Shown here in pieces: positions 1 through 64,000 of a stretch of DNA of 64,000 nt. Source of the stretch: a virus; the IMG/VR virus record IMGVR_UViG_3300002231_001563, positions 103,581 to 167,580 of that record; one strand, given 5' to 3'. The first letter of the stretch is position 1; each line of letters opens with the position of its first letter. The notes under the pieces are model-generated. The model did not search any database and had not been told where the DNA came from. It saw only the letters and a list, made by a program, of their open reading frames with translations. A program made the position numbers and the translations under genes.

Positions 1-2
1 CA

Positions 3-404
3 AATATTAATCCGATCGCCTCATTTCCTTCGGAAGGAATTGTGGTCTTCGGACAAAAAACACTTCAAGTCACCCGGTCTGCTTTGGACCGAATTAACGT
101 GAGACGTTTGTTGATTTATATCAAGAAGCAAGTTTCACGCATTGCGTCTGGTATTCTTTTTGACCAGAACGTACAAGTTACATGGAATCGATTCTTGGGT
201 GAAGTCAGGCCATTCTTGGCCAGCGTCCAATCCAGACTTGGATTGAGCGAGTGGAAGGTTATCCTAGATGATACCACCACTACTCCGGATTTGATTGATC
301 AAAATATCATGTATGCGAAAATCTTCTTAAAGCCAGCGCGCTCCATTGAATTCATCGCAGTTGATTTTGTAATCACTCGAACGGGAGCATCTTTCGATGA
401 TTAA
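3..404 (+). CDS. Contractile tail sheath protein, C-terminal part (gp18-like), cut by window edge
   Basis: The reading frame is open from base 3, so this is the end of a longer gene that begins before the window. The visible ~133 residues contain an 'NPIASFPSEG-VVFGQKTL' stretch, 'NVRRLLIYIKKQV', 'NRFLG..RPFL' and a terminal 'FVITRTGASFDD', which match the C-terminal domain of T4-like tail sheath proteins. Sheath subunits surround the tail tube and contract on infection. A GTG at base 42 is internal and is not the start. It is followed by the tail tube gene, the order seen in T4 (18-19). High confidence in the family. Confidence 0.88.
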   Translation, partial: NINPIASFPSEGIVVFGQKTLQVTRSALDRINVRRLLIYIKKQVSRIASGILFDQNVQVTWNRFLGEVRPFLASVQSRLGLSEWKVILDDTTTTPDLIDQNIMYAKIFLKPARSIEFIAVDFVITRTGASFDD

Positions 405-462
405 AGAGAATAAAAAGAATTTTAAACACTACTTAATGATAGTAAAAGGGAGAAATAGTTAA

Positions 463-1050
463 ATGGCGTTTTGGACTGATGCACAATTTGAAGATCCCAA
501 AAGAGCGTATAGGTTCTTGGTGGACATAGGCAGAATGCCTAATGGAGCGACTTGGTACGCAAAGAGCGTCAAGAAGCCCGAAATTACTATAACAACGATT
601 GAACACAATTTCCTCAATCACAAATTTTATTATCCTGGCCGCGCAGAATGGGCCGAAGTAACAGTCACTCTTGTGGACCCTGTTTCTCCGGATGCAGCCA
701 TCAACACTGCCGCGATCTTACGAGCGGGCGGTTATAGCCCCCCTAAGAACGTCAACGATACAACTACCATTTCAAAGCAAGCTTCCGTAGCCGCTATGGG
801 ATCAGTAGTTATTTCTCAAATTAATTCTGTCGGCGACGCTGTAGAAACTTGGACTCTGTGGAATCCATTCATTACGGGTGTTACTTATGGAGACTTGGAT
901 TACAGTTCGGACGAAATGACCGAAATCACGTTGACCATCCGATACGATTGGGCTGTTATCGAGGCTCAGACTTCTTCTGAGACTGGAGCGAAAGGCCCCG
1001 ACGGCAAACCCGTGGACAGCAATACATTTTTTAATCCTGGAAGCAGCTAA
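463..1050 (+). CDS. Tail tube protein (gp19-like)
   Basis: A 195-residue protein that should form the inner tube through which DNA passes. It begins MAFWTD and has the tube-family pattern of an early 'YRFLVDIG' strand, 'WYAKSVKKPEITI', a 'KFYYPGRAEWAEVTVTLVDP' segment, and a late 'DEMTEITLTIRYDWA' strand. Length is near the T4 gp19 size (163) with extra loops. The start is an ATG after an AAAGGGAG ribosome site about 11 bases away. It lies directly after sheath and before the baseplate chaperone gene, as expected for a T4-like tail operon. Confidence 0.88.
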   Translation: MAFWTDAQFEDPKRAYRFLVDIGRMPNGATWYAKSVKKPEITITTIEHNFLNHKFYYPGRAEWAEVTVTLVDPVSPDAAINTAAILRAGGYSPPKNVNDTTTISKQASVAAMGSVVISQINSVGDAVETWTLWNPFITGVTYGDLDYSSDEMTEITLTIRYDWAVIEAQTSSETGAKGPDGKPVDSNTFFNPGSS

Positions 1051-1071
1051 TTATAAAACGCGAGGTGATAT

Positions 1072-1923
1072 TTGGCTAGGAACAACTCTCAACGCCTAGG
1101 AGGCGTTGATTCTAAGAAAGCAGAAGATAACTCTTCTCCTAATTTGGCGCCATTGGACTTCTCTACGCCTACTGAATTTGTGGAATTACCCACTCAAGGT
1201 AAATACTATGCAGAGGATCACCCTCTTCATAATCAAACCGTAGTAGAGATTCGTCATATGACAGCTAAAGACGAAGATATTCTAACCTCCAGGGCCCTCC
1301 TTAAAAAAGGCGTGGCTCTCGATAGGTTCTTGAAGAATATCGTTGTAGATAAGAGCATTGATTTGGATAGCTTATACGTGGGAGATAAGAACGCTATTCT
1401 GGTAGGAGCCAGGGTGACGGGCTATGGTCCTGAGTATGATACACAAGTAACGTGCCCAGTATGCACTACAACCGCGAAATTTTCTTTCAATTTAGAAGGG
1501 GGAGAAACTTATGCGGGCGGAGAGTACGGGGCCCTGGAAATCACCGAAAAAGGTGAAGACACTTTCGTCATTAAAACTCCAGTTACGCGGGTAGATGTAG
1601 AGGTTCGACTCTTTACAGGGCGTGATGAAAAATATCTTGCTAAATTGGCCGAATCAAAGAAAAAGCAAAAGCTCCCCGAGACTTCTCTCACTGATCAGTT
1701 ACATTTGATGATCGTCTCTATCAACGAGAGGACGGACAATGTAACCATCAAATCCTTTATCGACAATATGCCGGCCCGTGATGCTAGGTATATTCGAACA
1801 GCTTACGAAAAGATAGTACCTAACATTGATCTAGCACAGAGTTTTACCTGCGAGGTATGTGACTTTGAAACGGATCGAATGGAGGTTCCGTTCACAACGG
1901 ACTTTTTTTGGCCTAAGCGATAA
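1072..1923 (+). CDS. Baseplate hub/tail assembly protein, gp26-like, with zinc-ribbon cysteines
   Basis: A 283-residue product beginning at TTG with GAGGTG nine bases upstream. Visible features are 'ELPTQGKYY' near residue 40, 'IRHMTAKDEDIL' near 62, 'GARVTGYGPEYDT' near 125, then two cysteine pairs (CPVC near 135 and CEVC near 266) that can bind zinc. This matches the gp26 baseplate-hub family of T4-like phages, now often regarded as tail assembly chaperones for the tape measure. The gene ends at TAA 1921-1923, just after a run of seven T (1902-1908), where the overlapping gp51-like frame takes over (next entry). Confidence 0.78.
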   Translation: MARNNSQRLGGVDSKKAEDNSSPNLAPLDFSTPTEFVELPTQGKYYAEDHPLHNQTVVEIRHMTAKDEDILTSRALLKKGVALDRFLKNIVVDKSIDLDSLYVGDKNAILVGARVTGYGPEYDTQVTCPVCTTTAKFSFNLEGGETYAGGEYGALEITEKGEDTFVIKTPVTRVDVEVRLFTGRDEKYLAKLAESKKKQKLPETSLTDQLHLMIVSINERTDNVTIKSFIDNMPARDARYIRTAYEKIVPNIDLAQSFTCEVCDFETDRMEVPFTTDFFWPKR

Positions 1924-2122
1924 ATACATCGAGAGTGTATACGAAGAGTTTTTTCTTTTGAAGTATTATGGAGGCTGGTCTTTCACTGAAGCCTATAATC
2001 TTCCGATTAAAATTAGAAGGTGGTTTTTGGAGAAATTAGTCCAACAAATGGAAAAAGAAAACAAAGCCGCAGAAAAAGCTTCAAAGGGTAATTCTGCAGG
2101 TAAAACACCAAGAAGCCGGTAA
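1859..2122 (+). CDS. gp51-like C-terminal extension, probably made by frameshifting from the gp26-like gene
   Basis: An open frame overlapping the end of the gp26-like gene, +1 (or -2) relative to it. The conserved part starts only at 'DKYIESVYEEFF', right after the upstream stop, and continues with 'YGGWSFTEAYNLP' and 'FLEKLVQQMEKEN', which resembles the T4 gp51 family of tail assembly proteins. There is no credible start: the GTG at 1859 has no ribosome site, and no ATG lies before the conserved part. The T7 run at 1902-1908 is a plausible slippage site, giving a long fused chaperone as in many tailed phages. A -1 slip would hit a stop at 1914, so +1 or -2 is needed. Confidence 0.62.
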   Translation: MTLKRIEWRFRSQRTFFGLSDKYIESVYEEFFLLKYYGGWSFTEAYNLPIKIRRWFLEKLVQQMEKENKAAEKASKGNSAGKTPRSR

Positions 2123-2138
2123 AGCCGGCTTCTTTTTT
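2110..2138 (+). terminator. Rho-independent terminator after tail chaperone pair
   Basis: A perfect 10-bp stem (AAGAAGCCGG / CCGGCTTCTT) with a 5-base loop is followed by six T residues. It overlaps the stop codon of the gp51-like frame. This would separate the tail chaperone transcripts from the tape-measure transcript. Confidence 0.8.
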
Positions 2139-2147
2139 ATATGACTA

Positions 2148-2158
2148 CTATTTAATGT
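2148..2158 (+). promoter_or_regulatory. Candidate late promoter motif (ACTATTTA type)
   Basis: CTATTTAATG occurs between the terminator at 2110-2138 and the gene at 2173. The same ACTATTTA core is found before three other genes (33815, 42976, 63897), each a short distance from a start. No TTGACA is present. It is an inference that this is a phage late promoter. Confidence 0.35.
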
Positions 2159-2172
2159 ATGAGGGTTTATAT

Positions 2173-2514
2173 ATGGAATCTCTAAACGAAGGTGAGATCG
2201 TCGAAATGATCGTAGATCTCGAAGAACTCAAAAAGAATGATCAACTTAATGAAAGTTTCCTCCGCATGATGGGCTTTTGGGTGGAAAATATCGTCAAACA
2301 TATGTTCGGTATCCCATTTGTTTCAGGTGGAGTCTCCGGAAAGCCGGCAGATATCAAGGCTTTTGCCCGTGCCGTCGGGAATGAGAAGAAATATATCGAA
2401 ACGGCCAAAAAGCATGGCCTAGATAACCCAGCTACTTATAAGCAAAAATCACGACTTCAGAAGGCCGTTAAGGCCTTCGAAGCACAGACCGGGATAAAGT
2501 GGCCTTTCAAATAA
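2173..2514 (+). CDS. Hypothetical protein upstream of tape measure
   Basis: A 113-residue protein of unknown function. I place the start at ATG 2173 because a GAGGG site lies seven bases before it; an in-frame ATG at 2155 has no such site. The N-terminus is acidic and leucine-rich (LNEGEIVEMIVDLEELKKND), the middle has a glycine-rich loop (FVSGGVSGKP), and the C-terminus is basic and helical, ending GIKWPFK. Its position between the tail chaperone and tape measure genes suggests a tail role, but no family is recognised. Confidence 0.6.
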   Translation: MESLNEGEIVEMIVDLEELKKNDQLNESFLRMMGFWVENIVKHMFGIPFVSGGVSGKPADIKAFARAVGNEKKYIETAKKHGLDNPATYKQKSRLQKAVKAFEAQTGIKWPFK

Positions 2515-2527
2515 GGAAAAACATTAG

Positions 2528-4777
2528 ATGGCAGATGATGAATCTACAAAAAATCTAACTCAAGCTGAGCAAGAACTCTTAGCCAGTCGCAAGCAGCAGG
2601 CCATCCTCCTTCGTGAGCTAACAAAATTAGAGAAGGAACTAGCCCAAAACGAAGCTTTAAGTGTTGACCAAAAGGCCGAATTATCGGGCCGAGTTGATGA
2701 TTTGACGGATAGATATGAGCTTTTGAAGGCAGCTGCCGATAAGATGAACGAGTCTCTTAAGCTCAGTCAGGAGCAGGGCAAGAATACCGCCCAAGCTCTT
2801 GGCGGCTTGGTGGGTATGACCAAGGATTACGAGACGTCTATGCTCGGATCTATAGAGGCCACCCTTACAAACGCTGATGCCCAAAAGAAGTTTGGAGAGC
2901 AAATGAAAAAAACATTTAGCATCCAAAACATGAGCCTCAACATATTAAATAAAATTACTCAAGCCACCACTAAACTCCTTTTTGAGCAAGACAAGGCTCT
3001 GGTTGCCTTTAACCTCCAAACTGGCGCTGCGCGCCTTTATGGTAGCGAAATAGTGGCGCTGGAAGAGCGGATGTACAGCCATGGCGTTACTATGGATGAT
3101 GCTAGTGAGTCGTGGGGCGCTTTAACAAAGAATGTATATGCGCTCAAACAGACGTCTGGCGCAACCCGCAAAGACCTTTCGGATACTACAGCTATCTTGA
3201 ATGAATTGGGGGTAAGTGCAGACGTAACGGCCGATAATGTGCAATTTATGACACGCAGTTTGGGAATGTCAGTTGAAGAATCAACAAAATTTCAACGAGA
3301 AATGTTTGTGTTGGCACAAGATATTGGTATGCCTCCTGCCCAAATGGCTGAAGATTTCAAATCGGCAGCCCCTAAGCTCGCAGCTTTTGGCAAGGAAGCG
3401 GGCCGTATGTTTACCAAATTAGCAACCAACGCCCGCGCTGCCGGGATGGAGGTGGAGCAGCTTCTCGGTATTGTGGAGCAGTTTGACACCTTCGAAGGTG
3501 CAGCACAGTCAGTTGGTAAGTTGAACGCACTATTGGGAGGCCCCTTCCTCAACTCTATGGAAATGGTAATGGCCACAGATCCCACGGAGAGAATGAGACT
3601 TCTCAGCGGTGCGCTCAATGATGCAGGAAAAAGTTTTGATCAGATGTCTTATTATGAGCGCAAAGCAATTGCTTCAGCCGCCGGATTTAAAGACGTCGAT
3701 GAATTGGCAAAAGTTATGGCCAATGATTTTGGAAAGGTCTCATCCTCTACCAATAAGACCAAGGCAGAAATAGAGGCCCTCGCTGCACAGACTAAGGAAT
3801 ATAACGAAATCGGTGAAAAACTGAATCAAATAATGCGCATGTTTGCCATAACAATGGCCCCCGTCGTGGGTTGGATCAAGGGTATCCTGCAAGGAATTTT
3901 GGATTTGAATGAGCAAATGGGTGGGTGGTTCATCCCTATCTTAGGGGGCATTGCAGTTGCGGCCTTAGTTTTGATTGGGGTGTTTAAAGTTTGGACCGCG
4001 ATAAACTCGGCCCTTGTCTTATCCGAAGTCGCAAAGGCCGTGGCTATAGGAAACACTACTGCAATTCAGGCTGCTTCTATACCTGTAATGGCGGCCTCTG
4101 GAACAGCTGCCGGCGCCGCCGCAACACCGATGTATGCTTTCGCTGGCGCCGCCTTGGCTGTCGGTGCCGCCTTTTTCTTGGTTGGCGCCGGCGTCGGACT
4201 TGCCGCCTACGGCATGTCCCTGTTCATGACATCGCTGGCAAAAATTTCTCCAGCCGACATGATGCTCTATGGGCTTGGCTTATATTCGATCGCCTCCGGA
4301 ATGATGGCCATCGCCGCTGCCCTCCTATTGGGAGGAGGCTGGTCCCTGGGAGTACTGACCGCCTCGGTATTTGCTCTAGGCCTAGCCCTTCGCAGCCTCA
4401 ATGATGTCAAGCTAAATAATTTATCCCTCTTATTTGAAGCGATCGCTAAAGTGATGAATTCTACATCCGCTAACTTGAAAGAGGTTAGAGATACCATTGG
4501 GGCAATTACGGATGATATCGCTACAATGCCAGCCCCTATTATGAGGGGCGCCAACTTGATCGACGCCACTGCAACACCTCGAACCACGATGGAATCTAAG
4601 TCTCCCGAAGGTTTGGCAAACAAATCCGCAGGAGCCAGTACTGGCGCTGCTGCAAAACCTGCAGTCCAAGATCACACTTTAAAAATACAATTTGATTATC
4701 GAGGCTTCGAAGAGGCAGTCATCAAGATTGTCGATAATCAATTGAAGACGAAAAATGTTATAGCGGGAGGTGCATAG
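2528..4777 (+). CDS. Tail tape measure protein
   Basis: A 749-residue protein that should set tail length and be ejected with DNA. Residues 10-85 are a charged coiled coil (Q/E/K/L rich), the middle is alpha-helical with many Met/Ala, and residues ~460-620 hold several strongly hydrophobic stretches rich in Ala, Gly, Val and Leu ('ILGGIAVAALVLIGV', 'AGAALAVGAAFFLVGAGVG', 'MAIAAALLLGGG') that could cross the host membrane. This composition and its place directly after the tail chaperone genes and before the tube cap gene identify it. It ends with GGA upstream of the next start (stop and start are adjacent). Confidence 0.82.
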   Translation: MADDESTKNLTQAEQELLASRKQQAILLRELTKLEKELAQNEALSVDQKAELSGRVDDLTDRYELLKAAADKMNESLKLSQEQGKNTAQALGGLVGMTKDYETSMLGSIEATLTNADAQKKFGEQMKKTFSIQNMSLNILNKITQATTKLLFEQDKALVAFNLQTGAARLYGSEIVALEERMYSHGVTMDDASESWGALTKNVYALKQTSGATRKDLSDTTAILNELGVSADVTADNVQFMTRSLGMSVEESTKFQREMFVLAQDIGMPPAQMAEDFKSAAPKLAAFGKEAGRMFTKLATNARAAGMEVEQLLGIVEQFDTFEGAAQSVGKLNALLGGPFLNSMEMVMATDPTERMRLLSGALNDAGKSFDQMSYYERKAIASAAGFKDVDELAKVMANDFGKVSSSTNKTKAEIEALAAQTKEYNEIGEKLNQIMRMFAITMAPVVGWIKGILQGILDLNEQMGGWFIPILGGIAVAALVLIGVFKVWTAINSALVLSEVAKAVAIGNTTAIQAASIPVMAASGTAAGAAATPMYAFAGAALAVGAAFFLVGAGVGLAAYGMSLFMTSLAKISPADMMLYGLGLYSIASGMMAIAAALLLGGGWSLGVLTASVFALGLALRSLNDVKLNNLSLLFEAIAKVMNSTSANLKEVRDTIGAITDDIATMPAPIMRGANLIDATATPRTTMESKSPEGLANKSAGASTGAAAKPAVQDHTLKIQFDYRGFEEAVIKIVDNQLKTKNVIAGGA

Positions 4778-5845
4778 ATGGGAAAAAAGAAGAAGCAAGT
4801 TCAACAATTTGATAATACAAATCCTAATGCAGCCATTGACCCTAACATTGACCGTCCCGTGCGAGCCCTTCTGAATCGTGCTGATCAGATAGCGTTCAAT
4901 GACGCAACCGATGGCTACGCCAATAGTTTTAACAATTACATTGAATTCAAATCCACCATTAGCGGCGACGTTGTGCGATTCAAGGCCATGCTGACCACAT
5001 ATGAAGATCAATATCAGAGCGAATGGAATTCGGAACAAGTTTATGGTCGAAATGATCCTATTCAAACTTTTCGCAACACAACTCGAACTATCAATGTGGG
5101 TTGGGACGCCCCAGCAGCCTCTTCCACAGAGGGCGCTGCTAATATGATCCGCGCAGCAAAGCTCATTCGAATGCTATATCCTTCGTATGAATCGAGAGAT
5201 GGCTCCATAGGGAATGTTTCAACCATCAATAAGCCCCCCGTGCTCGAAGTTAAATTTAGAAACCTTATTCAAGGCATGGACCGCGAAGCACTATTAGTGA
5301 CTTTGGACGGGATTACATTTGCTCCTGACCTTGAGGCGGGATGGTTTGATAAGCTCACTTTTGTTGATCTGCCTCCCGAGCTTGAATATCTCCATGCCGA
5401 ATTCGGGAAAAATGAGTTAGTTCCCAAGTTGTTGAAATTCTCTTGCACTATGACAGTCCTTCATAAGCGAACTGTTGGCCACTTCGGGACATCGTGGAAT
5501 TCGAAGCTACTCGCGTTCCCTTTCCTGCCAGAAGCCCTGGCCAACCCAGAATCCGGCGAGGTCTTTGATAAATTTGATTCTACAAATGAAACTTTTGTAG
5601 AGCAAGATGAAGATTTCTCCTTCAACCAGCATGAGATGGAGGCTGCTCAAAAAACGCTAGATGCGGCCCGCCAAGTGCAGGCTGGTTTGGCAGCATCAGA
5701 AGAAGCTAAGAAGGGGCGAAAAACAGATTCAAAGCCAAAGAGCACTGTGGACAAAGTTAATCAAGGTTCATCTCCCGGCGGCTTTGGTGGCGGCAGGGAC
5801 CCCCGAGATATGGGAACATCTAAACAGTACCATGGGAAAAATTAA
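4778..5845 (+). CDS. Baseplate tail-tube cap protein (gp48-like)
   Basis: A 355-residue protein, close to the 364 residues of T4 gp48. After a lysine-rich start it has 'NYIEFKSTISGDVVRFKAML', then 'EQVYGRNDPIQTFRNTTRTI', 'LIRMLYPSYE' and 'PPVLEVKFRNLIQG', the pattern of the gp48/gp54 tube-initiation family. These proteins join the baseplate hub to the tail tube. The C-terminal ~70 residues are polar, with a long helix (EMEAAQKTLDAARQV) and a glycine-rich tail. The start ATG immediately follows the tape-measure stop and has GGGAGG upstream. Confidence 0.75.
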   Translation: MGKKKKQVQQFDNTNPNAAIDPNIDRPVRALLNRADQIAFNDATDGYANSFNNYIEFKSTISGDVVRFKAMLTTYEDQYQSEWNSEQVYGRNDPIQTFRNTTRTINVGWDAPAASSTEGAANMIRAAKLIRMLYPSYESRDGSIGNVSTINKPPVLEVKFRNLIQGMDREALLVTLDGITFAPDLEAGWFDKLTFVDLPPELEYLHAEFGKNELVPKLLKFSCTMTVLHKRTVGHFGTSWNSKLLAFPFLPEALANPESGEVFDKFDSTNETFVEQDEDFSFNQHEMEAAQKTLDAARQVQAGLAASEEAKKGRKTDSKPKSTVDKVNQGSSPGGFGGGRDPRDMGTSKQYHGKN

Positions 5846-5849
5846 CTAA

Positions 5850-6203
5850 ATGTCACGATACTCTAACAGACCCAAGCGATTAAATAATCCCCTATCCGGT
5901 GGACCCGAATCAATTTACACCGAGTTTATTGAGAATAGGAACGTGCGCCACATTGAGCAATATACCACTCCCGAATTCCCCCCCCTTACAGCAGCTAGAC
6001 GCGCTTCTATCCCTTATGACAGTCATGTTTGGACTACGGGAGATCGTTTTTACAAGTTGGCTCATGATTATTATGGCAATTCGGCATTGTGGTGGATTAT
6101 CGCATGGTTTAATCAGACTCCCACGGAACATCACTTGAACCTGGGAGACACCATTATGATCCCTCTCTCCAAGGAGAAAGTGTTGACATATTTCAATAAA
6201 TAG
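5850..6203 (+). CDS. Baseplate wedge protein with LysM-like fold (gp53-like)
   Basis: A 117-residue protein. The C-terminal half carries 'GDRFYKLAHDYYGNSALWWIIAWFN', a later 'HLNLGDTIMIPL', the typical arrangement of LysM-like baseplate proteins (T4 gp53, P2 gpX). These help bind baseplate wedges to the hub. It starts four bases after the gp48-like stop and lies eight bases before the large hub gene, so the three are one transcription unit. Assignment rests on pattern, not alignment. Confidence 0.68.
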   Translation: MSRYSNRPKRLNNPLSGGPESIYTEFIENRNVRHIEQYTTPEFPPLTAARRASIPYDSHVWTTGDRFYKLAHDYYGNSALWWIIAWFNQTPTEHHLNLGDTIMIPLSKEKVLTYFNK

Positions 6204-6211
6204 GACCTACC

Positions 6212-9200
6212 ATGAGCTACTGGAATGACGAAAATAAAGATAAGATACCCTCTGTTGTCCGCGAAGAAATTGTAGCCGCGATCTCTGACACCTCCGCACC
6301 TGTCTGGCCCAAATATGGTCCGGACAACGTTAATTTCCCTAACTATTTAAAGGTGGAGCCGTGGGAGCGAATTCATGCAGTTCCCCTTTCTTCCGCACTT
6401 ACGGTCGGCCGTCCTGGCACGGCGACGGTGAGCACAGACCCCTATGCCGACCCTGACGCGTACGCCTCATATAGCTGGAATATTGTCTCTTACGACAACT
6501 TCTTCGAAAAAGTAGTAAAAAATCCATCGGTCCTCTTCCAAGTTCCTAGTAAAGAAAAATTAGAAACGTGGGCCCCATGGACAGATAGTACGTCGCCCCA
6601 CCACCTAAGTACGTCTCAAATTGACGCCATAGTAAAAGAAAGAGATGACCTCCTCTCCGCAGCATCCGGCTTCGATTTTAATGCAGACCCACACTCGGAG
6701 TGGTTCAAGCGCCTTTATCAGTTATTTGAAAAACTGTTGGGAATCCCCTACAATCTGATACCTGTTCACGCCACGGGCTGGACTTCGGGCCCCCCAACGG
6801 CCCGGTATTCTTGGCACACAGATCCCGAGGGAAGCCTAATTGTCGACATGAAAGATGTCCTTCTGTATTTATACAATGAGGAATCTAATAGTCATAAGGC
6901 CTCAGTGCTGGAGACGTCGTCGGACTTGGACAAAATGGAAGGACTAAAATTTGACCACGATGACCCGGTAGACGCCCTGAAATCTCAAATTCGATCACGG
7001 GCCACTAAAGACTTAAAAGACTATCAATCCCTCGATGACAACGCCGCGATCATGCTCAATCGAGCCGCCGAGGATGACAGGGATTATCTTCAATCCCTCA
7101 TTCGTGAATCGGCCCAAAATGTCCTGCGCTTAAATCTAGGAAGCTTCTACAAGGCTAATTCTCAATGGAAAAAAGACAACCCAGATATGGCTCCCGCCCA
7201 AGCCGCTACCGTTCGCGAATCTGCGGCCTCGACATTGGCACCTCCCTATAGCAAACAAATCTATCTAGCATATGGCGAAAGTCAGAATTTAATAAATGTA
7301 CTAGCTAATGATCCAGAGTCGCATAATTTTTTAAATATTAGAACCCATGAAGCATCTCAAATAGTCCCGATGATCCGCCTTTATAAAAATTATTTTGACC
7401 AGAACAATAAAACTGAAGGAGAGGTAGAATTTTCCTTTCCAGGTGCCACCGACCCTCTGGATCCGAGGTCGGGTGTAGGGATAAAATCCTTTGAATGGAA
7501 ATATAATGCCACTAATCCGGCCACTATTAAAAATGATATAGAAGCTAAATTGGTTTTATACTTTCAGGACTTTAGTGACTTGACCAAGATAAGAAATGGA
7601 TATGACACCATTAATGCCAGGCCCCAAACGTTTCAATATCAAGATTTGTTGATCAGGCCACCGGGAGCCAAGGGCATCTCCATCCCCATATCGAGCGCCG
7701 CCGAAACGAAGGCTGGTTGCTCCGATAAAACCTTAGTTTACGACCCTCGATTTTATGAAATTAAGGCAGTGGTGGGCTGGGCCCCGGTTGATAAAATCAG
7801 CAGCCCCCAAACCGAGAATATTGTTGAGGCTATTGAAAATCAGCAAGTTCCCATGTTTTTGACTCTCATTGATCACACCTTTACTTTTACGCAAGAGGGT
7901 ACTTTTGAGTTAGAAATAACTTATCGCGCGCGCCTTGAAGCGCTCACCGAGGACCCTCGAATGGATGTACTATCCACCCCGGCTGTAAAAGAGGAGATAA
8001 ATAAAAAATTAAAAAGAATTGCGGACCTCCAACAAACTTGTGGCGCCGATAGTTTAATTGAGGCCGAGCGAGATAACATTACACGAATAAAGGAAAAGAG
8101 CAGGGATGATTTGGCCTCCAGTATTATCAACGGCCTTGAGGATAAGATATTTATTTCTACTGTAAACTATAGAAGTTTTTTGGAAGCTATTGTGGGGGAA
8201 GACGGCCGACGAGCCCCTGCCGCCACCGCCCCCACCGCCGGCAAAGGCGATTACCTAAAAAACTGGAAAAGCCTTTTTATTTCCCCTGGAGACGTCTCCA
8301 ACGCGGTTTTGGCCCGAGCAAAAACTCTGTCACCTGCCGCCGCCGCCTCCTTAGAAAACGCTCGTGCGCGCCTCGTGACTAGTTATGCCCCGTCACACCC
8401 TCAGTCGAAAAGCGAAGAGGAAGCCGAGGGCCCTGACGATGTCATGTCGACTGGAGGGATCTTGGAGGCTCGAACACCTGGAAGCAAGGCGCAACTTTTG
8501 AATATACCCTGGTTTTATTTTGGAGATTTAGCAAATTTAGTTATCTCCCGCACCCTCACAAACTCGACGCCCATAGATGCAGACTCTCCAGGAATTGTCC
8601 CGGGACTGGAATTGGAAAATTTAAATTTTCTTTTCTCCTCGATCCCCATTAATCGAGTACATATTGCCCAGAACGCCTACGGCCGCAGCGCCAATGAGAT
8701 CAACCAGGAGACGCTAAAAGCCGGCTTGGGCCAGACTCCCGACACCCAATACGCGTCAGCGCGTTCGACGAGCGCCCGAACATATCAATATGGTCAAGGG
8801 AGTATTATGGAAGAGTGTAACCTGGCGGATGTGCCAATCGCCTTGGAGACCTTTAACCAGTGGTATATCAAAAAGATAATAAATACCAACAGAGGCACCT
8901 ACCCCCTTCAGCAATTTTTGAAGGATTTCTTAGAAGATGTGGTGATAGCAATTATAAATAAGAAGGGATTTCAGGCCAACAGGTGGTTCATAATAAACTA
9001 TTCGAGATCGGTATTGAATGCACTAAATATTTCCGTACCCTTTTACGAAGGGACCCCCATAGCTTTAAAGACTGCTGCAATTTCTCTACCCAGCACCCAG
9101 TCCCCCTTTGTGGCCAAGTCAGCGCGCCGAACTACACTAGGGGAGAATCCTCTCGAAAAACTACGCTATTTTAATTATAACCAGGCTTCCGATGACAATT

Positions 9201-9868
9201 ATTATAGGTGCTGGATAAATGCTCAAAAGTTTAATCCTGGAGAAGTAGAGGTTTCCCGGAGAAAAAATAGTCACGAAAATACCGTGGAAAATAGCTATCA
9301 TTTATCGGTATTTTATTGCATTAATGATGATACTTATCGTGAGCTTGGCCCCCCTAGAGACCCCGCTGAAACCCGCGAGCAGCGGGACTACCGAAAAGGT
9401 ATTTATCATCTTTATTTGGGAGCCGACAGAGGAGTCGTTAAAGAGGTGGAATTTTCCAAAGTAGATGCACCCTTTTTGCGAGAAGCTCGAATGCAACAAG
9501 ACGCACTAAATCCCTTGGCTCAATTGGCCGCTACCTACAACGTAAGTTTGAATCTAATTGGAAACACGGTATTTTGGCCTGGTCAATATGTTTTCGTTAA
9601 TCCTATTGGTTTCGGAGACATAGGGCTTCCCTGGGTAACGGATAGTGTCTCTCATCAGCTTGGGCTTGGAGGCTATCATTTGGTTACTGAGGTGTCCAAT
9701 TTTATTGAAGATGGGAAATTCGAGACCAAAGTGAAGGCCCTTTTTGAAACCTCTGGTGATGGCTGCCCCTCAAACCCGAATATCCCACAGGGGTGCCCAA
9801 CGAGTTCTCCTGCCGCCGGCGGCACCACTACGCCGGCCCCTATCAGTTCAGGCCCAGGATCAAAATAA
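6212..9868 (+). CDS. Very large baseplate/hub structural protein
   Basis: A 1,218-residue protein, the longest in the window. The C-terminal ~150 residues ('GNTVFWPGQYVFVNPIGFGD' followed by 'LGLGGYHLVTEVSNFIEDG' and 'FETKVKALFE') resemble the end of hub proteins that carry gp27-like or gpD-like barrels. The central part has alternating beta segments, and a proline/alanine linker occurs near residue 670 (AAATAPTAG region). The last 30 residues are Pro/Gly/Ser rich. Its position next to gp48-like and gp53-like genes supports a baseplate role. I cannot see a lysozyme or peptidase motif. Exact family is unresolved. Confidence 0.6.
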   Translation: MSYWNDENKDKIPSVVREEIVAAISDTSAPVWPKYGPDNVNFPNYLKVEPWERIHAVPLSSALTVGRPGTATVSTDPYADPDAYASYSWNIVSYDNFFEKVVKNPSVLFQVPSKEKLETWAPWTDSTSPHHLSTSQIDAIVKERDDLLSAASGFDFNADPHSEWFKRLYQLFEKLLGIPYNLIPVHATGWTSGPPTARYSWHTDPEGSLIVDMKDVLLYLYNEESNSHKASVLETSSDLDKMEGLKFDHDDPVDALKSQIRSRATKDLKDYQSLDDNAAIMLNRAAEDDRDYLQSLIRESAQNVLRLNLGSFYKANSQWKKDNPDMAPAQAATVRESAASTLAPPYSKQIYLAYGESQNLINVLANDPESHNFLNIRTHEASQIVPMIRLYKNYFDQNNKTEGEVEFSFPGATDPLDPRSGVGIKSFEWKYNATNPATIKNDIEAKLVLYFQDFSDLTKIRNGYDTINARPQTFQYQDLLIRPPGAKGISIPISSAAETKAGCSDKTLVYDPRFYEIKAVVGWAPVDKISSPQTENIVEAIENQQVPMFLTLIDHTFTFTQEGTFELEITYRARLEALTEDPRMDVLSTPAVKEEINKKLKRIADLQQTCGADSLIEAERDNITRIKEKSRDDLASSIINGLEDKIFISTVNYRSFLEAIVGEDGRRAPAATAPTAGKGDYLKNWKSLFISPGDVSNAVLARAKTLSPAAAASLENARARLVTSYAPSHPQSKSEEEAEGPDDVMSTGGILEARTPGSKAQLLNIPWFYFGDLANLVISRTLTNSTPIDADSPGIVPGLELENLNFLFSSIPINRVHIAQNAYGRSANEINQETLKAGLGQTPDTQYASARSTSARTYQYGQGSIMEECNLADVPIALETFNQWYIKKIINTNRGTYPLQQFLKDFLEDVVIAIINKKGFQANRWFIINYSRSVLNALNISVPFYEGTPIALKTAAISLPSTQSPFVAKSARRTTLGENPLEKLRYFNYNQASDDNYYRCWINAQKFNPGEVEVSRRKNSHENTVENSYHLSVFYCINDDTYRELGPPRDPAETREQRDYRKGIYHLYLGADRGVVKEVEFSKVDAPFLREARMQQDALNPLAQLAATYNVSLNLIGNTVFWPGQYVFVNPIGFGDIGLPWVTDSVSHQLGLGGYHLVTEVSNFIEDGKFETKVKALFETSGDGCPSNPNIPQGCPTSSPAAGGTTTPAPISSGPGSK

Positions 9869-9877
9869 GGAATAAGT

Positions 9878-11188
9878 GTGATGCCCTTCAATATCAAGAA
9901 AGCAATAAATTTATTGGACAGAAAGAGAGACCTTACGGCAGAAAACGGAGATCGCAGCAAGGATCTATTTTATGGTCGAATTTTATATGACAATTATGCT
10001 TATTCATCTATTTCCTCGTTAAAAATTTATGAATCTCTGCTGCCCATCCGCAATTTCAGAATAGCCGAAAATTGTTTTTATGGACGCATTTCCCCAGATT
10101 ATCATGCCATTGTGCCGTTGCCTCACACACTAGTATTTGTCAAAGAAGGCGTGGCAGCTTCTCGCTATGCCTTGACGGCTTTTGAGGCCCTGCAGTCCGC
10201 CGCCACAAGAGATGTGGCCTCGGGTAAATTACCAGCAGACATTCCCTATATTTCAGACATACAGGCCCACTCGGGCTATGACGATATTAATACAAAGTAT
10301 AATTCATGGGCTAAAGATGCCTTGATGGGCACTTTTAGTTCGTATGTCGCTCAAACGGGACAGGATGAAAAGGTAGTCACCTTTGATAGTTTTATGAAAA
10401 TCTTCGAAGAACACTTGACAGCCATCATAGAGCAAGTCGGCGCCGCAACCTTCTCTTCTTATTGTCTCTCTACCAGGAGTAGTGTCAAATCAAGCGGCTT
10501 GGCTCTAGATATAGCGGATCTTGATTTGTCTAAAGATTCGGATAAGATAGAATTTTCAAGTAGTCCTTATTTTTCTTATTACGTTCAACTCGCCCACTCC
10601 TTTGGATTTTTTGTAGACTATAACGCGCCCTGGAGGCTAATATTGGATATCACCTCTCCTGTCACTATGAGGAGGTATGATTATGATAATCTCTTTTCTT
10701 TCTTTGATCTTACTTCGCGCAATGCCTATAATGATGATTTGGCCGTCTTAAAGCACATGGCGTTCAAGACGTACACAAATTACGTTACACAATCTCCCTC
10801 TTTTCGAAAAAGCCGAGTAACGCGCGCCGGGTGTCCCGATGACACATATATAATTCGCCAGCGGTTATCCTTGGAGGAATTCGAAGCTAATTACACCGAT
10901 GAGTATTGGCTATCCTTCTATATCTCCCTCAAAAACAAAGAAAAGAATTTGAATTTTTCGCAGCACCAAGTGGCACAAATCCAAAAAAATGCAAAAGAAT
11001 ATAAAAAACATGTTGACATCCAGACCGCAATGCGTTATATTAATAATATCTTTCAAGACCTTCCGGCACAGGAAGGGTCTTACTATTCATTACTCACCAG
11101 GGCACAATATAAGGGAATAGGGTCCCCGCCATTTGAAGATTTCGATAGGTATATCGAAAATGTGGTGAGATCTTATAAGCAAATTTAG
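9878..11188 (+). CDS. Hypothetical virion-type protein
   Basis: A 436-residue protein of unknown function at the end of the tail gene run. It is rich in Tyr, Ser and Phe, with repeated 'YSSISSL', 'SSPYFSYYVQLAHSFGFF' type stretches and 'MRRYDYDNLFSFFDLT' near residue 265, which suggest a structural beta-rich protein. A GTG at 9878 directly precedes an ATG at 9881; AAGG lies 7-10 bases before them so either could be used. It is followed eight bases later by the polymerase-like gene, so this is the junction between tail and replication modules. Confidence 0.55.
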   Translation: MMPFNIKKAINLLDRKRDLTAENGDRSKDLFYGRILYDNYAYSSISSLKIYESLLPIRNFRIAENCFYGRISPDYHAIVPLPHTLVFVKEGVAASRYALTAFEALQSAATRDVASGKLPADIPYISDIQAHSGYDDINTKYNSWAKDALMGTFSSYVAQTGQDEKVVTFDSFMKIFEEHLTAIIEQVGAATFSSYCLSTRSSVKSSGLALDIADLDLSKDSDKIEFSSSPYFSYYVQLAHSFGFFVDYNAPWRLILDITSPVTMRRYDYDNLFSFFDLTSRNAYNDDLAVLKHMAFKTYTNYVTQSPSFRKSRVTRAGCPDDTYIIRQRLSLEEFEANYTDEYWLSFYISLKNKEKNLNFSQHQVAQIQKNAKEYKKHVDIQTAMRYINNIFQDLPAQEGSYYSLLTRAQYKGIGSPPFEDFDRYIENVVRSYKQI

Positions 11189-11196
11189 GGGTTTAA

Positions 11197-12381
11197 TTGC
11201 TTTTTCAAACACTCGATGACAAAAAAGAGTGCACAGGGCTGTATATAAATCGAGAGCTGGACTTCAGCGGAACGCTCCCATTGGGCCTCTCGCGCACTTG
11301 GTCATATTCAGCCTTTCTAGAAGATTTAGAGGTGGAATATGCCAAGATTTATTGTGGAGGAATTACACTCGATAAGGCATGCCCAGAGGCGCTTAGAGAC
11401 CGCTGGACGTCCACTAGCGAGCAATTGCAAGCATTCATCCGATCTTTTCATACGGCTCGTGTATCGCTCCATGAGAACTGTTTTTTTGATTTAGTGCCTG
11501 AAAAGTTTCTTTTGGAGTTTTGCGATATCAAAAACCAGATTTGTGAGTATGTTTTTGCTACTCACCAAAAGCCCGCTAATTATGATTATCTTCTCGAACT
11601 GACAAAACTAATCGAACAAATAAAATATCAACCCCTCAATATCAATGCAGGTAATCTGTCACTCTTTAAATCATCTCATAGAAAATTTGCACAAAAATTA
11701 AAAACCCTTTCCCCTTTTTGTAGCTTTAATATATATGGAACCAAGACCGGCCGCCTAACAAGTTTCAAGCATAGCTTCCCGATACTCACTCTTGATAAAA
11801 CTCTGAGAGGAGTCTTGGAGCCCCATAATGATTATTTTATAGAAATTGATTTCAATGCAGCAGAATTGAGAACCCTTCTTTCGTTGCAGGGAAAACCTCA
11901 ACCTGACGAAGACATGCATGCTTGGAATATTAAAAACGTTTTCCGAGGCTTGGGAACCAGAGAGGAGGCCAAGAAGAGAATTTTTGCTTGGTTATACAAC
12001 CCGGAGAGTGAAGACTATCTCTGTGAGCGAGCCTACGACAGAGGCTCTGTGGTACAAAAGCACTTCACTGGGGGCCAAGTGACAACCTTTTTTAACAAGG
12101 CCATTCCATCAGCCGAGAGGACGGCCTTAAATTATATTATTCAGAGTACATGCGCAGAGAATGTTTTGAGACAAATGATAAAGGTGTCTAATTATTTAAA
12201 AGATAAAAAGTCTTTCGTTGCTTTTCCTATTCATGATTCAATTGTTATTGATTTCTCCTTAGAGGACAGGGAATTATTGCCTGAAATTATAGAAACTTTC
12301 TCTGCCACGGAGTTGGGAAAATTCATGACAAATATCAGTGTAGGGAAAAACTTTGGCTCTATGGAAAAAATGAGGATTTAA
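11197..12381 (+). CDS. Short family-A DNA polymerase-like protein
   Basis: A 394-residue protein starting at TTG. It has the palm and fingers signatures of Pol I: 'GTKTGRLTSF' (~181), motif A 'IDFNAAELRTL' (~217), motif-B-like 'REEAKKRIFAWLY' (~255), 'IIQSTCAENVLRQM' (~314) and motif C 'HDSIVIDF' (346). The 3'-5' exonuclease and most of the usual thumb are missing; ordinary Pol I Klenow fragments are ~600 residues. Motif C has Ser where Pol I has the metal-binding Glu (HDE), and motif B lacks the usual YG ending. It may be a reduced or non-catalytic polymerase, or one with a special role, since a DnaE polymerase is also present (26577). Confidence 0.72.
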   Translation: MLFQTLDDKKECTGLYINRELDFSGTLPLGLSRTWSYSAFLEDLEVEYAKIYCGGITLDKACPEALRDRWTSTSEQLQAFIRSFHTARVSLHENCFFDLVPEKFLLEFCDIKNQICEYVFATHQKPANYDYLLELTKLIEQIKYQPLNINAGNLSLFKSSHRKFAQKLKTLSPFCSFNIYGTKTGRLTSFKHSFPILTLDKTLRGVLEPHNDYFIEIDFNAAELRTLLSLQGKPQPDEDMHAWNIKNVFRGLGTREEAKKRIFAWLYNPESEDYLCERAYDRGSVVQKHFTGGQVTTFFNKAIPSAERTALNYIIQSTCAENVLRQMIKVSNYLKDKKSFVAFPIHDSIVIDFSLEDRELLPEIIETFSATELGKFMTNISVGKNFGSMEKMRI

Positions 12382-12385
12382 GAGA

Positions 12386-13234
12386 ATGAACATCATAGGT
12401 TTGGGTAAAGCAGGGTGTGCCATTGCAGATAGCCTGGGAGAATACCCCCAATATAAAAAAATAAAAATAGATGTTGACATTAGTGGAAAAGGATGCTATA
12501 CTTTACCTACGTTTGAAAATGCAGAGGATTATGAAAACTATGACTATCCTAAATTAAAATCTTTTCTTAAGGATCTCAAGGGACAGACTGTATTTGTACT
12601 TGCTGGGTCTGGCACATCGTCGTGTGCCTCTTTGAGAATCCTGGAACACCTCAGGCGCTTACCAATTTCAATTTTATATATTCAGCCAGATCTAGAGTTG
12701 CTCACTGAGAAACAAAACCTACAAGAAAGGGTGGTGTTTCATGTTTTACAGGAATATGCCAGATCCGGCGTTTTTGAGGAAATGTGTATTATATCCAATA
12801 CGAGCCTTGACACCGCCCTCGGGGGCGCCCCAATTTTGGGATACTACGAGAAGTTAAACGAGATTTTGATAAATACGATTCATATGATAAATATTTTTAG
12901 AAATTCAGAGCCAGTGCTCGGAAACATAGGAGATTCCAAACAAACTCACAGAATATTCACCGTTGGGATCTTTGATCCGAAAAAAGATTCAGAAAAAATG
13001 CTTTTTTCCCTTGACAATGCCCGCGAAAGATGTTATATTTATGGTATCAATGAAGATAAGTTAAAGACCGATACGCATTTATTATCTAAATTGAAAAAAC
13101 AAATAAACTCGAAGTCGAAGGAGAATTTAGCCATATCGTATGCAGTTTATTCTACGGAATACGATAATGACATAGGGTATATTATAGAAAAAACACCACA
13201 CCCACAACAAAGAAAAAAAACTAACATAAATTAA
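12386..13234 (+). CDS. Tubulin/FtsZ-superfamily-like protein
   Basis: A 282-residue protein. It opens 'MNIIGLGKAGCAIADSL', like the first nucleotide-binding loop of FtsZ/TubZ, and near residue 70 has 'TVFVLAGSGTSSCASLRILEHL', in the place of the tubulin signature (GGGTGSG/GSGTGAG). A later 'CIISNTSLDTALGG' then helix 'YYEKLNEILINTIHMINIF' matches the FtsZ order of a loop followed by a helix before the C-terminal domain. The signature loop is degenerate, so GTP binding is uncertain. It lies between the polymerase-like gene and the SSB gene. Assignment is by motif order only. Confidence 0.45.
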   Translation: MNIIGLGKAGCAIADSLGEYPQYKKIKIDVDISGKGCYTLPTFENAEDYENYDYPKLKSFLKDLKGQTVFVLAGSGTSSCASLRILEHLRRLPISILYIQPDLELLTEKQNLQERVVFHVLQEYARSGVFEEMCIISNTSLDTALGGAPILGYYEKLNEILINTIHMINIFRNSEPVLGNIGDSKQTHRIFTVGIFDPKKDSEKMLFSLDNARERCYIYGINEDKLKTDTHLLSKLKKQINSKSKENLAISYAVYSTEYDNDIGYIIEKTPHPQQRKKTNIN

Positions 13235-13240
13235 ACTCAG

Positions 13241-13268
13241 TAGGGCGAGAGATTTGTCGCCCTAACTT
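13241..13268 (+). terminator. Hairpin, possible weak terminator before SSB gene
   Basis: A perfect 8-bp stem (TAGGGCGA / TCGCCCTA) with an 8-base loop, followed by ACTTTA. The T run is short, so it may be a leaky terminator or an RNA-processing or stability element in the SSB leader. Confidence 0.5.
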
Positions 13269-13305
13269 TAGCTACTAGCACAATTTCATCAAAGGAGAAA
13301 ATAAC

Positions 13306-14085
13306 ATGGCTTTAGATATTACAAAAATTCGAGCACGTCTCGAAAACGTTAAGAACAATGGCAAGGCGGGAGGAAGCTTCTGGCGGCCAAAAGATGGAAC
13401 GCAAGTAATCCGAATTGTCCCCACTTCAGATGGCGACCCTTTTAAAGATTACTGGTTTCATTACAACCTAGGTCCGGATCAAAGAGGCGGCCTTCTTTGT
13501 CCCAATAAAAATCATGGTGAGGATTGTCCTATCTGCAACTTCAAAGATCAGCTTTGGAAGGACTTTAACGCAACACAGGACCCGGATACGATGAAATTGG
13601 CAAAAGATTTGTCACCTCGTCAGCGGTTCTTCTCTCCCGTTATGGTTCGCACCGAGGAAGGCGAAGGTATCCGTATCTGGGGCTATGGTAAAGAGGCCTA
13701 CACCTCTCTTCTCAACTTAGTATTAAATCCTGAATATGGTGATATTACCGACGTTGATGACGGAACCGATCTCACTCTTACCTATGGAAAACCTCCTGGG
13801 GCTAATTTCCCCAAAACTACCCTCACACCTCGGCGACGTACAAGTCCCCTTTGTGATGATATGGTCGGCGGAGATGAGGAGTGCACACGGCTGCTAGACA
13901 ATATTCCTAGTTTTGATAACCTCTTTCCGGTTAAAACCAAGGAAGAGGTTCAGGCGGCCCTTGATGGTTTCATCAATTCTCTAGCAGGAGATGAAGAAGC
14001 GTCAGATATTAGTGTTTCTCAATTGAGCGACACCTCCACTACTCCAGATGTTGTAGCGGCTTTCAACGAGCTTACAGGCAATTAA
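13306..14085 (+). CDS. Single-stranded DNA-binding protein (gp32-like)
   Basis: A 259-residue protein matching T4 gp32-type SSBs in order: a basic N-terminal oligomerisation segment (residues 1-25), 'GGSFWRPKDGTQVIRIVP', a zinc-binding insert with 'CPNKNH-EDCPIC' (residues 66-80, probable ligands Cys, His, Cys, Cys), 'SPRQRFFSPVMVR', and an acidic C-terminal tail from about residue 215. It coats single-stranded DNA and organises the replication enzymes encoded next to it. An AAAGGAG site precedes the ATG. The 14091 hairpin element lies just after it. Confidence 0.9.
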   Translation: MALDITKIRARLENVKNNGKAGGSFWRPKDGTQVIRIVPTSDGDPFKDYWFHYNLGPDQRGGLLCPNKNHGEDCPICNFKDQLWKDFNATQDPDTMKLAKDLSPRQRFFSPVMVRTEEGEGIRIWGYGKEAYTSLLNLVLNPEYGDITDVDDGTDLTLTYGKPPGANFPKTTLTPRRRTSPLCDDMVGGDEECTRLLDNIPSFDNLFPVKTKEEVQAALDGFINSLAGDEEASDISVSQLSDTSTTPDVVAAFNELTGN

Positions 14086-14090
14086 CCCCC

Positions 14091-14122
14091 ACCGCAGGGA
14101 GGCACGGGTTTAGAGGTGCCTC
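14091..14122 (+). repeat. Intergenic hairpin repeat, copy 1 (after SSB gene)
   Basis: A 32-base element beginning ACCGCAGGGAGGCACGGG whose inner part forms a GAGGCAC / GTGCCTC stem. The same sequence with three changes occurs at 14599-14630 after the FKBP gene. It lies between the SSB stop and the FKBP ribosome site. It probably acts as a terminator-like or transcript 3'-end element, although this copy lacks a T run. Confidence 0.7.
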
Positions 14123-14146
14123 AACATTTCTAAAAAAGGAAGAAAA

Positions 14147-14581
14147 ATGACAGTAGCAGCAAAAGGAAGTCAAGTTAGTGTTCACTATCGCGGAACCTTA
14201 ACTGATGGAACCGAATTTGATAATTCATATTCCCGAAATACCCCCATTACATTTCAGCTTGGATCGGGCCAGATGATTGCAGGATTTGATAGCGCCGTAG
14301 TCGGAATGACAATTGGCGAAACCAAAACCATCACCATCTCTCCTGAAGATGCCTATGGAGCACCAGATCCAGAGAGGAAAACAGAGCTTTCACGAGACTT
14401 ATTTCCCACTGAATTGGAATTGGAAGAAGGCATGCCCGTCCCTTTGGGTACTCCTGATGGTCGCCACCTAGTGGGAAAGATTACGCAGTTAAGCGAGCAA
14501 ACTGTAACGGTCGACCTGAACCACCCTCTTGCGGGTGAAGAACTGAGCTTTGATATTGAGCTAGTTGAAATTGAAGAATAG
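14147..14581 (+). CDS. FKBP-type peptidyl-prolyl isomerase (SlyD-like)
   Basis: A 144-residue protein with the FKBP core 'VSVHYRGTLTDGTEFDNSY' (residues 10-28), 'FQLGSGQMIAGFDSAVVGM' (38-56), 'GETKTITISPEDAYG' (58-72), then an inserted flap domain ('ELELEEGMPVPL', 'VTVDLNHPLAGEELSFDIELVEI') as in SlyD. It should speed proline isomerisation and may act as a chaperone. Phage copies are rare; here it sits between SSB and RecA genes, in the same operon, so it may help fold replication or virion proteins together with the phage GroEL, GroES and J-domain proteins. Confidence 0.9.
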   Translation: MTVAAKGSQVSVHYRGTLTDGTEFDNSYSRNTPITFQLGSGQMIAGFDSAVVGMTIGETKTITISPEDAYGAPDPERKTELSRDLFPTELELEEGMPVPLGTPDGRHLVGKITQLSEQTVTVDLNHPLAGEELSFDIELVEIEE

Positions 14582-14598
14582 GCAGGTATAGGGAAAAG

Positions 14599-14638
14599 AC
14601 CGCAGGGAGGCACGGGTTTACAGGTGTCTTATTTTTTT
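14599..14638 (+). terminator. Intergenic hairpin repeat, copy 2, with T run (terminator-like)
   Basis: Second copy of the element at 14091. The stem is AGGCAC / GTGTCT and it is followed by ATTTTTTTT, so this copy has the form of an intrinsic terminator. It separates the FKBP gene from the recombinase gene. Both copies lie between genes for abundant proteins, suggesting tuning of transcript levels. Confidence 0.65.
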
Positions 14639-14656
14639 TAAGGGAGTTAATTAAGA

Positions 14657-15760
14657 ATGGCAAAACGAACTTCAACTGGCAAGCTTTCTATGTCCGAAAT
14701 GAGAAAGCTCATCAACAAGAAGGCGGGCATGAATGTGGCCCACAACCTAAAAGAAGAGAATCCTACAGAGGTTATCCAATGGATTCCGACTGGCTCACGC
14801 TGGCTGGACTCAATTATTTGCAGAGGAAAATTAGCGGGCATTCCTGTAGGGAAGATTTCGGAGATCGCTGGTTTAGAGGCTACGGGAAAATCCTATATGG
14901 CCGCCCAGATTGCGGCCAATGCTCAAAAAATGGGTATGGATGTTGTATATTTTGACTCCGAGTCAGCCATTGACCCTTACTTCTTGGAGAATACTGGCTG
15001 CGATTTAGAAAAATTACTCTATATTCAAGCCACTTCGGTAGAATTTGTTCTCGAAACCATGGAAGAATTGCTAGGTTCTGACAACCAAATACTTTTTATT
15101 TGGGATTCCCTCGCTCTCACTCCGGCTATCTCTGATGTAGAGGGGGATTTCAACCCTCAATCATCGATGGCCATGAAGGCTCGGATCCTCTCTAAGGGTA
15201 TGTCGAAACTGACGGTACCAATCGCTAACACCAAGTCGACTTTCCTTGTCTTAAATCAACTGAAGACCAATATTACGCGCTCACCCAGTGAGGCGATGAC
15301 AACTCCTTATGTCACGCCGGGCGGCAAGGCCATAATATACGCATACTCTCTACGCATTTGGTTAACTGGGAGAAAAGCAAAAGCCAGTTTTGTCCTGGAT
15401 GATAATGGCTTTCGAATTGGTTCCGAGGTGAAGGTAAAGCTGGAGAAGTCCCGTTTTGGCACTCAGGGGCGCCGCTGTAACTTTCGTATTTTATGGGGAG
15501 GCGACAAGGTAGCCATTCAGGATGATGAATCGCTGTTCGAGGCCGTGAAGGGCTCAGACAATATTATTCAATCCGGCGCGTGGTTCACTATGGTATTTGA
15601 AGACGGCTCCACTGAAAAATTCCAGGCATCCAAATGGGCCGACAAGATGCAGAGCGACGCCTTTCGAAACAGGGTTTATCAAATTATTGATGAGGAAGTC
15701 ATTATGAAATTCGACAATCGACAGGGTAAAGCCGAAGACTTTTATGACTCTGAGGAGTAA
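14657..15760 (+). CDS. UvsX/RecA-like recombinase
   Basis: A 367-residue ATPase. Walker A is 'GLEATGKS' at residues 72-79, an 'FDSES' element follows at 99, Walker B is 'ILFIWDS' near 145, and the DNA-binding loop region 'LVLNQLKTNI' with 'TPGGKA' lies near 200-230. This is the RecA fold as found in T4 UvsX. It should form filaments on ssDNA and drive strand exchange and recombination-dependent replication. An AGGGAG site stands 10 bases before the ATG. Its neighbours (SSB, FEN nuclease, helicase) match a T4-like recombination and replication cluster. Confidence 0.9.
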   Translation: MAKRTSTGKLSMSEMRKLINKKAGMNVAHNLKEENPTEVIQWIPTGSRWLDSIICRGKLAGIPVGKISEIAGLEATGKSYMAAQIAANAQKMGMDVVYFDSESAIDPYFLENTGCDLEKLLYIQATSVEFVLETMEELLGSDNQILFIWDSLALTPAISDVEGDFNPQSSMAMKARILSKGMSKLTVPIANTKSTFLVLNQLKTNITRSPSEAMTTPYVTPGGKAIIYAYSLRIWLTGRKAKASFVLDDNGFRIGSEVKVKLEKSRFGTQGRRCNFRILWGGDKVAIQDDESLFEAVKGSDNIIQSGAWFTMVFEDGSTEKFQASKWADKMQSDAFRNRVYQIIDEEVIMKFDNRQGKAEDFYDSEE

Positions 15761-15777
15761 GGCGCACTATATAGATC

Positions 15778-16401
15778 ATGAGCGACGATCTATTGAAAAT
15801 GCGACATCACAAACTCTTGTTTGAGCTTAAATTTTTGTACGCTGATTTGAATTATCATCAAACGATTGCCGACGATGCAGCCAGAGATTTTCAGGCTACA
15901 TTTTTAAATTTTTGCGAAGAAAAAGATACCCTCGATACCCTATTTCCCAAGCGACCATCGCCAGTAGAAATCAGCCCACCCGCATCAGCTGATTCGGAAA
16001 AAATTTATGATCCTCCAAAATCCACCATCGATAAGGAAGTTAAAAATTTGCACAAAAAGATTGCCTCCCTTACTCATCCGGACAAGGTACTGAAACTGTC
16101 CCAAGCCGAAAAGACATATCGCGAAGGCATCTTCCTCAAAGCTTCTGCCTTTGCAAGTGCAAATGACTTGTTCGCTCTGCAACAACTAGCTTTAGAGTTG
16201 GGAATAGAATTAGCCGAACCTACAGCTCCCCAATTAGAATTATTCGAGGAAGAGGCTCAAAAAATTAAAAAACAAATTCACCAAATGCAAAACACATATG
16301 CTTGGCACTGGCACCATAATTCCGATCCTCAAGAAAAGGACAAAATCATGACTCGCTACCATTCAGCCATGCTAAACTCACTATCAAAGAAGGAAGAATG
16401 A
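15778..16401 (+). CDS. J-domain (DnaJ-like) protein
   Basis: A 207-residue protein. An HPD tripeptide at residues 100-102 follows a helix 'EVKNLHKKIASLT' and precedes 'AEKTYREGIFLKASAFASANDLFALQQLA', which is the layout of a J domain (helix II, HPD, helix III). The J domain is internal; residues 1-80 are another helical part with a proline linker, and a second helical segment follows 165. J domains stimulate Hsp70 ATPase, so it may recruit host DnaK. T4-like phages do not usually carry one at this spot. It overlaps the FEN nuclease gene by four bases. Confidence 0.7.
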   Translation: MSDDLLKMRHHKLLFELKFLYADLNYHQTIADDAARDFQATFLNFCEEKDTLDTLFPKRPSPVEISPPASADSEKIYDPPKSTIDKEVKNLHKKIASLTHPDKVLKLSQAEKTYREGIFLKASAFASANDLFALQQLALELGIELAEPTAPQLELFEEEAQKIKKQIHQMQNTYAWHWHHNSDPQEKDKIMTRYHSAMLNSLSKKEE

Positions 16402-17354
16402 AGCGATTATTAGTTATCGATGCCCTTAACGCATACTTTCGCGCGTACATTGTTAATCCCAGCTTGTCTCTAAACGGCCAGCCAATTGGCGGGTATAAAG
16501 GATTCTTAGGAATTCTCCAGAAATTATGCCGAGAGATGCGCCCCGATGAAATTATTATAGCCTGGGACGGCGCCGGCGGCTCCGCACGACGCAAGGCCGT
16601 TAATAAGAATTATAAAGAGGGACGCAAGCCCATTCGCCTCAACCGCGATGTCCGTCATCTCACTGAAGATGAGGAAATGAAAAATAAGGTTTGGCAACAA
16701 TATCGCTTAATGGACACAATGAATCACATGCCTGTCATTCAATTGATGCTGGAAAGCGTAGAGGCCGATGATATCATCTCTTATGTAACTCAGTCGCCCA
16801 TCTATCAGGGGTGGCAAAAGGTGATTGTCTCAAGCGATAAAGATTTTTTTCAATTATGTGACAATGAAACTGTTTTGTACCGGCCGATTCAGAAGGTTTT
16901 CGTAAATGAACCCCGAATTCTAGCCGAGCATGGAATTCATCCTACCAATTTTGCATTAGCGCGCGCCCTAGCCGGAGATAAATCCGACAACCTCCCCGGC
17001 ATTAAAGGGGTGGGCCTGGCCACCATCTCAAAGCGCTTTCCCTTCTTCTCGGGGGAGGAGTCAGTTACTATTGAGGAGTTGTTAGAATTTTGCGAAAATG
17101 ACAACACAGGCCTTAAGGTGTTCTCCTCTATTTTGGAGGGGTCGTCTGTTATCGAGGAAAATTATAAAATCATGCAGCTTTATTCTCCCTCTATTTCTAT
17201 TGATGGGAAAAATAGGATTAAGCACACGCTCGAAAATTTCGAGCCACAATTTAATAAAACAGAGATTATTAAAAGAATGACAGAAGATGGCTTCGGAAAT
17301 TGGGATTCGTCCGCCCTATTCGCCACCTTTAAAAGAATTACAAGTAAGGCTTGA
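16398..17354 (+). CDS. FEN/5'-3' exonuclease (T4 RNase H-like)
   Basis: A 318-residue flap nuclease. Metal-binding acidic residues are seen in 'LVIDALNAYFRA' (residue 8), 'IIIAWDG' (~57), 'ESVEADDII' (~119), 'VSSDKDFFQL' (~145) and 'AGDKSDNLPGIKGVG' (~195, with the helix-turn-helix that follows). This matches T4 rnh and the Pol I 5'-nuclease domain. It should remove RNA primers and flaps. A sigma70-like promoter for the next gene overlaps its last codon and stop (17351-17379). Confidence 0.88.
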   Translation: MKRLLVIDALNAYFRAYIVNPSLSLNGQPIGGYKGFLGILQKLCREMRPDEIIIAWDGAGGSARRKAVNKNYKEGRKPIRLNRDVRHLTEDEEMKNKVWQQYRLMDTMNHMPVIQLMLESVEADDIISYVTQSPIYQGWQKVIVSSDKDFFQLCDNETVLYRPIQKVFVNEPRILAEHGIHPTNFALARALAGDKSDNLPGIKGVGLATISKRFPFFSGEESVTIEELLEFCENDNTGLKVFSSILEGSSVIEENYKIMQLYSPSISIDGKNRIKHTLENFEPQFNKTEIIKRMTEDGFGNWDSSALFATFKRITSKA

Positions 17355-17379
17355 CAAAGAATGATCGGTATGTTATATT
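17351..17379 (+). promoter_or_regulatory. Promoter for helicase gene (TTGACA-N17-TATATT, extended -10)
   Basis: TTGACA at 17351-17356, a 17-base spacer, TATATT at 17374-17379 with TGT directly before it (extended -10). It lies across the end of the FEN gene and 20 bases before the helicase start at 17399. This also shows that the longer in-frame TTG at 17351 is the -35 box rather than a start codon. Confidence 0.75.
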
Positions 17380-17398
17380 AAAAAGGTCAGGGGGTATT

Positions 17399-18772
17399 TT
17401 GGCAAAAGAAAATTTCAGTCAATATGGTAAAGACTTTCAAGAATCTTTGTGCCATCTCATATTAGTGGACCGTCCATTCGCCGATCAAATGCTGGAAGTC
17501 CTAAATATCAATTTTCTGGAACTTAGGTATCTCCAGGTATTTGTTGAGCTAGTAAAGAATTACAGGGAAAAATTCACCGTCCACCCCACTGAAAAGATTA
17601 TGACCTCTATTTTAAGGACGGAATTGGAGGGGTATAATGAGTCGGTGCAACAGCAAATTAGAAACTATTTTGCACGGATTTCACGCGCCGAGCCTCAAGA
17701 TGTAGAATACATCACCCACACCTCTTTGGATTTCTGCCGGAAACAGAAATTAAAAGAAGCTATGCTTAAATCAGTTAAGCTCCTTAAAGATTCATCTTTT
17801 GACGAGATCTCTAATTTGATAAACGAGGCTTTGAAGCTCGGCGCCGACTCAAATTTTGGTCATGATTACGTGAAGGATTTTGAACAGAGATTTTTATTTA
17901 AATCGCGAAATCCAATTCCAACTGGCTGGAGCGAACTGGACGCCATCACTCATCAAGGTTTGGGCCAGGGAGAGTTGGGTGTGGTCATCGCTCCCACTGG
18001 CGCCGGAAAATCCATGGCCCTAGTTCATATCGGATCCGAGGCTCTCAAAGCTGGAAAAAATGTAATATACTATACCCTAGAATTGTCTGATACCGTCGTT
18101 GGTTCTCGTTTTGACAGCTGCATTACCAATGTTCCTTTGAATGATCTCCACTCCTTTAAGGAAGAAATATATGAAAAGGTGCAACTCCTTTCGGGCCAAT
18201 TAATTGTAAAAGAATATCCTACAAAATCCGCCAGCGCGAATACTTTAAAAGCCCATTTAGAAAAAGTTATTAGTCGGGGTTTCGAGCCCGATATGATTAT
18301 CGTTGATTATGGAGATTTATTGCGCCCTATTTCAACTTTAAGAGAGAAAAGGCACGAGTTAGAGACTATTTATGAACAGCTTCGCGCCTTGGCCCAAACA
18401 CACAATTGTTGTGTTTGGACGGCTTCTCAAACAAACCGCTCTGGACTTAATGCCGAAGTAATCACTATGGAATCTATATCGGAGGCATTTAATAAGTGTT
18501 TTGTAGCAGACTTTATTTTTTCAATATCCCGAACGGCGGAAGACAAGTTGAGTAATTCTGGACGTATTTTTGTTGCCAAAAACCGAAATGGAATTGATGG
18601 AGTAATCCACCCTATCTATATGGATACTCGCAATATTACGATTAATGTATTGCCGTCTTCCGGAGAGACTATTGGTGATGTTAAAAAAGAGGCCAAAAAG
18701 AGGCAAGAGAAGAAGCTCGTAACTTTATATAAAAAAGCAAAAAATACCGGAGGAAAAAATAATGTCAATTAG
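17399..18772 (+). CDS. Replicative DNA helicase (DnaB/gp41-like)
   Basis: A 457-residue helicase from TTG 17399, which has AGGTCAGGGGG just upstream. The N-terminal ~150 residues are helical, like the DnaB primase-binding part. Walker A 'APTGAGKS' is near residue 200, followed by 'YYTLELSDTVVGSRFDS', Walker B 'MIIVDYGDLL' near 300, 'WTASQTNRSG' near 345 and an 'SISRTAEDK..NSGRIFVAKNRNG' motif near 390, all in RecA-like DnaB order. It should unwind DNA at the fork. It overlaps the ribonucleotide reductase start by 11 bases. Confidence 0.9.
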   Translation: MAKENFSQYGKDFQESLCHLILVDRPFADQMLEVLNINFLELRYLQVFVELVKNYREKFTVHPTEKIMTSILRTELEGYNESVQQQIRNYFARISRAEPQDVEYITHTSLDFCRKQKLKEAMLKSVKLLKDSSFDEISNLINEALKLGADSNFGHDYVKDFEQRFLFKSRNPIPTGWSELDAITHQGLGQGELGVVIAPTGAGKSMALVHIGSEALKAGKNVIYYTLELSDTVVGSRFDSCITNVPLNDLHSFKEEIYEKVQLLSGQLIVKEYPTKSASANTLKAHLEKVISRGFEPDMIIVDYGDLLRPISTLREKRHELETIYEQLRALAQTHNCCVWTASQTNRSGLNAEVITMESISEAFNKCFVADFIFSISRTAEDKLSNSGRIFVAKNRNGIDGVIHPIYMDTRNITINVLPSSGETIGDVKKEAKKRQEKKLVTLYKKAKNTGGKNNVN

Positions 18773-20999
18773 CGCTTTACAAGAATATACTAGAATTGCA
18801 AAATATGCAAAATATCTGCCCGAAAAGGAACGTCGAGAGACGTGGAGAGAACAAATTACTCGCGTATTTGATATGCATAGGGAATATTTTGCGGACTATT
18901 CCGAAGTGATGCCCTATATTGACGAAGCCGAGCAGGCAGTCTTAAAGAAGGAAGTTTTGGGATCTCAAAGAATCCTTCAGTTTGGAGGCGCCCCTATCTT
19001 CAAGCATAACGCGCGCGTTTATAACTGTGCTTTTGGGCACATTAATCGCCCTGAGGCTTTCTCGGAGTTGATTTATTTGTTGCTGTGTGGCTGTGGGGTG
19101 GGGTTTTCGGTCCAAAGGCATCATGTTGCGGAATTACCACCCATTGCCCGGCCAAGCCACCTTCTGGAAAAAGAATTTACAGTGCCTGACTCCATCGAGG
19201 GATGGGCAGATGCGGTGGGAGTTCTCATTTCCAGTTATATGAGCTTCGATTCCCGCTTCGAAATTTTTTTTGGTTCTAGGGTAAATTTTGATTATTCTCA
19301 GATTCGACCCCAGGGCGCGCCCTTGTCGTCTGGCTCGAAAGCTCCAGGCCCCCAAGGCCTAAAGCGCTCCATTGAAAAAATACGAGAGGTCCTTGATTCT
19401 CGCTTGGTGAATTCCCGAAAAGCCAACTTACGCCCCATAGATGTTTATGATATAATTATGCATAGCGCTGATGCTGTCATTTCTGGCGGGGTCCGTCGTT
19501 CAGCAACGATTGCTCTTTTTTCTCCTGATGATGAAGAGATGGCGAAGGCCAAAACGGGGAATTGGTTTATGGAAAACCCACAACGTGGCCGTTCCAACAA
19601 TAGCGCCCTTTTAGTTCGCGATGAAACCACAAAAGATCAGTTCAATAAATTAATGGAATGGGTACAAGAATTTGGTGAACCAGGTTTTGTCTGGGCAGAT
19701 TCTCGCGAGGTGGGCTTCAATCCTTGCGTTGAGATCGGCCTTTACCCAATTGATGAAGAGACCGGTCGCAGCGGGTGGCAATTTTGTAATTTGACAGAAA
19801 TCAATGGAAAAAAAGCATCTGACGCTCAGTCATTCTACAGGGCATGCCGCGCTGCAGCCATCATTGGCACTCTGCAAGCGGCCTACACTTCTTTTCCTTA
19901 TTTGGGAAAGGAGAGTGAAAGGATCACCGAAAGAGAAGCTCTTCTCGGAGTATCCGTTACAGGTATGATGGATAATCCGGAAGTTCTATTCGACCCACAG
20001 ATTCAGCGCAATGGAGCAAAAATAGTTAAAGATTTGAATAAGGCTATAGCCAGCATCATCAACATTAATCAAGCGGCTCGAACAACTTGCGTCAAACCTG
20101 CAGGCTCTACAAGCTGTATATTGGGGACAGCCAGCGGAATTCACCCTCACCACGCGAAGCGTTATTTCAGGAGAGTACAAGCCAACAAGCAAGAAAATCC
20201 TGTTCAATATTTCAAGACAATTAATCCCCGTGCAGTGGAAGCTTCGGTCTGGGATCCTAATGGGGTTACTGAAGTTATTACATTTTTGTGTGAAGTTCCG
20301 GTGGGGGCTAAAACAAAGAATCAAATCGATGCATCAAAACTATTGGAGAGTGTAAAGCTGACACAACAGAATTGGGTACGCTATGGTACGAATAAAGAAT
20401 TGTGTACGCAACCTTATCTCTCTCACAATGTATCTAATACTATCCATGTACGCGAGGACGAGTGGGCCCACATCGCCGATTATATTTTTAAAAATCGAAA
20501 ATATTTTGCAGGAATCTCACTTATTCCCAGTTCCGGTGACAAAGACTATCCTCAAGCCCCGTTTTGTGCGGTTCCTTACCCGGCCGATATTTTGAGGACT
20601 TATGGTCCAGGATCTTTTTTTGCTTCTGGAATTATAGAGGCCGCCCTCACCTCCTTTAAAGGAGACCTTTGGAGCGCCAGCGATTGCCTGTTGGGCATCG
20701 GCGCCCCCCTCCATACTGTGGATTATGTGCAACAAAGGTGGCTCACCGCCGCAATTAAATTCGCTGATTCTCATTTTGAGGGAAACGTTCGTAAAATGAC
20801 CTATTGCTTGAAGGATATCTATAATCTTCATCTATGGGAAAAATTATCGAAAGAATATCAAGAGGTTGATTGGACCACCATGGTGGAGGACCGAGATTAT
20901 ATTGATTTTCAACAAGATTCAGCGTGCGCCGGAGGCGCATGCGAGATGCCAGTAGAATATTTAGAAGCACTTAGAGCAATAAATTTGGAGGAACAATAA
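18762..20999 (+). CDS. Adenosylcobalamin-dependent (class II) ribonucleotide reductase
   Basis: A 745-residue enzyme making deoxyribonucleotides. Key features: 'RVYNCAF' (~85, first redox cysteine), 'CGCGVGFSVQ' (~110), 'SGGVRRSATIALF' (~240), 'NPCVEIGLYP' and 'FCNLTEIN' (~320-345, radical and redox cysteines), and a C-terminal 'CAGGACEM' pair (~725) that relays electrons. Its length is about that of the monomeric Lactobacillus leichmannii enzyme (739), and no small subunit gene follows, so it is the class II, B12-dependent type and depends on host cobalamin. GroES begins at the last base of its stop. Confidence 0.92.
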   Translation: MSISALQEYTRIAKYAKYLPEKERRETWREQITRVFDMHREYFADYSEVMPYIDEAEQAVLKKEVLGSQRILQFGGAPIFKHNARVYNCAFGHINRPEAFSELIYLLLCGCGVGFSVQRHHVAELPPIARPSHLLEKEFTVPDSIEGWADAVGVLISSYMSFDSRFEIFFGSRVNFDYSQIRPQGAPLSSGSKAPGPQGLKRSIEKIREVLDSRLVNSRKANLRPIDVYDIIMHSADAVISGGVRRSATIALFSPDDEEMAKAKTGNWFMENPQRGRSNNSALLVRDETTKDQFNKLMEWVQEFGEPGFVWADSREVGFNPCVEIGLYPIDEETGRSGWQFCNLTEINGKKASDAQSFYRACRAAAIIGTLQAAYTSFPYLGKESERITEREALLGVSVTGMMDNPEVLFDPQIQRNGAKIVKDLNKAIASIININQAARTTCVKPAGSTSCILGTASGIHPHHAKRYFRRVQANKQENPVQYFKTINPRAVEASVWDPNGVTEVITFLCEVPVGAKTKNQIDASKLLESVKLTQQNWVRYGTNKELCTQPYLSHNVSNTIHVREDEWAHIADYIFKNRKYFAGISLIPSSGDKDYPQAPFCAVPYPADILRTYGPGSFFASGIIEAALTSFKGDLWSASDCLLGIGAPLHTVDYVQQRWLTAAIKFADSHFEGNVRKMTYCLKDIYNLHLWEKLSKEYQEVDWTTMVEDRDYIDFQQDSACAGGACEMPVEYLEALRAINLEEQ

Positions 21000-21283
21000 T
21001 GTTTAAACCCTGTAATAGATACCTTTTAATTGAGAGAAATATGAAGTCCGAGGAGGAGTCGCTCATCGCCCTCCCTGAAGGAGCCTTCAATACGGAGAGC
21101 AGATATGAGAAAGTTACGATTTCTGGTGTGGCGCCCGATGTCCGTCCCCCCATCGCCGTAGGGCAAGATGTGGTAGTTTTAACCCATATGATTGAAGAAG
21201 TGGAATTTGATAATGTAACTGTCTATTTAGTACTAGAAAACCATGTGTTGGGTATTGTAGGAGATGAGTATGGAAACGAATAA
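20999..21283 (+). CDS. GroES-like co-chaperonin (Cpn10/gp31-like)
   Basis: A 94-residue protein. It begins 'MFKPCNRYLLIER', the Cpn10 first strand, has a mobile-loop region at ~17-35 (SEEESLIALPEG), 'KVTISGVAPDVRPPIAVGQDVVVL' (~40-62) and a terminal 'VYLVLENHVLGIVG', all in the order of GroES and T4 gp31. It caps the GroEL ring. Its partner may be the phage's own GroEL at 38605 or the host's. AGGAGGA stands before the ATG; the gene is coupled to the reductase gene. Confidence 0.82.
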   Translation: MFKPCNRYLLIERNMKSEEESLIALPEGAFNTESRYEKVTISGVAPDVRPPIAVGQDVVVLTHMIEEVEFDNVTVYLVLENHVLGIVGDEYGNE

Positions 21284-21422
21284 TGAGACTTTTTTAAAGT
21301 GGGTTAAGGCAGTCATAGAGGAGCAGTTAGCTAAACGCGATCCGCTTCTAGAGGCGCCCAAGAACAAGCAGCGCGCCATTATTTTAGAAAATAAAATAAA
21401 GAAACTTTTGGGGAGTTCTTAA
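21270..21422 (+). CDS. Small hypothetical protein (50 aa)
   Basis: A short gene inside the GroES tail. ATG 21270 has GGAG six bases upstream; ATG 21264 is in frame but lacks spacing. The product is amphipathic and charged (METNNETFLKWVKAVIEEQ at the start, and ENKIKKLLGSS at the end). Its stop overlaps the presumed start of the next gene. Function unknown. Confidence 0.55.
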   Translation: METNNETFLKWVKAVIEEQLAKRDPLLEAPKNKQRAIILENKIKKLLGSS

Positions 21423-22285
21423 TTCGCCCATCGCGTCTAGATAAGCACGAATATGATTATGATACTATAGTGGTGGGCGCCAATCTTAGTGCACTCCTCT
21501 ATGCATACCTAGCAGACGCGCCTTGCATCTATGTCGATCCTCTTCCACCCTTCCGTTTTGAGGACTCGGCAAAAATCTGGGACATGCCCCCTCTTGAGTT
21601 ATGGGAAAGGCTTATGTTCTGCCTCTCCTTATCAGGCCAGCTGCCCATGGGGCCCACTGCGGCCTCAATCAAATTAACTGACCATCACATGAGAGTGGTC
21701 ACTCAACGGTCACGATTGGGGCGCTTTAATTTTAAGAAACTAATTATTTTTGATGATACTTCGATCCAAGGCCTAAGTGAATCGACAGGGCAGCGCATTG
21801 GCAAAACTAAGGTTATTGATTGGTTCGCGGTTCGATCGGGAATGGAGCATTCACATGATAGTCTTGCGACAAATGATGATTTTATTAAAAAAGTTATTTT
21901 TTACCCCTCCGATAGATTTGGAAGCCAGTCGACAGATAGAATTAGAAAAGATCTTGTGGCGATATCATATCTGGACTCTGATGAGGTAGATAATTTTGAT
22001 TATTCGAGCACGATGGCGCGTTTTAAAATCACCCAAATGATGAAAGAGGCGGGAATCAAAGGTGCAAGGAATGGAAAAGATACAAACAATCCGTCTCTAT
22101 ATCGTTATTACTCGGTAAAAGTGGAATCGATGGAGCGTGAGGTGTTTCGGTCAATTCAAACTTTTTATGCAGAGGATCCACGATTTGAGTTTCGCTATGA
22201 TTCTCCTGTAGAAGTTATTGATCAATTTGACGCCCCTATGGTTCTGGGGCCCCTATTGGAAAATATAGAAACTATCTCAAAGTAG
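21422..22285 (+). CDS. Uncharacterised Rossmann-like protein, probable ATT start
   Basis: A ~287-residue protein. The conserved-looking start 'YDTIVVGANLSALLYAY' is a Rossmann-type dinucleotide loop, and it lies upstream of the first GTG (21470), so that GTG is too late. Reading back in frame, the best start is ATT at 21422 with GGGGAG six bases upstream. After the first strand come 'APCIYVDPLPPFRFED' and long mixed segments with no catalytic motif I recognise. FAD or NAD binding is possible but not shown. It follows the small gene at 21270 with a one-base overlap. Confidence 0.5.
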   Translation: MRPSRLDKHEYDYDTIVVGANLSALLYAYLADAPCIYVDPLPPFRFEDSAKIWDMPPLELWERLMFCLSLSGQLPMGPTAASIKLTDHHMRVVTQRSRLGRFNFKKLIIFDDTSIQGLSESTGQRIGKTKVIDWFAVRSGMEHSHDSLATNDDFIKKVIFYPSDRFGSQSTDRIRKDLVAISYLDSDEVDNFDYSSTMARFKITQMMKEAGIKGARNGKDTNNPSLYRYYSVKVESMEREVFRSIQTFYAEDPRFEFRYDSPVEVIDQFDAPMVLGPLLENIETISK

Positions 22286-22302
22286 GAACTAATTATAAGG
22301 TA

Positions 22303-22500
22303 ATGGGTCATCTGCGCGATATTGAAGAAGGCTATTTTGAGCACTTCCGTCATGCCTTTGAAATAGGTTCAATCTTATTCTTGGCTTCCTTCGGTCAGTT
22401 CTTACACTCTGTGTTTCCCGATATCTGCCCGCCTCTCGGGTCTGACGTTAGATCCTTGATTAAATTTTTAGAATCAAAGCTACCGGAGAATAGAAAATGA
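22303..22500 (+). CDS. Small membrane protein, DUF6356-like
   Basis: A 65-residue protein starting 'MGHLRDIEEGYFEHFRHAFEIG', followed by a hydrophobic segment 'SILFLASFGQFLHSVFPDI' (residues 23-41). The combination 'YFEHF..A', a hydrophobic stretch and 'H..FP' resembles the DUF6356 family of small membrane proteins. ATAAGG lies upstream of the ATG. It overlaps the next gene by four bases. Confidence 0.55.
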   Translation: MGHLRDIEEGYFEHFRHAFEIGSILFLASFGQFLHSVFPDICPPLGSDVRSLIKFLESKLPENRK

Positions 22501-24650
22501 AGCAATTCTTTGAAGGAATTCGACGTTGGACTGCCCTTAATGAGGAACAGCTTCTCGCGGAAGGAAGAGTCAAGGATGCCAAAAAGAAGTATCCAGATAT
22601 TGCGAACTTTGTTCCCGGCCTCACTGCTCGGGACCCGTCCGGAAACAATAAGTACTTAATGTGGTCAATGAAGCAGCTACAGAAGTTCGTGGATGCACAA
22701 TCCAAAGAGCGCGAGATCCCTATTGAAAATCTACCCGACTCTTTAACCGTACCCTATATGTCAAAAATTTCATCAGCTGTGGAAGAATTTCACGCTAATC
22801 ATCAGCGACTCAAAGACAAAGATATTAATTCTTATAAATCTCTAGACCAAATTAAGGACGCGGTCCATAATCTTGGATTGAGTCAAAAGAAAAAAAGAGG
22901 AAAACAACGCGTCGCCGCACAAGCCGGCTCCACCACTATTTACGAAAATGACGACTTTTGGATGATAAGGCCCGACACCACAGAGGCCTCGTGTTATTAC
23001 GGTAAAGGCACCAAGTGGTGTATCTCGGCCACTCAAAGTCAAAATTATTTTAAGTCCTATACCTCGGACGGGAAGAGCTTCTATATGATTATGATGAAAA
23101 ATCTTGACCAAGATTCCGATGGTAAAAAGATAGCCTTGGTTTATGGCAGGGACGCAATGTATGATTCGGAACCCGAGGAGATTTATGATGCCGTCGACAA
23201 TTCGATCGATCAGGACGAATTCTTAGAATATGTCACTCAGAATATTATCGCCTCCCATGTGCCTGACTATGAAGAGGCCTATCAGGAGTGGCAACTCTTC
23301 CAAGCCTCACCAAGGAAGTATAGATTCACCAATAGGTTGAAAAAGTTGGTTAACAGGATGCTCGCGAGCGGCGAGTACGATACTTCCATAGAAGAAAATG
23401 ATATAACTGGCGGCGAATATAAAGTGCTCTCTGAAGCCATGGCCGAAACCTTCCATAATGCTTCCTACGCCCTACAGCACGACGCCGCTTATTATAATGA
23501 AGAAAATCCTGCAGGACCAAATGAGGAAGATTATCAGGAAGTTATAGATGCTGCCGGTTTAGATCATGTCAATGTGCAGTTTGAGGATGACGGATCCAGC
23601 TGGGGATTTTGGTACGAGGGAACCATGGGTTGGGATCTCGCCTCCGACTTGGAGTACTCTCCGCATCCAGATACCGGAGAAGAGGCCGATTTTGACGACT
23701 GGGAAGACGAAATTTCGGACATCTTTCGCGACACCGCCGACGATTTTTATGTATATCCTGATGAAGTGCAGGCCTCCGGGTACGGTCACCCCGCCGTCAA
23801 CTTCAGCTTCCGTCCGGACGCCGAAGAGAGCGGCAGCCTCCAGGCTTTTCAGGTGTTCGTGGAGCGTATGGCGGAGCATGACTCGCACTATAAAGAGATT
23901 CTTGAAGCATCTCTAGAAAGAATGGCTGAAGAAGGAATTATACACTCTCCTGGCTATGAAGAAAAGAAGGCCAAATTTGAAAAACTTCCCAAACTTAAAA
24001 ACTTTGATGCAACTTTTTCGAAAGGAAAGATCAATTTTGTGCAAAAATCTCCCACCGAAGTAATCATTCCTCTAGCGCAAGCGCTGGGGATGCGAGATTT
24101 AAAGCCATTGACTCCCCGTAGCTCGGGCGACGTTTACAATTCCGCCGCCAACCAGTGGAAAGAATACTTGGAACAAAAGCTGCGCATATTGCGCAATACC
24201 ATGCAGCATGTCTTTCGCGCCGCTTACAACGAGACATGGCCCCTAGCCTATGACGCCAGCCAGCAAAAAAAGAAGCAGGGAGAGATGTTTGTTAACGAAA
24301 TTATCCTCTATGGAGAAAGGAACGATCCAGTGCAAGGGGATTGGGAAATGTTCGATGTGGACCTGATAGATGGCGGTACGCTGACGGGGCAAGCCATATT
24401 CAGCAGATTTGAACTTGATGACGAGCGAGGTTTACAATACATGACCTGGCTCGATGACAATTTAAATATTTTTTACGACGCGGCCGCCCAATCTATTCTT
24501 GCTTATGCCCAAGAGAACGCGCAGGTTTCCCGCCAACATTGGCCCGAAAAGTTTAAATCTACATCCCAAGAGGCGGACTCTCAGCCTACCATGGAGGGAG
24601 TCTCTTATGGGACTCTCTGTGAGAGCTGGAAAAGTTGGGCCACCAAATGA
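22497..24650 (+). CDS. Large uncharacterised phage protein with GTKWC motif
   Basis: A 717-residue acidic protein. A distinctive segment at ~150-205 reads 'YENDDFWMIRPDTTEASCYYG', then 'GTKWCISATQSQNYF' and 'SFYMIMMKN', a motif set that recurs in large phage proteins of unknown role. The rest is highly acidic (DDWEDEISDIF, EEDYQEV) with aromatic-rich strands. Neither an enzyme family nor membrane segments are seen. Its C-terminus ends 'LCESWKSWATK' and overlaps the next start by four bases. Function unknown; possibly a virion or internal protein. Confidence 0.6.
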   Translation: MKQFFEGIRRWTALNEEQLLAEGRVKDAKKKYPDIANFVPGLTARDPSGNNKYLMWSMKQLQKFVDAQSKEREIPIENLPDSLTVPYMSKISSAVEEFHANHQRLKDKDINSYKSLDQIKDAVHNLGLSQKKKRGKQRVAAQAGSTTIYENDDFWMIRPDTTEASCYYGKGTKWCISATQSQNYFKSYTSDGKSFYMIMMKNLDQDSDGKKIALVYGRDAMYDSEPEEIYDAVDNSIDQDEFLEYVTQNIIASHVPDYEEAYQEWQLFQASPRKYRFTNRLKKLVNRMLASGEYDTSIEENDITGGEYKVLSEAMAETFHNASYALQHDAAYYNEENPAGPNEEDYQEVIDAAGLDHVNVQFEDDGSSWGFWYEGTMGWDLASDLEYSPHPDTGEEADFDDWEDEISDIFRDTADDFYVYPDEVQASGYGHPAVNFSFRPDAEESGSLQAFQVFVERMAEHDSHYKEILEASLERMAEEGIIHSPGYEEKKAKFEKLPKLKNFDATFSKGKINFVQKSPTEVIIPLAQALGMRDLKPLTPRSSGDVYNSAANQWKEYLEQKLRILRNTMQHVFRAAYNETWPLAYDASQQKKKQGEMFVNEIILYGERNDPVQGDWEMFDVDLIDGGTLTGQAIFSRFELDDERGLQYMTWLDDNLNIFYDAAAQSILAYAQENAQVSRQHWPEKFKSTSQEADSQPTMEGVSYGTLCESWKSWATK

Positions 24651-25702
24651 AACTCCTACTTGAAAATTGGCGTAAGTTTGTTTCTGAATCTGAGAAAAAA
24701 GACGATGATCCATGCCGGGATGGCTATGAGCAAATAGGCATGAAGAAGAAGGATGGCAAAGAGGTTCCTAACTGTGTGCCGAGACAAGACGAGGCCATGG
24801 ATTCCGAAGAAGAATACTATGAAGTTGACGCTCTTAGCGAAGACGAAGAATACTGTCCGGTATGTTCGCACCTCGAAGAGGCCAAAAAGAAAAAGCCATG
24901 CAAGCCTTCCAAGGGAAAGAGGTTTGCCAAAAGAGTAGACGGAAAATGCCGATCTTACGGCCAGGCAGGGAAGGCAAAAGGAGGCGGAGATCGCATCCGC
25001 CCCGGAACAAAAAAGGGAGATGCTTATTGTGCAAGATCAGCCGGCATCAAAAAGTGTAAAAATCCTCCATGTGCCAACACCCTGTCTAGGAAGAAATGGA
25101 AATGTCGAGGAAAGAAATCTATGAAAGAGAGCTTTTTTGACTTTTTCAAAAGTGACTCTACTGCCCCCTCAAATACAGACATGTCTCCAGAAGAGAGGGA
25201 ATTTCACAGACAACAGGCTTTATTTAAGTCTTCCGACTGGCACGCGACATTTGATGTATACAACCACTATAAAATTTTAATGTACGGCGGAGCATATAAT
25301 CGTAGCAAACGTGTAGATCCACACAGGATGAGATTGTCAAGAAAGGCTTGGACTAAGCTGACACCAATGGGTAAAAGAAAGCGGCTGCGAGAACTAGCAG
25401 CGTTTCACGACAACGTTCTTCGCCCAACGGCAGATAAGATATTTGGCTTCGCTGCCGAGCTAGAGTCGGGTGATTTTGAAGATGCCACCAGTAGATATAA
25501 AGTCTGGTCAGGCGACATCGACCCTGCAAGAATCCGCAAACAACTACCAAACTGGGCTAAATCGTTCAGGTCAGCACTTAAGGTACTCAAAAGATTTTAT
25601 GAAAACGAAGCTCCCAAGCTCGGCCTCGACGAGTGGGAGCCACAACCCGGGCTAGAAGACATCAAAGATTTTATGGATTTAGCAAGCATACAAGAGGAAT
25701 AG
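24647..25702 (+). CDS. Cysteine-rich, lysine-rich protein with DUF5872-like segment
   Basis: A 351-residue protein beginning 'MKLLLENWRKFVSESE', a leader seen in many phage proteins of this type. Residues ~75-160 are Lys/Cys rich with 'GGGDRIRPGTKKGDAYCARS' and paired cysteines (CRSYG, CKNPPC, KWKCRGKK), a pattern found in DUF5872 and likely to be a zinc- or nucleic-acid-binding module. The C-terminal half is helical and basic (HRMRLSRKAWTKL, GKRKRLRELAAFHD). Possibly a DNA-associated internal virion protein, but that is inference. The in-frame TTG 24635 has no ribosome site. Confidence 0.55.
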   Translation: MKLLLENWRKFVSESEKKDDDPCRDGYEQIGMKKKDGKEVPNCVPRQDEAMDSEEEYYEVDALSEDEEYCPVCSHLEEAKKKKPCKPSKGKRFAKRVDGKCRSYGQAGKAKGGGDRIRPGTKKGDAYCARSAGIKKCKNPPCANTLSRKKWKCRGKKSMKESFFDFFKSDSTAPSNTDMSPEEREFHRQQALFKSSDWHATFDVYNHYKILMYGGAYNRSKRVDPHRMRLSRKAWTKLTPMGKRKRLRELAAFHDNVLRPTADKIFGFAAELESGDFEDATSRYKVWSGDIDPARIRKQLPNWAKSFRSALKVLKRFYENEAPKLGLDEWEPQPGLEDIKDFMDLASIQEE

Positions 25703-26587
25703 TTGAGTTCATTTCACTTAGCAGGAATTATTCCTGTAGCGGGACAGCCCCTTGATTTTAAAATGGATTGGCATGATTCACTAATGCCTATCGCACCCGA
25801 CTACCTGGCAGTTGAGCGTGCAGTGTTTGAGTGTGCTTGGGCAGGATGCGAAACTATCTGGATTGTAGCCAATGACGACATGACTCCGTTGATCAGGCAT
25901 AGACTAGGAGAGTGGGTTCAAGATCCTGTTTGGATTGGGCGAAGGCTTGATCCCTATCCCTCACAAACAAGAAAGCAAATACCAATTTACTATGTCCCTG
26001 TACGCGCAAAGGATGTGGGCAAAAGAGACTGTTTGGCTTGGAGTGTCCTTCACGGCGCTGTAACTGCTTTCGAGATTTCTGCGCGCCTAAGCAAGTGGGT
26101 AGTCCCAAAAAGAAACTATGTGGCCTTCCCTTACGGGGTCTATGACCCTGAAATCTTGCGAGAACATAGGAAGACCATCTCCAGCGAAAAGCCATTTATG
26201 CTAAGTCATAATGGAAAGACGGTTCAAGACGGAGAATACCTCGGATTCACCTTTGACAAAAATGATTTTGTCCTCTCGCGCCGAGTAATTCGCGAAGGTA
26301 CGGGGAAATATAATTCCGAAGTATTGGAGGAAGGGCTATTTCCTAGGGCAAAGCTTCCGAAAGAGGAAAGGTGGTCGGCTCGTTATTTTTCCCTTGACAA
26401 AGTCTTCAAACCTGTTATAATATATAAAGAAAGTACAGTTGAAGTCCCTTGGTATCACAACATAGATTCTTGGGACCGTTATTGCAATTATTTGGGGTCC
26501 GACGAGAGGAAACTGGTTGAAAGACCCCACCCAATATTTATGAAATATCACGAATGGAATGAGATAGGAGTTGATGATGAAGAGTGA
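25703..26587 (+). CDS. Nucleotidyltransferase-like (GT-A fold) protein
   Basis: A 294-residue protein starting at TTG directly after the upstream stop. The start 'FHLAGIIPVAGQPLDF', then 'DSLMPIAPDYLAVERAVFEC' and 'GCETIWIVANDD' follow the order of nucleotide-sugar transferases (P-loop-like strand, acceptor helix, strand with 'IVAN'). 'VGKRDCLAWSVLHGAV' could be the sugar/base side. The standard lysine-containing signature (GxGxRxxxxK) is absent. It lies just before the polymerase gene and contains that gene's promoter in its coding region. Could act in DNA or glycan modification; uncertain. Confidence 0.42.
   Translation: MSSFHLAGIIPVAGQPLDFKMDWHDSLMPIAPDYLAVERAVFECAWAGCETIWIVANDDMTPLIRHRLGEWVQDPVWIGRRLDPYPSQTRKQIPIYYVPVRAKDVGKRDCLAWSVLHGAVTAFEISARLSKWVVPKRNYVAFPYGVYDPEILREHRKTISSEKPFMLSHNGKTVQDGEYLGFTFDKNDFVLSRRVIREGTGKYNSEVLEEGLFPRAKLPKEERWSARYFSLDKVFKPVIIYKESTVEVPWYHNIDSWDRYCNYLGSDERKLVERPHPIFMKYHEWNEIGVDDEE
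26394..26421 (+). promoter_or_regulatory. Internal promoter upstream of dnaE-like gene
   Basis: TTGACA at 26394-26399 and TATAAT at 26416-26421 with 16 bases between, and TGT directly before the -10 (extended -10). It lies inside the preceding coding sequence, 156 bases before the polymerase start. Confidence 0.65.
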
Positions 26588-29500
26588 GATCCCTTTTGTT
26601 GGATTACATGCACACAGTGTAGCTGGGAGCATCTTCGATGCTATTGGTTATCCTCAAGAGCATATGGACTTTGCCTTTGAGAATGGCATGGATGCCCTTG
26701 CTTTGACCGACCACGGAAATATGAACGGCTTGCCCCATCAAGTCATGCATGCCAAAAAAATGAGGGAGGAGGGGAGGAATTTCAAGCCCATCTTCGGTAT
26801 CGAGGCGTACTTCCTCCCCTCCCTTGATGACTGGCGCAATGACTACGAAGCGGCCAAAGAAGACAAGAAGAAGCGCAAGACTCTAAGCAAGGACGTGACT
26901 GCGACAACGGTTGAAGACGAAGATGCATCCAAAAAGCAAACCCGGAATATCCTCAATCGCCGCCGCCACCTGATCCTGTTAGCACAGGACCAAGAAGGCT
27001 TGAACAATCTCTTTGCAATGATCTCCGAATCCTTCGGTCCTGACAACTATTATCGATATCCGCGAGTTGACTATGCAACGCTCAAGAAGTACTGCAAGGG
27101 GGTCATAGGCGCCTCAGCTTGTCTTGGCGGTGTCTACGCTGGCAATTACTGGGAGAACCGCGAGGAAGGCGAATTAGCAGTCCTCAATGCTATGCGCGAA
27201 ACCACGAAACAGATGATTGATATCTTTGGGGATCGTTGGTATGGCGAACTTCAATGGAATAATATTCCCGAACAGCACAAACTCAATAAATACATCATCA
27301 AAATGCATGAGGAGTTTGGAATTGAGCTTATTTCAACATCAGACTCGCATTATCCAACGCCCGACTCTTGGAAGGACCGAGAGCTTTACAAGAAGCTTGG
27401 GTGGCTAGGTAAGCCACGGCCGGGCTACGAAAGCGCTGAACTTCCTGAGGGTGTAGAAGAGATTGGCTACGAGCTTTACCCGCGCAACGGCAATCAGATG
27501 TGGGAAGCATACAAGAAATATTCAGAATCTTGTGGTGTAGACTATGACGACGATCTGGTGATGAGGTCCATTACAAATACTTATCACATCGCTCATGAAC
27601 GAATCGCAGATTTCCTCCCGGATAACACTGTCCGTCTCCCTGATTTCGTTATTCCAGCCGGCGAGACAGCGGATTCGGCATTGGAGAAGTTTTGCATTGA
27701 GGGCCTGAGGCGCCTAGGCCTCCACGCTGATGAGAAATACACGGAACGCCTTCGCCAGGAACTTGGAGTAATTTCGGATCGAGGTTTTTCTAAGTATTTT
27801 TTGACCATGAATCAGGTTAGCCAAAAGGCAAACGAGGTGATGTTGGCCGGCCCTGGCCGAGGCTCGGCAGCTGGGTCTCTGGTGGCATATGCCCTAAACA
27901 TCACACAGGTCGACCCTCTAAAGTACGGTCTTCAGTTTTCTCGCTTTATGCGCGCCGACGCCACTGATTATCCGGATATTGATTACGATGTGTCGGACAG
28001 TATGGGACTCAAAGAGATGTTAATTAAATCATGGGGAGAGGACAAGGTAGCCCCTATCTCAAATTGGAACACACTGCAATTGAAAAGTCTAATCAAAGAT
28101 ATTTCTAAATTTTATGGTATTGAATTTAGGGAAGTCAATGATGTGACGTCTGTTATGTTATACGAAGCCATGGGCCCCGCCAAGATGCGCCATGGCATCA
28201 AGACGGGAATTTACTCTCCTACCTTCGAGGAAGTGATGGAATTCAGTGACACTCTGAAGAAATTCTTGGCCCGATATCCTCACGTCAAGACTCATGTTGA
28301 AGCTTTATATGGTCAAGTGAGATCCTGTTCTCGTCACGCCGGAGGCGTCGTCATCGGCGAAGACCTCAACAGTAGAATGCCCCTTATTAATTCCGGAGGA
28401 GTTCGCCAGACTCCTTGGTCAGAGGGTCAAAACGTACGCCACCTGGAGCCAATGGGCTTTATTAAATTTGATGTACTGGGCCTCTCTACTCTAAAGATGA
28501 TCGAGGGTGCAATCTATCACATTTTGCGCCGCCATCATGGCATTGAGAATCCCTCCTTCACTGACATTAAAGAATTTTACGACAAAAATCTTCATCCGGA
28601 TGTGATGGACTTCGGAGATCAAAATGTTTATGAGAATATTTTTCACAAAGGAAAGTGGGCGGGAGTCTTCCAGTTTACTGAAACGGGCGCGCAGAACTTC
28701 TGTAGGCTCGCAAAGCCCACTAATTTGATTGACCTTGCTGCTATTACCTCCATTTATCGCCCTGGACCCTTGGGCGCGAATGTGCACAATGATTATGTGG
28801 AAGCTAAACGTCGACCCCACCTGCTTAAATTTATTAATGAGGAGCATCGCTCTGTGACGGAGGAGACCTTCGGCTTCTTAATCTTTCAGGAGCAAATCGC
28901 CGAACTGGCCCATAGACTAGGGAAAGACCTTTCTCTGGATGAAGGAAATGCTCTTCGCAAAGTCTTGACCAAAAAGGGCACAGGGAAGGAGGCAAAGGTT
29001 AAGCGCGCCCTCCATAAGAAGTTTGTTGAGGGGTGTATCGAAAAAGGTTTACAGCAACGTACAGGCGAGAGGTTATGGGAGACATTTGAATACTTCTCAG
29101 GATATGGCTTTAATAAATCTCACGCTGTCTCCTACTGCATCATTTCTTTTCAGTGTGCGTGGCTGTTGAACTATTATCAGGTTGAGTGGCTCGCGGCTTT
29201 CTTAGATAAAGAGCCTGAAACGAGAAAAGAGAAGGCAATCAATATTGCTAAATCTTTCGGCCTTGGAATCAAGAGTCTTGATGTCAATTCTTCCGGACGT
29301 GTTTGGGAAATTTCAAAAGACGGGTCCATGCTCATTCAGCCCCTTTCTTCTATCAAGGGCTTGGGCGACGCCGCCATTGATCAAATACTCGCTCATCGAC
29401 CTTTCGCCAACGTAGAAGAGTTTATTTTTAATGAAAAAATAACTTATTCTAAACTTAATAAGAAGAGTTTGGATGTATTGTGCCGCTCGGGTACCCTGAA

Positions 29501-29999
29501 TGGTCTTATCGATACGCGCTTTACTGGAGGTAAGCATTTTTGGTCTGCAATTTGTGTTGATCGCCCTAGAAAAGAAAAACATCTTTTAGAAAATATAGAA
29601 GCATACGCACCAGAGGGAGATTTTTCTGACGAAGAGAAGATTGGATACTTGGTTGAGTTAACAGGAGTTTTCCCATTCAACCGAGTCATGAAACCCGAGA
29701 TATACGAACAATTAAACGCGGCTTTAATACCCCCCATTGCCAACTATGACCCAGAGCTTTGTGAGGTTGTGTGGTTTATTCCGCGCAAGGTGGTTCCCAA
29801 GAAGACAAAAAATGGGAAACCTTACTGGATTCTGGAGGTCATCGATGACACCAATAGCTTGACAAAGATTCGCTGTTGGGGAGTGAGAGACCATGATCGC
29901 ATCCACGTCAACAAGCCATACATGGCCAAGCTAGAGCACAATGAGAAGTGGGGCTTTTCCACTAGAAGTTTAAGAAGAAATTTTAGAATTTTAGCTTGA
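26577..29999 (+). CDS. DNA polymerase III alpha-type polymerase (DnaE-like) with PHP domain
   Basis: About 1,140 residues, similar to bacterial DnaE (~1,160). The N-terminal PHP domain has 'VGLHAHSVAGSIFDA', 'ALALTDHGNMNG' and 'PIFGIEAYF'. The palm has 'AGPGRGSAAGSLVAYAL' (~424) and the two-aspartate motif 'DYPDIDYDVSD' (~465); later are 'CSRHAGGVVIG', 'IYRPGPLGANV' and 'LIFQEQIAELAH', with fingers helices to ~880. The C-terminus includes an OB-like strand set ('WILEVIDDTNSLTKIRCWG') but is short. This is probably the main replicase. ATG 26577 has TAGGAG six bases upstream. It is unusual for a T4-like phage, which normally has a family-B polymerase. Confidence 0.9.
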   Translation: MKSEIPFVGLHAHSVAGSIFDAIGYPQEHMDFAFENGMDALALTDHGNMNGLPHQVMHAKKMREEGRNFKPIFGIEAYFLPSLDDWRNDYEAAKEDKKKRKTLSKDVTATTVEDEDASKKQTRNILNRRRHLILLAQDQEGLNNLFAMISESFGPDNYYRYPRVDYATLKKYCKGVIGASACLGGVYAGNYWENREEGELAVLNAMRETTKQMIDIFGDRWYGELQWNNIPEQHKLNKYIIKMHEEFGIELISTSDSHYPTPDSWKDRELYKKLGWLGKPRPGYESAELPEGVEEIGYELYPRNGNQMWEAYKKYSESCGVDYDDDLVMRSITNTYHIAHERIADFLPDNTVRLPDFVIPAGETADSALEKFCIEGLRRLGLHADEKYTERLRQELGVISDRGFSKYFLTMNQVSQKANEVMLAGPGRGSAAGSLVAYALNITQVDPLKYGLQFSRFMRADATDYPDIDYDVSDSMGLKEMLIKSWGEDKVAPISNWNTLQLKSLIKDISKFYGIEFREVNDVTSVMLYEAMGPAKMRHGIKTGIYSPTFEEVMEFSDTLKKFLARYPHVKTHVEALYGQVRSCSRHAGGVVIGEDLNSRMPLINSGGVRQTPWSEGQNVRHLEPMGFIKFDVLGLSTLKMIEGAIYHILRRHHGIENPSFTDIKEFYDKNLHPDVMDFGDQNVYENIFHKGKWAGVFQFTETGAQNFCRLAKPTNLIDLAAITSIYRPGPLGANVHNDYVEAKRRPHLLKFINEEHRSVTEETFGFLIFQEQIAELAHRLGKDLSLDEGNALRKVLTKKGTGKEAKVKRALHKKFVEGCIEKGLQQRTGERLWETFEYFSGYGFNKSHAVSYCIISFQCAWLLNYYQVEWLAAFLDKEPETRKEKAINIAKSFGLGIKSLDVNSSGRVWEISKDGSMLIQPLSSIKGLGDAAIDQILAHRPFANVEEFIFNEKITYSKLNKKSLDVLCRSGTLNGLIDTRFTGGKHFWSAICVDRPRKEKHLLENIEAYAPEGDFSDEEKIGYLVELTGVFPFNRVMKPEIYEQLNAALIPPIANYDPELCEVVWFIPRKVVPKKTKNGKPYWILEVIDDTNSLTKIRCWGVRDHDRIHVNKPYMAKLEHNEKWGFSTRSLRRNFRILA

Positions 30000-30024
30000 C
30001 AAATGAATTCAGAAAGGCTATAAT
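29996..30024 (+). promoter_or_regulatory. Promoter for small gene and PurA-like gene
   Basis: TTGACA at 29996-30001 (overlapping the polymerase stop), 17 bases, TATAAT at 30019-30024. It stands 34 bases before the start at 30058. Confidence 0.8.
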
Positions 30025-30057
30025 AAAGTATAGTAAAACAAACCATGAGGAGGTTGT

Positions 30058-30246
30058 GTGAAATTCACAAATGTAATTACTAAAATCGATTTTGAACAAG
30101 ATGATATCCGCCAAGCACTTGCTGATTATATAGATTTTTATCATCATAAGCCGGATTTAGCAGCCAGCATCCGCAAAAACTCGTTCAAGGTCACCAGTTC
30201 TCCTACGGGAAAATTCAGTATTAAAGTGAAAACAGAGGTGGGCTGA
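30058..30246 (+). CDS. Small hypothetical protein
   Basis: A 62-residue protein starting at GTG, with GAGGAGG seven bases upstream. It has a charged mixed strand-helix composition ('MKFTNVITKIDFEQDDIR', then basic 'IRKNSFKVTSSPTGKFSIKVK'). It is a leading gene for the PurA-like gene and shares a base with its start. No family recognised. Confidence 0.55.
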   Translation: MKFTNVITKIDFEQDDIRQALADYIDFYHHKPDLAASIRKNSFKVTSSPTGKFSIKVKTEVG

Positions 30247-31247
30247 TGCTAAGAGTGGATGTTATCGTGGGCGCCCAATATGGTGATGAGGGAAAGGGAA
30301 AAGTAACTCATCACTTGTTGAGGGAGGGGGACTATACTCATTGTGTAAGATATAATGGCGGCTGCAATGCCGGCCATACCATCTATCATCAGGGAGAGAA
30401 ATTTGTTACCCACCATATTCCCGCTGGGGTCTTTTTTGGAAAGCGGTGCATTATAGGCCCGGGCTGTGTAGTCGATATCCACAAATTTTTTACAGAGCTT
30501 CAAATGCTCAATGCGGCAGGCATTAATACTGACGGCAAGGTGTATATCGCCAAGAACGCCCACATTATTCAAGAGGATCATTTCGAACAGGACTCTACCG
30601 AAACCCGTATTGGTACTACGCGCACTGGAAACGGCCCTTGCTATGCAGCTAAGTATGGAAGAAATGGTGCTCAAGCTAAAGACTTCGCCATTCTACAGCC
30701 CTTCTTGATAGATATGTACGAGGAGTTCTTTTATCGCAGCCCCAATGCTACGGTCCTGTGTGAAGGCGCTCAAGGCTTCGGCCTCGATATTGACTGGGGA
30801 GATTATCCCTATGTAACAAGTAGTCATTGCACTACAGCTGGGGCGCTCTTGAATGGCTTCCCACCGCGCTCATTGCGCCATGTTTATGGGGTAGCAAAAG
30901 CCTATGAGACTTATGTAGGCGCTAAAGACTTCCAACCTGAAGATGAAATCTTTGAAGCGTTGCAGGTCGCTGGAGATGAGTTTGGTGCCACCACGGGCCG
31001 CAAGCGTCAGTGTAACTGGCTTGATTTAAGCAAGATTCATCAGGCCGTCAATTTAAATGGAGTCACGCATTTAGTGATTAATAAGATGGATATATTGGAA
31101 AAGCTCGACAAATGGGTGGTATATGTGGGGGCCAAAGGCGACAATGCAATCTTCACTTTCCCTAATCGCACTCAATTTTGTGATTATATTTCTCATTATT
31201 TCCAGGACATCTACGTCACATTTTCGGACTCTCCTGAAAAAATTTAA
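30246..31247 (+). CDS. Adenylosuccinate synthetase-like protein (short PurA / PurZ0 type)
   Basis: A 333-residue enzyme, much shorter than bacterial PurA (~430) and like archaeal PurA and phage PurZ/PurZ0. Motifs: 'GAQYGDEGKGK' (residues 9-19) keeping the catalytic Asp14, 'NGGCNAGHT' (37-45) with the catalytic His44, 'IIGPGCVVD', 'IGTTRTGNGPCY', 'CEGAQGFGLDIDWGDYPYVT', 'GATTGRKRQCNWLDL' and 'LVINKMDIL'. The ordinary C-terminal GTP-binding end is reduced to 'VTFSDSPEKI'. PurA joins IMP to aspartate; PurZ-type homologues act on dGMP to make 2-aminoadenine DNA. Retention of Asp14 and absence of datZ/mazZ-like genes here argue for PurA or PurZ0 activity, but substrate is uncertain. Confidence 0.82.
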   Translation: MLRVDVIVGAQYGDEGKGKVTHHLLREGDYTHCVRYNGGCNAGHTIYHQGEKFVTHHIPAGVFFGKRCIIGPGCVVDIHKFFTELQMLNAAGINTDGKVYIAKNAHIIQEDHFEQDSTETRIGTTRTGNGPCYAAKYGRNGAQAKDFAILQPFLIDMYEEFFYRSPNATVLCEGAQGFGLDIDWGDYPYVTSSHCTTAGALLNGFPPRSLRHVYGVAKAYETYVGAKDFQPEDEIFEALQVAGDEFGATTGRKRQCNWLDLSKIHQAVNLNGVTHLVINKMDILEKLDKWVVYVGAKGDNAIFTFPNRTQFCDYISHYFQDIYVTFSDSPEKI

Positions 31248-31255
31248 ATTAAAGC

Positions 31256-31284
31256 TTGACATGGCATAGCAAACATGTTATATT
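31256..31284 (+). promoter_or_regulatory. Promoter (TTGACA-N17-TATATT, extended -10)
   Basis: TTGACA at 31256-31261, 17 bases, TATATT at 31279-31284 with TGT just before it. It lies nine bases after the PurA-like stop and 26 bases before the next start at 31310. This is why an in-frame TTG start at 31256 is not accepted. Confidence 0.75.
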
Positions 31285-31309
31285 ATTAAAACAAACAAAA
31301 GGAATAAGC

Positions 31310-31624
31310 ATGACTAGTGGTTTTGAAATTTTTGAAAACGTCGTAGAGATTCACCAACAGGAGTTGGATGTGGAAGAGAACAGTAGGGAGGCCCGAATGG
31401 TAGAATATGTTCGCTCCCTCGCCACCCTAGAAGAGGCCATGGAGCCATACAAGGAACAAAAGCGAGAACTTAAAAAAGAATACAAAGAACAGGGCTGGCT
31501 TACTGGAGACGAAATTTCAACTACAGTAAAGGCTTATCGCATGATGAAGTCAAAATCTTTCGATATTGATGAATTCAACAAAATATTCACCACTTTAACA
31601 CAACTTTCAGGAGAAAATACATGA
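31310..31624 (+). CDS. Hypothetical coiled-coil protein
   Basis: A 104-residue protein with AAAGGAAT ahead of ATG 31310. It is mostly helical and charged ('VRSLATLEEAMEPYKEQ', then KRELKKEYKEQGWL). It overlaps the helix-turn-helix gene by four bases. Function unknown; the layout suggests a small regulatory or structural protein. Confidence 0.55.
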   Translation: MTSGFEIFENVVEIHQQELDVEENSREARMVEYVRSLATLEEAMEPYKEQKRELKKEYKEQGWLTGDEISTTVKAYRMMKSKSFDIDEFNKIFTTLTQLSGENT

Positions 31625-31899
31625 AACGAAAACCTCTAACCACCATCGACGATATCACAGTTTATAATGTAGATTTTGTCAAGGCATGGCAGACCTCATC
31701 ATCTGCTCGCGAAGTTTGCAAAAAGCTTCACATTGTTGAGTCTACCGACGCATGCCGCAAAGTGTCAAATTTAGCCTCTCGCCTTCGCATCAAGGGAGTG
31801 CCGATGCGCAAGTTCAAGGGGGGCTCTTCATCCATACATTCCCCTCAAGATTATTCCGATTTGGCCGACTTGGCCCGCGAATTTAAGGAGAATCGCTAA
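31621..31899 (+). CDS. Small helix-turn-helix protein
   Basis: A 92-residue protein. The segment 'FVKAWQTSSSAREVCKKLHI' continued by 'ACRKVSNLASRLRIKGVPM' resembles the small phage HTH proteins that detect a helix-turn-helix via 'SSAREV..L....A..K.S.LA..LR.KGV'. It could bind DNA and regulate nearby genes. It starts at an overlapping ATGA junction and lies one base before dUTPase. Confidence 0.55.
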   Translation: MKRKPLTTIDDITVYNVDFVKAWQTSSSAREVCKKLHIVESTDACRKVSNLASRLRIKGVPMRKFKGGSSSIHSPQDYSDLADLAREFKENR

Positions 31900-31900
31900 G

Positions 31901-32434
31901 ATGATTTTAGAATATCACCGTACGAGGCCAGATGCCATCCCTCCCACTCGGGCTAATCCGTCCGATGCGGGCCTAGACGTCCACTTCAATCCCGATGATG
32001 TGGCCCTCCAGGGTCTCTACCTGGATCCGGGGGAAAGCAAGCTGTTCTCTACAGGATTAAAATTCGGGGTACCACACGGCTACATGCTCGAAGTAAAGAA
32101 CCGGAGCGGCAACGCATCAAAGCGCAGTCTCTTGGTGGGCGCCTGCGTAATCGACTCGGGATATGACGGTGAAGTCTTTGTTAATCTACATAATGTGGGA
32201 AAAGAAAGACAATTTATCAACCGGGGAATGAAAATTGCACAAATTGTAATGGTTCCTGTCGTCCACTTCAGGGCCTTGGAGAGTGCAACTGATAATCTGT
32301 ACAGCTGGTACCCCATCACTATGAGTGACCGAGGGCAAGGAGCACTGGGCTCAACAGACCAGAAGCTCCCCGCCTCGGCCATCAACCCCTTTGACCTGCC
32401 CAAAAATTGGGAATTGGGAGATCCACAAAAATGA
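31901..32434 (+). CDS. dUTPase
   Basis: A 177-residue dUTP nucleotidohydrolase that keeps uracil out of DNA and supplies dUMP. The five motifs of trimeric dUTPases are visible: 'PSDAGLDVHF' (~21-30), 'VKNRSGNASK' (~64, Arg-Ser), 'GACVIDSGYDGEVFVNL' (~78-94), 'INRGMKIAQIVMVPV' (~104) and a C-terminal 'GQGALGSTD' (~145). Motif 5 is close to the usual GGFGSTG but replaces Phe with Leu. A tail of ~25 residues follows. It is next to the GuaB-like gene in a nucleotide-metabolism operon. Confidence 0.9.
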   Translation: MILEYHRTRPDAIPPTRANPSDAGLDVHFNPDDVALQGLYLDPGESKLFSTGLKFGVPHGYMLEVKNRSGNASKRSLLVGACVIDSGYDGEVFVNLHNVGKERQFINRGMKIAQIVMVPVVHFRALESATDNLYSWYPITMSDRGQGALGSTDQKLPASAINPFDLPKNWELGDPQK

Positions 32435-33465
32435 TTCTTCGCGAAGGTCTATCCTATGATGACGTCCTTTTGGTACCACAATATTCCGATATTGTGAGCC
32501 GCCGCGAAGTCGAGATTGGGAATTCCCTAGGTGAAGATTTATATTTTAGGCTTCCTGTATTTTCTTCGCCGATGGATACCGTCACCGGCCAGCAGATGGC
32601 GGTGTCTATGAGTGACTCAGGCGGCCTAGGAGTCATCCACCGCTATAATTCCATAGAAGAGCAAGTGGCTCTCTGTAGTCACATCCATTCCAAAGGGGCC
32701 ATAGCGGCAGCTGCCATCGGGGTGAGCGGAGATAGTTTCGAGCGCGCACATGAACTGGCTCTTGCCGGTGCACAAATACTATGTGTGGACGTAGCTCATG
32801 GCCATCACACACTTATGCGCAAGGCTATCCCTAAGATAAGGGAGATAGTCGGCCCGGCGATTCACATCATGGCGGGCAATGTGGCCACTAAGCATGGCTT
32901 TGAAGACTTGGCTCATTGGGGCGCTGATTCTGTGCGATGTAATATTGGCGGAGGATCTATCTGCTCTACGCGGATTGAGACTGGTCACGGCGTCCCCGGT
33001 CTACAGACTATTTTTGATTGCTTCAGGGCAGATATTTCACGCGATGTGAAAATTATTGCAGATGGAGGTATAAGAAATAGCGGAGATATTGTCAAGGCCC
33101 TAGCGGCAGGAGCAGATTTTGTTATGGTAGGGTCGTTGCTCGCTGGCACAAACGAGGCTCCCGGTTCCATTATCCAGACTTTAGAGGGACGTCTCTATAA
33201 AGCCTATCGTGGGATGGCCAGCAAGGAGGCCCAACATGACTGGCGCGGTAAGCATAGTTCTAATGAGGGCATTTCTACCAGCGTACCATGCACTGGCCCT
33301 GTGGCCGACATTCTTGAGGACCTTGCAAGCGGCATCCGCAGCGGCTTCTCGTATTCAGGCGCCCGCAATATACTAGAACTGCAAAGCAACGCTGAGTTTA
33401 TTCGCCAAACTAGTTCTGGCCAACGCGAAAGTGCAACTCATATTCTTGGTAGAGCCAATGAGTGA
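32431..33465 (+). CDS. IMP dehydrogenase/GMP reductase family protein (no CBS domains)
   Basis: A 344-residue barrel enzyme. Its start 'REGLSYDDVLLVPQYSDI' is IMPDH-like, then 'SSPMDTVTG', 'IAAAAIGV', 'CVDVAHGHH', and the catalytic 'GGGSICSTRIETGHGVP' with Cys178. 'KIIADGGIRNSGDIVKALAAGADFVMVGSLLAG' and the flap 'YRGMASKEAQ' follow. The expected IMPDH CBS region is absent, as in GMP reductase. C-terminal 'GIRSGFSYSGA..ILELQ..AEFIRQTSSG' fits both. It could convert GMP to IMP (with PurA giving AMP) or IMP to XMP. It lies four bases into dUTPase's stop. Confidence 0.82.
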   Translation: MILREGLSYDDVLLVPQYSDIVSRREVEIGNSLGEDLYFRLPVFSSPMDTVTGQQMAVSMSDSGGLGVIHRYNSIEEQVALCSHIHSKGAIAAAAIGVSGDSFERAHELALAGAQILCVDVAHGHHTLMRKAIPKIREIVGPAIHIMAGNVATKHGFEDLAHWGADSVRCNIGGGSICSTRIETGHGVPGLQTIFDCFRADISRDVKIIADGGIRNSGDIVKALAAGADFVMVGSLLAGTNEAPGSIIQTLEGRLYKAYRGMASKEAQHDWRGKHSSNEGISTSVPCTGPVADILEDLASGIRSGFSYSGARNILELQSNAEFIRQTSSGQRESATHILGRANE

Positions 33466-33787
33466 GTATGGCAAAAATCAAAAACGCATCTCTTTCATGG
33501 ATACCGATAAGAGAAATGCCGATTTTCTAATCAAACTGAAACACGATGGACTCACCAAGACTAAATTCTTCAGAGCTATTTTAAGCGGGTATCTGGAGGA
33601 AGATGGGTTAATGGGGGAATTTATTTCTACTTATAAAAAGAAAAGTGGCTCTCAAAGTAAAAATAAAATTAAAATAGTAGAGAAATCAAGAGAGGAGGCC
33701 ACCCAGGTGGAGAAGAAATTCGGCCTAGCCGAAGGAGAAATTGAAAGTATATTTGATATTTTAGAAAAAGAACATCCAGATTTATAA
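33458..33787 (+). CDS. Small CopG-like/hypothetical protein
   Basis: A 109-residue protein starting at ATG 33458 within the previous stop region. It has 'KNQKRISFMDTDKRNADF' and 'LKHDGLTKTKFFRAILSGYLEE', a pattern of short phage proteins with a ribbon-helix-like N-terminus and a 'T..KFFR..L.GYL' helix, followed by a charged tail. Possible transcriptional regulator. A terminator overlaps its 3' end. Confidence 0.5.
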   Translation: MSEYGKNQKRISFMDTDKRNADFLIKLKHDGLTKTKFFRAILSGYLEEDGLMGEFISTYKKKSGSQSKNKIKIVEKSREEATQVEKKFGLAEGEIESIFDILEKEHPDL

Positions 33788-33802
33788 ACTTTCTGGATTT
33801 TT
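33774..33802 (+). terminator. Rho-independent terminator ending nucleotide operon
   Basis: A 7-bp stem (ATCCAGA / TCTGGAT) with an 11-base loop, followed by five T. It overlaps the stop of the gene ending at 33787 and precedes the candidate late promoter at 33815. Confidence 0.65.
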
Positions 33803-33814
33803 AAAAAATCAAAT

Positions 33815-33828
33815 ACTATTTATTAATA
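33815..33828 (+). promoter_or_regulatory. Candidate late promoter motif (ACTATTTATTAATA)
   Basis: One of four ACTATTTA-type sites seen just ahead of genes. It lies 44 bases before the acidic structural-type gene at 33872, immediately after a terminator. No TTGACA is present upstream. Function is inferred from repetition and place. Confidence 0.4.
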
Positions 33829-33871
33829 ACAAGAGTAAAACCCCGCCAGGTGGTATTTAGGAGATTTTAAA

Positions 33872-34699
33872 ATGAGCAAGAAGAACCTTTTGAATGAAGG
33901 AACTATTAAACAATTTGGCAAATTAGCCAACATTAATGCGACCTTGACGTCTAACTTTATCGAAGAGAATTTCGCACAAACAGGCCTTCAAGAGGATGAA
34001 GTAGATGTGCTCGATGATATTGCAGCGGAAGAGGACGCCGAAGAGGCCATGGCCGATGCAGACGCTCTAGAAGATGAGGCAGACGCGATGGAAGATGAGG
34101 CGCAAGACGATCTTGCCGCCGCAGAAATAGGCGCCGCAGACGATGCTGAGTCGCTAGTTATGTCCATCGTTGGCGATATTCAACAATTGGCGCAGCTGGC
34201 TGGAGTTGAGGTGGATGTGGAATCCGAAGAAGAGATTGAAATTGACGATGAGATTGATATCGATGGTGACATCGAAGATATGGACGTTGATATGGACGTT
34301 GAAGAGACCCTTGAAGAAATGATTGGAGGAATCTTAGGCGAAGAAACCCATGACGAGAAAGAGCGGAGAAACATTCGGAATAACGAAAAGCACATCGCCC
34401 GCCTTCGACACGACGACGAGGAAGATGCTGGAGATATGCGCAATGAAGGTGACAAGAAGGGCGACCCATCAAAGACGCGCCCTGGTGACGAAGATTACGA
34501 AGCTCATGAGGGTAGCAAATCCAAGACACATCCCGGCGAAAAAGACTTCACTACTAAAAAAGGCGACAAACTAAAAGTTGGCTCTGGTAAGTGGGGTTCT
34601 AAGCCCGGTGATAAAGCTTATGTTAATGAAAGGCTAGTCCAAGAAGTACTCCAAAGAGTCAAGACGCGCCTAGCTTCACTTTCAAAGTCAAGAAAATAA
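33872..34699 (+). CDS. Acidic structural/scaffold-type protein
   Basis: A 275-residue protein. After 'MSKKNLLNEGTIKQFGKLA', residues ~45-155 are almost wholly Asp/Glu/Ala/Met ('EEDAEEAMADADALEDE', 'ESEEEIEIDDEIDIDGD'), and residues ~165-260 switch to a basic and polar part with 'GDKK', 'KTRPGDEDYEAHEG', 'KTHPGEKDF' and 'SKPGDKAY' repeats. The 'LLNE.TI..F.KLA.I' leader is seen on phage virion and core proteins. It is probably a virion or scaffolding component. GGAG stands before the ATG. Confidence 0.5.
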   Translation: MSKKNLLNEGTIKQFGKLANINATLTSNFIEENFAQTGLQEDEVDVLDDIAAEEDAEEAMADADALEDEADAMEDEAQDDLAAAEIGAADDAESLVMSIVGDIQQLAQLAGVEVDVESEEEIEIDDEIDIDGDIEDMDVDMDVEETLEEMIGGILGEETHDEKERRNIRNNEKHIARLRHDDEEDAGDMRNEGDKKGDPSKTRPGDEDYEAHEGSKSKTHPGEKDFTTKKGDKLKVGSGKWGSKPGDKAYVNERLVQEVLQRVKTRLASLSKSRK

Positions 34700-34763
34700 T
34701 TTATCAAACACCTGATTGCCTCGATGATGTTTACGTCGGGGCCTTCGTGCATTTGGAGTAGGC

Positions 34764-35165
34764 ATGAATACTGCATTGATTTTCGTGGCCGGTATTTTGT
34801 GCGGCGCTTTTAGTTACCGAGCATATATGGTTCTCACGGGCGCCTCTCTGAATATTCGGATGTTTCGTATGGCCGAACTCTATTGTCTCCGCATGCTGGT
34901 GATGTGTGTCGAGGACGCCATATTCATCAAAGAAAGTAAACACAAAGTAATGAAAGGATTACACGTTTTCAGCGACGAACAGCGCGAACACATGAGGAAA
35001 GACGATGAATACAATCTCAAGAGATGGCAGGATGCGGCCATCAAAATGTTGATTCAGATTTATCCTCCCCTCTATCGTCATCTTATCCAATATGATGATT
35101 GGGATTCGGCTATGGTGTGGCTCAATGCCAATATGAAAAAAATACTTGACAAATCTTCTGGATAA
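34764..35165 (+). CDS. Membrane-anchored hypothetical protein
   Basis: A 133-residue protein with an N-terminal hydrophobic segment 'ALIFVAGILCGAFSYRAYMVLTG' (residues 4-26) as the likely membrane anchor, followed by a long helical, Met-rich cytoplasmic or periplasmic part. TTGGAG lies before the ATG. Its 3' end carries the promoter for the following gene. Function unknown. Confidence 0.55.
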   Translation: MNTALIFVAGILCGAFSYRAYMVLTGASLNIRMFRMAELYCLRMLVMCVEDAIFIKESKHKVMKGLHVFSDEQREHMRKDDEYNLKRWQDAAIKMLIQIYPPLYRHLIQYDDWDSAMVWLNANMKKILDKSSG

Positions 35166-35174
35166 GGTTATACT
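35146..35174 (+). promoter_or_regulatory. Promoter (TTGACA-N17-TATACT)
   Basis: TTGACA at 35146-35151 inside the end of the preceding gene, 17 bases, TATACT at 35169-35174. It precedes the small gene at 35194 and the ClpP-like gene. Confidence 0.7.
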
Positions 35175-35193
35175 TATATAGTGGAGAAAATTT

Positions 35194-35526
35194 ATGAAAG
35201 CTATAGCGTGGAAGTTGTATATAAAAAATGAAAAGGTACTCTACGTCCTTCAGGTTGAGGGTATCGATGGAAAACGCAAAGAAAACAAATTGCTTCGCGA
35301 ATTAAAAAACTGGAAGAATTATGGGGAAGGGTATGACGTTAAGGGAAAATCTAAAATGCTGATGTTTAAGAATTACTTTGAGAGCGACGACGCCTGGAAA
35401 GACTGGGCGCGCCAATTTCCCTATGAGTTAGCGGAGGTCGGAAAGAGCGGCAAATTAAAGCCATATAAGCTGGGCCTCGCATATATTGAGTTACAAGAGA
35501 AACGCCGCCAGAGAGGTACAAAATGA
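35194..35526 (+). CDS. Hypothetical protein upstream of ClpP
   Basis: A 110-residue, lysine-rich protein ('MKAIAWKLYIKNEKVLYVLQV', later 'DAWKDWARQFPYELAEVGK'). GGAG lies nine bases before the ATG. It overlaps the ClpP-like gene by four bases, so the two are probably translated together. No family recognised. Confidence 0.5.
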   Translation: MKAIAWKLYIKNEKVLYVLQVEGIDGKRKENKLLRELKNWKNYGEGYDVKGKSKMLMFKNYFESDDAWKDWARQFPYELAEVGKSGKLKPYKLGLAYIELQEKRRQRGTK

Positions 35527-36098
35527 CGGATGTAGATTTGGATAATGAGATGGAACATGAAGCAGAGGCGCCACCGCCGCCCCCTCCCACTGAGCCACGC
35601 GCCTTGGGATTATTTCATGATATCGACGAGAAGAAGGCCGAAGAGCTTATTTATGCCCTGCGCCTCTATAGTGCCGATTCTTCAGAGGATATCGAGATGT
35701 ATGTCTCTACCAACGGAGGTAGCGCCTGTGATATGTTTGCGATTTATGATTTCATGCGCGAGATACAGCAGGAGGTGGATATCTCTACCTATGGCTTGGG
35801 AAAAGTCATGTCTGCGGGGGTACTATTACTAGCCGCTGGAACCAAGGGAAAAAGAAAAATCGGCCGTTTCTGTCGCGTCATGATTCATTCGGTTATCGGC
35901 GGCAACGCGGGCGCACTTAATGATTTAAAAAACGAAATGAAAGAAATTCAAGAAATTCAGGATCTCTACATCGAAGCACTATGTCAAGAGACAAATTTTA
36001 CTCGCCACAGGTTAAAGAAGTTGTTTGAGAAAAACGTCAATGTCTATTTGTCAGCCGAAGACGCAGTGGAGTATGGTATTGCTGATATTATTGTTTAA
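35523..36098 (+). CDS. ClpP-like serine protease
   Basis: A 191-residue member of the ClpP fold. The first 28 residues are acidic and then proline-rich ('PPPPPPTEP'). The serine region is 'GKVMSAGVLLLAAG' (Ser97) and the histidine region 'RVMIHSVIGG' (His122), both aligned to E. coli positions. The Asp of the triad, which sits before 'FLSAPEAVEYG' in E. coli, is Asn173 here ('NVYLSAEDAVEYGIAD'). The head and handle helices are present. It may be a prohead or regulatory protease, working alone or with host ClpX/A; activity is uncertain because of the Asn. Confidence 0.8.
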   Translation: MTDVDLDNEMEHEAEAPPPPPPTEPRALGLFHDIDEKKAEELIYALRLYSADSSEDIEMYVSTNGGSACDMFAIYDFMREIQQEVDISTYGLGKVMSAGVLLLAAGTKGKRKIGRFCRVMIHSVIGGNAGALNDLKNEMKEIQEIQDLYIEALCQETNFTRHRLKKLFEKNVNVYLSAEDAVEYGIADIIV

Positions 36099-36109
36099 GG
36101 GAGAAAAAC

Positions 36110-36751
36110 ATGCCAGTTTTAAAGGGCTTGCATGCACGACTTATTACCGAACAGGTTAAGAGAGTCTTAAAAGCCAAAAATTATGTATATTTTGATGGAA
36201 ATATTCCATGGAATGTGAATATTATTGGAGTCAGGGCCAGCGACCGATTGGCAGATTCCTTTGATGATACCATTCTCGTGTTATACCGTAACAAGAAGGG
36301 GGAGAACGAGGTGTTTTCCACCCGCATCACCACTGATCCCTCGACCTACTACCTTATTGATCATCCGGTGAACCCTAGCGGGACAGCTATATTGGTCCCA
36401 GCCCAATATCGGGGAGTATATAAGGTGGATATCCATGCAAAAAACAACCCCAGTTTCGCGCACGAAGCGCTGTGTCAGCGCAATGGTCCGGTCCAAGTAT
36501 ATCGAGATAATAATAGGGATCATATCCTAGACCATGATCCTGACTCGGTAGAACAGGGGTGGTTTGGAATAAATATTCATCAAGCCAAGTCGGGCGAGAC
36601 GAGATATGTAGGCTCCTACTCCGCTGGTTGTCAAGTTTTTAAGAACAGCACTGAATTTAAAAAATTCCTAGAAATTATTAAACGAAGCAGGGACTCTCTT
36701 GGTAACAGTTTTACCTATACTCTCTTGGAAGAAAGTGATTTTGAGGACTAA
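36110..36751 (+). CDS. Putative L,D-transpeptidase-like cell-wall enzyme (candidate lysin)
   Basis: A 213-residue protein. Near residue 160 it reads 'GINIHQA' followed 14 residues later by 'SYSAGCQVF', resembling the His-x-Ser-x-Gly-Cys active site of YkuD-type transpeptidases and some peptidoglycan-directed enzymes. The rest is compact and charged, with no signal peptide. It could serve as endolysin or as a peptidoglycan-remodelling virion enzyme, but the motif is partial. GGGAG lies before the ATG and the gene is close to ClpP. Confidence 0.42.
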   Translation: MPVLKGLHARLITEQVKRVLKAKNYVYFDGNIPWNVNIIGVRASDRLADSFDDTILVLYRNKKGENEVFSTRITTDPSTYYLIDHPVNPSGTAILVPAQYRGVYKVDIHAKNNPSFAHEALCQRNGPVQVYRDNNRDHILDHDPDSVEQGWFGINIHQAKSGETRYVGSYSAGCQVFKNSTEFKKFLEIIKRSRDSLGNSFTYTLLEESDFED

Positions 36752-36759
36752 TTAGTAAT

Positions 36760-38535
36760 ATGAAAGAACTAGATACATTAATCGAAAAGCAGTACAAACA
36801 GAGGCGCCCCTCGTCACAGCCCCACCTTGGTGTCGAGGAATTAATCAAGTTAGTGGAATCTGTCTATACTACTTTGCCGGCTATTCTGTCGGAAGAAGCG
36901 GCACCCCAAGCCACCAAGACCGATTCTCGCTCGTATACTCTGAGCCTCATTCCTATGCCCCAATTTTCCGAAATTGCGTGGGGTACCCTCACCACACCGG
37001 AAAAGGGTGGCGAGCCCATGGTTGGCGCCTCGGATTTCCGCAAAGAACTTAGCCAGTACATGGGTAATATTGGAGGTGGAAAAGACTTGCGTGGCAAGAT
37101 CGAGGAATTAAACGCATTTTATCGCGGTGAACTCGCGCCTACTAATTTTACAAGCCAGAGCGACAAGATCAGTAAGTATTTATCGTATCTCGTATTTTAT
37201 AAAACTTTAACATCCATCTTTACGGGCTTCAACGCTTCATCAGCTGGCTTTTTATTCGAGCCTTTTCTGGCTATTCTGTTGGATGCGCAGACGGGAGAGC
37301 AGATTCCCGCATCTGGAGCGAGCACCATTGCTGACTTTCGGATTTATGATGGCAGCCGCCCCATCTCTCTTAAAGCCTATACCCACGATCAACTCAAGGT
37401 GGGCGGCTCCTTTCGAATGCTGATTGATGATTTAGTGGGGAAATACCCGGTAATGGAATATATTTGTGTCACCAAGGAAATGGAAAAGGGAAGTAACAAC
37501 CCTTTGTCTGTTCAGGGGAAGCTGCATTTTATGGCATTTAATTTCACCCTAGAAAATGTGGCAGACATCATTTATTATGTGAGTGGCGGAAAGCATCGTT
37601 CAATACTTCAGCTACCCAAGGCCTTTTGGGACGCTGATATTGCAGAGAAAGCTACGAGCGAAGACTTCGCGTCATTCTTAAAGATGCCTTCTAAGTCTGA
37701 AATTAACGTCCCTTTTCTTATTGAAGAGTTCGATAAGATGCTTAAAAGCTCCCTCGCCTCCGCTGGATTATCTTCAGCCGATTCCGAAAAAGTTCTTAAT
37801 CATTTCTATAATTATGCAGTCGACCGGACTACCGGAACTTACCACGCTAATGGTAAACTCTTCGTCAAGGGGCAGACGAAGGCGGCTCCGCCCATGACGG
37901 GCAGCGGACGCTATCCCGGCGTCTATAAAACTCTCTATGATGCGATCGCCAACCAACAAGATATGGACGATACAGTCACCCTGGAGGTGGTTGTCGCTGC
38001 CCTCGATAAGGCGCTATCGCGTTATCGTAAATTTATTGATGGTGGGTCGAGTAAGAAAAAAGAAAAAGCATCCCCCCAAAGTCTAAAGGTCAAAGAGTTA
38101 AATTATCAATCGCCGGAAAAGAGCTACCAGCGCTTGGTGGAATTACGCCAAACCTCCATAGATGCTTACAAGGTCGCGCTGCAAAGTTTGCGCGGAGTAA
38201 TTCACAATGACCAATTTGAATTAAGTGAAAAATCCTTACTCAAAAACCTTCCTACAATTCCAACGCAGGATAATTTGTTTCCTTATGGGAGATACCAAGT
38301 GGGCGACATTGAGATAGGGCGGGAGAATATACAGCAGGTGCTTAATAGGTGTATCGTCGAATTAAACAATTCCATTTTAGATATTTTTGCCAGCCTCAAG
38401 GGCCTGACTGATAATCTAAACGAATATGTGGCCGGAGGCCTCGAAGACGACGCCCTAGTTACCAATCCCGAAACCGGAGCCCGCGCCGAGGCTCAAAATA
38501 TTGACAAGAAAACAACAGATTTAGTTTCAGAATAG
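36760..38535 (+). CDS. Large hypothetical protein with possible PD-(D/E)XK nuclease core
   Basis: A 591-residue protein of unknown function. In the segment ~160-220 there is 'GFLFEPFLAILL', then 'STIADFRIYDG' and 'PISLKAYTHDQL'. A conserved-looking Glu, an Asp and 'SLK' occur in the order of PD-(D/E)XK nucleases, with Ser in place of the usual acidic residue. The C-terminal 150 residues are helical (QRLVELRQTSIDAYKVALQS). May be a restriction-type or packaging-related nuclease, or merely a structural protein. No metal-ligand pair has been confirmed. Confidence 0.35.
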   Translation: MKELDTLIEKQYKQRRPSSQPHLGVEELIKLVESVYTTLPAILSEEAAPQATKTDSRSYTLSLIPMPQFSEIAWGTLTTPEKGGEPMVGASDFRKELSQYMGNIGGGKDLRGKIEELNAFYRGELAPTNFTSQSDKISKYLSYLVFYKTLTSIFTGFNASSAGFLFEPFLAILLDAQTGEQIPASGASTIADFRIYDGSRPISLKAYTHDQLKVGGSFRMLIDDLVGKYPVMEYICVTKEMEKGSNNPLSVQGKLHFMAFNFTLENVADIIYYVSGGKHRSILQLPKAFWDADIAEKATSEDFASFLKMPSKSEINVPFLIEEFDKMLKSSLASAGLSSADSEKVLNHFYNYAVDRTTGTYHANGKLFVKGQTKAAPPMTGSGRYPGVYKTLYDAIANQQDMDDTVTLEVVVAALDKALSRYRKFIDGGSSKKKEKASPQSLKVKELNYQSPEKSYQRLVELRQTSIDAYKVALQSLRGVIHNDQFELSEKSLLKNLPTIPTQDNLFPYGRYQVGDIEIGRENIQQVLNRCIVELNNSILDIFASLKGLTDNLNEYVAGGLEDDALVTNPETGARAEAQNIDKKTTDLVSE

Positions 38536-38546
38536 AAAAATAACCC

Positions 38547-38575
38547 TTGACTTTTACATAAAAAGTGTTTATAAT
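38547..38575 (+). promoter_or_regulatory. Promoter for groEL (TTGACT-N17-TATAAT)
   Basis: TTGACT at 38547-38552, 17 bases, TATAAT at 38570-38575, eleven bases after the previous stop and 30 bases before the GroEL start. It gives groEL its own transcript. Confidence 0.75.
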
Positions 38576-38604
38576 TATAATAGATAAACTTATAGAGGTG
38601 TCAA

Positions 38605-40185
38605 TTGACAAAACATTATAGTGACGGCTCAGCCCTGAGCCAAAAGATTCTGTGTGGAGTAAATAAACTGGCAGACAACGTAGCAGCTACTCTTGGCCCA
38701 CGCGGAAGAAATGTTATTTTACAAGAGAAGGGTAAGCGCCCCATCATTACCAAAGACGGAGTAACAGTCGCTGGCTTCGTAGACCTAGAGGATCCCATCG
38801 AGAACGCAGGGGCACAAATTATAAAGCAGGCAGCCGCTCAAACTAATCTGGATGCAGGTGACGGCACGACTACTGCCACAGTCTTATCTCGCTCCCTACT
38901 GGTGAATGCCCAGAAGTATATTTCAGCCGGAGTTCCTCCTGTGGAATTGCAACGCGGCATGGAGAAGGCCACTGCTGCCCTTATTGAGGCCCTCCAAGCT
39001 TCTGCCTCACCCATCTCCGATGAAGATTCAATCGCCCATGTGGCCACAATTTCAGCCAATAACGATAGGCAAATTGGAAATTTGATTGCCAAAGCTGTTG
39101 CAGCCGCCGGCAAAGATGGGGCGATCACTGTGGAGGAGGCCCGATCTTTTCAGACCTCCCTTGATTTAGTGGAAGGCTTTCGTATGGACGCGGGCTTCGC
39201 AGCGACAGCTTTTATAACCGATGACCGCCGTGGCGCCACAGTATATGATGAGCCCCTGATCCTGGTCACTGATGAGAAGATAGATCAAGTGCAAGATATT
39301 ATGGGAGTCATGGAGTTAGCTGCCAGGGAATCCAGGCCCCTCGTAATCGTTTGTGCCGATATTGAGGGGCAGCCCTTGAGTACCCTTATTATTAATCAAA
39401 TCAAGGGCAAGTTGCGTTCTATCCCCATTAAAGCTCCTCGGTATGGAGAAGAGAGGCAGAACACGTTGAGGGATCTAGCTATATCCACGGGCGCGACTTT
39501 GATTAGTCGGGCCAATGGAAAAAAACTTCAAGAGGTGAAGCTGGTCGATTTTGGAACAGCCAGTCGAATCGACGTTACGAAATATCAAACCACTATTATC
39601 GGAGGCAAAGGGGATCCAGACCATATTGGCTCCCAACTCGCTGCTTTAAAGCAGGATTTAATCGATGAAGATAGCCTCCCTGAATGTGAAAAAATCCAAA
39701 ATCGCATAGCGCGTCTGGCCAGTGGTATTTCCGTTATTAGAGTTGGGGGATCGACTGAAATCGAGATGATTGAAAAGAAGCATCGTATTGAAGACGCCCT
39801 GGAAGCTGTCACAGCCGCCCAGGAGGAGGGCATTATCGCGGGAGGGGGCGCCGCCCTTATCCATGCCGCTGCGTCTCTTCACGTAGCCGTAGAGAGCGAG
39901 AATGAGCAGTTGGGGGTGGATTTAGTCAAGGCAGCTGTGGAAGCCCCATTGCGCCAAATGGCCCAGAATGCCGGAGAATCTCCAGATATTATTTGCCGTG
40001 AGGTAGTGACCCACGGCCCCGGCACGGGCTATAATTTTGTGACACGCCAGTTCGTTAATATGGTGGAGGCTGGTGTAATTGACCCCGTTAAGGTCACTAC
40101 GGCGGCCCTTCAGAATGCCACTTCGGTTGCGGGTACCCTTATTACGACGAATAACGCCATTATTCAGGGAGGGGGCACTACTTAA
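38605..40185 (+). CDS. GroEL-like chaperonin (Cpn60)
   Basis: A 526-residue chaperonin starting at TTG with GAGGTG upstream. It has 'VAATLGPRGRNVILQ' (~27), 'ITKDGVTVA' (~48), 'DAGDGTTTATVLSRSLL' (83-99) for ATP, 'GVPPVELQRGME' (~113), 'GAITVEEA', the apical substrate region around 'VEGFRMDAGFAATAFITD', and a C-terminal 'DVTKVTTAAL' type segment ('DPVKVTTAALQNATSVAG'). The Gly-Gly-Met tail of E. coli GroEL is absent (it ends GGGTT). It should make a folding ring with the GroES-like protein at 20999 or host GroES. Few phages carry one. Confidence 0.93.
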   Translation: MTKHYSDGSALSQKILCGVNKLADNVAATLGPRGRNVILQEKGKRPIITKDGVTVAGFVDLEDPIENAGAQIIKQAAAQTNLDAGDGTTTATVLSRSLLVNAQKYISAGVPPVELQRGMEKATAALIEALQASASPISDEDSIAHVATISANNDRQIGNLIAKAVAAAGKDGAITVEEARSFQTSLDLVEGFRMDAGFAATAFITDDRRGATVYDEPLILVTDEKIDQVQDIMGVMELAARESRPLVIVCADIEGQPLSTLIINQIKGKLRSIPIKAPRYGEERQNTLRDLAISTGATLISRANGKKLQEVKLVDFGTASRIDVTKYQTTIIGGKGDPDHIGSQLAALKQDLIDEDSLPECEKIQNRIARLASGISVIRVGGSTEIEMIEKKHRIEDALEAVTAAQEEGIIAGGGAALIHAAASLHVAVESENEQLGVDLVKAAVEAPLRQMAQNAGESPDIICREVVTHGPGTGYNFVTRQFVNMVEAGVIDPVKVTTAALQNATSVAGTLITTNNAIIQGGGTT

Positions 40186-40207
40186 ACGGGAAGTAGGAGG
40201 AACTTTC

Positions 40208-40486
40208 ATGGGCGAAAACGAAGAAATTAAAATTGATATTGTTGAACTAAACGGAAAGCTGGATCGCATGACGGATAGTTTAGACACCCTTAAAGAAAAA
40301 TGTGATGATATTGCAATCTGTGTCAATAAAGTCAAGAAGGCAGTCTATGAGCCCGACCAGGGCCTTTATGCGCGCCTCCGAGAACTAGAGCAATGGAAAG
40401 ATACCACAGCACGCGTGCTTTGGATTATTAGTACCAGCATTATTGGCTTGATGACAGCGACAATCTGGCACACATTCTTTAAATAA
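40208..40486 (+). CDS. Small coiled-coil protein with C-terminal membrane anchor (holin-like)
   Basis: A 92-residue protein. Residues ~8-45 form a coiled coil ('IVELNGKLDRMTDSLDTLKEK'), a middle charged helix has 'GLYARLRELEQWKDTTARVL', and the end is one hydrophobic segment 'WIISTSIIGLMTATIWHTFF'. This architecture is found in phage membrane proteins such as XhlA-type and holin-associated proteins. TAGGAGGA lies before ATG 40208; an upstream in-frame start at 40079 would lie inside groEL and is not used. Confidence 0.6.
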   Translation: MGENEEIKIDIVELNGKLDRMTDSLDTLKEKCDDIAICVNKVKKAVYEPDQGLYARLRELEQWKDTTARVLWIISTSIIGLMTATIWHTFFK

Positions 40487-40498
40487 AGCGAGGTAGGG

Positions 40499-40792
40499 GT
40501 GAGGGTGAATATTACTTACTCTGTAGAACTTGAGAAAGTACAAAGTGAAATTAGAAAATTTATTTTAGAATGTATGGAAAGCACGATGGATCTCCGAGCT
40601 ACCCTAGAGGAAGCATCCGAAGCAACGCCCCTGGAGGCCATTGAGGGCCTCAGTGAGGCACGGACTCGTCTTTATGGACTAGATGTGCGCCTGGAGGAGT
40701 GTATCCGTGTGCTGGGGGGTTATATTGATGTTAAAGCACAACTGATGGCCCAAGCCAACTCGACACCGGAGGAGGGAGATGGTGAGCTTTAA
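40499..40792 (+). CDS. Hypothetical helical protein
   Basis: A 97-residue protein starting at GTG with AGGTAGGG just before. It is acidic and helical ('ELEKVQSEIRKFILECMES', 'ATLEEASEATPLEAIEGL'). It ends in the ribosome site of the next gene. No family recognised; likely a small accessory protein. Confidence 0.5.
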   Translation: MRVNITYSVELEKVQSEIRKFILECMESTMDLRATLEEASEATPLEAIEGLSEARTRLYGLDVRLEECIRVLGGYIDVKAQLMAQANSTPEEGDGEL

Positions 40793-41015
40793 ATTCCAAA
40801 AAGGAGAATACCTACACGTACCTTCGGGCGCCCGCCTACTTAAGCTTAATGGTCGCGGAGAGTTGTTGACCTTTGTGATGGCAGAAAGGCCTCTGGCCTT
40901 GATGTGCCTGGGGCATGAGAGTGAATATTGTGAGGTATTCTATGGAGGGGAGAAGTATATGATTGAAGAAAGAGCAGCCTATAAAATGGAGAAAGAAGAT
41001 GATCGAGCACGTTAA
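40779..41015 (+). CDS. Small protein with SH3-like N-terminal motif
   Basis: A 78-residue protein starting 'VSFKFQKGEYLHVPSGARLL' after GGAGGGAG. The 'F..KGEYL' beginning is like the family of small proteins found between 48 and 61 kb, but it lies far from them. A mid-segment 'LLTFVMAERPLALMCLGHE' is hydrophobic. It overlaps its neighbours on both sides. Confidence 0.45.
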   Translation: MVSFKFQKGEYLHVPSGARLLKLNGRGELLTFVMAERPLALMCLGHESEYCEVFYGGEKYMIEERAAYKMEKEDDRAR

Positions 41016-41298
41016 GTTGGTAGAAGTTTACAACAGATCCGGGAACGGCACAATCCGTGACTACACCGTTCGATCGGTGTACATAAACCCAGTACATGTG
41101 GTATGTTTGCGCGAAGATCCGGGAGCCGAAAGACTCTTAGCTGAGGGTAAGTTGCCCGATGATTTAGACCCTCGTCAAGAGTTTACTAAAGTGACGCTCA
41201 ATAAAGGGGCAACTGGCCAAGACATTACGGTTGTTGGCCGCATTCATGATATTCATGAGAAGCTATACGGCACGAATCGTACATTGCTAAAGGGGTAG
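40999..41298 (+). CDS. Hypothetical protein
   Basis: A 99-residue protein from ATG 40999 with GAGAAAG upstream. It has a strand-rich N-terminus ('EHVKLVEVYNRSGNG', 'YTVRSVYINPVHVVCL') that could be a small barrel with 'RSVYINP', then an acidic loop and a C-terminal 'VTLNKGATGQDITVVG'. It belongs to the same overlapping small-gene run. Confidence 0.45.
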   Translation: MIEHVKLVEVYNRSGNGTIRDYTVRSVYINPVHVVCLREDPGAERLLAEGKLPDDLDPRQEFTKVTLNKGATGQDITVVGRIHDIHEKLYGTNRTLLKG

Positions 41299-41300
41299 GT

Positions 41301-41729
41301 ATGGAGATTATATGCTCCTTTAAAGAAGTGGATGAGTATAATGGCCTGTTTGATGTCGAAGACGCTAAGAAGAAATATGGCCGCTACGATGCAGGGAATT
41401 TGAATGTCAAGGGCCTCGGCCATGATAAGTGGGCTGTGGTGGCCACCCTCTTGCCCGAACGGCAAGTGGCATCTTATATGGAGGAGGGGTTAACCCTCCA
41501 GGAAGTAGTCGATGGTTGCTTCGAACACCTCAATCAGCCACCCACGCGAAGGTCTCGCAAGCCGAAATACGGCCTTTTGTCCCCTCGTTACTATGTTTAC
41601 TTAGAGAAGGAGGGGACTATTAGTGTCTCGTTTACGACCACGGATCGGAATAATAAATATTTCTGGGGTCGTGGTCGCAAGCAATCAGGCCGCAAGCTCT
41701 CTAAGCGAGGCCGGCCCCGGAAGAAATAA
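41301..41729 (+). CDS. Hypothetical basic protein
   Basis: A 142-residue protein. The N-terminal two thirds are mixed; the last 25 residues are very basic (GRGRKQSGRKLSKRGRPRKK), which suggests nucleic-acid contact. No catalytic motif is visible. It starts two bases after the previous stop, preceded by GGGGTAGG, and stands before the zincin gene. Confidence 0.45.
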   Translation: MEIICSFKEVDEYNGLFDVEDAKKKYGRYDAGNLNVKGLGHDKWAVVATLLPERQVASYMEEGLTLQEVVDGCFEHLNQPPTRRSRKPKYGLLSPRYYVYLEKEGTISVSFTTTDRNNKYFWGRGRKQSGRKLSKRGRPRKK

Positions 41730-41730
41730 A

Positions 41731-42228
41731 ATGACCAGAGATGAAAAATTACTTCAAGATATCCAATGTGTTGAGTTTTATTTAGCCGACCAGTTTGGGG
41801 TGATGGTTGATTTTGATGAAGGTGGCCAAAATGAGTATTGGTTTGACCCCGGAGATGATGAGGATGCCGGAGTGATTTCCATTGATTCCTCCATGGATTT
41901 ATTGGAACAGCTATATGTTCTGTTGCACGAGGCGGGGCATGTGAAAATCCGGACCCAACCAGATTTTATGGCACGGTTCCCCGATAGCAACCGTCACAGT
42001 CTCTCGGGCCGCATCGAGATTTTGCGCGAAGAGGTGGCGGCGTGGAATGAGGCAGCTCTTTTAATTGATAAATTTGGAATAGCCAGAAGTACGCATTTTG
42101 ACGAGATAAGTTGGCGTAACAATTACCGCGATGCCCTGAGTAAGTACGCCCAGTGGGTGGCCACCGGCGACACCGACACCACGAATTTTAAGATAGCGCT
42201 ACGAGGCCCATGGTCCAGGGCCATCTAG
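41731..42228 (+). CDS. Small HExxH metallopeptidase-like protein
   Basis: A 165-residue protein. 'LYVLLHEAGHVKI' (around residue 65-77) carries HExxH and a downstream 'EEVAAWNEAAL' with a Glu-containing helix that could be the third zinc ligand, as in ImmA/IrrE or SprT-type zincins. Phage and host versions often cleave regulatory proteins. Start ATG 41731 is chosen; the longer in-frame ATG at 41623 lies inside the previous gene. Its start is one base after the previous stop. Confidence 0.6.
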   Translation: MTRDEKLLQDIQCVEFYLADQFGVMVDFDEGGQNEYWFDPGDDEDAGVISIDSSMDLLEQLYVLLHEAGHVKIRTQPDFMARFPDSNRHSLSGRIEILREEVAAWNEAALLIDKFGIARSTHFDEISWRNNYRDALSKYAQWVATGDTDTTNFKIALRGPWSRAI

Positions 42229-42276
42229 GGCTACAATAAAAGAGTTTTCAACAAACCATTTCAGGAGGACGTTACG

Positions 42277-42621
42277 ATGAACGACCAGCACATTAAGATC
42301 GACAAGCCTTGGGGGCATGAGATAATTTGGGCTCACACGGATACTTATGTAGGGAAGCTGCTGCACATAACCAATGGGTGCCGCCTTTCTCGACAGTACC
42401 ACCGACAGAAGGAAGAGACTGTGTATGTCTTGAAAGGGATATTATACAATTATGATGCCGATGGACACGTCCAGCGCATCCTTCCCGGCCAGTCTCTTCA
42501 CATTAAGCCGCGACAAATTCACCGGTTTGCGGCAATGGAAGGGAATGTGGAAGTTATAGAGGTCAGCACTAACCACTTACATGATGTTGTACGCATGGAA
42601 GATGACTACCGGAGAGAATAA
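42277..42621 (+). CDS. Cupin, mannose-6-phosphate isomerase-like
   Basis: A 114-residue single-domain cupin. 'KPWGHEIIWAHTDTYVGKLL', then 'GCRLSRQYHRQKEETVYVLKG' and 'PGQSLHIKPRQIHRFAA' carry the His and Glu residues that bind a metal in the cupin barrel. 'EVSTNHLHDVVRMEDDY' is the ending seen in type-II phosphomannose isomerase domains. It may interconvert fructose-6-phosphate and mannose-6-phosphate, and so feed the phosphomannomutase at 45753. CAGGAGGA precedes the ATG. Confidence 0.72.
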   Translation: MNDQHIKIDKPWGHEIIWAHTDTYVGKLLHITNGCRLSRQYHRQKEETVYVLKGILYNYDADGHVQRILPGQSLHIKPRQIHRFAAMEGNVEVIEVSTNHLHDVVRMEDDYRRE

Positions 42622-42622
42622 T

Positions 42623-42970
42623 ATGACGCCCAAGTTGTATCTGGCATGTGCGTTGATCTTGTGCGGACATATCGTAGCCTGGTATGCGACCTACTCCCAG
42701 TTTATTTGGGCATGGTGCAAGGACAATATTATATACCTTCCCCTCATTTTTGCGCTCCCAACGAGTTATCTTTTTATATTTGGGATGAAATTTGCTGTCG
42801 AAGAGATGGGGGAAGCATGGGGTCCTCGGCTTCTTGGGTTTGGTCTGTCGTATTTAGTGTTTCCTTTTCTGACGTATTGGTATTTCAACGAAAGTATGTT
42901 TGAGCCCAAAACTTTAATTTGCGTCGTTTTATCTTTTGCTATCGTAGCAATTCAGGTATTTTGGAAATAA
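42623..42970 (+). CDS. Integral membrane protein
   Basis: A 115-residue protein with about four hydrophobic segments: 'LYLACALILCGHIVAWYATY', 'IIYLPLIFALPTSYLFIFGM', 'LLGFGLSYLVFPFLTYWYF' and 'LICVVLSFAIVAIQVFW'. ATG 42623 has GGAGAG upstream; the ATG at 42581 is internal to the preceding gene. It could be a holin or a host-membrane modifier, but no family is recognised. Confidence 0.55.
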   Translation: MTPKLYLACALILCGHIVAWYATYSQFIWAWCKDNIIYLPLIFALPTSYLFIFGMKFAVEEMGEAWGPRLLGFGLSYLVFPFLTYWYFNESMFEPKTLICVVLSFAIVAIQVFWK

Positions 42971-42975
42971 AATAA

Positions 42976-42985
42976 ACTATTTATA
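42976..42985 (+). promoter_or_regulatory. Candidate late promoter motif (ACTATTTATA)
   Basis: ACTATTTATA begins 25 bases before the start at 43001, six bases after the previous stop. It is the same core as at 2148, 33815 and 63897. Very short leader would result, as for T4-like late genes. Inference. Confidence 0.38.
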
Positions 42986-43000
42986 GGGTGGAGAAAAGAT

Positions 43001-43360
43001 ATGGAAATCTTAGATAAAGTGATAGACAACGCCCTGGAAGCCCTACAAGAAGAAAAATATAAATTAAGAACCTATCAGATTGAAATGTTATTGAGGATTG
43101 AGTCTGAATTCGGAGTAGAGGAAACCCTCCAGGATATCCGCTCAATTGGCGGCGTCACCGTAGTTACAGCTATAGATTCTATTTTTCGCGATAATAGTTC
43201 GAGCTACTTGAGTCGAGTGCGTGTAAAATTTCACCCTGCGCAGGACTCCACTACTGCCAAAACTTTCATTAAAGATCACTTATTGCCCGTTATTCGAAGC
43301 ACTGAAGTACCTGGATGCCGTGTCATCCGAGTTATCAATCAGCCCGAGAGGATATCATGA
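43001..43360 (+). CDS. Hypothetical protein
   Basis: A 119-residue protein with GGTGGAG nine bases ahead. It begins with a helix ('EILDKVIDNALEALQEE'), has 'KLRTYQIEMLLRIESEFG', and strands 'GGVTVVTAIDSIF' and 'SSYLSRVRVKFH' with an end 'VIRVINQPE'. It resembles a conserved small phage protein of unknown role. It overlaps the lipoprotein gene by four bases. Confidence 0.5.
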   Translation: MEILDKVIDNALEALQEEKYKLRTYQIEMLLRIESEFGVEETLQDIRSIGGVTVVTAIDSIFRDNSSSYLSRVRVKFHPAQDSTTAKTFIKDHLLPVIRSTEVPGCRVIRVINQPERIS

Positions 43361-43512
43361 TGAGATTTATTTTTCTCTTAGCGGTGGTGTGCGGTGTTTC
43401 GTGTATGGGAAAGAAAAAAGCCACCAACGCCGTGCCTACTCCTGTCGATCGCGATACCGGTCTCTTCGATGAGGGTGATTTGGATGATTTACCTGAAGCA
43501 GACATTAAATAG
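43357..43512 (+). CDS. Small lipoprotein-like peptide
   Basis: A 51-residue product starting 'MMRFIFLLAVVCGVSCMGKKK'. Residues 3-16 are a signal segment ending in a cysteine (GVSC), a loose lipobox. The mature part is acidic (DEGDLDDLPEAD). It is the first of three consecutive lipoprotein-type genes. ATG 43357 has GAGG upstream. Confidence 0.5.
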   Translation: MMRFIFLLAVVCGVSCMGKKKATNAVPTPVDRDTGLFDEGDLDDLPEADIK

Positions 43513-43590
43513 TTAAACTTTTGATTCTTTTCATGATACTTACTTATGGGGGATAATTGAGTTCCCCTGTTTTTAAGGGGTGACTATGAG

Positions 43591-44394
43591 ATGATTATTA
43601 AAAGTTTTTTGTATAGTGTGTTGAATGCAGTGTTAATGTTAGGGTGTGTGGTCTTAATGGGGTGTCAACAGAATGACGCGATGCTCCAAGGCTTGGTGAA
43701 AGCCTCTGAACATGCAATTGAATATGAGGAATCATTTACCTTAACGCAGTATGACGTAACTCAATATGAGTCGTATGCAACGAGAATCTCGCGCGATTCC
43801 GCAGTCAAGGTCGAAATTGATTATGGACATGCGACTATTAGAGGTACGGGCACCTACTTTAAATACAAGGGACACTATATGGTAGTCACCGCAGCCCATC
43901 TTTTTGCAATGGGTGGCGGCCAAACCTTAGTTGACGAGGCAGTTATTACCACCCCGAATGAAAAGGTGATGGGTAAATTGCTTTATATTGATAAATATGT
44001 GGACATAGCTATTTTTGCAGCCCCCAAGTTACAAAGTCGAAAGGCAGCTAAATTCAGCCGCGCCAAGAGTTATCCCATCGGCGCTCCTGTTTATTATTCG
44101 GGATTCCCAGGGGCTAACAATCTCCTTACCTTTACGGGCACCCTTTCGGGCGAAGGATATGGGACCGATATCGCCATGCACTCGTTCGCGTGGGGAGGCT
44201 CTTCTGGCTCGGGAGTTTTCGATGAACAGGGGCAATTTGTTGGCGTTCTCGTCTCTATCATGGTTGGACCCGGCTATATGGGTCCCCAATTAGTGGGCTC
44301 TGTGGTCTATATTGCTCCAGCCGACCTAATCGATAGTGCTTATTTGCGCCAGCAATTAGATAAAGTGGGGAGGATGAAAAATGACGGTTTTTAA
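43591..44394 (+). CDS. Secreted trypsin-like serine protease lipoprotein
   Basis: A 267-residue protein with a signal peptide and lipobox ('VVLMGC', cysteine at ~25). It has the chymotrypsin-fold triad: 'MVVTAAHLF' (His), 'KYVDIAIFAA' (Asp) and 'WGGSSGSGVFDEQG' (Ser, with the GSSGSG nucleophile loop). It should be anchored to the host inner or outer membrane and act in the periplasm. A phage-encoded periplasmic protease could process receptors or virion proteins, or block superinfection. It overlaps the VWA lipoprotein gene by 14 bases. Confidence 0.72.
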   Translation: MIIKSFLYSVLNAVLMLGCVVLMGCQQNDAMLQGLVKASEHAIEYEESFTLTQYDVTQYESYATRISRDSAVKVEIDYGHATIRGTGTYFKYKGHYMVVTAAHLFAMGGGQTLVDEAVITTPNEKVMGKLLYIDKYVDIAIFAAPKLQSRKAAKFSRAKSYPIGAPVYYSGFPGANNLLTFTGTLSGEGYGTDIAMHSFAWGGSSGSGVFDEQGQFVGVLVSIMVGPGYMGPQLVGSVVYIAPADLIDSAYLRQQLDKVGRMKNDGF

Positions 44395-45391
44395 ATATAT
44401 ATTTTTGTGCGCCAGTTTACTTTTAATTGCGTCGTGCACTGACACGGATTATTCTTTAGTGACGGGGAAAACCGAGACTATTACTGAATATGTGGAAGTG
44501 GAGGTAGAACCAGAAATAGAAATCTGGATAGAATCATTCACTCAAGTGGGAGCCTTCGATGAGATGGATATCCTTTGGGTCATCGATGGCTCATGCTCCA
44601 TGAATGCTCATCACGCGGAATTGGTGGCGGGGGTTGAAGCAATGATGAACAGCTTGCCTACTGATGTAAATTGGCGTTTAAAAATGATTACGGCGGGGGA
44701 CAACTCTTATCCCGTTCAATCTACTTTGTTTCCCCTAACAAGAGGGGATGATATTGATGATGCCATTGATATGTTGAACGACCTTCCGTATGACGGCGGC
44801 GAGGCTGGCTTTGGAGCCGTAGAAAATTATATCAAAACAGATTCATATGCGCAAACGTGGATGAGAAATGACGCCGCCCTCCTGACAATCTTTGTATCTG
44901 ATGAGCCCGAGCAAAGTGGGATCGACGTTAAAGATTTTACGTGGTGGTATGAGGGGCAGAGAAATAGTGTATATATGGCGTCTATCGTCAACGTCCCAGA
45001 CGCTGAATCAGTGTGTACTTACACTACGAATGTCATGACCATAGGTCAAAAGTATATTGATGCTACCAATTATTTTGGCGGTGTTGTAGTGGACATCTGC
45101 GAGACCGATTGGGCCACCGCAGTGACGGATGCTACGCAAGAAATTGAACCAGTCGAGGACTATAAATTAGCTCATGTGCCCTATGAAAATACTATCGTCG
45201 TGTTTATTGAGGGAGCCCCCAATAGTGACTGGCACTACAGTGCACAGGAAAATCGCATCTATTTTGATGTGATGCCTCTTGAGGGCGAGCGCGTGGAAAT
45301 GGCGTACGCAGTTAAAGAGTATAATTGGCTTTCGGACCACTCAATCGAAGTAGACGCCCAATCGCTTCAAAATAATAATATATCTCCTTGA
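44381..45391 (+). CDS. VWA-domain lipoprotein
   Basis: A 336-residue protein with signal and lipobox ('LLLIASC', cysteine at 19). After an acidic spacer (EYVEVEVEPEIEIWIE) it has 'MDILWVIDGSCSMNAHH', the metal-binding DxSxS loop of von Willebrand A domains, and a later 'LLTIFVSDEPEQSG' strand. VWA domains bind proteins or sugars via a metal. It overlaps the protease gene, so the two are probably made and work together at the envelope. No catalytic residues are expected. Confidence 0.7.
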   Translation: MTVFKYIFLCASLLLIASCTDTDYSLVTGKTETITEYVEVEVEPEIEIWIESFTQVGAFDEMDILWVIDGSCSMNAHHAELVAGVEAMMNSLPTDVNWRLKMITAGDNSYPVQSTLFPLTRGDDIDDAIDMLNDLPYDGGEAGFGAVENYIKTDSYAQTWMRNDAALLTIFVSDEPEQSGIDVKDFTWWYEGQRNSVYMASIVNVPDAESVCTYTTNVMTIGQKYIDATNYFGGVVVDICETDWATAVTDATQEIEPVEDYKLAHVPYENTIVVFIEGAPNSDWHYSAQENRIYFDVMPLEGERVEMAYAVKEYNWLSDHSIEVDAQSLQNNNISP

Positions 45392-45416
45392 CAAGAAGAG
45401 AATATTAAGTTATACT
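45388..45416 (+). promoter_or_regulatory. Promoter (TTGACA-N17-TATACT)
   Basis: TTGACA at 45388-45393 over the end of the VWA gene, 17 bases, TATACT at 45411-45416. It serves the coiled-coil gene at 45454. Confidence 0.7.
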
Positions 45417-45453
45417 ATATAAGTGAACTAATTATATTACTAGGAGTAGTGTT

Positions 45454-45753
45454 ATGTTTAAAACTTTGTATAGAGCAGTGCTGGTACCCGCGTTGCGCCT
45501 TTTTGGGTTAGCGCCCGCCCTAGAGAGCCGTCAGTTAATAAGAGAAATTATCCAGTTGGAGCAACAACTTGAAGCCTTTCAGCGCGAATTAGAAGAATTG
45601 CGCATGGAAAATAAATCCTTGTGGGATATGTTAGACGAACTCAATAGCGCCAGCACCGTGGGGAAGGGAACTGTAACCGATTTCCTTGAAGAATTGCAAG
45701 ATACTGTCATGGAAGAAATGCTGAAAGATTTTAAACCAGCGGGCGAAGCCTAA
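45454..45753 (+). CDS. Coiled-coil membrane-associated protein
   Basis: A 99-residue protein. The N-terminus is hydrophobic ('LVPALRLFGLAPAL'), then a coiled coil with heptads ('LIREIIQLEQQLEAFQREL', 'LEELRMENKSLWDMLDEL') and a final acidic helix ('TDFLEELQDTVMEEMLKDF'). CTAGGAG lies before the ATG. It shares one base with the phosphomannomutase gene. Role unknown. Confidence 0.5.
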   Translation: MFKTLYRAVLVPALRLFGLAPALESRQLIREIIQLEQQLEAFQRELEELRMENKSLWDMLDELNSASTVGKGTVTDFLEELQDTVMEEMLKDFKPAGEA

Positions 45754-46490
45754 TGGCTGCCCTGGCAGACATTTTCCTGTTTGATGTGGACGGAACTTTG
45801 ACCCCTCCTCGTTGTCATATCGACCCTTCTCTGGAAAGTGTCTTTATGAAGTTGGGGAAATTGTGTACGGTCTACTTGGTATCTGGCAGTGATATCTCTA
45901 AAATTAAAGAACAAATGCCCCCCGAAACCCGGGAGGTATGTGCGGGAATATTCGGAAGCTCGGGAAACGAATTGTGGATAGACGACGAATTGGTGTATGC
46001 TAATAATTTTGAACCTACGGAACGACTCACCGCCTCCCTGGAAGACGCCCTCCATAACTCTCCTTACCCTTTACGCACTGGCACCCACATTGAAAAGCGA
46101 CCGGGCATGATAAATTATAGTATCGTAGGTCGCGAGGCCACTCCAGAGCAGCGACTTGAATATTATAGGTGGGATCAGAAAACCCACGAACGCAAGAGGT
46201 TAGCCATTTCACTCATGGCGCGCCACCCAGAAGTAGAAGTGAGTATTGGAGGGGAGATTTCTATTGATATTTATCCCCGGGGCAACGATAAGAGTCAGGC
46301 AGTGCGATATATCCAGGAGGCTCATTCCCATAAACGCATCTGTTTTTTTGGCGATAAGACCCAGCCGCCTGGAAATGATTATAGTGCTGTGGCTGCATTA
46401 GGGGAGACAGACCGTATATATGCAGTGAGGAGTTGGCACCATACCTATGATATTTTAAAATCATATCTTGAGGATAATTATAATGAATGA
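45753..46490 (+). CDS. Phosphomannomutase-like HAD phosphatase
   Basis: A 245-residue HAD-family enzyme. 'IFLFDVDGTLTPPR' (8-21) holds the nucleophile Asp; 'VSGSDISKIKEQM', 'KRPGMINYSIVGR', 'GGEISIDIYPRGNDKSQAV' and 'CFFGDKTQPPGNDYSA' (~210) match the eukaryotic-type phosphomannomutase (PMM) layout. It would move phosphate between mannose-6- and mannose-1-phosphate. With the cupin at 42277 it may form a mannose-activation route for glycans. An overlapping gene starts inside its stop region. Confidence 0.8.
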   Translation: MAALADIFLFDVDGTLTPPRCHIDPSLESVFMKLGKLCTVYLVSGSDISKIKEQMPPETREVCAGIFGSSGNELWIDDELVYANNFEPTERLTASLEDALHNSPYPLRTGTHIEKRPGMINYSIVGREATPEQRLEYYRWDQKTHERKRLAISLMARHPEVEVSIGGEISIDIYPRGNDKSQAVRYIQEAHSHKRICFFGDKTQPPGNDYSAVAALGETDRIYAVRSWHHTYDILKSYLEDNYNE

Positions 46491-46821
46491 TGAAATAGAA
46501 AATATAGATGATATAACGGAAGAGGGCACTGATGACCTCAAGCCCAAGCCTCCTTCTAAATTGGCTCCAAGGGGCATCCAGACTTTCACCGTGTGTCGCC
46601 AACACGATGAGACTGGCGTTTCGGGTGAAGGCATCATCATTGAGGGTGTCGTTCTTGGGACTGGGCAGTGCATTATTCACTGGCTCTATCCGCCTCCACG
46701 CGGAGGTATAGCCATTTTCGACTCGATGACCGACTTTATTAAGGTCCACATAGAACCCCACCCAGCCAATAAAACCATTATTACTTATCAAGATGGGGAG
46801 CAAGAGTTGTATGGTGACTAA
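46483..46821 (+). CDS. Hypothetical protein
   Basis: A 112-residue protein from ATG 46483, which overlaps the phosphomannomutase stop. The first 25 residues are very acidic (NDEIENIDDITEEGTDDL), followed by 'TFTVCRQHDETGVSGEGI' and a strand-rich region 'GQCIIHWLYPPPRGGIAIF'. It may be a small protein-binding domain. No family seen. Confidence 0.45.
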   Translation: MNDEIENIDDITEEGTDDLKPKPPSKLAPRGIQTFTVCRQHDETGVSGEGIIIEGVVLGTGQCIIHWLYPPPRGGIAIFDSMTDFIKVHIEPHPANKTIITYQDGEQELYGD

Positions 46822-46845
46822 TTATTGTAAAGCAGGAGAGATAAA

Positions 46846-47205
46846 ATGAAAATCGAACGCGCACGATTGATAGAAATTATTGCCGAAGAATTGCGAGAAG
46901 CCAATGATCGCGAGCAGGGCATCGCACCTGTTCCCCGAAGTATTAAAACGCCGCAGCAATATCAAGATTGGGTCCGTTCGGGAGAGGTACCCGACCCCGC
47001 CACCCAAACAGTGCCGGACAAAGCAAAAAAAGCCCCCTCACGCGCCGCTGACGCTGGCACGTTTAAGGATCTAGTTCAGATCATTGAAACTAGTTTTGGG
47101 AAGCTAGAGAGGCGCATTCGCGCCCTTGAGGAAGCTGTTGGTGTTGGTTCATCTGCCCCTGACGAACGTGCCTACGATACCGAATACGCGGATCTGGAGA
47201 AATAA
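46846..47205 (+). CDS. Hypothetical helical protein
   Basis: A 119-residue protein with 'MKIERARLIEIIAEELREAN' at its N-terminus, a leader seen in phage proteins at virion or capsid sites (also 63928 here). Middle is Pro/Ala rich, then a helix 'TFKDLVQIIETSFGKLERRI'. CAGGAG lies 10 bases before the ATG. Function unknown. Confidence 0.48.
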   Translation: MKIERARLIEIIAEELREANDREQGIAPVPRSIKTPQQYQDWVRSGEVPDPATQTVPDKAKKAPSRAADAGTFKDLVQIIETSFGKLERRIRALEEAVGVGSSAPDERAYDTEYADLEK

Positions 47206-47209
47206 TAAT

Positions 47210-48118
47210 ATGCTTGAAGAATGGGAAGAATATAAATCTATTTTAAATGAGGTCGAACCTTATCAAAAGTGGGCCAAAAAGCAAAACAGCAAGTTTAAAA
47301 AATGGGCAGCATCAGGACCCAAAAGGTATGCATCCCCTTATACTTCTGCTGCGCCGACCACAGCCACCAGCGGCCTGGGGCCTCTGGAGGAAGAAGCTTA
47401 CGTGCCCCAGATTAAAGACCACTTGAATTCCGACATATGGAGCAGCGACGGAGAGCTAAATCCCGAGATTTCTGAAAAATTGCTACAGATAGCTACTCAG
47501 TTTTATAATAAATTAGATTTACCGGCCGAAATCCTCAATATAACTCTGACGGGCTCGCTGGCAAATTATAATTGGACAAGTCATTCGGATATAGACTTGC
47601 ACATTCTCATTGATTATGCAGCCATAGATGAAAATATTGAGTTGGTGAGAAAATATCTCTCGGAAGTTAAGACAAATTGGAACCGGAGCCACGAAATTTA
47701 TATCAAAGGCCATGAAATAGAAATTTATGTGCAAAATATCAACGAACCCCACCATTCGACTGGGGTTTACTCCATTATGGATGGGGAGTGGATTCTGACA
47801 CCGAGCCCGCAGGAGTTTGAAGTGAGCGAGAGAGAGGTGGCCCAAAAGACCGAAGCTCTGCGCGCCACCATCGCGATGATCCAGAAGTTGGATAAAGAAG
47901 ATAAATTTGAAGAAGCATACGGAGATGCAGACAGACTCCGGCAGAAATTGAGTAATTACCGAAAGGGTGGATTGGAATCCGGCGGTGAATATTCAGTAGA
48001 AAATTTAGTTTTCAAAGCCCTCAGAAATGGTGGCGACCTGGAGATTTTGGCCGACTTAAAGCGTTCCGCTTATGATAAGATGATGTCAATCTCTGAACGG
48101 TCGAAGGTCACCCGATGA
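47210..48118 (+). CDS. Nucleotidyltransferase (Pol beta-like) domain protein
   Basis: A 302-residue protein. At ~residue 114 'ITLTGSLANYNWTSHSDIDLHILIDY' shows the GS...DxD core of the Pol beta-type nucleotidyltransferases (split here as GSLANYNW, SDIDLHI). A third Asp may lie further on in 'EIEIYVQN'. Such proteins add NMP to RNA, proteins or antibiotics, and phage copies of this 'SDIDLHI' type are common but uncharacterised. ATG 47210 has GGAG eight bases ahead; upstream in-frame ATG 47126 is inside the previous gene. Confidence 0.65.
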   Translation: MLEEWEEYKSILNEVEPYQKWAKKQNSKFKKWAASGPKRYASPYTSAAPTTATSGLGPLEEEAYVPQIKDHLNSDIWSSDGELNPEISEKLLQIATQFYNKLDLPAEILNITLTGSLANYNWTSHSDIDLHILIDYAAIDENIELVRKYLSEVKTNWNRSHEIYIKGHEIEIYVQNINEPHHSTGVYSIMDGEWILTPSPQEFEVSEREVAQKTEALRATIAMIQKLDKEDKFEEAYGDADRLRQKLSNYRKGGLESGGEYSVENLVFKALRNGGDLEILADLKRSAYDKMMSISERSKVTR

Positions 48119-48119
48119 C

Positions 48120-48416
48120 GTGTCTCCACCCCCTTACCAAGTAGGCGATATTATCAGATGGCACACTAATGAGCCGGGGGGCAAGTCTTATTATGGCCTT
48201 GTGTTAGAAAAAAGTCAGAATATTCGTTACGGAGAATACATATATCTTCATAATGTAGAAAGTGAAGATTTTTCCAATTTAGAATTAGCACCGGTGCCCC
48301 TCCATGCAGTGCGGGTGTATTCCTTCGGAGAGCAGCGCGTCATTTATTTGTATCAGAATCCCGAGGATGTACCTGTGTTTATAGAAAAAGTAGATTTTGT
48401 TCCAGAAAATGCTTGA
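48120..48416 (+). CDS. Small barrel-like protein (GDII family)
   Basis: A 98-residue product starting at GTG. It begins 'SPPPYQVGDIIRW', then 'SYYGLVLEKSQN' and 'YGEYIYLHNVESED', the pattern of the small-protein family that fills 50-61.4 kb: a GD-hydrophobic start, a strand, then a variable barrel. No ribosome site stronger than AAGG is seen. It is the first member of the family in order, lying just before a strong promoter. Confidence 0.5.
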   Translation: MSPPPYQVGDIIRWHTNEPGGKSYYGLVLEKSQNIRYGEYIYLHNVESEDFSNLELAPVPLHAVRVYSFGEQRVIYLYQNPEDVPVFIEKVDFVPENA

Positions 48417-48441
48417 CAAATCAGGCGCGAGACACTATAAT
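48413..48441 (+). promoter_or_regulatory. Promoter (TTGACA-N17-TATAAT)
   Basis: TTGACA at 48413-48418 overlapping the previous stop, 17 bases, TATAAT at 48436-48441. It is a simple promoter, without the two extra hexamers found at 49208 and beyond. Confidence 0.8.
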
Positions 48442-48464
48442 ATAATATAAGCCCAGGATAACTT

Positions 48465-48860
48465 ATGTCAGAATTGAATTTTGAGCCTAGCGAATTAGAG
48501 ATTGAACATTGTCTGGAGATGTTGCTACCCAGGCTCCAACAGAAGGTCGATGAGTGGTATCACCGTCACTGTGCTACGCCCCAAGTCGTTGGCAAATCGT
48601 TTTTATCCGAGATTAAGCCTCCTCTCCTTCGCAAAGAGAAGGGGCGCATTTACTGGAAATTGATTTTAGAAAGTAGAACGGAGTTCGGCGGAAATTCAAG
48701 CACTGTCTACGGATTCATCCGGCGCGAGGATGGAGCTATCTTTAGGGCGGCAACGTGGCGTTCTCCCGAAACGCGCACCCAAACCGCTATTCGGGGATAT
48801 ATAACTGACGAGTATCCCGAAGATTATTTTACTAGCACTGGAGTTATTTATGCAAACTGA
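48465..48860 (+). CDS. Hypothetical protein
   Basis: A 131-residue protein starting after the strong promoter at 48413. N-terminal helix 'EPSELEIEHCLEMLLPRL', then beta-rich 'RIYWKLILESRTEFGG', 'STVYGFIRREDGAIFRAATW'. It overlaps a small gene at 48850 by 11 bases. No family recognised. Confidence 0.5.
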   Translation: MSELNFEPSELEIEHCLEMLLPRLQQKVDEWYHRHCATPQVVGKSFLSEIKPPLLRKEKGRIYWKLILESRTEFGGNSSTVYGFIRREDGAIFRAATWRSPETRTQTAIRGYITDEYPEDYFTSTGVIYAN

Positions 48861-49008
48861 CACTCGTAAACTCATTATTGAACTGCTGAATGCCGAATTA
48901 AAGCGAGCAAATCGCCTAGCCACTTTACTTTATCATCGTGAAATAAAGGAAGCGAAGGATGATTTTGTGAGACACATCAAGGCACTCGACGCCAGGGGTG
49001 TCCAATGA
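48850..49008 (+). CDS. Small helical protein (52 aa)
   Basis: A short gene with ATG 48850 and GGAG six bases ahead. It reads 'MQTDTRKLIIELLNAELKRA' and 'HREIKEAKDDFVRHIKALDA', an almost continuous charged helix. It overlaps both neighbours (start within the previous frame, and ATGA with the next). Possibly a small regulatory or toxin-type protein, but that is a guess. Confidence 0.5.
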   Translation: MQTDTRKLIIELLNAELKRANRLATLLYHREIKEAKDDFVRHIKALDARGVQ

Positions 49009-49211
49009 GGCGAGGCATGGATAGGCTCGGGGAAGGAAATATGGTGTGGACTGTTATATATCGAGCCGCCAATGGTGACACTTGTTATGAGATTGTAACC
49101 GGCCCTCACGATATGGAAGAATTCCGTAGTCACGCTAAGAAAAGATACAAACGACTCATCGCCTCTATTAAGGGAAATAATGACGTTGTTACCGAAACTA
49201 TTTATCCTTGA
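49005..49211 (+). CDS. Small hypothetical protein
   Basis: Product of up to 68 residues. An alternative start is ATG 49041 with GGGGAAGG just upstream, giving 'MVWTVIYRAANGDTCYEIV'. It has short beta segments, then 'HAKKRYKRLIASIKGN' and a final 'VVTETIYP'. Ends at the first hexamer of promoter P1. Unknown function. Confidence 0.42.
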   Translation: MRRGMDRLGEGNMVWTVIYRAANGDTCYEIVTGPHDMEEFRSHAKKRYKRLIASIKGNNDVVTETIYP

Positions 49212-49262
49212 CATTTTTTTGACAATTTATTACTAGACAAAGCCTCGCCGAGGGTGTATAAT
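49208..49262 (+). promoter_or_regulatory. Triple-hexamer promoter P1
   Basis: TTGACA at 49208, TTGACA at 49219, TAGACA at 49234, then 17 bases and TATAAT at 49257-49262. Spacers are 5, 9 and 17, the same as in eight other copies. It overlaps the preceding stop and drives the gene at 49291. Confidence 0.82.
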
Positions 49263-49290
49263 GTATGTATACTTTAACCCGGAGTCCCAA

Positions 49291-49518
49291 ATGTCAAATC
49301 TAGTTGTTAATATATCCGAATTCATCTCGGTGGATGTCTCGCTATTGCGCGCCCAGCGCGATACTTTGGTAGATACACTCGATGCAATCGAGGGGTCCAA
49401 ACCAGATATGGTGGATGATTTCTTCGGACTCGAACGAGATACAGTCGTTGACAAATTGATTGGTATCGTCAATTTGCTCGATGGCTTGCTAGACGAGGCA
49501 GAAGGATTTACCCCTTAA
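49291..49518 (+). CDS. Hypothetical acidic protein
   Basis: A 75-residue acidic helical protein from ATG 49291 with GGAG upstream; an in-frame ATG at 49261 lies in the -10 box and would not be in the transcript. It reads 'SNLVVNISEFISVDVSLLRA' and 'VVDKLIGIVNLLDGLLDEAEG'. Function unknown; first gene behind P1. Confidence 0.5.
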   Translation: MSNLVVNISEFISVDVSLLRAQRDTLVDTLDAIEGSKPDMVDDFFGLERDTVVDKLIGIVNLLDGLLDEAEGFTP

Positions 49519-49554
49519 TTATTACCACCAATCATTTTACTATAGGAAGAACAA

Positions 49555-49809
49555 ATGCTCAAAACATGCAAACATTGTGATATTGAATTCAGTGTTCACT
49601 CGCGCCGCAAGCGTCAAGTGGGCGGCTACATTAACGAATGCCCGGATTGTGTCGAGGAACGCGGGGGCGACCAATCGGCCCCTAAGCACTTCGGTGTGAC
49701 AGGCTCTTTCGGGGAGGATGTGGCCGTCCTTCGGTTTGAGAATCAGCAATCCCGTGAGAAGTTTAAGAAAGAATATGGCGAGATTAAAACTTTAAAAGAT
49801 TACTTTTAG
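49555..49809 (+). CDS. Small zinc-ribbon protein
   Basis: An 84-residue protein with 'CKHCDIEF' (residues 4-11) and 'NECPDCVEERGG' (~29-38), two CxxC pairs that would bind one zinc. A basic segment (HSRRKRQVGGY) lies between them. It likely binds nucleic acid. AGGAAG precedes the ATG. Confidence 0.6.
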   Translation: MLKTCKHCDIEFSVHSRRKRQVGGYINECPDCVEERGGDQSAPKHFGVTGSFGEDVAVLRFENQQSREKFKKEYGEIKTLKDYF

Positions 49810-49816
49810 GAGAAAC

Positions 49817-50053
49817 ATGGAAGCAATAGAATCATATCATTCATACCCATTACCCGACCCGTCTTTTCAGTGGCGGCACGAGGCTCAACTCTATGTGCTG
49901 GAAGCCGCCGACTCATCGTGGGTCCTATATTGCGACGGTATGTCGGTGCGCGATACTTTTGGGTATCCCATTCGATTCGAGACGAGTTGGGATGCTAAAC
50001 GCTATGCGAAGGAAGCGTTAGGTCATGACGAATTAGTCTTGACATTTACTTGA
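49817..50053 (+). CDS. Small hypothetical protein
   Basis: A 78-residue protein with 'EAQLYVLEAADSSWVLYCDG' and 'RFETSWDAKRYAKEALGHD'. TAGGAGA lies before the ATG. The short strands and aromatic residues suggest a small beta-fold. Promoter P2 overlaps its stop. Confidence 0.45.
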   Translation: MEAIESYHSYPLPDPSFQWRHEAQLYVLEAADSSWVLYCDGMSVRDTFGYPIRFETSWDAKRYAKEALGHDELVLTFT

Positions 50054-50093
50054 CAACTTTTCTCTTGACCAAACCCTCTCCATGGTGTATAAT
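50039..50093 (+). promoter_or_regulatory. Triple-hexamer promoter P2
   Basis: TTGACA (50039), TTGACA (50050), TTGACC (50065), then 17 bases and TATAAT (50088-50093), with spacers 5, 9 and 17 as in the other copies. It precedes the run of small genes at 50122-51180. Confidence 0.85.
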
Positions 50094-50121
50094 ATATCAT
50101 AACTTAAACAAAGGAGCTTAA

Positions 50122-50280
50122 ATGCTATTCGACCCCACCCTCAAAGACCTCTATTCTGAAACCTCTGAAGAACATTATGGAGATATGTACGGCTACGCCG
50201 ATGATTACGACGAATTAGATTTAGATGAAGAATGCCCTGACTGGGTGATGGAACAGATAGATGAAGAACTCCCATTTTAA
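50122..50280 (+). CDS. Small acidic protein (52 aa)
   Basis: A short gene behind P2, with AAAGGAG before ATG 50122. The product is very acidic and aromatic ('DMYGYADDYDELDLDEECPD', ending EELPF). Acidic small phage proteins often mimic DNA or bind host regulators; that role here is only a possibility. It overlaps the next gene by 20 bases. Confidence 0.52.
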   Translation: MLFDPTLKDLYSETSEEHYGDMYGYADDYDELDLDEECPDWVMEQIDEELPF

Positions 50281-50494
50281 CAAGGGCGACGAGGTAACTA
50301 TTACCTTCAATAAGAAAGCATCATCGCGCACAAAGGGGCGCATTCGGGAACACGGCCCCGAGTTTGTAGTTTTCCAGTCCATTCCAGGCTTTCGAGGGCC
50401 AGGGGCACTCCAAGACCGCCCCTGCGCCCTGGTCGGCTCTTTGTCTACGGGCTGGTCAGGCTGGCTACCCTTTGAGGAAATTGAGATAGCGTAA
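50261..50494 (+). CDS. Small SH3-like protein
   Basis: A 77-residue protein. 'SHFNKGDEVTITFNKKASS', 'GRIREHGPEFVVFQSI' and a Trp/Gly-rich end ('STGWSGWLPFEEIEI') are those of a small SH3-like barrel, with GDEV as the first-strand motif. It starts inside the preceding gene and ends in a one-base overlap with the next. Part of the array described under findings. Confidence 0.5.
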   Translation: MKNSHFNKGDEVTITFNKKASSRTKGRIREHGPEFVVFQSIPGFRGPGALQDRPCALVGSLSTGWSGWLPFEEIEIA

Positions 50495-50721
50495 TGTATG
50501 GGTGGACGCGGGGAATGAGCGCGGGAAATCTAGCTTCCCTTAGCGACTGGGACGGCGAGATTGAATTTGCTCGCTTTATAGTCCTCACTGGGAAAACAGA
50601 TGCCATCCAAACCCGCGTTCTCGCGTATTGCATTTATTCTACGGACGCACACAAAGTGGGCCGAGTCTATTCCCTTCAGACCTATCGATTGAGGATACTT
50701 TATGATATTGCAAAAGGGTGA
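50494..50721 (+). CDS. Small array protein
   Basis: A 75-residue member: 'MSAGNLASLSDWDGEIE', then 'FARFIVLTGKTD' and 'RVLAYCIYSTDAHKVGRVY'. 'SAGNL', a hydrophobic strand 'FARFIVL' and 'AYCIY' align with the family's start, second strand and third strand. An alternative start, ATG 50515, begins directly at that motif. It overlaps the next gene by 20 bases. Confidence 0.48.
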   Translation: MYGWTRGMSAGNLASLSDWDGEIEFARFIVLTGKTDAIQTRVLAYCIYSTDAHKVGRVYSLQTYRLRILYDIAKG

Positions 50722-50974
50722 CATTGTTTCTTACTGTATCCGCAGACGAGTCTGTGGAGAGGATGTAGACGACATTCGGAGCACCTACGTCGTCTTAGAC
50801 GTGGATAGGGTCTGTTCGGGAAAAGCCGAACTTTATTGTATTTATGACGAAACCTATTCGCTCGACCCCCGATTAAGTAAGTTTAGTTATGGCTCGATTG
50901 AGAATGGTTGGAATGCCGCCTCACAGGCGAGTTTGGAGAAGCATGGACAATCAGCTTATTGGAGAATAAATTGA
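50702..50974 (+). CDS. Small array protein
   Basis: A 90-residue member: 'ILQKGDIVSYCIR', 'STYVVLDVDRV', 'AELYCIYDETY' and a terminal 'SAYWRIN'. All four family landmarks are clear (GDIV, 'YVVLDV', 'LYCIYD', 'YWRI'). ATG 50702 lies in the previous frame; CDS are translationally coupled. Confidence 0.55.
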   Translation: MILQKGDIVSYCIRRRVCGEDVDDIRSTYVVLDVDRVCSGKAELYCIYDETYSLDPRLSKFSYGSIENGWNAASQASLEKHGQSAYWRIN

Positions 50975-51180
50975 GCTTAAAAGCAGGAAATATGATGACA
51001 GTCCAGCGCGGAGGATTGGAAGGTTCGAAGGTCATTCTCCTGAATCCGGTGATGAGCACGGGTGACTTAAATCCCAAAAGTCAAAGGTGGTCGTGCTTTA
51101 TGTTCTTCTCAAGCTGTACCTTTTGGCGAGTAAACGATATCTGTGTAATACGAGGAATAGATTTACTTTCTTTCTCTTGA
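50971..51180 (+). CDS. Small array protein (TTG start)
   Basis: A 69-residue member starting at TTG 50971, with GGAG six bases ahead. It reads 'SLKAGNMMTVQRGG', 'SKVILLNPVM' and 'CFMFFSSCTFWRVND', matching the family's GN-type start, hydrophobic strand and 'FWR' end. An upstream start at 50908 would lie inside the previous gene. Confidence 0.5.
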   Translation: MSLKAGNMMTVQRGGLEGSKVILLNPVMSTGDLNPKSQRWSCFMFFSSCTFWRVNDICVIRGIDLLSFS

Positions 51181-51231
51181 CATTCTCTTGACAATTTAGT
51201 TCTTGACGCATGATTAGTCGGAGTGTATAAT
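51177..51231 (+). promoter_or_regulatory. Triple-hexamer promoter P3
   Basis: TTGACA (51177), TTGACA (51188), TTGACG (51203), 17 bases, TATAAT (51226-51231). Spacers 5, 9, 17. It overlaps the preceding stop and drives the run 51253-52761. Confidence 0.83.
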
Positions 51232-51252
51232 GTAAATATCAATGGAGCGGTC

Positions 51253-51462
51253 TTGCCCAAATACAACTTAGGACAAATTGTTAAATATGAGCTAGAAAAA
51301 GATAGTTGGTATTTCATTATAACGGAGATATTGTCTCCCCCTAAACACAAAGCCGCCCCTTATTATCGGTGCTATTGCTTCAAGGCTCCTGATAACCATG
51401 TGCAGATAAGAGATTTGCACTGTAACATTCAAATGTCGGAGATACTTTTAGATGCAGTTTAA
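51253..51462 (+). CDS. Small array protein (TTG start)
   Basis: A 69-residue member from TTG 51253 with GGAG five bases ahead; the in-frame ATG at 51223 lies before the transcription start. It has 'KYNLGQIVKYELE', 'WYFIITEILS' and 'YYRCYCFKAPDN' as first, second and third strands. It overlaps the next start by 11 bases. Confidence 0.5.
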   Translation: MPKYNLGQIVKYELEKDSWYFIITEILSPPKHKAAPYYRCYCFKAPDNHVQIRDLHCNIQMSEILLDAV

Positions 51463-51703
51463 AGCAGGGCAAGTCCTCGATGAGTTTGACAATGGGTCGA
51501 ACGAGTGGTTAGCAAGATACATTCTTCTCGAAGTGTGCCCAGACCGTTCAGTCCGAGCCCTATGTATGTATGATAAACTCAATCGTGATTATGTGGGGGA
51601 AACCGCCGAAATCAATATGAGTTGCATATTGAGGAGTAATACTTTCTTTTGGCGTATCGATGGAGAGCGCGTACCGAGTCGCAAGTGGAGCGAAGAACTA
51701 TGA
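51452..51703 (+). CDS. Small array protein
   Basis: An 83-residue member: 'QFKAGQVLDEFDNG', 'LARYILLEVCPD', 'VRALCMYDKLN', and 'TFFWRIDGERV' near the end. A good example of the family's four landmarks in order. It is four bases into the start of the next member. Confidence 0.55.
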   Translation: MQFKAGQVLDEFDNGSNEWLARYILLEVCPDRSVRALCMYDKLNRDYVGETAEINMSCILRSNTFFWRIDGERVPSRKWSEEL

Positions 51704-51915
51704 AGTTCAAGCTAAAGCCAGGAATGCTTGTGAAAAATCATGGTAATGGTGCCTTGTGTATTGTATTGAGTGTCGGTAAAAATGATTCAAATCTCTCCTA
51801 CAAGACACAAATGTACGTCTTACAATCTGACCTATTGGTTGATAAGAATAAGAAAATATATTGGATCAATTCCGTCATGGCTGACCAATTATTTGAGATA
51901 GTAAATGAAGGTTGA
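51700..51915 (+). CDS. Small array protein
   Basis: A 71-residue member from ATG 51700 (GGAG 10 bases ahead): 'KFKLKPGMLVKNHG', 'ALCIVLSVGKN', 'TQMYVLQSD', then 'QLFEIVNEG'. An earlier in-frame ATG (51649) would overlap the previous gene fully. Overlaps the next by 11 bases. Confidence 0.52.
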   Translation: MKFKLKPGMLVKNHGNGALCIVLSVGKNDSNLSYKTQMYVLQSDLLVDKNKKIYWINSVMADQLFEIVNEG

Positions 51916-52204
51916 AATAGGACAAATCATTGACCAGTACGCCGACTTCCCTGGAAAAGATTTATATTTGATGGCACGATATATTGTATTGGCCCACCAC
52001 CCTCCGTCGAATGACATGCCGGGGCATCTGGAATTATATACTTTAAAGGGGTACATTTGGGAAGTGGAGGACGACTCGGCCCCGTCTGGGTCGGCATTGG
52101 TAATGCAAACCCCTGGAGATATTGAGCTAATTAACTCTTATTGTATTGTTTCAAAGGAAGAAACTACAAATAACTTTTATTGGGAGATTGTAGATGGAAT
52201 TTGA
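51905..52204 (+). CDS. Small array protein
   Basis: A 99-residue member: 'KVEIGQIIDQYADF', 'LMARYIVLAHHPP', 'HLELYTLKGY' and a terminal 'NNFYWEIVDGI'. Longer loops than most. It overlaps the next member by 11 bases. Confidence 0.55.
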   Translation: MKVEIGQIIDQYADFPGKDLYLMARYIVLAHHPPSNDMPGHLELYTLKGYIWEVEDDSAPSGSALVMQTPGDIELINSYCIVSKEETTNNFYWEIVDGI

Positions 52205-52463
52205 TAAATTTAGGAAAACAGTTTCACCCGGTGATATAATTGAGTGTATCGGAGGTACGGAGCACCTTTCTTATCATATTGTTGTCGATACCTATACTAC
52301 CGAATCAGGCTGCTACGCACTAGCTGCCCATACTTTGTATGCGCACCCTACTGAATACATGAAGCCGGGAGAATTGCACCACTTGTATCTCGAAGAATTC
52401 GAGGAGAGAAATGATGAGAACGCAGTAGGAATCTTATATAAGCATGGTAACATTTGTCATTAG
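52194..52463 (+). CDS. Small array protein
   Basis: An 89-residue member: 'VSPGDIIECIGGTE', 'SYHIVVDTYTTE', 'ALAAHTLYAHP'. The C-terminus lacks the usual 'FWRI' and ends with 'GNICH'. Overlaps the next by 20 bases. Confidence 0.5.
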   Translation: MEFDKFRKTVSPGDIIECIGGTEHLSYHIVVDTYTTESGCYALAAHTLYAHPTEYMKPGELHHLYLEEFEERNDENAVGILYKHGNICH

Positions 52464-52761
52464 ACCCAAACCAGGGGAGTATATTGAGTGGGTAGAACGC
52501 GACGGGCACTTTAACGAGGTCATCGCCCGCTATTTGGTAATTGACCCCCACTGTCCAGTCACAGGTAGTCCACGTGGTCGCTCCCCGAGAAGAGACTTAA
52601 TAAGGGTATTTTGCCTCTTTCATGATTGGCCCCATGGCAGCATGCTGAATCATAAGGGGGGAAGAAACTGCTTTTTGCATGTAAGCGACCTTCATGACTA
52701 CGGGGAGGCAGTGCATAATAACTTCTCTCATTTCTGGAGAATCTCCGAAGAAGGCCGATAA
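52444..52761 (+). CDS. Small array protein
   Basis: A 105-residue member: 'RPKPGEYIEWVERDG', 'IARYLVIDPHCPV', 'LIRVFCLFHDWPHG', 'SHFWRISEEGR'. It has an Arg-rich insert ('SPRGRSPRRDLI'), a pattern unlike its neighbours. It is the last member of the run behind P3; P4 follows. Confidence 0.55.
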   Translation: MVTFVIRPKPGEYIEWVERDGHFNEVIARYLVIDPHCPVTGSPRGRSPRRDLIRVFCLFHDWPHGSMLNHKGGRNCFLHVSDLHDYGEAVHNNFSHFWRISEEGR

Positions 52762-52768
52762 ATCACTC

Positions 52769-52823
52769 TTGACATTTTCTTGACAATTTAGTTCTTGACC
52801 GGACTCTCTCCAGGGTGTATAAT
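52769..52823 (+). promoter_or_regulatory. Triple-hexamer promoter P4
   Basis: TTGACA (52769), TTGACA (52780), TTGACC (52795), 17 bases, TATAAT (52818-52823). Spacers 5, 9, 17. It drives the gene at 52854, whose leader has the shared GGAGTCTATCACATG end. Confidence 0.85.
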
Positions 52824-52853
52824 GTATGTATAATTCACACAGGAGTCTATCAC

Positions 52854-53216
52854 ATGGGAATCAGAAGCGACGTTGCGCTGGGTATGAAAGTCGAATTTTA
52901 TCTTGCTTTGAGCGAAGAAAGCCGAAAAACCATTAACGAGTGGTTCGGCAGTCCCACCCAGAGGTCTGATAGGGGTATCCTCTTTTATGCCGAGAGTGTC
53001 AAGTGGTATAGTCATAGCTTCGATGATTTAATCGAACTCTACTCCGAAATTCATGAAGTGGCCGCCGAACAGTTTAATCAGGATGAGTGTGTGGTGTTAC
53101 TGGTAGCAAATCCAGAATACCCGGCCTCCACTGATGGTGATATCGAATTGTGGTATGAGAACCCGTGGGAGTTATATAAGAGCGTTAGCGTTTGTGTGGA
53201 GTTTAACACCGAATGA
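52854..53216 (+). CDS. Hypothetical protein behind P4
   Basis: A 120-residue protein from ATG 52854, chosen because it carries the GGAGTCTATCAC leader and the ATG at 52815 is inside the promoter. It reads 'DVALGMKVEFYLALSEESR', 'RGILFYAESVKWYSHSFDDL' and 'CVVLLVANPEYPAS'. It does not fit the GD family at its start. No known family. Overlaps the next gene by four bases. Confidence 0.5.
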   Translation: MGIRSDVALGMKVEFYLALSEESRKTINEWFGSPTQRSDRGILFYAESVKWYSHSFDDLIELYSEIHEVAAEQFNQDECVVLLVANPEYPASTDGDIELWYENPWELYKSVSVCVEFNTE

Positions 53217-53464
53217 AGTTCCCACATCAAATAGGAGAAATCATTTCAACTCCTGATTTAATCGGGGGAGTAACGGGAATATTAGTCGAAGTCGAGGAAT
53301 TAAAAGTTCGTGAAAAGCACTTGCATGAATTTCGCGGCGAGTTGTCGAATATCCGCACACATCGCATTAAATTGGCTATCCTACACACAGAGGATAATTC
53401 CTGGCAAGCGGGGGAAATAGCTGACTTTTGGCCGCCTTTAGGAGCATCGTGGAAGAAATTATAA
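53213..53464 (+). CDS. Small array protein
   Basis: An 83-residue member: 'FPHQIGEIISTPDL', 'TGILVEVEELKV', 'HRIKLAILHTEDN' and 'GASWKKL'. It has the GE-II start and a strand 'GILVEV' but a weak end. Overlaps the next member by 16 bases. Confidence 0.48.
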   Translation: MKFPHQIGEIISTPDLIGGVTGILVEVEELKVREKHLHEFRGELSNIRTHRIKLAILHTEDNSWQAGEIADFWPPLGASWKKL

Positions 53465-53826
53465 CTTCAGGCGATATACAAGTAGGTGATATTATTTCGG
53501 AGCGAGGTATAATATCGGAGCGTTGGAATCCAGAGTATAGAGATATGGGTGCGCACATGAATGAATTTACTCGCGTCGTGGTATTGTCTAAGACTAGAGT
53601 GGAAGATGAGCCTATGGTCTGCACAATGGCATCGCGTTTTTATTTCACCGTTGCTGTTCTGTACGCTATCCCCGAAATACGTGAGGTAATGAACAACGCC
53701 CACACTTATAAACTTTCGGACTATGAAATAGACCTAGAAGATTACAGCGATGAGGCAACTTATTGGTGCATAGAAACCGGCGAAGAAGCTCCAGTAACGC
53801 CGAGAGAGTGGGTAAGGCTAGGATGA
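53449..53826 (+). CDS. Small array protein
   Basis: A 125-residue member from GTG 53449 (GGAG four bases ahead): 'SGDIQVGDIISERG', 'FTRVVVLSKTRV', 'FTVAVLYAIPE' and 'ATYWCIETGEE'. Long insertion after the first strand. Overlaps the next start by four bases. Confidence 0.5.
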   Translation: MEEIITSGDIQVGDIISERGIISERWNPEYRDMGAHMNEFTRVVVLSKTRVEDEPMVCTMASRFYFTVAVLYAIPEIREVMNNAHTYKLSDYEIDLEDYSDEATYWCIETGEEAPVTPREWVRLG

Positions 53827-54065
53827 AACTTGAAGATTTAGCAGTAGGTCGCCTCTATCGATGGCAATATGACTATCACGGCGCACCCGTCGGGCATTGG
53901 ATAATATTGGAGGAACTTCCTACCGACTCGCGCAGTGTGCATAGTAGGGAAGGCGCACCCCATCGAAGGTTCCGCTGGTTTTGCATGCACGGGTCGCCAC
54001 TAAATACCACTCTCATTTTTGATATGGCCGAAGATAAAGTTCAGAACCTCACTTTAATCTCTTGA
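53823..54065 (+). CDS. Small array protein
   Basis: An 80-residue member from ATG 53823: 'EDLAVGRLYRWQYD', 'GHWIILEELPTD', 'RRFRWFCMHGSP'. 'WIILEEL' is the middle strand; the end is atypical. P5 overlaps its stop. Confidence 0.48.
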   Translation: MKLEDLAVGRLYRWQYDYHGAPVGHWIILEELPTDSRSVHSREGAPHRRFRWFCMHGSPLNTTLIFDMAEDKVQNLTLIS

Positions 54066-54116
54066 CATTTTCTTTACAACTTTTATCTTGACCACACCTT
54101 CTCCAAGGTGTATAAT
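54062..54116 (+). promoter_or_regulatory. Triple-hexamer promoter P5
   Basis: TTGACA (54062), TTTACA (54073), TTGACC (54088), 17 bases, TATAAT (54111-54116). Spacers 5, 9, 17; the middle hexamer has one change. It drives the gene at 54147. Confidence 0.82.
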
Positions 54117-54146
54117 GTATATGTAATTCAGACAGGAGTCTATCAC

Positions 54147-54743
54147 ATGACCGAGCAAGCCAAACGCCTCGAAACTCTTCTCACCCGCACAGATATCACC
54201 CCTTCAGAGCGTTCTTTCGGGGAGTCCTTACGCGGGGGCATTAAGAAATACGGTCGCTTGACAAATAATCAGTGGAGCGCATTCCAAAGGATGGAAGCGC
54301 GATATGACCCCAAGGTGATTGCCCAGCGGCAGGCTTGGTATGATGCCTGGACCGAAGAGAAGGCTAAAAATATTAAGGTCGCCGCCGAATATTACCTTGC
54401 CAACCCGCCTTATTTTGGTGACCTTGCTCGCAAGATTATGGAAGATGATTCATATATCCCTTCCGAAAAGTCTTATCGAAAGATGGTAGAGAATAAATAT
54501 GTTCAAAAGGTACTGACTACCGTAAATTCTACCCCCGCTTTCGACGTGGGTGCTCTGGTTCAAGTGCGCAAGACTGCCAAAAAAGCCGCTTGGAACCTGC
54601 GGGACCGAGTAGCGATGGTTGTATCAAACACCGGACCCGTTCGCAGTTCCGCAAAAGGAGGTAGAACCTACACTATCCTTCCTTTTGGAGAGTCTCAAAC
54701 AGTCCAGATTGAGGAACGATACCTCAAGCGCAAGCGAGGGTAG
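54147..54743 (+). CDS. Two-part protein with array-like C-terminal domain
   Basis: A 198-residue protein. The N-terminal half is helical ('SFGESLRGGIKKYGRLTN', 'WSAFQRMEARYD'). The last ~70 residues read 'AFDVGALVQVRK', 'RVAMVVSNTGPV', 'RTYTILPFG' and end with 'QIEERYLKRKRG', similar to the small-barrel family but fused to a new N-terminus. The shared GGAGTCTATCAC leader precedes ATG 54147. Possibly the source or partner of the small proteins. Confidence 0.5.
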   Translation: MTEQAKRLETLLTRTDITPSERSFGESLRGGIKKYGRLTNNQWSAFQRMEARYDPKVIAQRQAWYDAWTEEKAKNIKVAAEYYLANPPYFGDLARKIMEDDSYIPSEKSYRKMVENKYVQKVLTTVNSTPAFDVGALVQVRKTAKKAAWNLRDRVAMVVSNTGPVRSSAKGGRTYTILPFGESQTVQIEERYLKRKRG

Positions 54744-54780
54744 TGGAGGTTCCAAGTAGTATTTCGAGGTTAAAACCAGA

Positions 54781-54870
54781 ATAGAACATTCCAGCCCGTT
54801 GCTGTATAGGGCTGGCTCCCGATTCTAAGGATTGAAAGTCCTGGCTGGCGAGCCCCAGCAGCCTTTCTAT
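54781..54870 (+). ncRNA. Possible cloverleaf-like structured RNA
   Basis: About 90 bases with four helices: an outer 6-bp pair (ATAGAA / TTCTAT), a 7-bp hairpin (CCAGCCC / GGGCTGG, 54791-54815), a short hairpin with a TTGAAAG loop (54828-54842), and a 5-bp hairpin (GCTGG / CCAGC, 54844-54859). The layout resembles a cloverleaf, with a loop like the tRNA-Phe anticodon (GAA), but no T-arm TTC, no proper acceptor stem and no CCA are present. It is a leader or RNA element of unknown role; not called as tRNA. Confidence 0.3.
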
Positions 54871-55027
54871 CTCCATTATCGCGGGGGGCGACATGAACAA
54901 GGGCGCAATCAACAAATTTATGCAGATAGAAAGCCAGCAATTCGAGCAAACTGGATGGGCCGCCTCCTTTCAGGGCGCGGAACTCTTGAAATACTACTTG
55001 GAAACATTATTATTGGAGAACAGAAAA

Positions 55028-55270
55028 ATGAAAGAAGTGTATTTAATAACGTATGAACATAAGCATGGAACCGACCATACCGTAGTTACAACCCAGGCTT
55101 TGGCCGAAGCTGCCATGCTCGAATGGGTCAGGGAATGGAGAACCGTTTTCCAAATTCCAGAGGATATAACTGACGAACAAGCATTACAAGATTGGTATGA
55201 CCTCACAGGATGTACCGAATCGGTCACTTATGAAATTATGCCAGTTATCACCGAAATTAAAACCTCTTGA
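55028..55270 (+). CDS. Hypothetical protein
   Basis: An 80-residue protein from ATG 55028 with GGAG nine bases ahead: 'KEVYLITYEHKHGTDHTVVT', 'TQALAEAAMLEWVREWR', then 'TESVTYEIMPVITEIKTS'. An in-frame ATG at 54893 with a GGGGGG site could extend it by 45 residues; I prefer the shorter start because codons between are irregular, but it is not settled. P6 overlaps its stop. Confidence 0.45.
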   Translation: MKEVYLITYEHKHGTDHTVVTTQALAEAAMLEWVREWRTVFQIPEDITDEQALQDWYDLTGCTESVTYEIMPVITEIKTS

Positions 55271-55321
55271 CATTCTCTTGACAACTTTTCTCTTGACTCA
55301 CCCCTCTCCAGGGTGTATAAT
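55267..55321 (+). promoter_or_regulatory. Triple-hexamer promoter P6
   Basis: TTGACA (55267), TTGACA (55278), TTGACT (55293), 17 bases, TATAAT (55316-55321). Spacers 5, 9, 17. It drives the zinc-knuckle gene. Confidence 0.85.
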
Positions 55322-55371
55322 GTATATAGAAATTAAGCCACTCACCAACCTAAAATTCTGGAGTCTATCAC

Positions 55372-56172
55372 ATGGCATATTCACGCTCACATCACAAAAG
55401 AACAGTTAGATGCTCGTATTGTTACGAATCTGGCCACAATCGCTCATCTTGTCCGAAGCACGCGGCCAAAATCGAAGAAATCCGCGCTACCGACCCTAAT
55501 AGTTGGCAAGTTGCCCGCTATGATGAGAAGAAAGCCAAGCGAGCCCGAAAAGGGAAGGACCGCAAGTGTTCTTATTGTGATACGAAAGGTCACAATCGCG
55601 CCACTTGCCCCGAACTCAAAGCGCATATGGCAATTACGAAGGAGCAAAACGCGGAGTACCGCAAAATGGTCTATGGCCGCCTCCAGCACCACGGGCTATT
55701 CGCAGGTGCGCTCGTTAATAGTGATAGGAATCGTCAACCCGTAAATCCGCAGGATTATGATTGTAATGCGTATTATCGCCAGCCAATGGTCATTAAGGCG
55801 GTGAACTGGATGGGTATCAATTTCTGGAATCACACCTACCAATATTTCGATAACGATGATATCTCCCGCCAATCTCCCTTTATGGCAGTACCTTTGAATA
55901 ACCTTTCAAAGCCTTGGTTTGATAATCTCGGTTGGCCAATTGATAAGGACCTTTTAACGCATATTTTGGGCGAATCTACTGCTAATGAGTGGCTCGATGG
56001 TACTCATTGGCGTGCGGAAGAAGCCAGCTATTACTTTATCGAGGTTCAAAGCCCCGTTCCGACCCAGCAGCCACCAAAAGGCTGGTTGGAAGCGGAAGAT
56101 AAGGCGATGAAGCTGGCCTATAAGAAACGTAGCTCCTACATGGGACCAATTCGCCGCCATGACCCGGCATAA
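55372..56172 (+). CDS. Protein with two CCHC zinc knuckles
   Basis: A 266-residue protein. Residues 14-27 'CSYCYESGHNRSSC' and 66-79 'CSYCDTKGHNRATC' are two CX2CX4HX4C zinc knuckles, the retroviral nucleocapsid type, joined by a basic linker (EKKAKRARKGKDRK). They should bind single-stranded nucleic acid. The remaining 180 residues have many Trp, Tyr and Asn ('VNWMGINFWNHTYQYF') and no catalytic motif. Leader is GGAGTCTATCAC before the ATG. Such paired knuckles are rare in phages; a role in RNA binding or translation control is inference. Confidence 0.7.
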   Translation: MAYSRSHHKRTVRCSYCYESGHNRSSCPKHAAKIEEIRATDPNSWQVARYDEKKAKRARKGKDRKCSYCDTKGHNRATCPELKAHMAITKEQNAEYRKMVYGRLQHHGLFAGALVNSDRNRQPVNPQDYDCNAYYRQPMVIKAVNWMGINFWNHTYQYFDNDDISRQSPFMAVPLNNLSKPWFDNLGWPIDKDLLTHILGESTANEWLDGTHWRAEEASYYFIEVQSPVPTQQPPKGWLEAEDKAMKLAYKKRSSYMGPIRRHDPA

Positions 56173-56179
56173 TCGAGAC

Positions 56180-56234
56180 TTGACATTCTCTTGACAACTT
56201 TTCTCTTGACCTACGCTCAAATAACGTGTATAAT
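56180..56234 (+). promoter_or_regulatory. Triple-hexamer promoter P7
   Basis: TTGACA (56180), TTGACA (56191), TTGACC (56206), 17 bases, TATAAT (56229-56234). Spacers 5, 9, 17. It drives the MoxR-type gene. Confidence 0.85.
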
Positions 56235-56303
56235 GTATATAGAAATTGAGCGATTCCCCTTACACCCTACTACCTAAATCACAGACCTAGCTGGAGCTAT
56301 CAC

Positions 56304-57458
56304 ATGTCAGTTGCTATCACATTCGCTAACCTTCATTCCATGATTCCCACCCTTCTTTCGGGTGACGAATCCGACCTTTATTCCGTCCTTATCCGAGGTC
56401 GTCACGGTATCGGTAAATCATGGATTGCCTATCAAACTGCACGCGGCCTTGCATGGGACGCGACCACCAACAAGACGCGCCCGCTAAAGGGCGACGAAAC
56501 GTCATTACCGGTTGTGGAGATTCGTGCATCTCAAATGACTGAAGGCGACTTGCTCGGTCTGCCATCACCGCACGATGTAAACGTGAACGGCGAACAAGCC
56601 GCTTCCTTACGTCCTTTTGCTTGGCTCGTCAAAGCCTGTACTGAACCCGTTGTTTTGTTCCTCGATGAAGTTGACCGAGCGACCACCGAGGTTCGACAGG
56701 GATTTTTCCAACTTGGAGACTCCCGCCAGATTAACGGGTGGAAACTCCACCCCGGCACCGTTGTATTCGGCGCGGTCAATGGCGGCGTTCATGCTGCACA
56801 ATACCAAGTGGCAGACATGGACCCGGCAGAATTAGACCGCTGGGTCACTTTTGACGTTGAACCGTCTGTTGAGGATTGGCTAACTTGGGGTAAATCCGAG
56901 GTTCACGCTATCATTTGGGACTTTATCAATCAGAATAAAGACCACTTGGAACACAAGGGCGAATTTGAGCCCGGTACGGTTTATCCTTCGCGCCGCTCAT
57001 GGCATCGCCTTAGTAACACACTTGCTAAGGTCGATATGCTCGATAACGAGTCTGCCGACATGGGCCTTCTCTTTAACCTATCTCACGGCTTTGTCGGCTT
57101 TGAAGCTGCCGTTGCTCTTCGCGACTTTGTTGAGAACTACGAACGCCAAGTAACCGTCGAGGATATCTTAGACGATGGTAAGATAGATAAAACCAAAGAT
57201 TTCGGCCTTGTTGACCACGTTGCTCTCATTGAGAAGATGGACGCAAGCGATGTATTCACCGCTTCCATCCCCGAATCTCGCTTGATTAACTTGGTTAATT
57301 ACTTCGATACCCTTCCGTCAGAAGCCAGGATGAAACTGTTTACTACGCTAACCGCTGCCAATAGTCAGGTATCTGCTGAAAATGGCTCGAACTTCCATAA
57401 AGAGCTTGCTAAGCAGGGTAAGGTCGAGGCGTTCATTAAGCTGCTCGGCGGCAAATAA
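56304..57458 (+). CDS. MoxR-type AAA+ ATPase
   Basis: A 384-residue AAA+ protein. Walker A 'GRHGIGKS' (32-39), 'VVEIRASQMTEGDLLGLP' (70-87, MoxR 'TEGDLLG' segment), Walker B 'VVLFLDEVDRA' (116-126), sensor 'VVFGAVNGG' (~150), and a later 'DPAELDRWVTFDVEP' (~175) with the Arg finger region. MoxR ATPases act as chaperones for VWA-domain partners; here the next gene is exactly such a partner. GGAGCTATCAC precedes the ATG. Its transcript ends at the hairpin pair at 57474. Confidence 0.85.
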   Translation: MSVAITFANLHSMIPTLLSGDESDLYSVLIRGRHGIGKSWIAYQTARGLAWDATTNKTRPLKGDETSLPVVEIRASQMTEGDLLGLPSPHDVNVNGEQAASLRPFAWLVKACTEPVVLFLDEVDRATTEVRQGFFQLGDSRQINGWKLHPGTVVFGAVNGGVHAAQYQVADMDPAELDRWVTFDVEPSVEDWLTWGKSEVHAIIWDFINQNKDHLEHKGEFEPGTVYPSRRSWHRLSNTLAKVDMLDNESADMGLLFNLSHGFVGFEAAVALRDFVENYERQVTVEDILDDGKIDKTKDFGLVDHVALIEKMDASDVFTASIPESRLINLVNYFDTLPSEARMKLFTTLTAANSQVSAENGSNFHKELAKQGKVEAFIKLLGGK

Positions 57459-57473
57459 TTTAGAGGTGTGATA

Positions 57474-57525
57474 GCCCCGGTTGAACGGGGCATATGCGCC
57501 TCACCGTGTATATGTCCCGTTTTTA
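57474..57525 (+). terminator. Terminator overlapping a competing hairpin (attenuator-like)
   Basis: Two stems share bases. Stem A is GCCCCG / CGGGGC at 57474-57491. Stem B is GGGGCATAT / ATATGTCCC at 57487-57518 (9 bp with one G-T) and is followed by GTTTTT. Only one can form at a time, so A could prevent B, the terminator form. It lies 16 bases after the MoxR stop and 16 bases before P8. Confidence 0.55.
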
Positions 57526-57540
57526 CCTCCCTTATTCCTC

Positions 57541-57595
57541 TTGACATTTTCTTTACAATTTTTATGTAGACTTTTACATCTTTAGGGTGTATAAT
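57541..57595 (+). promoter_or_regulatory. Triple-hexamer promoter P8
   Basis: TTGACA (57541), TTTACA (57552), TAGACT (57567), 17 bases, TATAAT (57590-57595). Spacers 5, 9, 17; two hexamers vary. It drives the VWA-like gene at 57621. Confidence 0.78.
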
Positions 57596-57620
57596 GTATA
57601 TATAGATTGGAGCTTCCCTT

Positions 57621-58931
57621 ATGACTACTACCGACCCAAAGCCCTTTGACCTTGACCAGCATATTGTTGGCCTTCTAAGGGATGAACCCTTCTTCGCTGC
57701 CTTATCTCGACGACTCGAAAAGGTAGCTACAAAGGCGGTTCCTACCGCTGGCGTACGCTTCAACGATGACCGCTGCCGGTTTGAACTGTTCTATAATCCT
57801 GATTTTATGGGCGAAATCCACGAACAGGATGAAAAGTATGTTAAAGGCGTGCTTTTGCATGAGTTTTACCATATTATACTTTTACACGTCACTTCGCGCA
57901 TGCCTGAAGGAAAAATGACGAAGAAATGGAACTATGCCACCGACCTCGCTATTAACAGCGAACTAACTGTGTTTGCGCGTGATATGGATGCGCCGACGGG
58001 CTATGTGGTTGAAAGTTCACTTTTACCCTTAGATAAAGCCCTTATTCCGACTGTGGGTCCATTCGCTGAAATGGCCCCCCACCTCTCGGCTGAGGAATAT
58101 ATGACTTTGTTACCTGACAATGGAGAAGAGCCCGACCAAGGCTCTCCAGGGGGCCAAGGTGACGGTGAACCCACCGATGGCGATGGCGACGGGCAAGGCG
58201 ACGGTGAAGGACAAGGTAAAAAGCCGGGAACGGGGAGCGGTAACGGTTTTGATGACCATTCCGATTGGGGCTCGTCTGATAGTGCTGATGAGAAGCGCAA
58301 AATCGCCGAGGAACGCTTAAAAGAGAGCATCAAAGAGGCATATGTCGAGGCTCAATCCAAGGGCTTCGGGTCTGTTTCATCGGCTATGAAACGAACGATT
58401 AAAGAGGTTATAACTCCTAAAGTTAATTGGCGTTCGGTCTTGCGCTCCTTTGTTAAAGCCAGTCAGCGTGCCGACCGTACCTCGACAATCAAGAGGTTAA
58501 ACCGGCGTTATGCTTATATCCACCCAGGCAAAAAAGCCAAGCGTCAGGCGAAAATCGCCGTTTCAATTGACCAATCGGGCAGTGTCTCCGATAGCATGCT
58601 TGTTGCCTTCTATTCCGAGCTTGAGAAGTTGGCACAACTGGCAGAATTTACGATTGTCCCCTTCGATACTGTTGTATCCGAAGAGCACATCCACGTCTGG
58701 AAGAAAGGCGAGCGACATGAGAAAAAGCGTTATATGTGCGGTGGAACCTGCTTTAACGCCCCGACGAAGTGGGTCAATGAGAATAAATTTGATGGTCACA
58801 TCGTTTTGACCGATATGGAGGCCCCTAAGCCGGTTCCTAGCAAATGCCAGCGCATGTGGATGACAACTAAGGAATGCGCAGAACGCCCCTACTTCCAGAC
58901 TAAAGAGCGAGTGATTGCAATCAATGACTAG
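57621..58931 (+). CDS. VWA-like protein with HExxH N-terminal domain (MoxR partner)
   Basis: A 436-residue protein. 'GVLLHEFYHIILLH' (77-90) carries HExxH and 'NYATDLAINSEL' (~105) follows, as in DUF2201-type putative metallopeptidases. Residues ~175-215 are a low-complexity Gly/Asp/Gln linker. The C-terminal part is a VWA domain: 'KIAVSIDQSGSVSDSML' (DxSGS metal loop, ~312) and 'FTIVPFDTVV'. Such proteins are typically partners of MoxR ATPases, and the ATPase gene is directly upstream. Overlaps the next gene by eight bases. Confidence 0.82.
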   Translation: MTTTDPKPFDLDQHIVGLLRDEPFFAALSRRLEKVATKAVPTAGVRFNDDRCRFELFYNPDFMGEIHEQDEKYVKGVLLHEFYHIILLHVTSRMPEGKMTKKWNYATDLAINSELTVFARDMDAPTGYVVESSLLPLDKALIPTVGPFAEMAPHLSAEEYMTLLPDNGEEPDQGSPGGQGDGEPTDGDGDGQGDGEGQGKKPGTGSGNGFDDHSDWGSSDSADEKRKIAEERLKESIKEAYVEAQSKGFGSVSSAMKRTIKEVITPKVNWRSVLRSFVKASQRADRTSTIKRLNRRYAYIHPGKKAKRQAKIAVSIDQSGSVSDSMLVAFYSELEKLAQLAEFTIVPFDTVVSEEHIHVWKKGERHEKKRYMCGGTCFNAPTKWVNENKFDGHIVLTDMEAPKPVPSKCQRMWMTTKECAERPYFQTKERVIAIND

Positions 58932-59160
58932 AACTACCTTCAAAATTGAAGAATTGAAAGCGGGCGATGTCATTACAATGCCCCGACTTGACAGTGAAGA
59001 CGAGGTTCAAAGGTGGTTAATCGTTGACGAGCCAATGACAAACCTTTTAACCGTTCTCGTATTACTTGACTCTGGCAACCGATACGGTTGGCTTGGCAAC
59101 CTCATCACCGTCGCCAAAAGCGAGATAATTATTGATAAATGGAGGCTCTTGTGTCAGTAA
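58924..59160 (+). CDS. Small array protein
   Basis: A 78-residue member from ATG 58924: 'KIEELKAGDVITMP', 'QRWLIVDEPMTN', 'LTVLVLLDSGN', 'IIIDKWRLLCQ'. It shows the GDV start, 'RWLIVDE' strand and 'KWRL' end. First member behind the VWA gene; overlaps the next by 10 bases. Confidence 0.55.
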   Translation: MTRTTFKIEELKAGDVITMPRLDSEDEVQRWLIVDEPMTNLLTVLVLLDSGNRYGWLGNLITVAKSEIIIDKWRLLCQ

Positions 59161-59435
59161 CACACATGGGCGAAGTCCATCACCCGGTGTCGGCAGACTA
59201 TCCCCGCACCTTCATGCTATCCCAGGTTAAAATCGGTGATATGATGGTAGCTTATCGCAAGGGGCAAGTTAGCCAACAATGGATAATCACTAGCATATCG
59301 CCTGACGTGGTAAAGGTGTATGTTTCTTTTTCACACAGTAAGTCATATCTACATGCTGGCCGAGATTTTGAATTCTACAAAAGCAGCTTTCTTAGCTGGC
59401 AAACAAAGAATAAGTGGGAGCTTCGGGTAGCCTAA
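59151..59435 (+). CDS. Small array protein (GTG start)
   Basis: A 94-residue member from GTG 59151 with GGAGG five bases ahead: a 20-residue leader, then 'SQVKIGDMMVAYRKG', 'QQWIITSISPD', 'VKVYVSFSHSK' and 'NKWELRVA'. Family landmarks GDMM, 'WIITSI' and 'KWEL' are present. Confidence 0.52.
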   Translation: MSVTHMGEVHHPVSADYPRTFMLSQVKIGDMMVAYRKGQVSQQWIITSISPDVVKVYVSFSHSKSYLHAGRDFEFYKSSFLSWQTKNKWELRVA

Positions 59436-59653
59436 TGGGACTTAGAGAGGGCGATATGATTAGGAGCAAAATAAACGGCATTGAAGGTATAATAACCGGC
59501 TTCGATACCTCCAAAGGTACTGGCCTATATCATACTATCCTCATATTTTGCACTTACTCCCCTCATAATTCCCGGTACATCAATTGCACGATTCCACTCC
59601 GCGCATCTTCCGCGATGATAGAGAGGATATGGCCCCCAAGGTTTGAACGATGA
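59435..59653 (+). CDS. Small array protein
   Basis: A 72-residue member from ATG 59435: 'GLREGDMIRSKING', 'EGIITGFDTSK', 'HTILIFCTYSPHN'. GDMI, 'GIITGF' and 'ILIFCTY' are clear. The end is 'IWPPRFER'. Overlaps the next by four bases. Confidence 0.52.
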   Translation: MGLREGDMIRSKINGIEGIITGFDTSKGTGLYHTILIFCTYSPHNSRYINCTIPLRASSAMIERIWPPRFER

Positions 59654-59892
59654 AGAAAAGCGAGCTTCAAAGGGGCGATATAAAGAGGGGCCAAATTATT
59701 AAGTCGGCTCACGCCACGTTGTTGGTGCTTCAAGTTTTGGGATTGTCCAGGGTCAACCCCCTAGATGAGCGACTGCGGGTGTACGTGCTTCAGGATATGA
59801 TAAGTAGAACGCCGAATACTATTGAAGTCTATGTGGTCGACCCTGGACAATGGCGCATTGTAAGTGATATATCGCCCGAGGCCACATTATGA
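59650..59892 (+). CDS. Small array protein
   Basis: An 80-residue member: 'KSELQRGDIKRGQIIKSAHA', 'TLLVLQVLGLSR', 'LRVYVLQDM' and 'GQWRIVSDI'. It has two G-[DQ] motifs in a row (GDIK, GQII), possibly an internal duplication of the start. Overlaps neighbours. Confidence 0.52.
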   Translation: MKKSELQRGDIKRGQIIKSAHATLLVLQVLGLSRVNPLDERLRVYVLQDMISRTPNTIEVYVVDPGQWRIVSDISPEATL

Positions 59893-59904
59893 ACTATCTA
59901 CTAT

Positions 59905-60135
59905 GTGACCAAAAGATACCTTCCAGGCCAGTTAATCCGATATATACGCACGGGGGCTATCTATCTGCTAATCGAGGAAGCGAGCATGCCTCGACTAAAT
60001 CCCGCTTGGAAGGCCGAAAATGGCTACGCCTTCAAAGCCTACGTGGTCTTCACGGGTCGGAGTTGGTCAAATGTGGGCGATGAAATTGAAGTATTCATCT
60101 TAAAGAAATCCCAATACTACGAGGTTTTGAGTTAA
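59905..60135 (+). CDS. Small array protein (GTG start)
   Basis: A 76-residue member starting at GTG: 'RYLPGQLIRYIRTG', 'IYLLIEEASM', 'FKAYVVFTGRSW' and 'QYYEVLS'. GQLI, 'YLLIEEA' and 'AYVVF' fit. It has no clear ribosome site and may depend on coupling to the previous gene. Nearby ATG 59889 in another frame is a shadow. Confidence 0.48.
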   Translation: MTKRYLPGQLIRYIRTGAIYLLIEEASMPRLNPAWKAENGYAFKAYVVFTGRSWSNVGDEIEVFILKKSQYYEVLS

Positions 60136-60136
60136 A

Positions 60137-60409
60137 ATGCAGTTAAAAAGAGGACAATTGGTAAAGAACACTGGCCCCACCACTCTGCGTCTGGCGATTA
60201 TCACCCGCGTATGGCAGAGTAAACCTGCCTTTTGCCCACAAGTGGAGGTGATGTGGATGTATTATCCAGCCCGCCCTGAAATGGTAGGAACAACCACCCA
60301 AATTGACAGTCGCCGCTTTGGTAGTGAGCGTGCATGGACTCTGCATTCGAGTGGTTACGTGATTGTGCAGGATGAAACGGGCGAACCGCCGCCCCCTTGC
60401 ATGGTGTGA
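60137..60409 (+). CDS. Small array protein
   Basis: A 90-residue member: 'QLKRGQLVKNTGP', 'RLAIITRVWQSK', 'VEVMWMYYPARP' and a late 'AWTLHSSGYVIVQDETG'. GQLV, 'LAIITRV' and 'MWMYYP' fit. It is one base after the preceding stop. Confidence 0.5.
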   Translation: MQLKRGQLVKNTGPTTLRLAIITRVWQSKPAFCPQVEVMWMYYPARPEMVGTTTQIDSRRFGSERAWTLHSSGYVIVQDETGEPPPPCMV

Positions 60410-60469
60410 GCGTGATTCGCGAAATTTTTATTCGCCAAATTTTTTCATAAAGGACTTACAAAGTGATAT

Positions 60470-60754
60470 ATGGCAGAGCCATTTAATATTAAAGATTATA
60501 ACGTCGGGGATTTAGTGGGGTTGAAATTCAACTATTTCCTCAAACAGCATCATAAAGACAAGACAAGGGAAATCCACGGCATCCTCTTAGAGTCTGACGT
60601 TTCCGAGGGTTGGAAGGTGCTTATCACCTATGACTCGCATGGCCGTGCCCTTGGGACACATGGTCATTATTCGAGTTCATGGCTTTCAAACGCCTCTAAG
60701 AGCGACAAGGTGTGGAAGATATCCGAGGCCCTAGAACATGAAAGTAAACTTTAA
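60470..60754 (+). CDS. Small array protein
   Basis: A 94-residue member: 'EPFNIKDYNVGDLVGLKFNY', 'EIHGILLESDVSE', 'WKVLITYDSHGR' and 'KVWKISEALE'. GDLV, 'GILLES', 'VLITYD' and 'VWKI' are in order. It overlaps the next by 17 bases. Confidence 0.53.
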   Translation: MAEPFNIKDYNVGDLVGLKFNYFLKQHHKDKTREIHGILLESDVSEGWKVLITYDSHGRALGTHGHYSSSWLSNASKSDKVWKISEALEHESKL

Positions 60755-61016
60755 ACCAGGGGATATCGTGACAGACTCTTGGGCAAGAGATTATCCGCCG
60801 GAGTCGACGCCTCGCATGATAGTGTTGGAAGTAAGCCATCACACGAGATATGCCAGGGTGTATACCATCTATGAGCCAGCAAAACTTACAAGGGTTACAA
60901 GGGCTCTAGGTGGTGAAATGCTAATACCAAACTCCAAAATCGAGAATCCTTATACCGTACGCAGTTGTAACAAATTGATTCGCGTATGTGAGATAAATAA
61001 GGTTCGAGGCCAATAA
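60738..61016 (+). CDS. Small array protein
   Basis: A 92-residue member: 'KVNFKPGDIVTDSWA', 'RMIVLEVSHHT', 'ARVYTIYEPAK' and a final 'LIRVCEINKVRGQ'. GDIV, 'MIVLEV' and 'VYTIYE' fit well. Confidence 0.54.
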   Translation: MKVNFKPGDIVTDSWARDYPPESTPRMIVLEVSHHTRYARVYTIYEPAKLTRVTRALGGEMLIPNSKIENPYTVRSCNKLIRVCEINKVRGQ

Positions 61017-61024
61017 AATTAAAA

Positions 61025-61033
61025 TGGTATAAT
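61025..61033 (+). promoter_or_regulatory. Extended -10 promoter (TGGTATAAT)
   Basis: TG then one base then TATAAT (61028-61033) lies just after the preceding stop and 24 bases before the GTG at 61057. No good -35 is seen, so it is an extended -10 type. Low to moderate confidence. Confidence 0.4.
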
Positions 61034-61056
61034 TACAGTATAAGGAAGGCTATAAT

Positions 61057-61431
61057 GTGAAGGAGCAAATAATAAAGGGTATAACTACTATATCTCCAGG
61101 GGATATTATAGCCGAGACTCCTGACAAATCGTCATGCGAGGAATATATCGCTGTATACTTGATTGTGGGCAAATTGATTGAACGTGAAGAATTAGATTTG
61201 CACAAGTACCAGCGAACCGTAACGTACTTTAAAACTTATTTATTATACGTTGGGAAGGAATATGATAGTACATGGGCTAAGCACAATAACCCAGGAGATT
61301 ACTACCTTTTGAGTGAACACGAAGTTTCAAACTATCACGACTGGATAATCCTGTTTAAATCTGATATACCCTGGAAAAAGGGGGTAAATGTGGAAGAAAG
61401 TGGATTATCGTGGGATAAGCCCGATTTTTAA
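61057..61431 (+). CDS. Last small array protein (GTG start)
   Basis: A 124-residue member from GTG with AAGGAAGG seven bases ahead: 'GITTISPGDIIAETPDK', 'IAVYLIVGKLIERE', 'TYFKTYLLYVGKEYD' and 'HDWIILFKSD'. GDII, 'YLIVGK' and 'YLLYVG' match the family, with a longer insert. The array ends here. Confidence 0.53.
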   Translation: MKEQIIKGITTISPGDIIAETPDKSSCEEYIAVYLIVGKLIEREELDLHKYQRTVTYFKTYLLYVGKEYDSTWAKHNNPGDYYLLSEHEVSNYHDWIILFKSDIPWKKGVNVEESGLSWDKPDF

Positions 61432-61552
61432 AAAAGGTAGATTTAAATTACTGAATAAATGATTTTTAATATGGGAGGGAGAAACGTAGCAATTTGATGG
61501 TGGATATAGTACATTCTAACTAGACAATCAAGTAATGTATTGTAATAAATAA

Positions 61553-61581
61553 TTGACAATTAAATGCTTGACAAGCATATA
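61553..61581 (+). promoter_or_regulatory. Possible weak promoter
   Basis: TTGACA at 61553 and, 17 bases later, CATATA at 61576-61581; a second TTGACA lies at 61568. The -10 is poor. It would serve the small membrane peptide at 61602. The preceding 61432-61552 stretch has no gene that I can see. Confidence 0.3.
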
Positions 61582-61601
61582 GGAGTTTGAAACAGAATAA
61601 T

Positions 61602-61739
61602 ATGGAATCACTATTAAAGAATATCTTGCTGCTCTTTGGCGTGTTGTTCATTATCGACTTTGTAAGGGAATATCCAAAGACCTTCGAGAACATAGATACA
61701 ACCGTCGATATGGTGAAGGATAAAGTAGGTGCAAAATAA
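61602..61739 (+). CDS. Small membrane peptide (45 aa)
   Basis: ATG 61602, 45 residues: 'MESLLKNILLLFGVLFIID', a hydrophobic segment at 5-19, then a charged tail (KTFENIDTTVDMVKDKVGAK). AGGAG lies 20 bases ahead, so the ribosome site is weak. Single-span small phage proteins may disturb the host membrane; role unknown. Confidence 0.42.
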   Translation: MESLLKNILLLFGVLFIIDFVREYPKTFENIDTTVDMVKDKVGAK

Positions 61740-61824
61740 ACCTAGCATAATCGAGGTTGTAATACTACTATCGCTTAGTGTTGTTATAGCTATTGGATTA
61801 TTTACTTACAATGCGGGATATTAA
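61729..61824 (+). CDS. Very small hydrophobic peptide (31 aa)
   Basis: Starts at GTG 61729, overlapping the previous gene by 11 bases, with AAGGA eight bases ahead. It reads 'MQNKPSIIEVVILLSLSVV', then 'IAIGLFTYNAGY': one membrane segment of ~20 residues. Adjacent to the small peptide at 61602, as a possible pair. Low confidence because of size. Confidence 0.35.
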   Translation: MQNKPSIIEVVILLSLSVVIAIGLFTYNAGY

Positions 61825-61828
61825 AGAC

Positions 61829-61943
61829 ATGCCCCTGGAAGGATTTTAAAGGGCCTCTGACGCTTTTCACGCTATAGCATCCGGTTAGTCGTCGCGAACG
61901 CTCTGCGAGCGTGTGAGGCCCTTTAAGAGCGTTACAGGGGTAT
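61829..61943 (+). ncRNA. Structured RNA element with long nested stems
   Basis: A 115-base element. Outer helix: ATGCCCCTG (61829-61837) with CAGGGGTAT (61935-61943), 9 bp with one G-T. A symmetric 10+10 base internal loop follows, then a perfect 10-bp helix AAAGGGCCTC (61848-61857) with GAGGCCCTTT (61915-61924). Inside, at 61898-61912, is a 6-bp hairpin with a TGC loop (ACGCTC / GAGCGT), and a weak GACG/CGTC pair (61859, 61890). No ORF fits this region and it does not match a tRNA, hammerhead or known riboswitch core that I can recognise. It is a candidate novel phage RNA. Confidence 0.55.
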
Positions 61944-62083
61944 GTAGCGGCCCGTCGTCAGGTTAAGTCGGGTCAGTCGATGCACCGTCATGCGCACCGC
62001 CGGTACCCAACGCGCTGGAATTTCTGGCAGAAATATATAATATAGTGTCGGCGATAAAGCCGGTTATAACTTATTAATAAGTC
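61944..62083. other. Non-coding stretch with hairpins and a 14-bp palindrome
   Basis: No gene is seen from 61825 to 62221 other than the RNA element and promoter P9. The stretch holds an ATTTCT-GGC-AGAAAT hairpin (62020-62034), a CGGC/GCCG hairpin (62049-62062) and a perfect palindrome ACTTATTAATAAGT (62069-62082) directly before P9, which could be an operator. Confidence 0.55.
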
Positions 62084-62138
62084 TTGACATTTAGTTGACA
62101 AGATATATATGGACAAGGGCGGAAAAAACGAGTATAAT
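62084..62138 (+). promoter_or_regulatory. Triple-hexamer promoter P9
   Basis: TTGACA (62084), TTGACA (62095), TGGACA (62110), 17 bases, TATAAT (62133-62138). Spacers 5, 9, 17 once more. It is one base after the ACTTATTAATAAGT palindrome and drives the gene at 62222. Confidence 0.82.
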
Positions 62139-62221
62139 ATATATATGAAAAGCCGCTCCCCCTCACAATTTCCCCTTACCCGTCGCGTCGCTCCTGTGCT
62201 CGCGATATTGGAGTTTGTTCT

Positions 62222-62452
62222 ATGTATATTCTTATCACCGAAAATGGGCCTACAACGCCCCTTAACGCTTGGCAGGTTCGCTGCTGGGCGTGTGCCATGC
62301 AGTCGAATGCGCGCCTTAGACCTGACCATCCGGACGACGTCGATTTGGTGCTTGCAATCCAGCTTTTGCAGGAGCACGGCGTCGACGTTAAGCCGTCTGG
62401 CCTCACGGTACCGCATCCCGGGGACGTGGCCGAAGGCATGCCTACTCGATAA
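62222..62452 (+). CDS. Small hypothetical protein
   Basis: A 76-residue protein, ATG with GGAG eight bases ahead: 'YILITENGPTTPLNAWQVRC', 'DDVDLVLAIQLLQEHGVDV'. One Cys pair 'CWAC' is present. It follows P9 after an 80-base leader. A longer ORF in another frame (62109 or 62145) starts in the promoter and is not accepted. Confidence 0.48.
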   Translation: MYILITENGPTTPLNAWQVRCWACAMQSNARLRPDHPDDVDLVLAIQLLQEHGVDVKPSGLTVPHPGDVAEGMPTR

Positions 62453-62592
62453 CCCCCTTTCTAACTCTCATATGGAGGATATTCCTTTGCTGACATTCAA
62501 TTGAGCGCGTTATGACTGGAAGTCGCGCCCCAGCTGATTCCTTACTTTAAACCTTAATTATTCCTTACCCCCTAACAAATCGAGCTATCACA

Positions 62593-62838
62593 ATGTCATC
62601 CAATAACTTACCAGGCGATTCTTCCCTTCCAACCGTCATTACCCGCGCTGACGCCATAATTATGTGGCGCAATACGGTATTACCCTATATACGCCGCGAA
62701 TTCGAGGCCGATGGTGTCCCCGATTATCCCGCTCGTTCCGAGTCTTTCAACAACTGGACTGATATGCTATGTAAAGACGGCGATATCAGCGAGTGGCAAT
62801 ATAATAACTGGACACATCCAGTCGAGTGTGGGAGCTAA
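62593..62838 (+). CDS. Small hypothetical protein
   Basis: An 81-residue protein, ATG after GAGCTATCACA, like the leader found behind the triple promoters. It has 'AIIMWRNTVLPYIRREFEAD' and 'FNNWTDMLCKDGDISEWQYN'. Acidic, with many Trp. Overlap none. Function unknown. Confidence 0.48.
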   Translation: MSSNNLPGDSSLPTVITRADAIIMWRNTVLPYIRREFEADGVPDYPARSESFNNWTDMLCKDGDISEWQYNNWTHPVECGS

Positions 62839-62840
62839 TT

Positions 62841-63116
62841 ATGTCGGTTGAATCTACCAAATCACTAACCCCTTTCGAACAATCCCAATTGCGCGCAATT
62901 CAATTTGCGACGTCATTCCTCTATAATGCAGCTTTAACCGAGACTTTAAAGGCTCTCGATAGTATGCGCGGAGAAAGCTTTGAATTGCTTAAGCAAATGA
63001 AGGCTTCCGATGCCGATAATAAGTCGACTTATAGAGAGGCTATTAAGCTTAATATCCAGGACCGAAAATTCCTCTTAGAAACTATATTTACCCAACCCAT
63101 TGAAAAGGACGTTTAA
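62841..63116 (+). CDS. Small helical hypothetical protein
   Basis: A 91-residue protein from ATG 62841 with GGGAG seven bases ahead; upstream in-frame ATG 62826 is inside the previous gene. It is helical: 'PFEQSQLRAIQFATSFLYNA' and 'GESFELLKQMKASDADN'. No family recognised. Confidence 0.48.
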   Translation: MSVESTKSLTPFEQSQLRAIQFATSFLYNAALTETLKALDSMRGESFELLKQMKASDADNKSTYREAIKLNIQDRKFLLETIFTQPIEKDV

Positions 63117-63119
63117 ACC

Positions 63120-63392
63120 ATGCATATCATTAATTACAAAGCAAATCAAACTATAGTTGAAGCCCGTGACGACGCGGGAAAACCCAGTTTCACCGCCCTT
63201 TTATCGTATGGCGTCCCACAGTGCGTTATTCTCCATAAGGAAGGTTTAAACTTAGTTACCACTAAGCGTTACTCAAACACTACTAACAAACACCGCAATG
63301 CCTATGTGCGCGATATGATGCCTTCGCAGTTCACAACCATCGAGGCCACACCCGCCGAGATTCAGGAAATTACTGGCTTAGAAACTGCATAA
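63120..63392 (+). CDS. Small hypothetical protein
   Basis: A 90-residue protein: 'HIINYKANQTIVEARDDAG', 'SYGVPQCVILHKEGLNLV', 'TTIEATPAEIQEITGLE'. Mixed strands and helix. It follows the previous gene by four bases. Confidence 0.45.
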   Translation: MHIINYKANQTIVEARDDAGKPSFTALLSYGVPQCVILHKEGLNLVTTKRYSNTTNKHRNAYVRDMMPSQFTTIEATPAEIQEITGLETA

Positions 63393-63411
63393 TCGAGGTT
63401 ATAAAAATAAA

Positions 63412-63699
63412 ATGTCTATAGACTTATTCTTCACATCCAAAGGTGCCTTTCAGGCATTCGTTAAAAAGCAGCGTAGAACCAAGTTTTTCATGCCCATCGC
63501 CCAACGATATACACCTACCACTGATTGTAGGCATTCAAACTGCCTTGTCAGCAAGACACATATCCTGCATTGGTCCGACACTAATTTCTTTAATAGTGAC
63601 GTTATAAAGGTATCTTTGGACAGGGGCGTATATACCAGTTTTGCCTTCTGTTATCCTATGACTAAGGAGTATGCACAAAACGTAGGTTTAAAGGAGTAA
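63412..63699 (+). CDS. Small hypothetical protein
   Basis: A 95-residue protein: 'DLFFTSKGAFQAFVKKQRRT', 'CRHSNCLVSKTHILHWSDTN' and 'CYPMTKEYAQNVG'. Several Cys and His (C..H..C...H) might bind zinc. No strong ribosome site is seen. It is the last small gene in this run. Confidence 0.42.
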   Translation: MSIDLFFTSKGAFQAFVKKQRRTKFFMPIAQRYTPTTDCRHSNCLVSKTHILHWSDTNFFNSDVIKVSLDRGVYTSFAFCYPMTKEYAQNVGLKE

Positions 63700-63896
63700 A
63701 TCATGCGAACGATTTGTCACACACGCGAAAACGATTTGTCAGGATAAAGGCCCACAATGGGGGGGTCCCCCCTCCCCTCCCGCTCGCCGGAAAGTCCCTT
63801 CCTAACTGGGTTATCGGCCAGGCCGGCCAGGTCGCCACGCGCTACACACCCAGAAAAATTCCCAGAATAAAAACGCAGCTTTTGCTTTTTGATGCG

Positions 63897-63908
63897 ACTA
63901 TTTATATA
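63897..63908 (+). promoter_or_regulatory. Candidate late promoter motif (ACTATTTATATA)
   Basis: ACTATTTATATA, 19 bases before the start at 63928. Same core as at 2148, 33815 and 42976. The 63700-63896 stretch ahead of it holds only a G7-T-C6 inverted run (63759-63772) and no gene that I accept. Confidence 0.4.
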
Positions 63909-63927
63909 CGAAAAGAGGATCCAAACC

Positions 63928-64000
63928 ATGAGAATAACGAAAAGCCAATTGCAAAGAATCATCAAGGAAGAAATCGAGAGAACTTTATTCGAAGATGATT
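63928..64000 (+). CDS. Start of a phage protein, cut by window edge
   Basis: ATG 63928 opens 'MRITKSQLQRIIKEEIERTL', the helical leader seen on several virion-associated proteins (as at 46846). The gene continues beyond base 64000. The upstream ORF in another frame from 63714 is not accepted because this leader is more typical and because a candidate promoter (63897) lies within it. Confidence 0.5.
   Translation, partial: MRITKSQLQRIIKEEIERTLFEDD

Follow-up and report, generated by a model that had tools for sequence, protein, structure and literature searches.

A 64-kb window of phage DNA, the end portion of an uncultured virus record 167,580 bp long, carries, beside a conserved pair of chaperone-like genes, an array of small, extremely diverged genes that form one homologous family. 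Their products probably bind molecules of the host at an early stage of infection, and we see about an even chance that the array is a set of early, host-directed binding proteins built on one reusable SH3-like scaffold. The array zone was classed under the known early accessory regions of phages; the number and spread of its genes are unlike an ordinary accessory region, as the first-pass annotation of this DNA had remarked. Searches of an open-licence library of papers turned up no description of arrays of this type.

Table 1. Features of the array zone, in coordinates of the 64-kb window
Feature	Coordinates	Strand	Evidence
Family member outside the array; relatives conserve it upstream	48120..48416	+	Rank 13 in relatives' HMM; leave-one-out
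Promoter copy 1	49207..49268	+	Weight matrix
Promoter copy 2	50038..50099	+	Weight matrix
Listed member 50261	50261..50494	+	E=50 (relatives' HMM), p=0.05 (leave-one-out); family membership without sequence support
Array segment 1, nine SH3-like genes (50494, 50702, 50971, 51253, 51452, 51700, 51905, 52194, 52444)	50494..52761	+	Profile tests; 51452 modelled
Promoter copy 3	51176..51237	+	Weight matrix
Promoter copy 4	52768..52829	+	Weight matrix
Array segment 2, three weaker members (53213, 53449, 53823)	53213..54065	+	E 0.06-0.78, above all background
Promoter copy 5	54061..54122	+	Weight matrix
Conserved core gene of block	54108..54743	+	Same position in L009, L011-L013
Promoter copy 6	55266..55327	+	Weight matrix
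Conserved zinc-knuckle-type protein	55372..56172	+	zf-C2H2_10 3e-9; same position in L009, L011-L014
Promoter copy 7	56179..56240	+	Weight matrix
AAA+ ATPase, probably MoxR type	56304..57458	+	AAA_5 7e-5
Promoter copy 8, preceding the VWA gene and segment 3	57540..57601	+	Weight matrix
DUF2201_N metallopeptidase-like and VWA-like protein	57621..58931	+	2.5e-25 and 1e-12
Array segment 3, nine genes (58924, 59151, 59435, 59650, 59905, 60137, 60470, 60738, 61057)	58924..61431	+	Profile tests, ORF positions
SGLSW, C-terminal peptide of last array protein	61399..61413	+	Common to diverged members in L009, L010, L011, L012

The array genes form one diverged family

All ORFs listed by the first-pass annotation are present at their positions and encode proteins of 69-125 aa. 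Among the 23 intervals between consecutive listed ORFs, 14 are overlaps, 1-20 bases long. Pairwise identity is as low as it had appeared (median 0.17, maximum 0.35).

Kinship was assessed with an HMM of 52 small proteins from four related phages (L009-L012) that contained no window sequence, against which we scored the 24 listed proteins and 745 other ORFs of at least 45 aa from both strands of the record's first 100 kb and the window. The proposal of a single homologous family held for 22 of the 24, which took ranks 1-22 of the 769 ORFs with E values of 9e-12 to 0.78 (0.06-0.78 for the lowest four, 53449, 53823, 59650, and 53213), and the first background ORF followed at rank 23 (E=1.5); since the relatives were gathered through a profile seeded with window proteins, this ranking indicates mutual kinship rather than independent discovery. 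In leave-one-out HMMs built from the window only, 22 of the 24 outscored shuffled sequences (p<=0.01), the exceptions being 40779 and 50261. Of the two outliers that had been proposed, 48120 is supported as a family member, partly via its orthologues in the training set (L009_1831, L011_1616, and L012_2933), whereas 40779 is not supported (E=170, leave-one-out p=0.075). 50261 has orthologues in the same position in L011 and L012. Upstream of the array, a nucleotidyltransferase-like protein is encoded at 47210-48118 and is found in the same place in L009, L011, and L012.

The shared endings FWRI, YWRI, and KWRL are real, yet they are partly a by-product of coding. A W-x(1-2)-hydrophobic tail was present in 22 of 41 members closely followed by another member compared with 9 of 34 not so followed, and in 14 of the 22 W-tailed members the W-[RE] codons hold the Shine-Dalgarno-like sequence of the next gene. 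SGLSW occurs near the C-terminus of eight array proteins (as SDLSW in one of the eight), and no other called protein in the searched loci has it as a C-terminal tail, except for the variant SSLTW in L011.

Predicted fold

With the family alignment of 52 rows as input, AlphaFold2 modelled member 51452 with a pLDDT of 90.5 and a pTM of 0.79. The model runs strand-strand-strand-strand-short helix-strand, a five-stranded SH3-like barrel with the short helix before the last strand. The second member modelled, 61057, reached a pLDDT of 69 from eight sequences only; the SH3-like fold suggested earlier thus stands for 51452, the sole confident model. A Foldseek search with the 51452 model gave no match with E<0.001, and the 50 matches listed, headed by TraI and the TDRD1 Tudor domain, were weak and included many Tudor, Agenet, KOW ribosomal, PWWP, and SH3 domains. 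The profile of the more distant cousins (see below) matched solved chains weakly, with uL24c, an SH3 design (mkaL2_v1_SH3), and NusG on top and eS4 and some unrelated chains at lower ranks. Taken together, the confident model and the weak fold and profile matches make the predicted SH3-like barrel well supported for 51452 and likely for the whole family.

The array proteins had no significant sequence match to named families. No Pfam family matched them, and the KOW profile gave no significant match, with weak ones to single members only; the best weak family-profile matches were EFP_N (0.004) for the window family and KOWx_SPT5 (8e-4) for the cousins. In PHROGs there was no consistent match for 52 window-family members (three families with one member each, best E 0.006) or for 85 cousins (seven families with at most three cousins each).

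Promoters of the array zone

The repeated promoter element is 62 bp long and contains three stacked TTGACA-like boxes, the last of them 17 bp from TATAAT. A scan of the record's first 100 kb and the window found eight near-identical copies, all in 49207-57601, and none in the first 100 kb. These copies stand upstream of the ATPase gene, the VWA gene, and the larger part of the array. By form and repetition this is a promoter of the early sigma-70 type, from whose host-like form we infer early expression. The element is also present in L009-L012 and L015 and is absent from L013, L018, L021, and L041. No stem-loop was found beside the promoters (15 terminator-like sites in all, 14.5 expected), and folding of the eight stretches upstream gave nothing strong (z -1.8 to 1.5). 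We also observed a weak ninth copy of the promoter family at 62083-62144 and, outside this family, a 12-of-12 sigma-70 promoter match at 48413-48441. The first gene after promoter copy 2 (50122-50280) encodes a very acidic 52-aa protein with a conserved end, ECP-W--EQ-D--, in L009, L011, and L012, and might be a DNA mimic.

Related phages and gene junctions

The terminase of the window is nearest to those of Flavobacterium phage immuto and Microcystis phage Mel-JY01 (44-46% identity), with T4-type phages more remote, indicating a tailed phage that belongs to the T4-like group in its wider sense. The array-bearing phages are an uncultured, mostly marine group. No close isolate of this widespread clade was found among the 50,697 phage records searched, tblastn against isolates gave no match with one cousin protein or with the 36760 protein, and no family member came up when T4, S-TIM5, S-CAM3, immuto, and Mel-JY01 were searched by profile; the 484-kb LR756508 has one weak profile match. 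The VWA gene is present on four MAG fragments assigned to Bacteroidetes, Neomarinimicrobiota, Acidiferrobacteraceae, and Alphaproteobacteria, bins of a kind that can contain stray phage contigs. The VWA/MoxR pair has distant matches to isolates at 23-28% identity; the MoxR subtype of the 56304 ATPase is suggested by its pairing with VWA.

Searches for relatives with single members yielded one 13-residue match, in L008, whose called genes contain no array, and in the other case nothing. Since the whole-family alignment was too diverged for a pattern scan, the VWA protein was used as the anchor for finding relatives. In phages whose VWA protein is 68-82% identical, an array of the same type surrounds the block made up of 54108, 55372, 56304, and 57621. 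More distant phages, with a VWA protein about 50% identical, carry shorter cousins with the consensus MKVGDLV...GIV...LEVISESR, of which there are 544 in 75 loci at E<=1e-3, while reversed sequences gave no match at E<=1. The window-family and cousin profiles align over 29 N-terminal columns (P=7e-5, probability 63). In whole-record searches the cousin profile found 7-31 matches per record in 16 records of at least 150 kb outside the window's clade and 0-2 within it; the window-family profile found 16 on its own record, all within 154-165 kb.

Adjacent cousin genes overlap by exactly 14 nt in 140 pairs. At such a junction, GTGAAAGTAGGTGA is both the start of a gene (MKVGD) and, in another frame, the end of the gene before it (SESR, stop). 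An overlap of 11 nt is seen in 12 pairs of the window's clade, where the start ATGAAGTTTAA supplies a tail such as NEV. Because the start of one gene read out of frame is the tail of the previous one, a short repeat recurs at the overlapping junctions. The difference between L037 and L074 is precisely one gene, lying between two of these repeats, and is the sole exact one-gene indel found. L009 and L012 have in common a block of about 1.1 kb that is 87-99% identical in most 100-bp bins, with flanks of 42-91% identity on the left and below 50% on the right; this block was exchanged recently. Whole genes or blocks have moved between phages, and the repeat-bearing junctions fit repeated exchange of array genes as cassettes. 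After the last array gene there is an inverted repeat (61827-61945) with 38-nt arms, 82% complementary and 43 nt apart.

Selection and possible functions

Diversifying selection, which the first-pass annotation had proposed, received no gene-wide support since dN/dS was below 1 in all pairs: 0.08-0.57 for orthologue pairs in the window's clade (neighbour genes 0.05-0.2 by median), and a median of 0.24 for 75 cousin pairs, none above 1, versus 0.17 for other small genes. Orthologous array genes are thus under purifying selection gene-wide, which is weaker backing for an arms race than dN/dS above 1.

On the reading we favour, the genes are a repertoire, specific to this clade, of small barrel proteins with an SH3-like (Tudor/KOW-type) fold. 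The array would be transcribed by host RNA polymerase soon after entry, and its overlapping genes would be translated together. Because the fold alone is conserved and almost nothing else, the barrel may be a scaffold only, with each protein showing a different surface to a different molecule of the host or of a competing element. The targets would be mostly proteins, which the barrels would block or redirect. Recombination between the junction repeats could add, drop, or swap a whole gene and leave both neighbours intact.

The barrels might instead behave like KOW domains, binding nucleic acid, RNA polymerase, the nucleoid, or the ribosome and thereby resetting host gene expression, which we consider unlikely. 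The weak matches of the cousin profile include uL24c, NusG, eS4, and the KOWx domain of SPT5, and the T4 early protein MotB, in which a KOW domain is predicted, both binds DNA and changes the binding of H-NS (PMC7827196). However, the pI of the array proteins ranges from 4.3 to 9.6, much as in other small phage proteins, which argues against one nucleic-acid-binding role common to all, and M1 and G6 are the only columns of the family alignment conserved at 90% or more. This near-absence of conserved residues and the wide range of charge fit many different targets better, and tens of diverged copies are not obviously needed by such binders. Loose selection on an ORFan-rich, plastic zone of individually dispensable genes would account for the high turnover (149 of the 544 cousins have an orthologue at least 60% identical in another locus), and cyanophage S-PM2 gained fitness when a comparable ORFan zone was lost from it in culture (PMC4503421). 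Such neutral accretion is very unlikely given the purifying selection on orthologues, the layout kept despite extreme divergence, the dedicated promoters, and the presence of arrays across the clade.

The position of the array points to another possibility, that the adjacent MoxR-type ATPase and metallopeptidase-VWA protein have the barrels as their substrates or as recognition subunits that can be interchanged. We find this doubtful, as we do the further step that the metallopeptidase-VWA machine would remodel or cleave what the barrels bring. Of 149 cousin matches listed for 14 large records, 132 are no more than 15 kb from the VWA gene, compared with 24 expected under uniform placement, a count that may be biased somewhat since the cousin profile derives from loci in the vicinity of this gene. 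The first gene of segment 3 (58924) overlaps the VWA gene by 8 bases, the tail SGLSW is common to otherwise diverged members, and peptide binding has been suggested for the VWA domains in pairs of this kind (PMC7159879). On the other hand, the linkage may reflect nothing beyond a common early zone, most listed matches in two records (G004 and G011) are further from the VWA gene, and the SGLSW tail is limited to a few members. A cassette system, in which the barrel genes recombine as units and encode exchangeable recognition subunits for a host-protein-directed MoxR/metallopeptidase-VWA machine, seems quite improbable.

Comparison with known systems

T4-type phages have hyperplastic early regions with promoter/stem-loop (PeSL) cassettes, as summarised in PMC4503421 (Arbiol 2010; Comeau 2014). 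The array zone resembles these, as outlined there, in its small early-type genes, repeated promoters, and modular shuffling among relatives. It differs in that much of the zone is one expanded family and that the junction repeat is the gene start itself. An assignment of the zone to PeSL cassettes was rejected because its promoters have no adjoining stem-loop. Similar to the array proteins, MotB is an early-type phage protein with a predicted KOW/SH3-like domain, but it is a single gene that combines KOW with an OB-fold (PMC7827196). In Bacillus phage G, a lineage-specific expansion of about 35 zinc ribbons, as reported in PMC7824862, likewise multiplies one small domain many times per phage, although there the fold is unrelated and the expansion is described for one phage rather than a clade. 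Group 2.2 jumbo phages have the same two-gene MoxR-vWA core, with an N-terminal metallopeptidase domain and a proposed role in virion assembly (PMC7824862). Here the pair lies amid barrel arrays, none of which is noted in that source's account of the pair. In the block we noticed no gene for a VMAP, inactive STAND, FtsH, or beta-propeller protein, the further components of MoxR-vWA ternary conflict systems (PMC7159879). The predicted topology and the weak matches place the array proteins nearest to the SH3-like barrel superfold of the Tudor, Agenet, KOW, and CarD/NusG type.

The arrays point to phage proteins in the hundreds, uncharacterised and probably alike in fold, within a single widespread clade. 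If the proteins are host-directed binders, each array would be a library, made by nature, of small inhibitors on a scaffold, with exchange of members built in. The arrays also allow two roles of the phage MoxR/VWA pair to be put to the test, virion assembly, which has been proposed in jumbo phages, and an early task directed at the host. Elsewhere in the window (26574-33465 and 38605-40185), this one phage encodes a PurA-like enzyme (138 bits against the PurZ model, under its 300-bit cut-off) together with a DnaE-type polymerase III alpha, an IMP dehydrogenase/GMP reductase-like enzyme, and GroEL.
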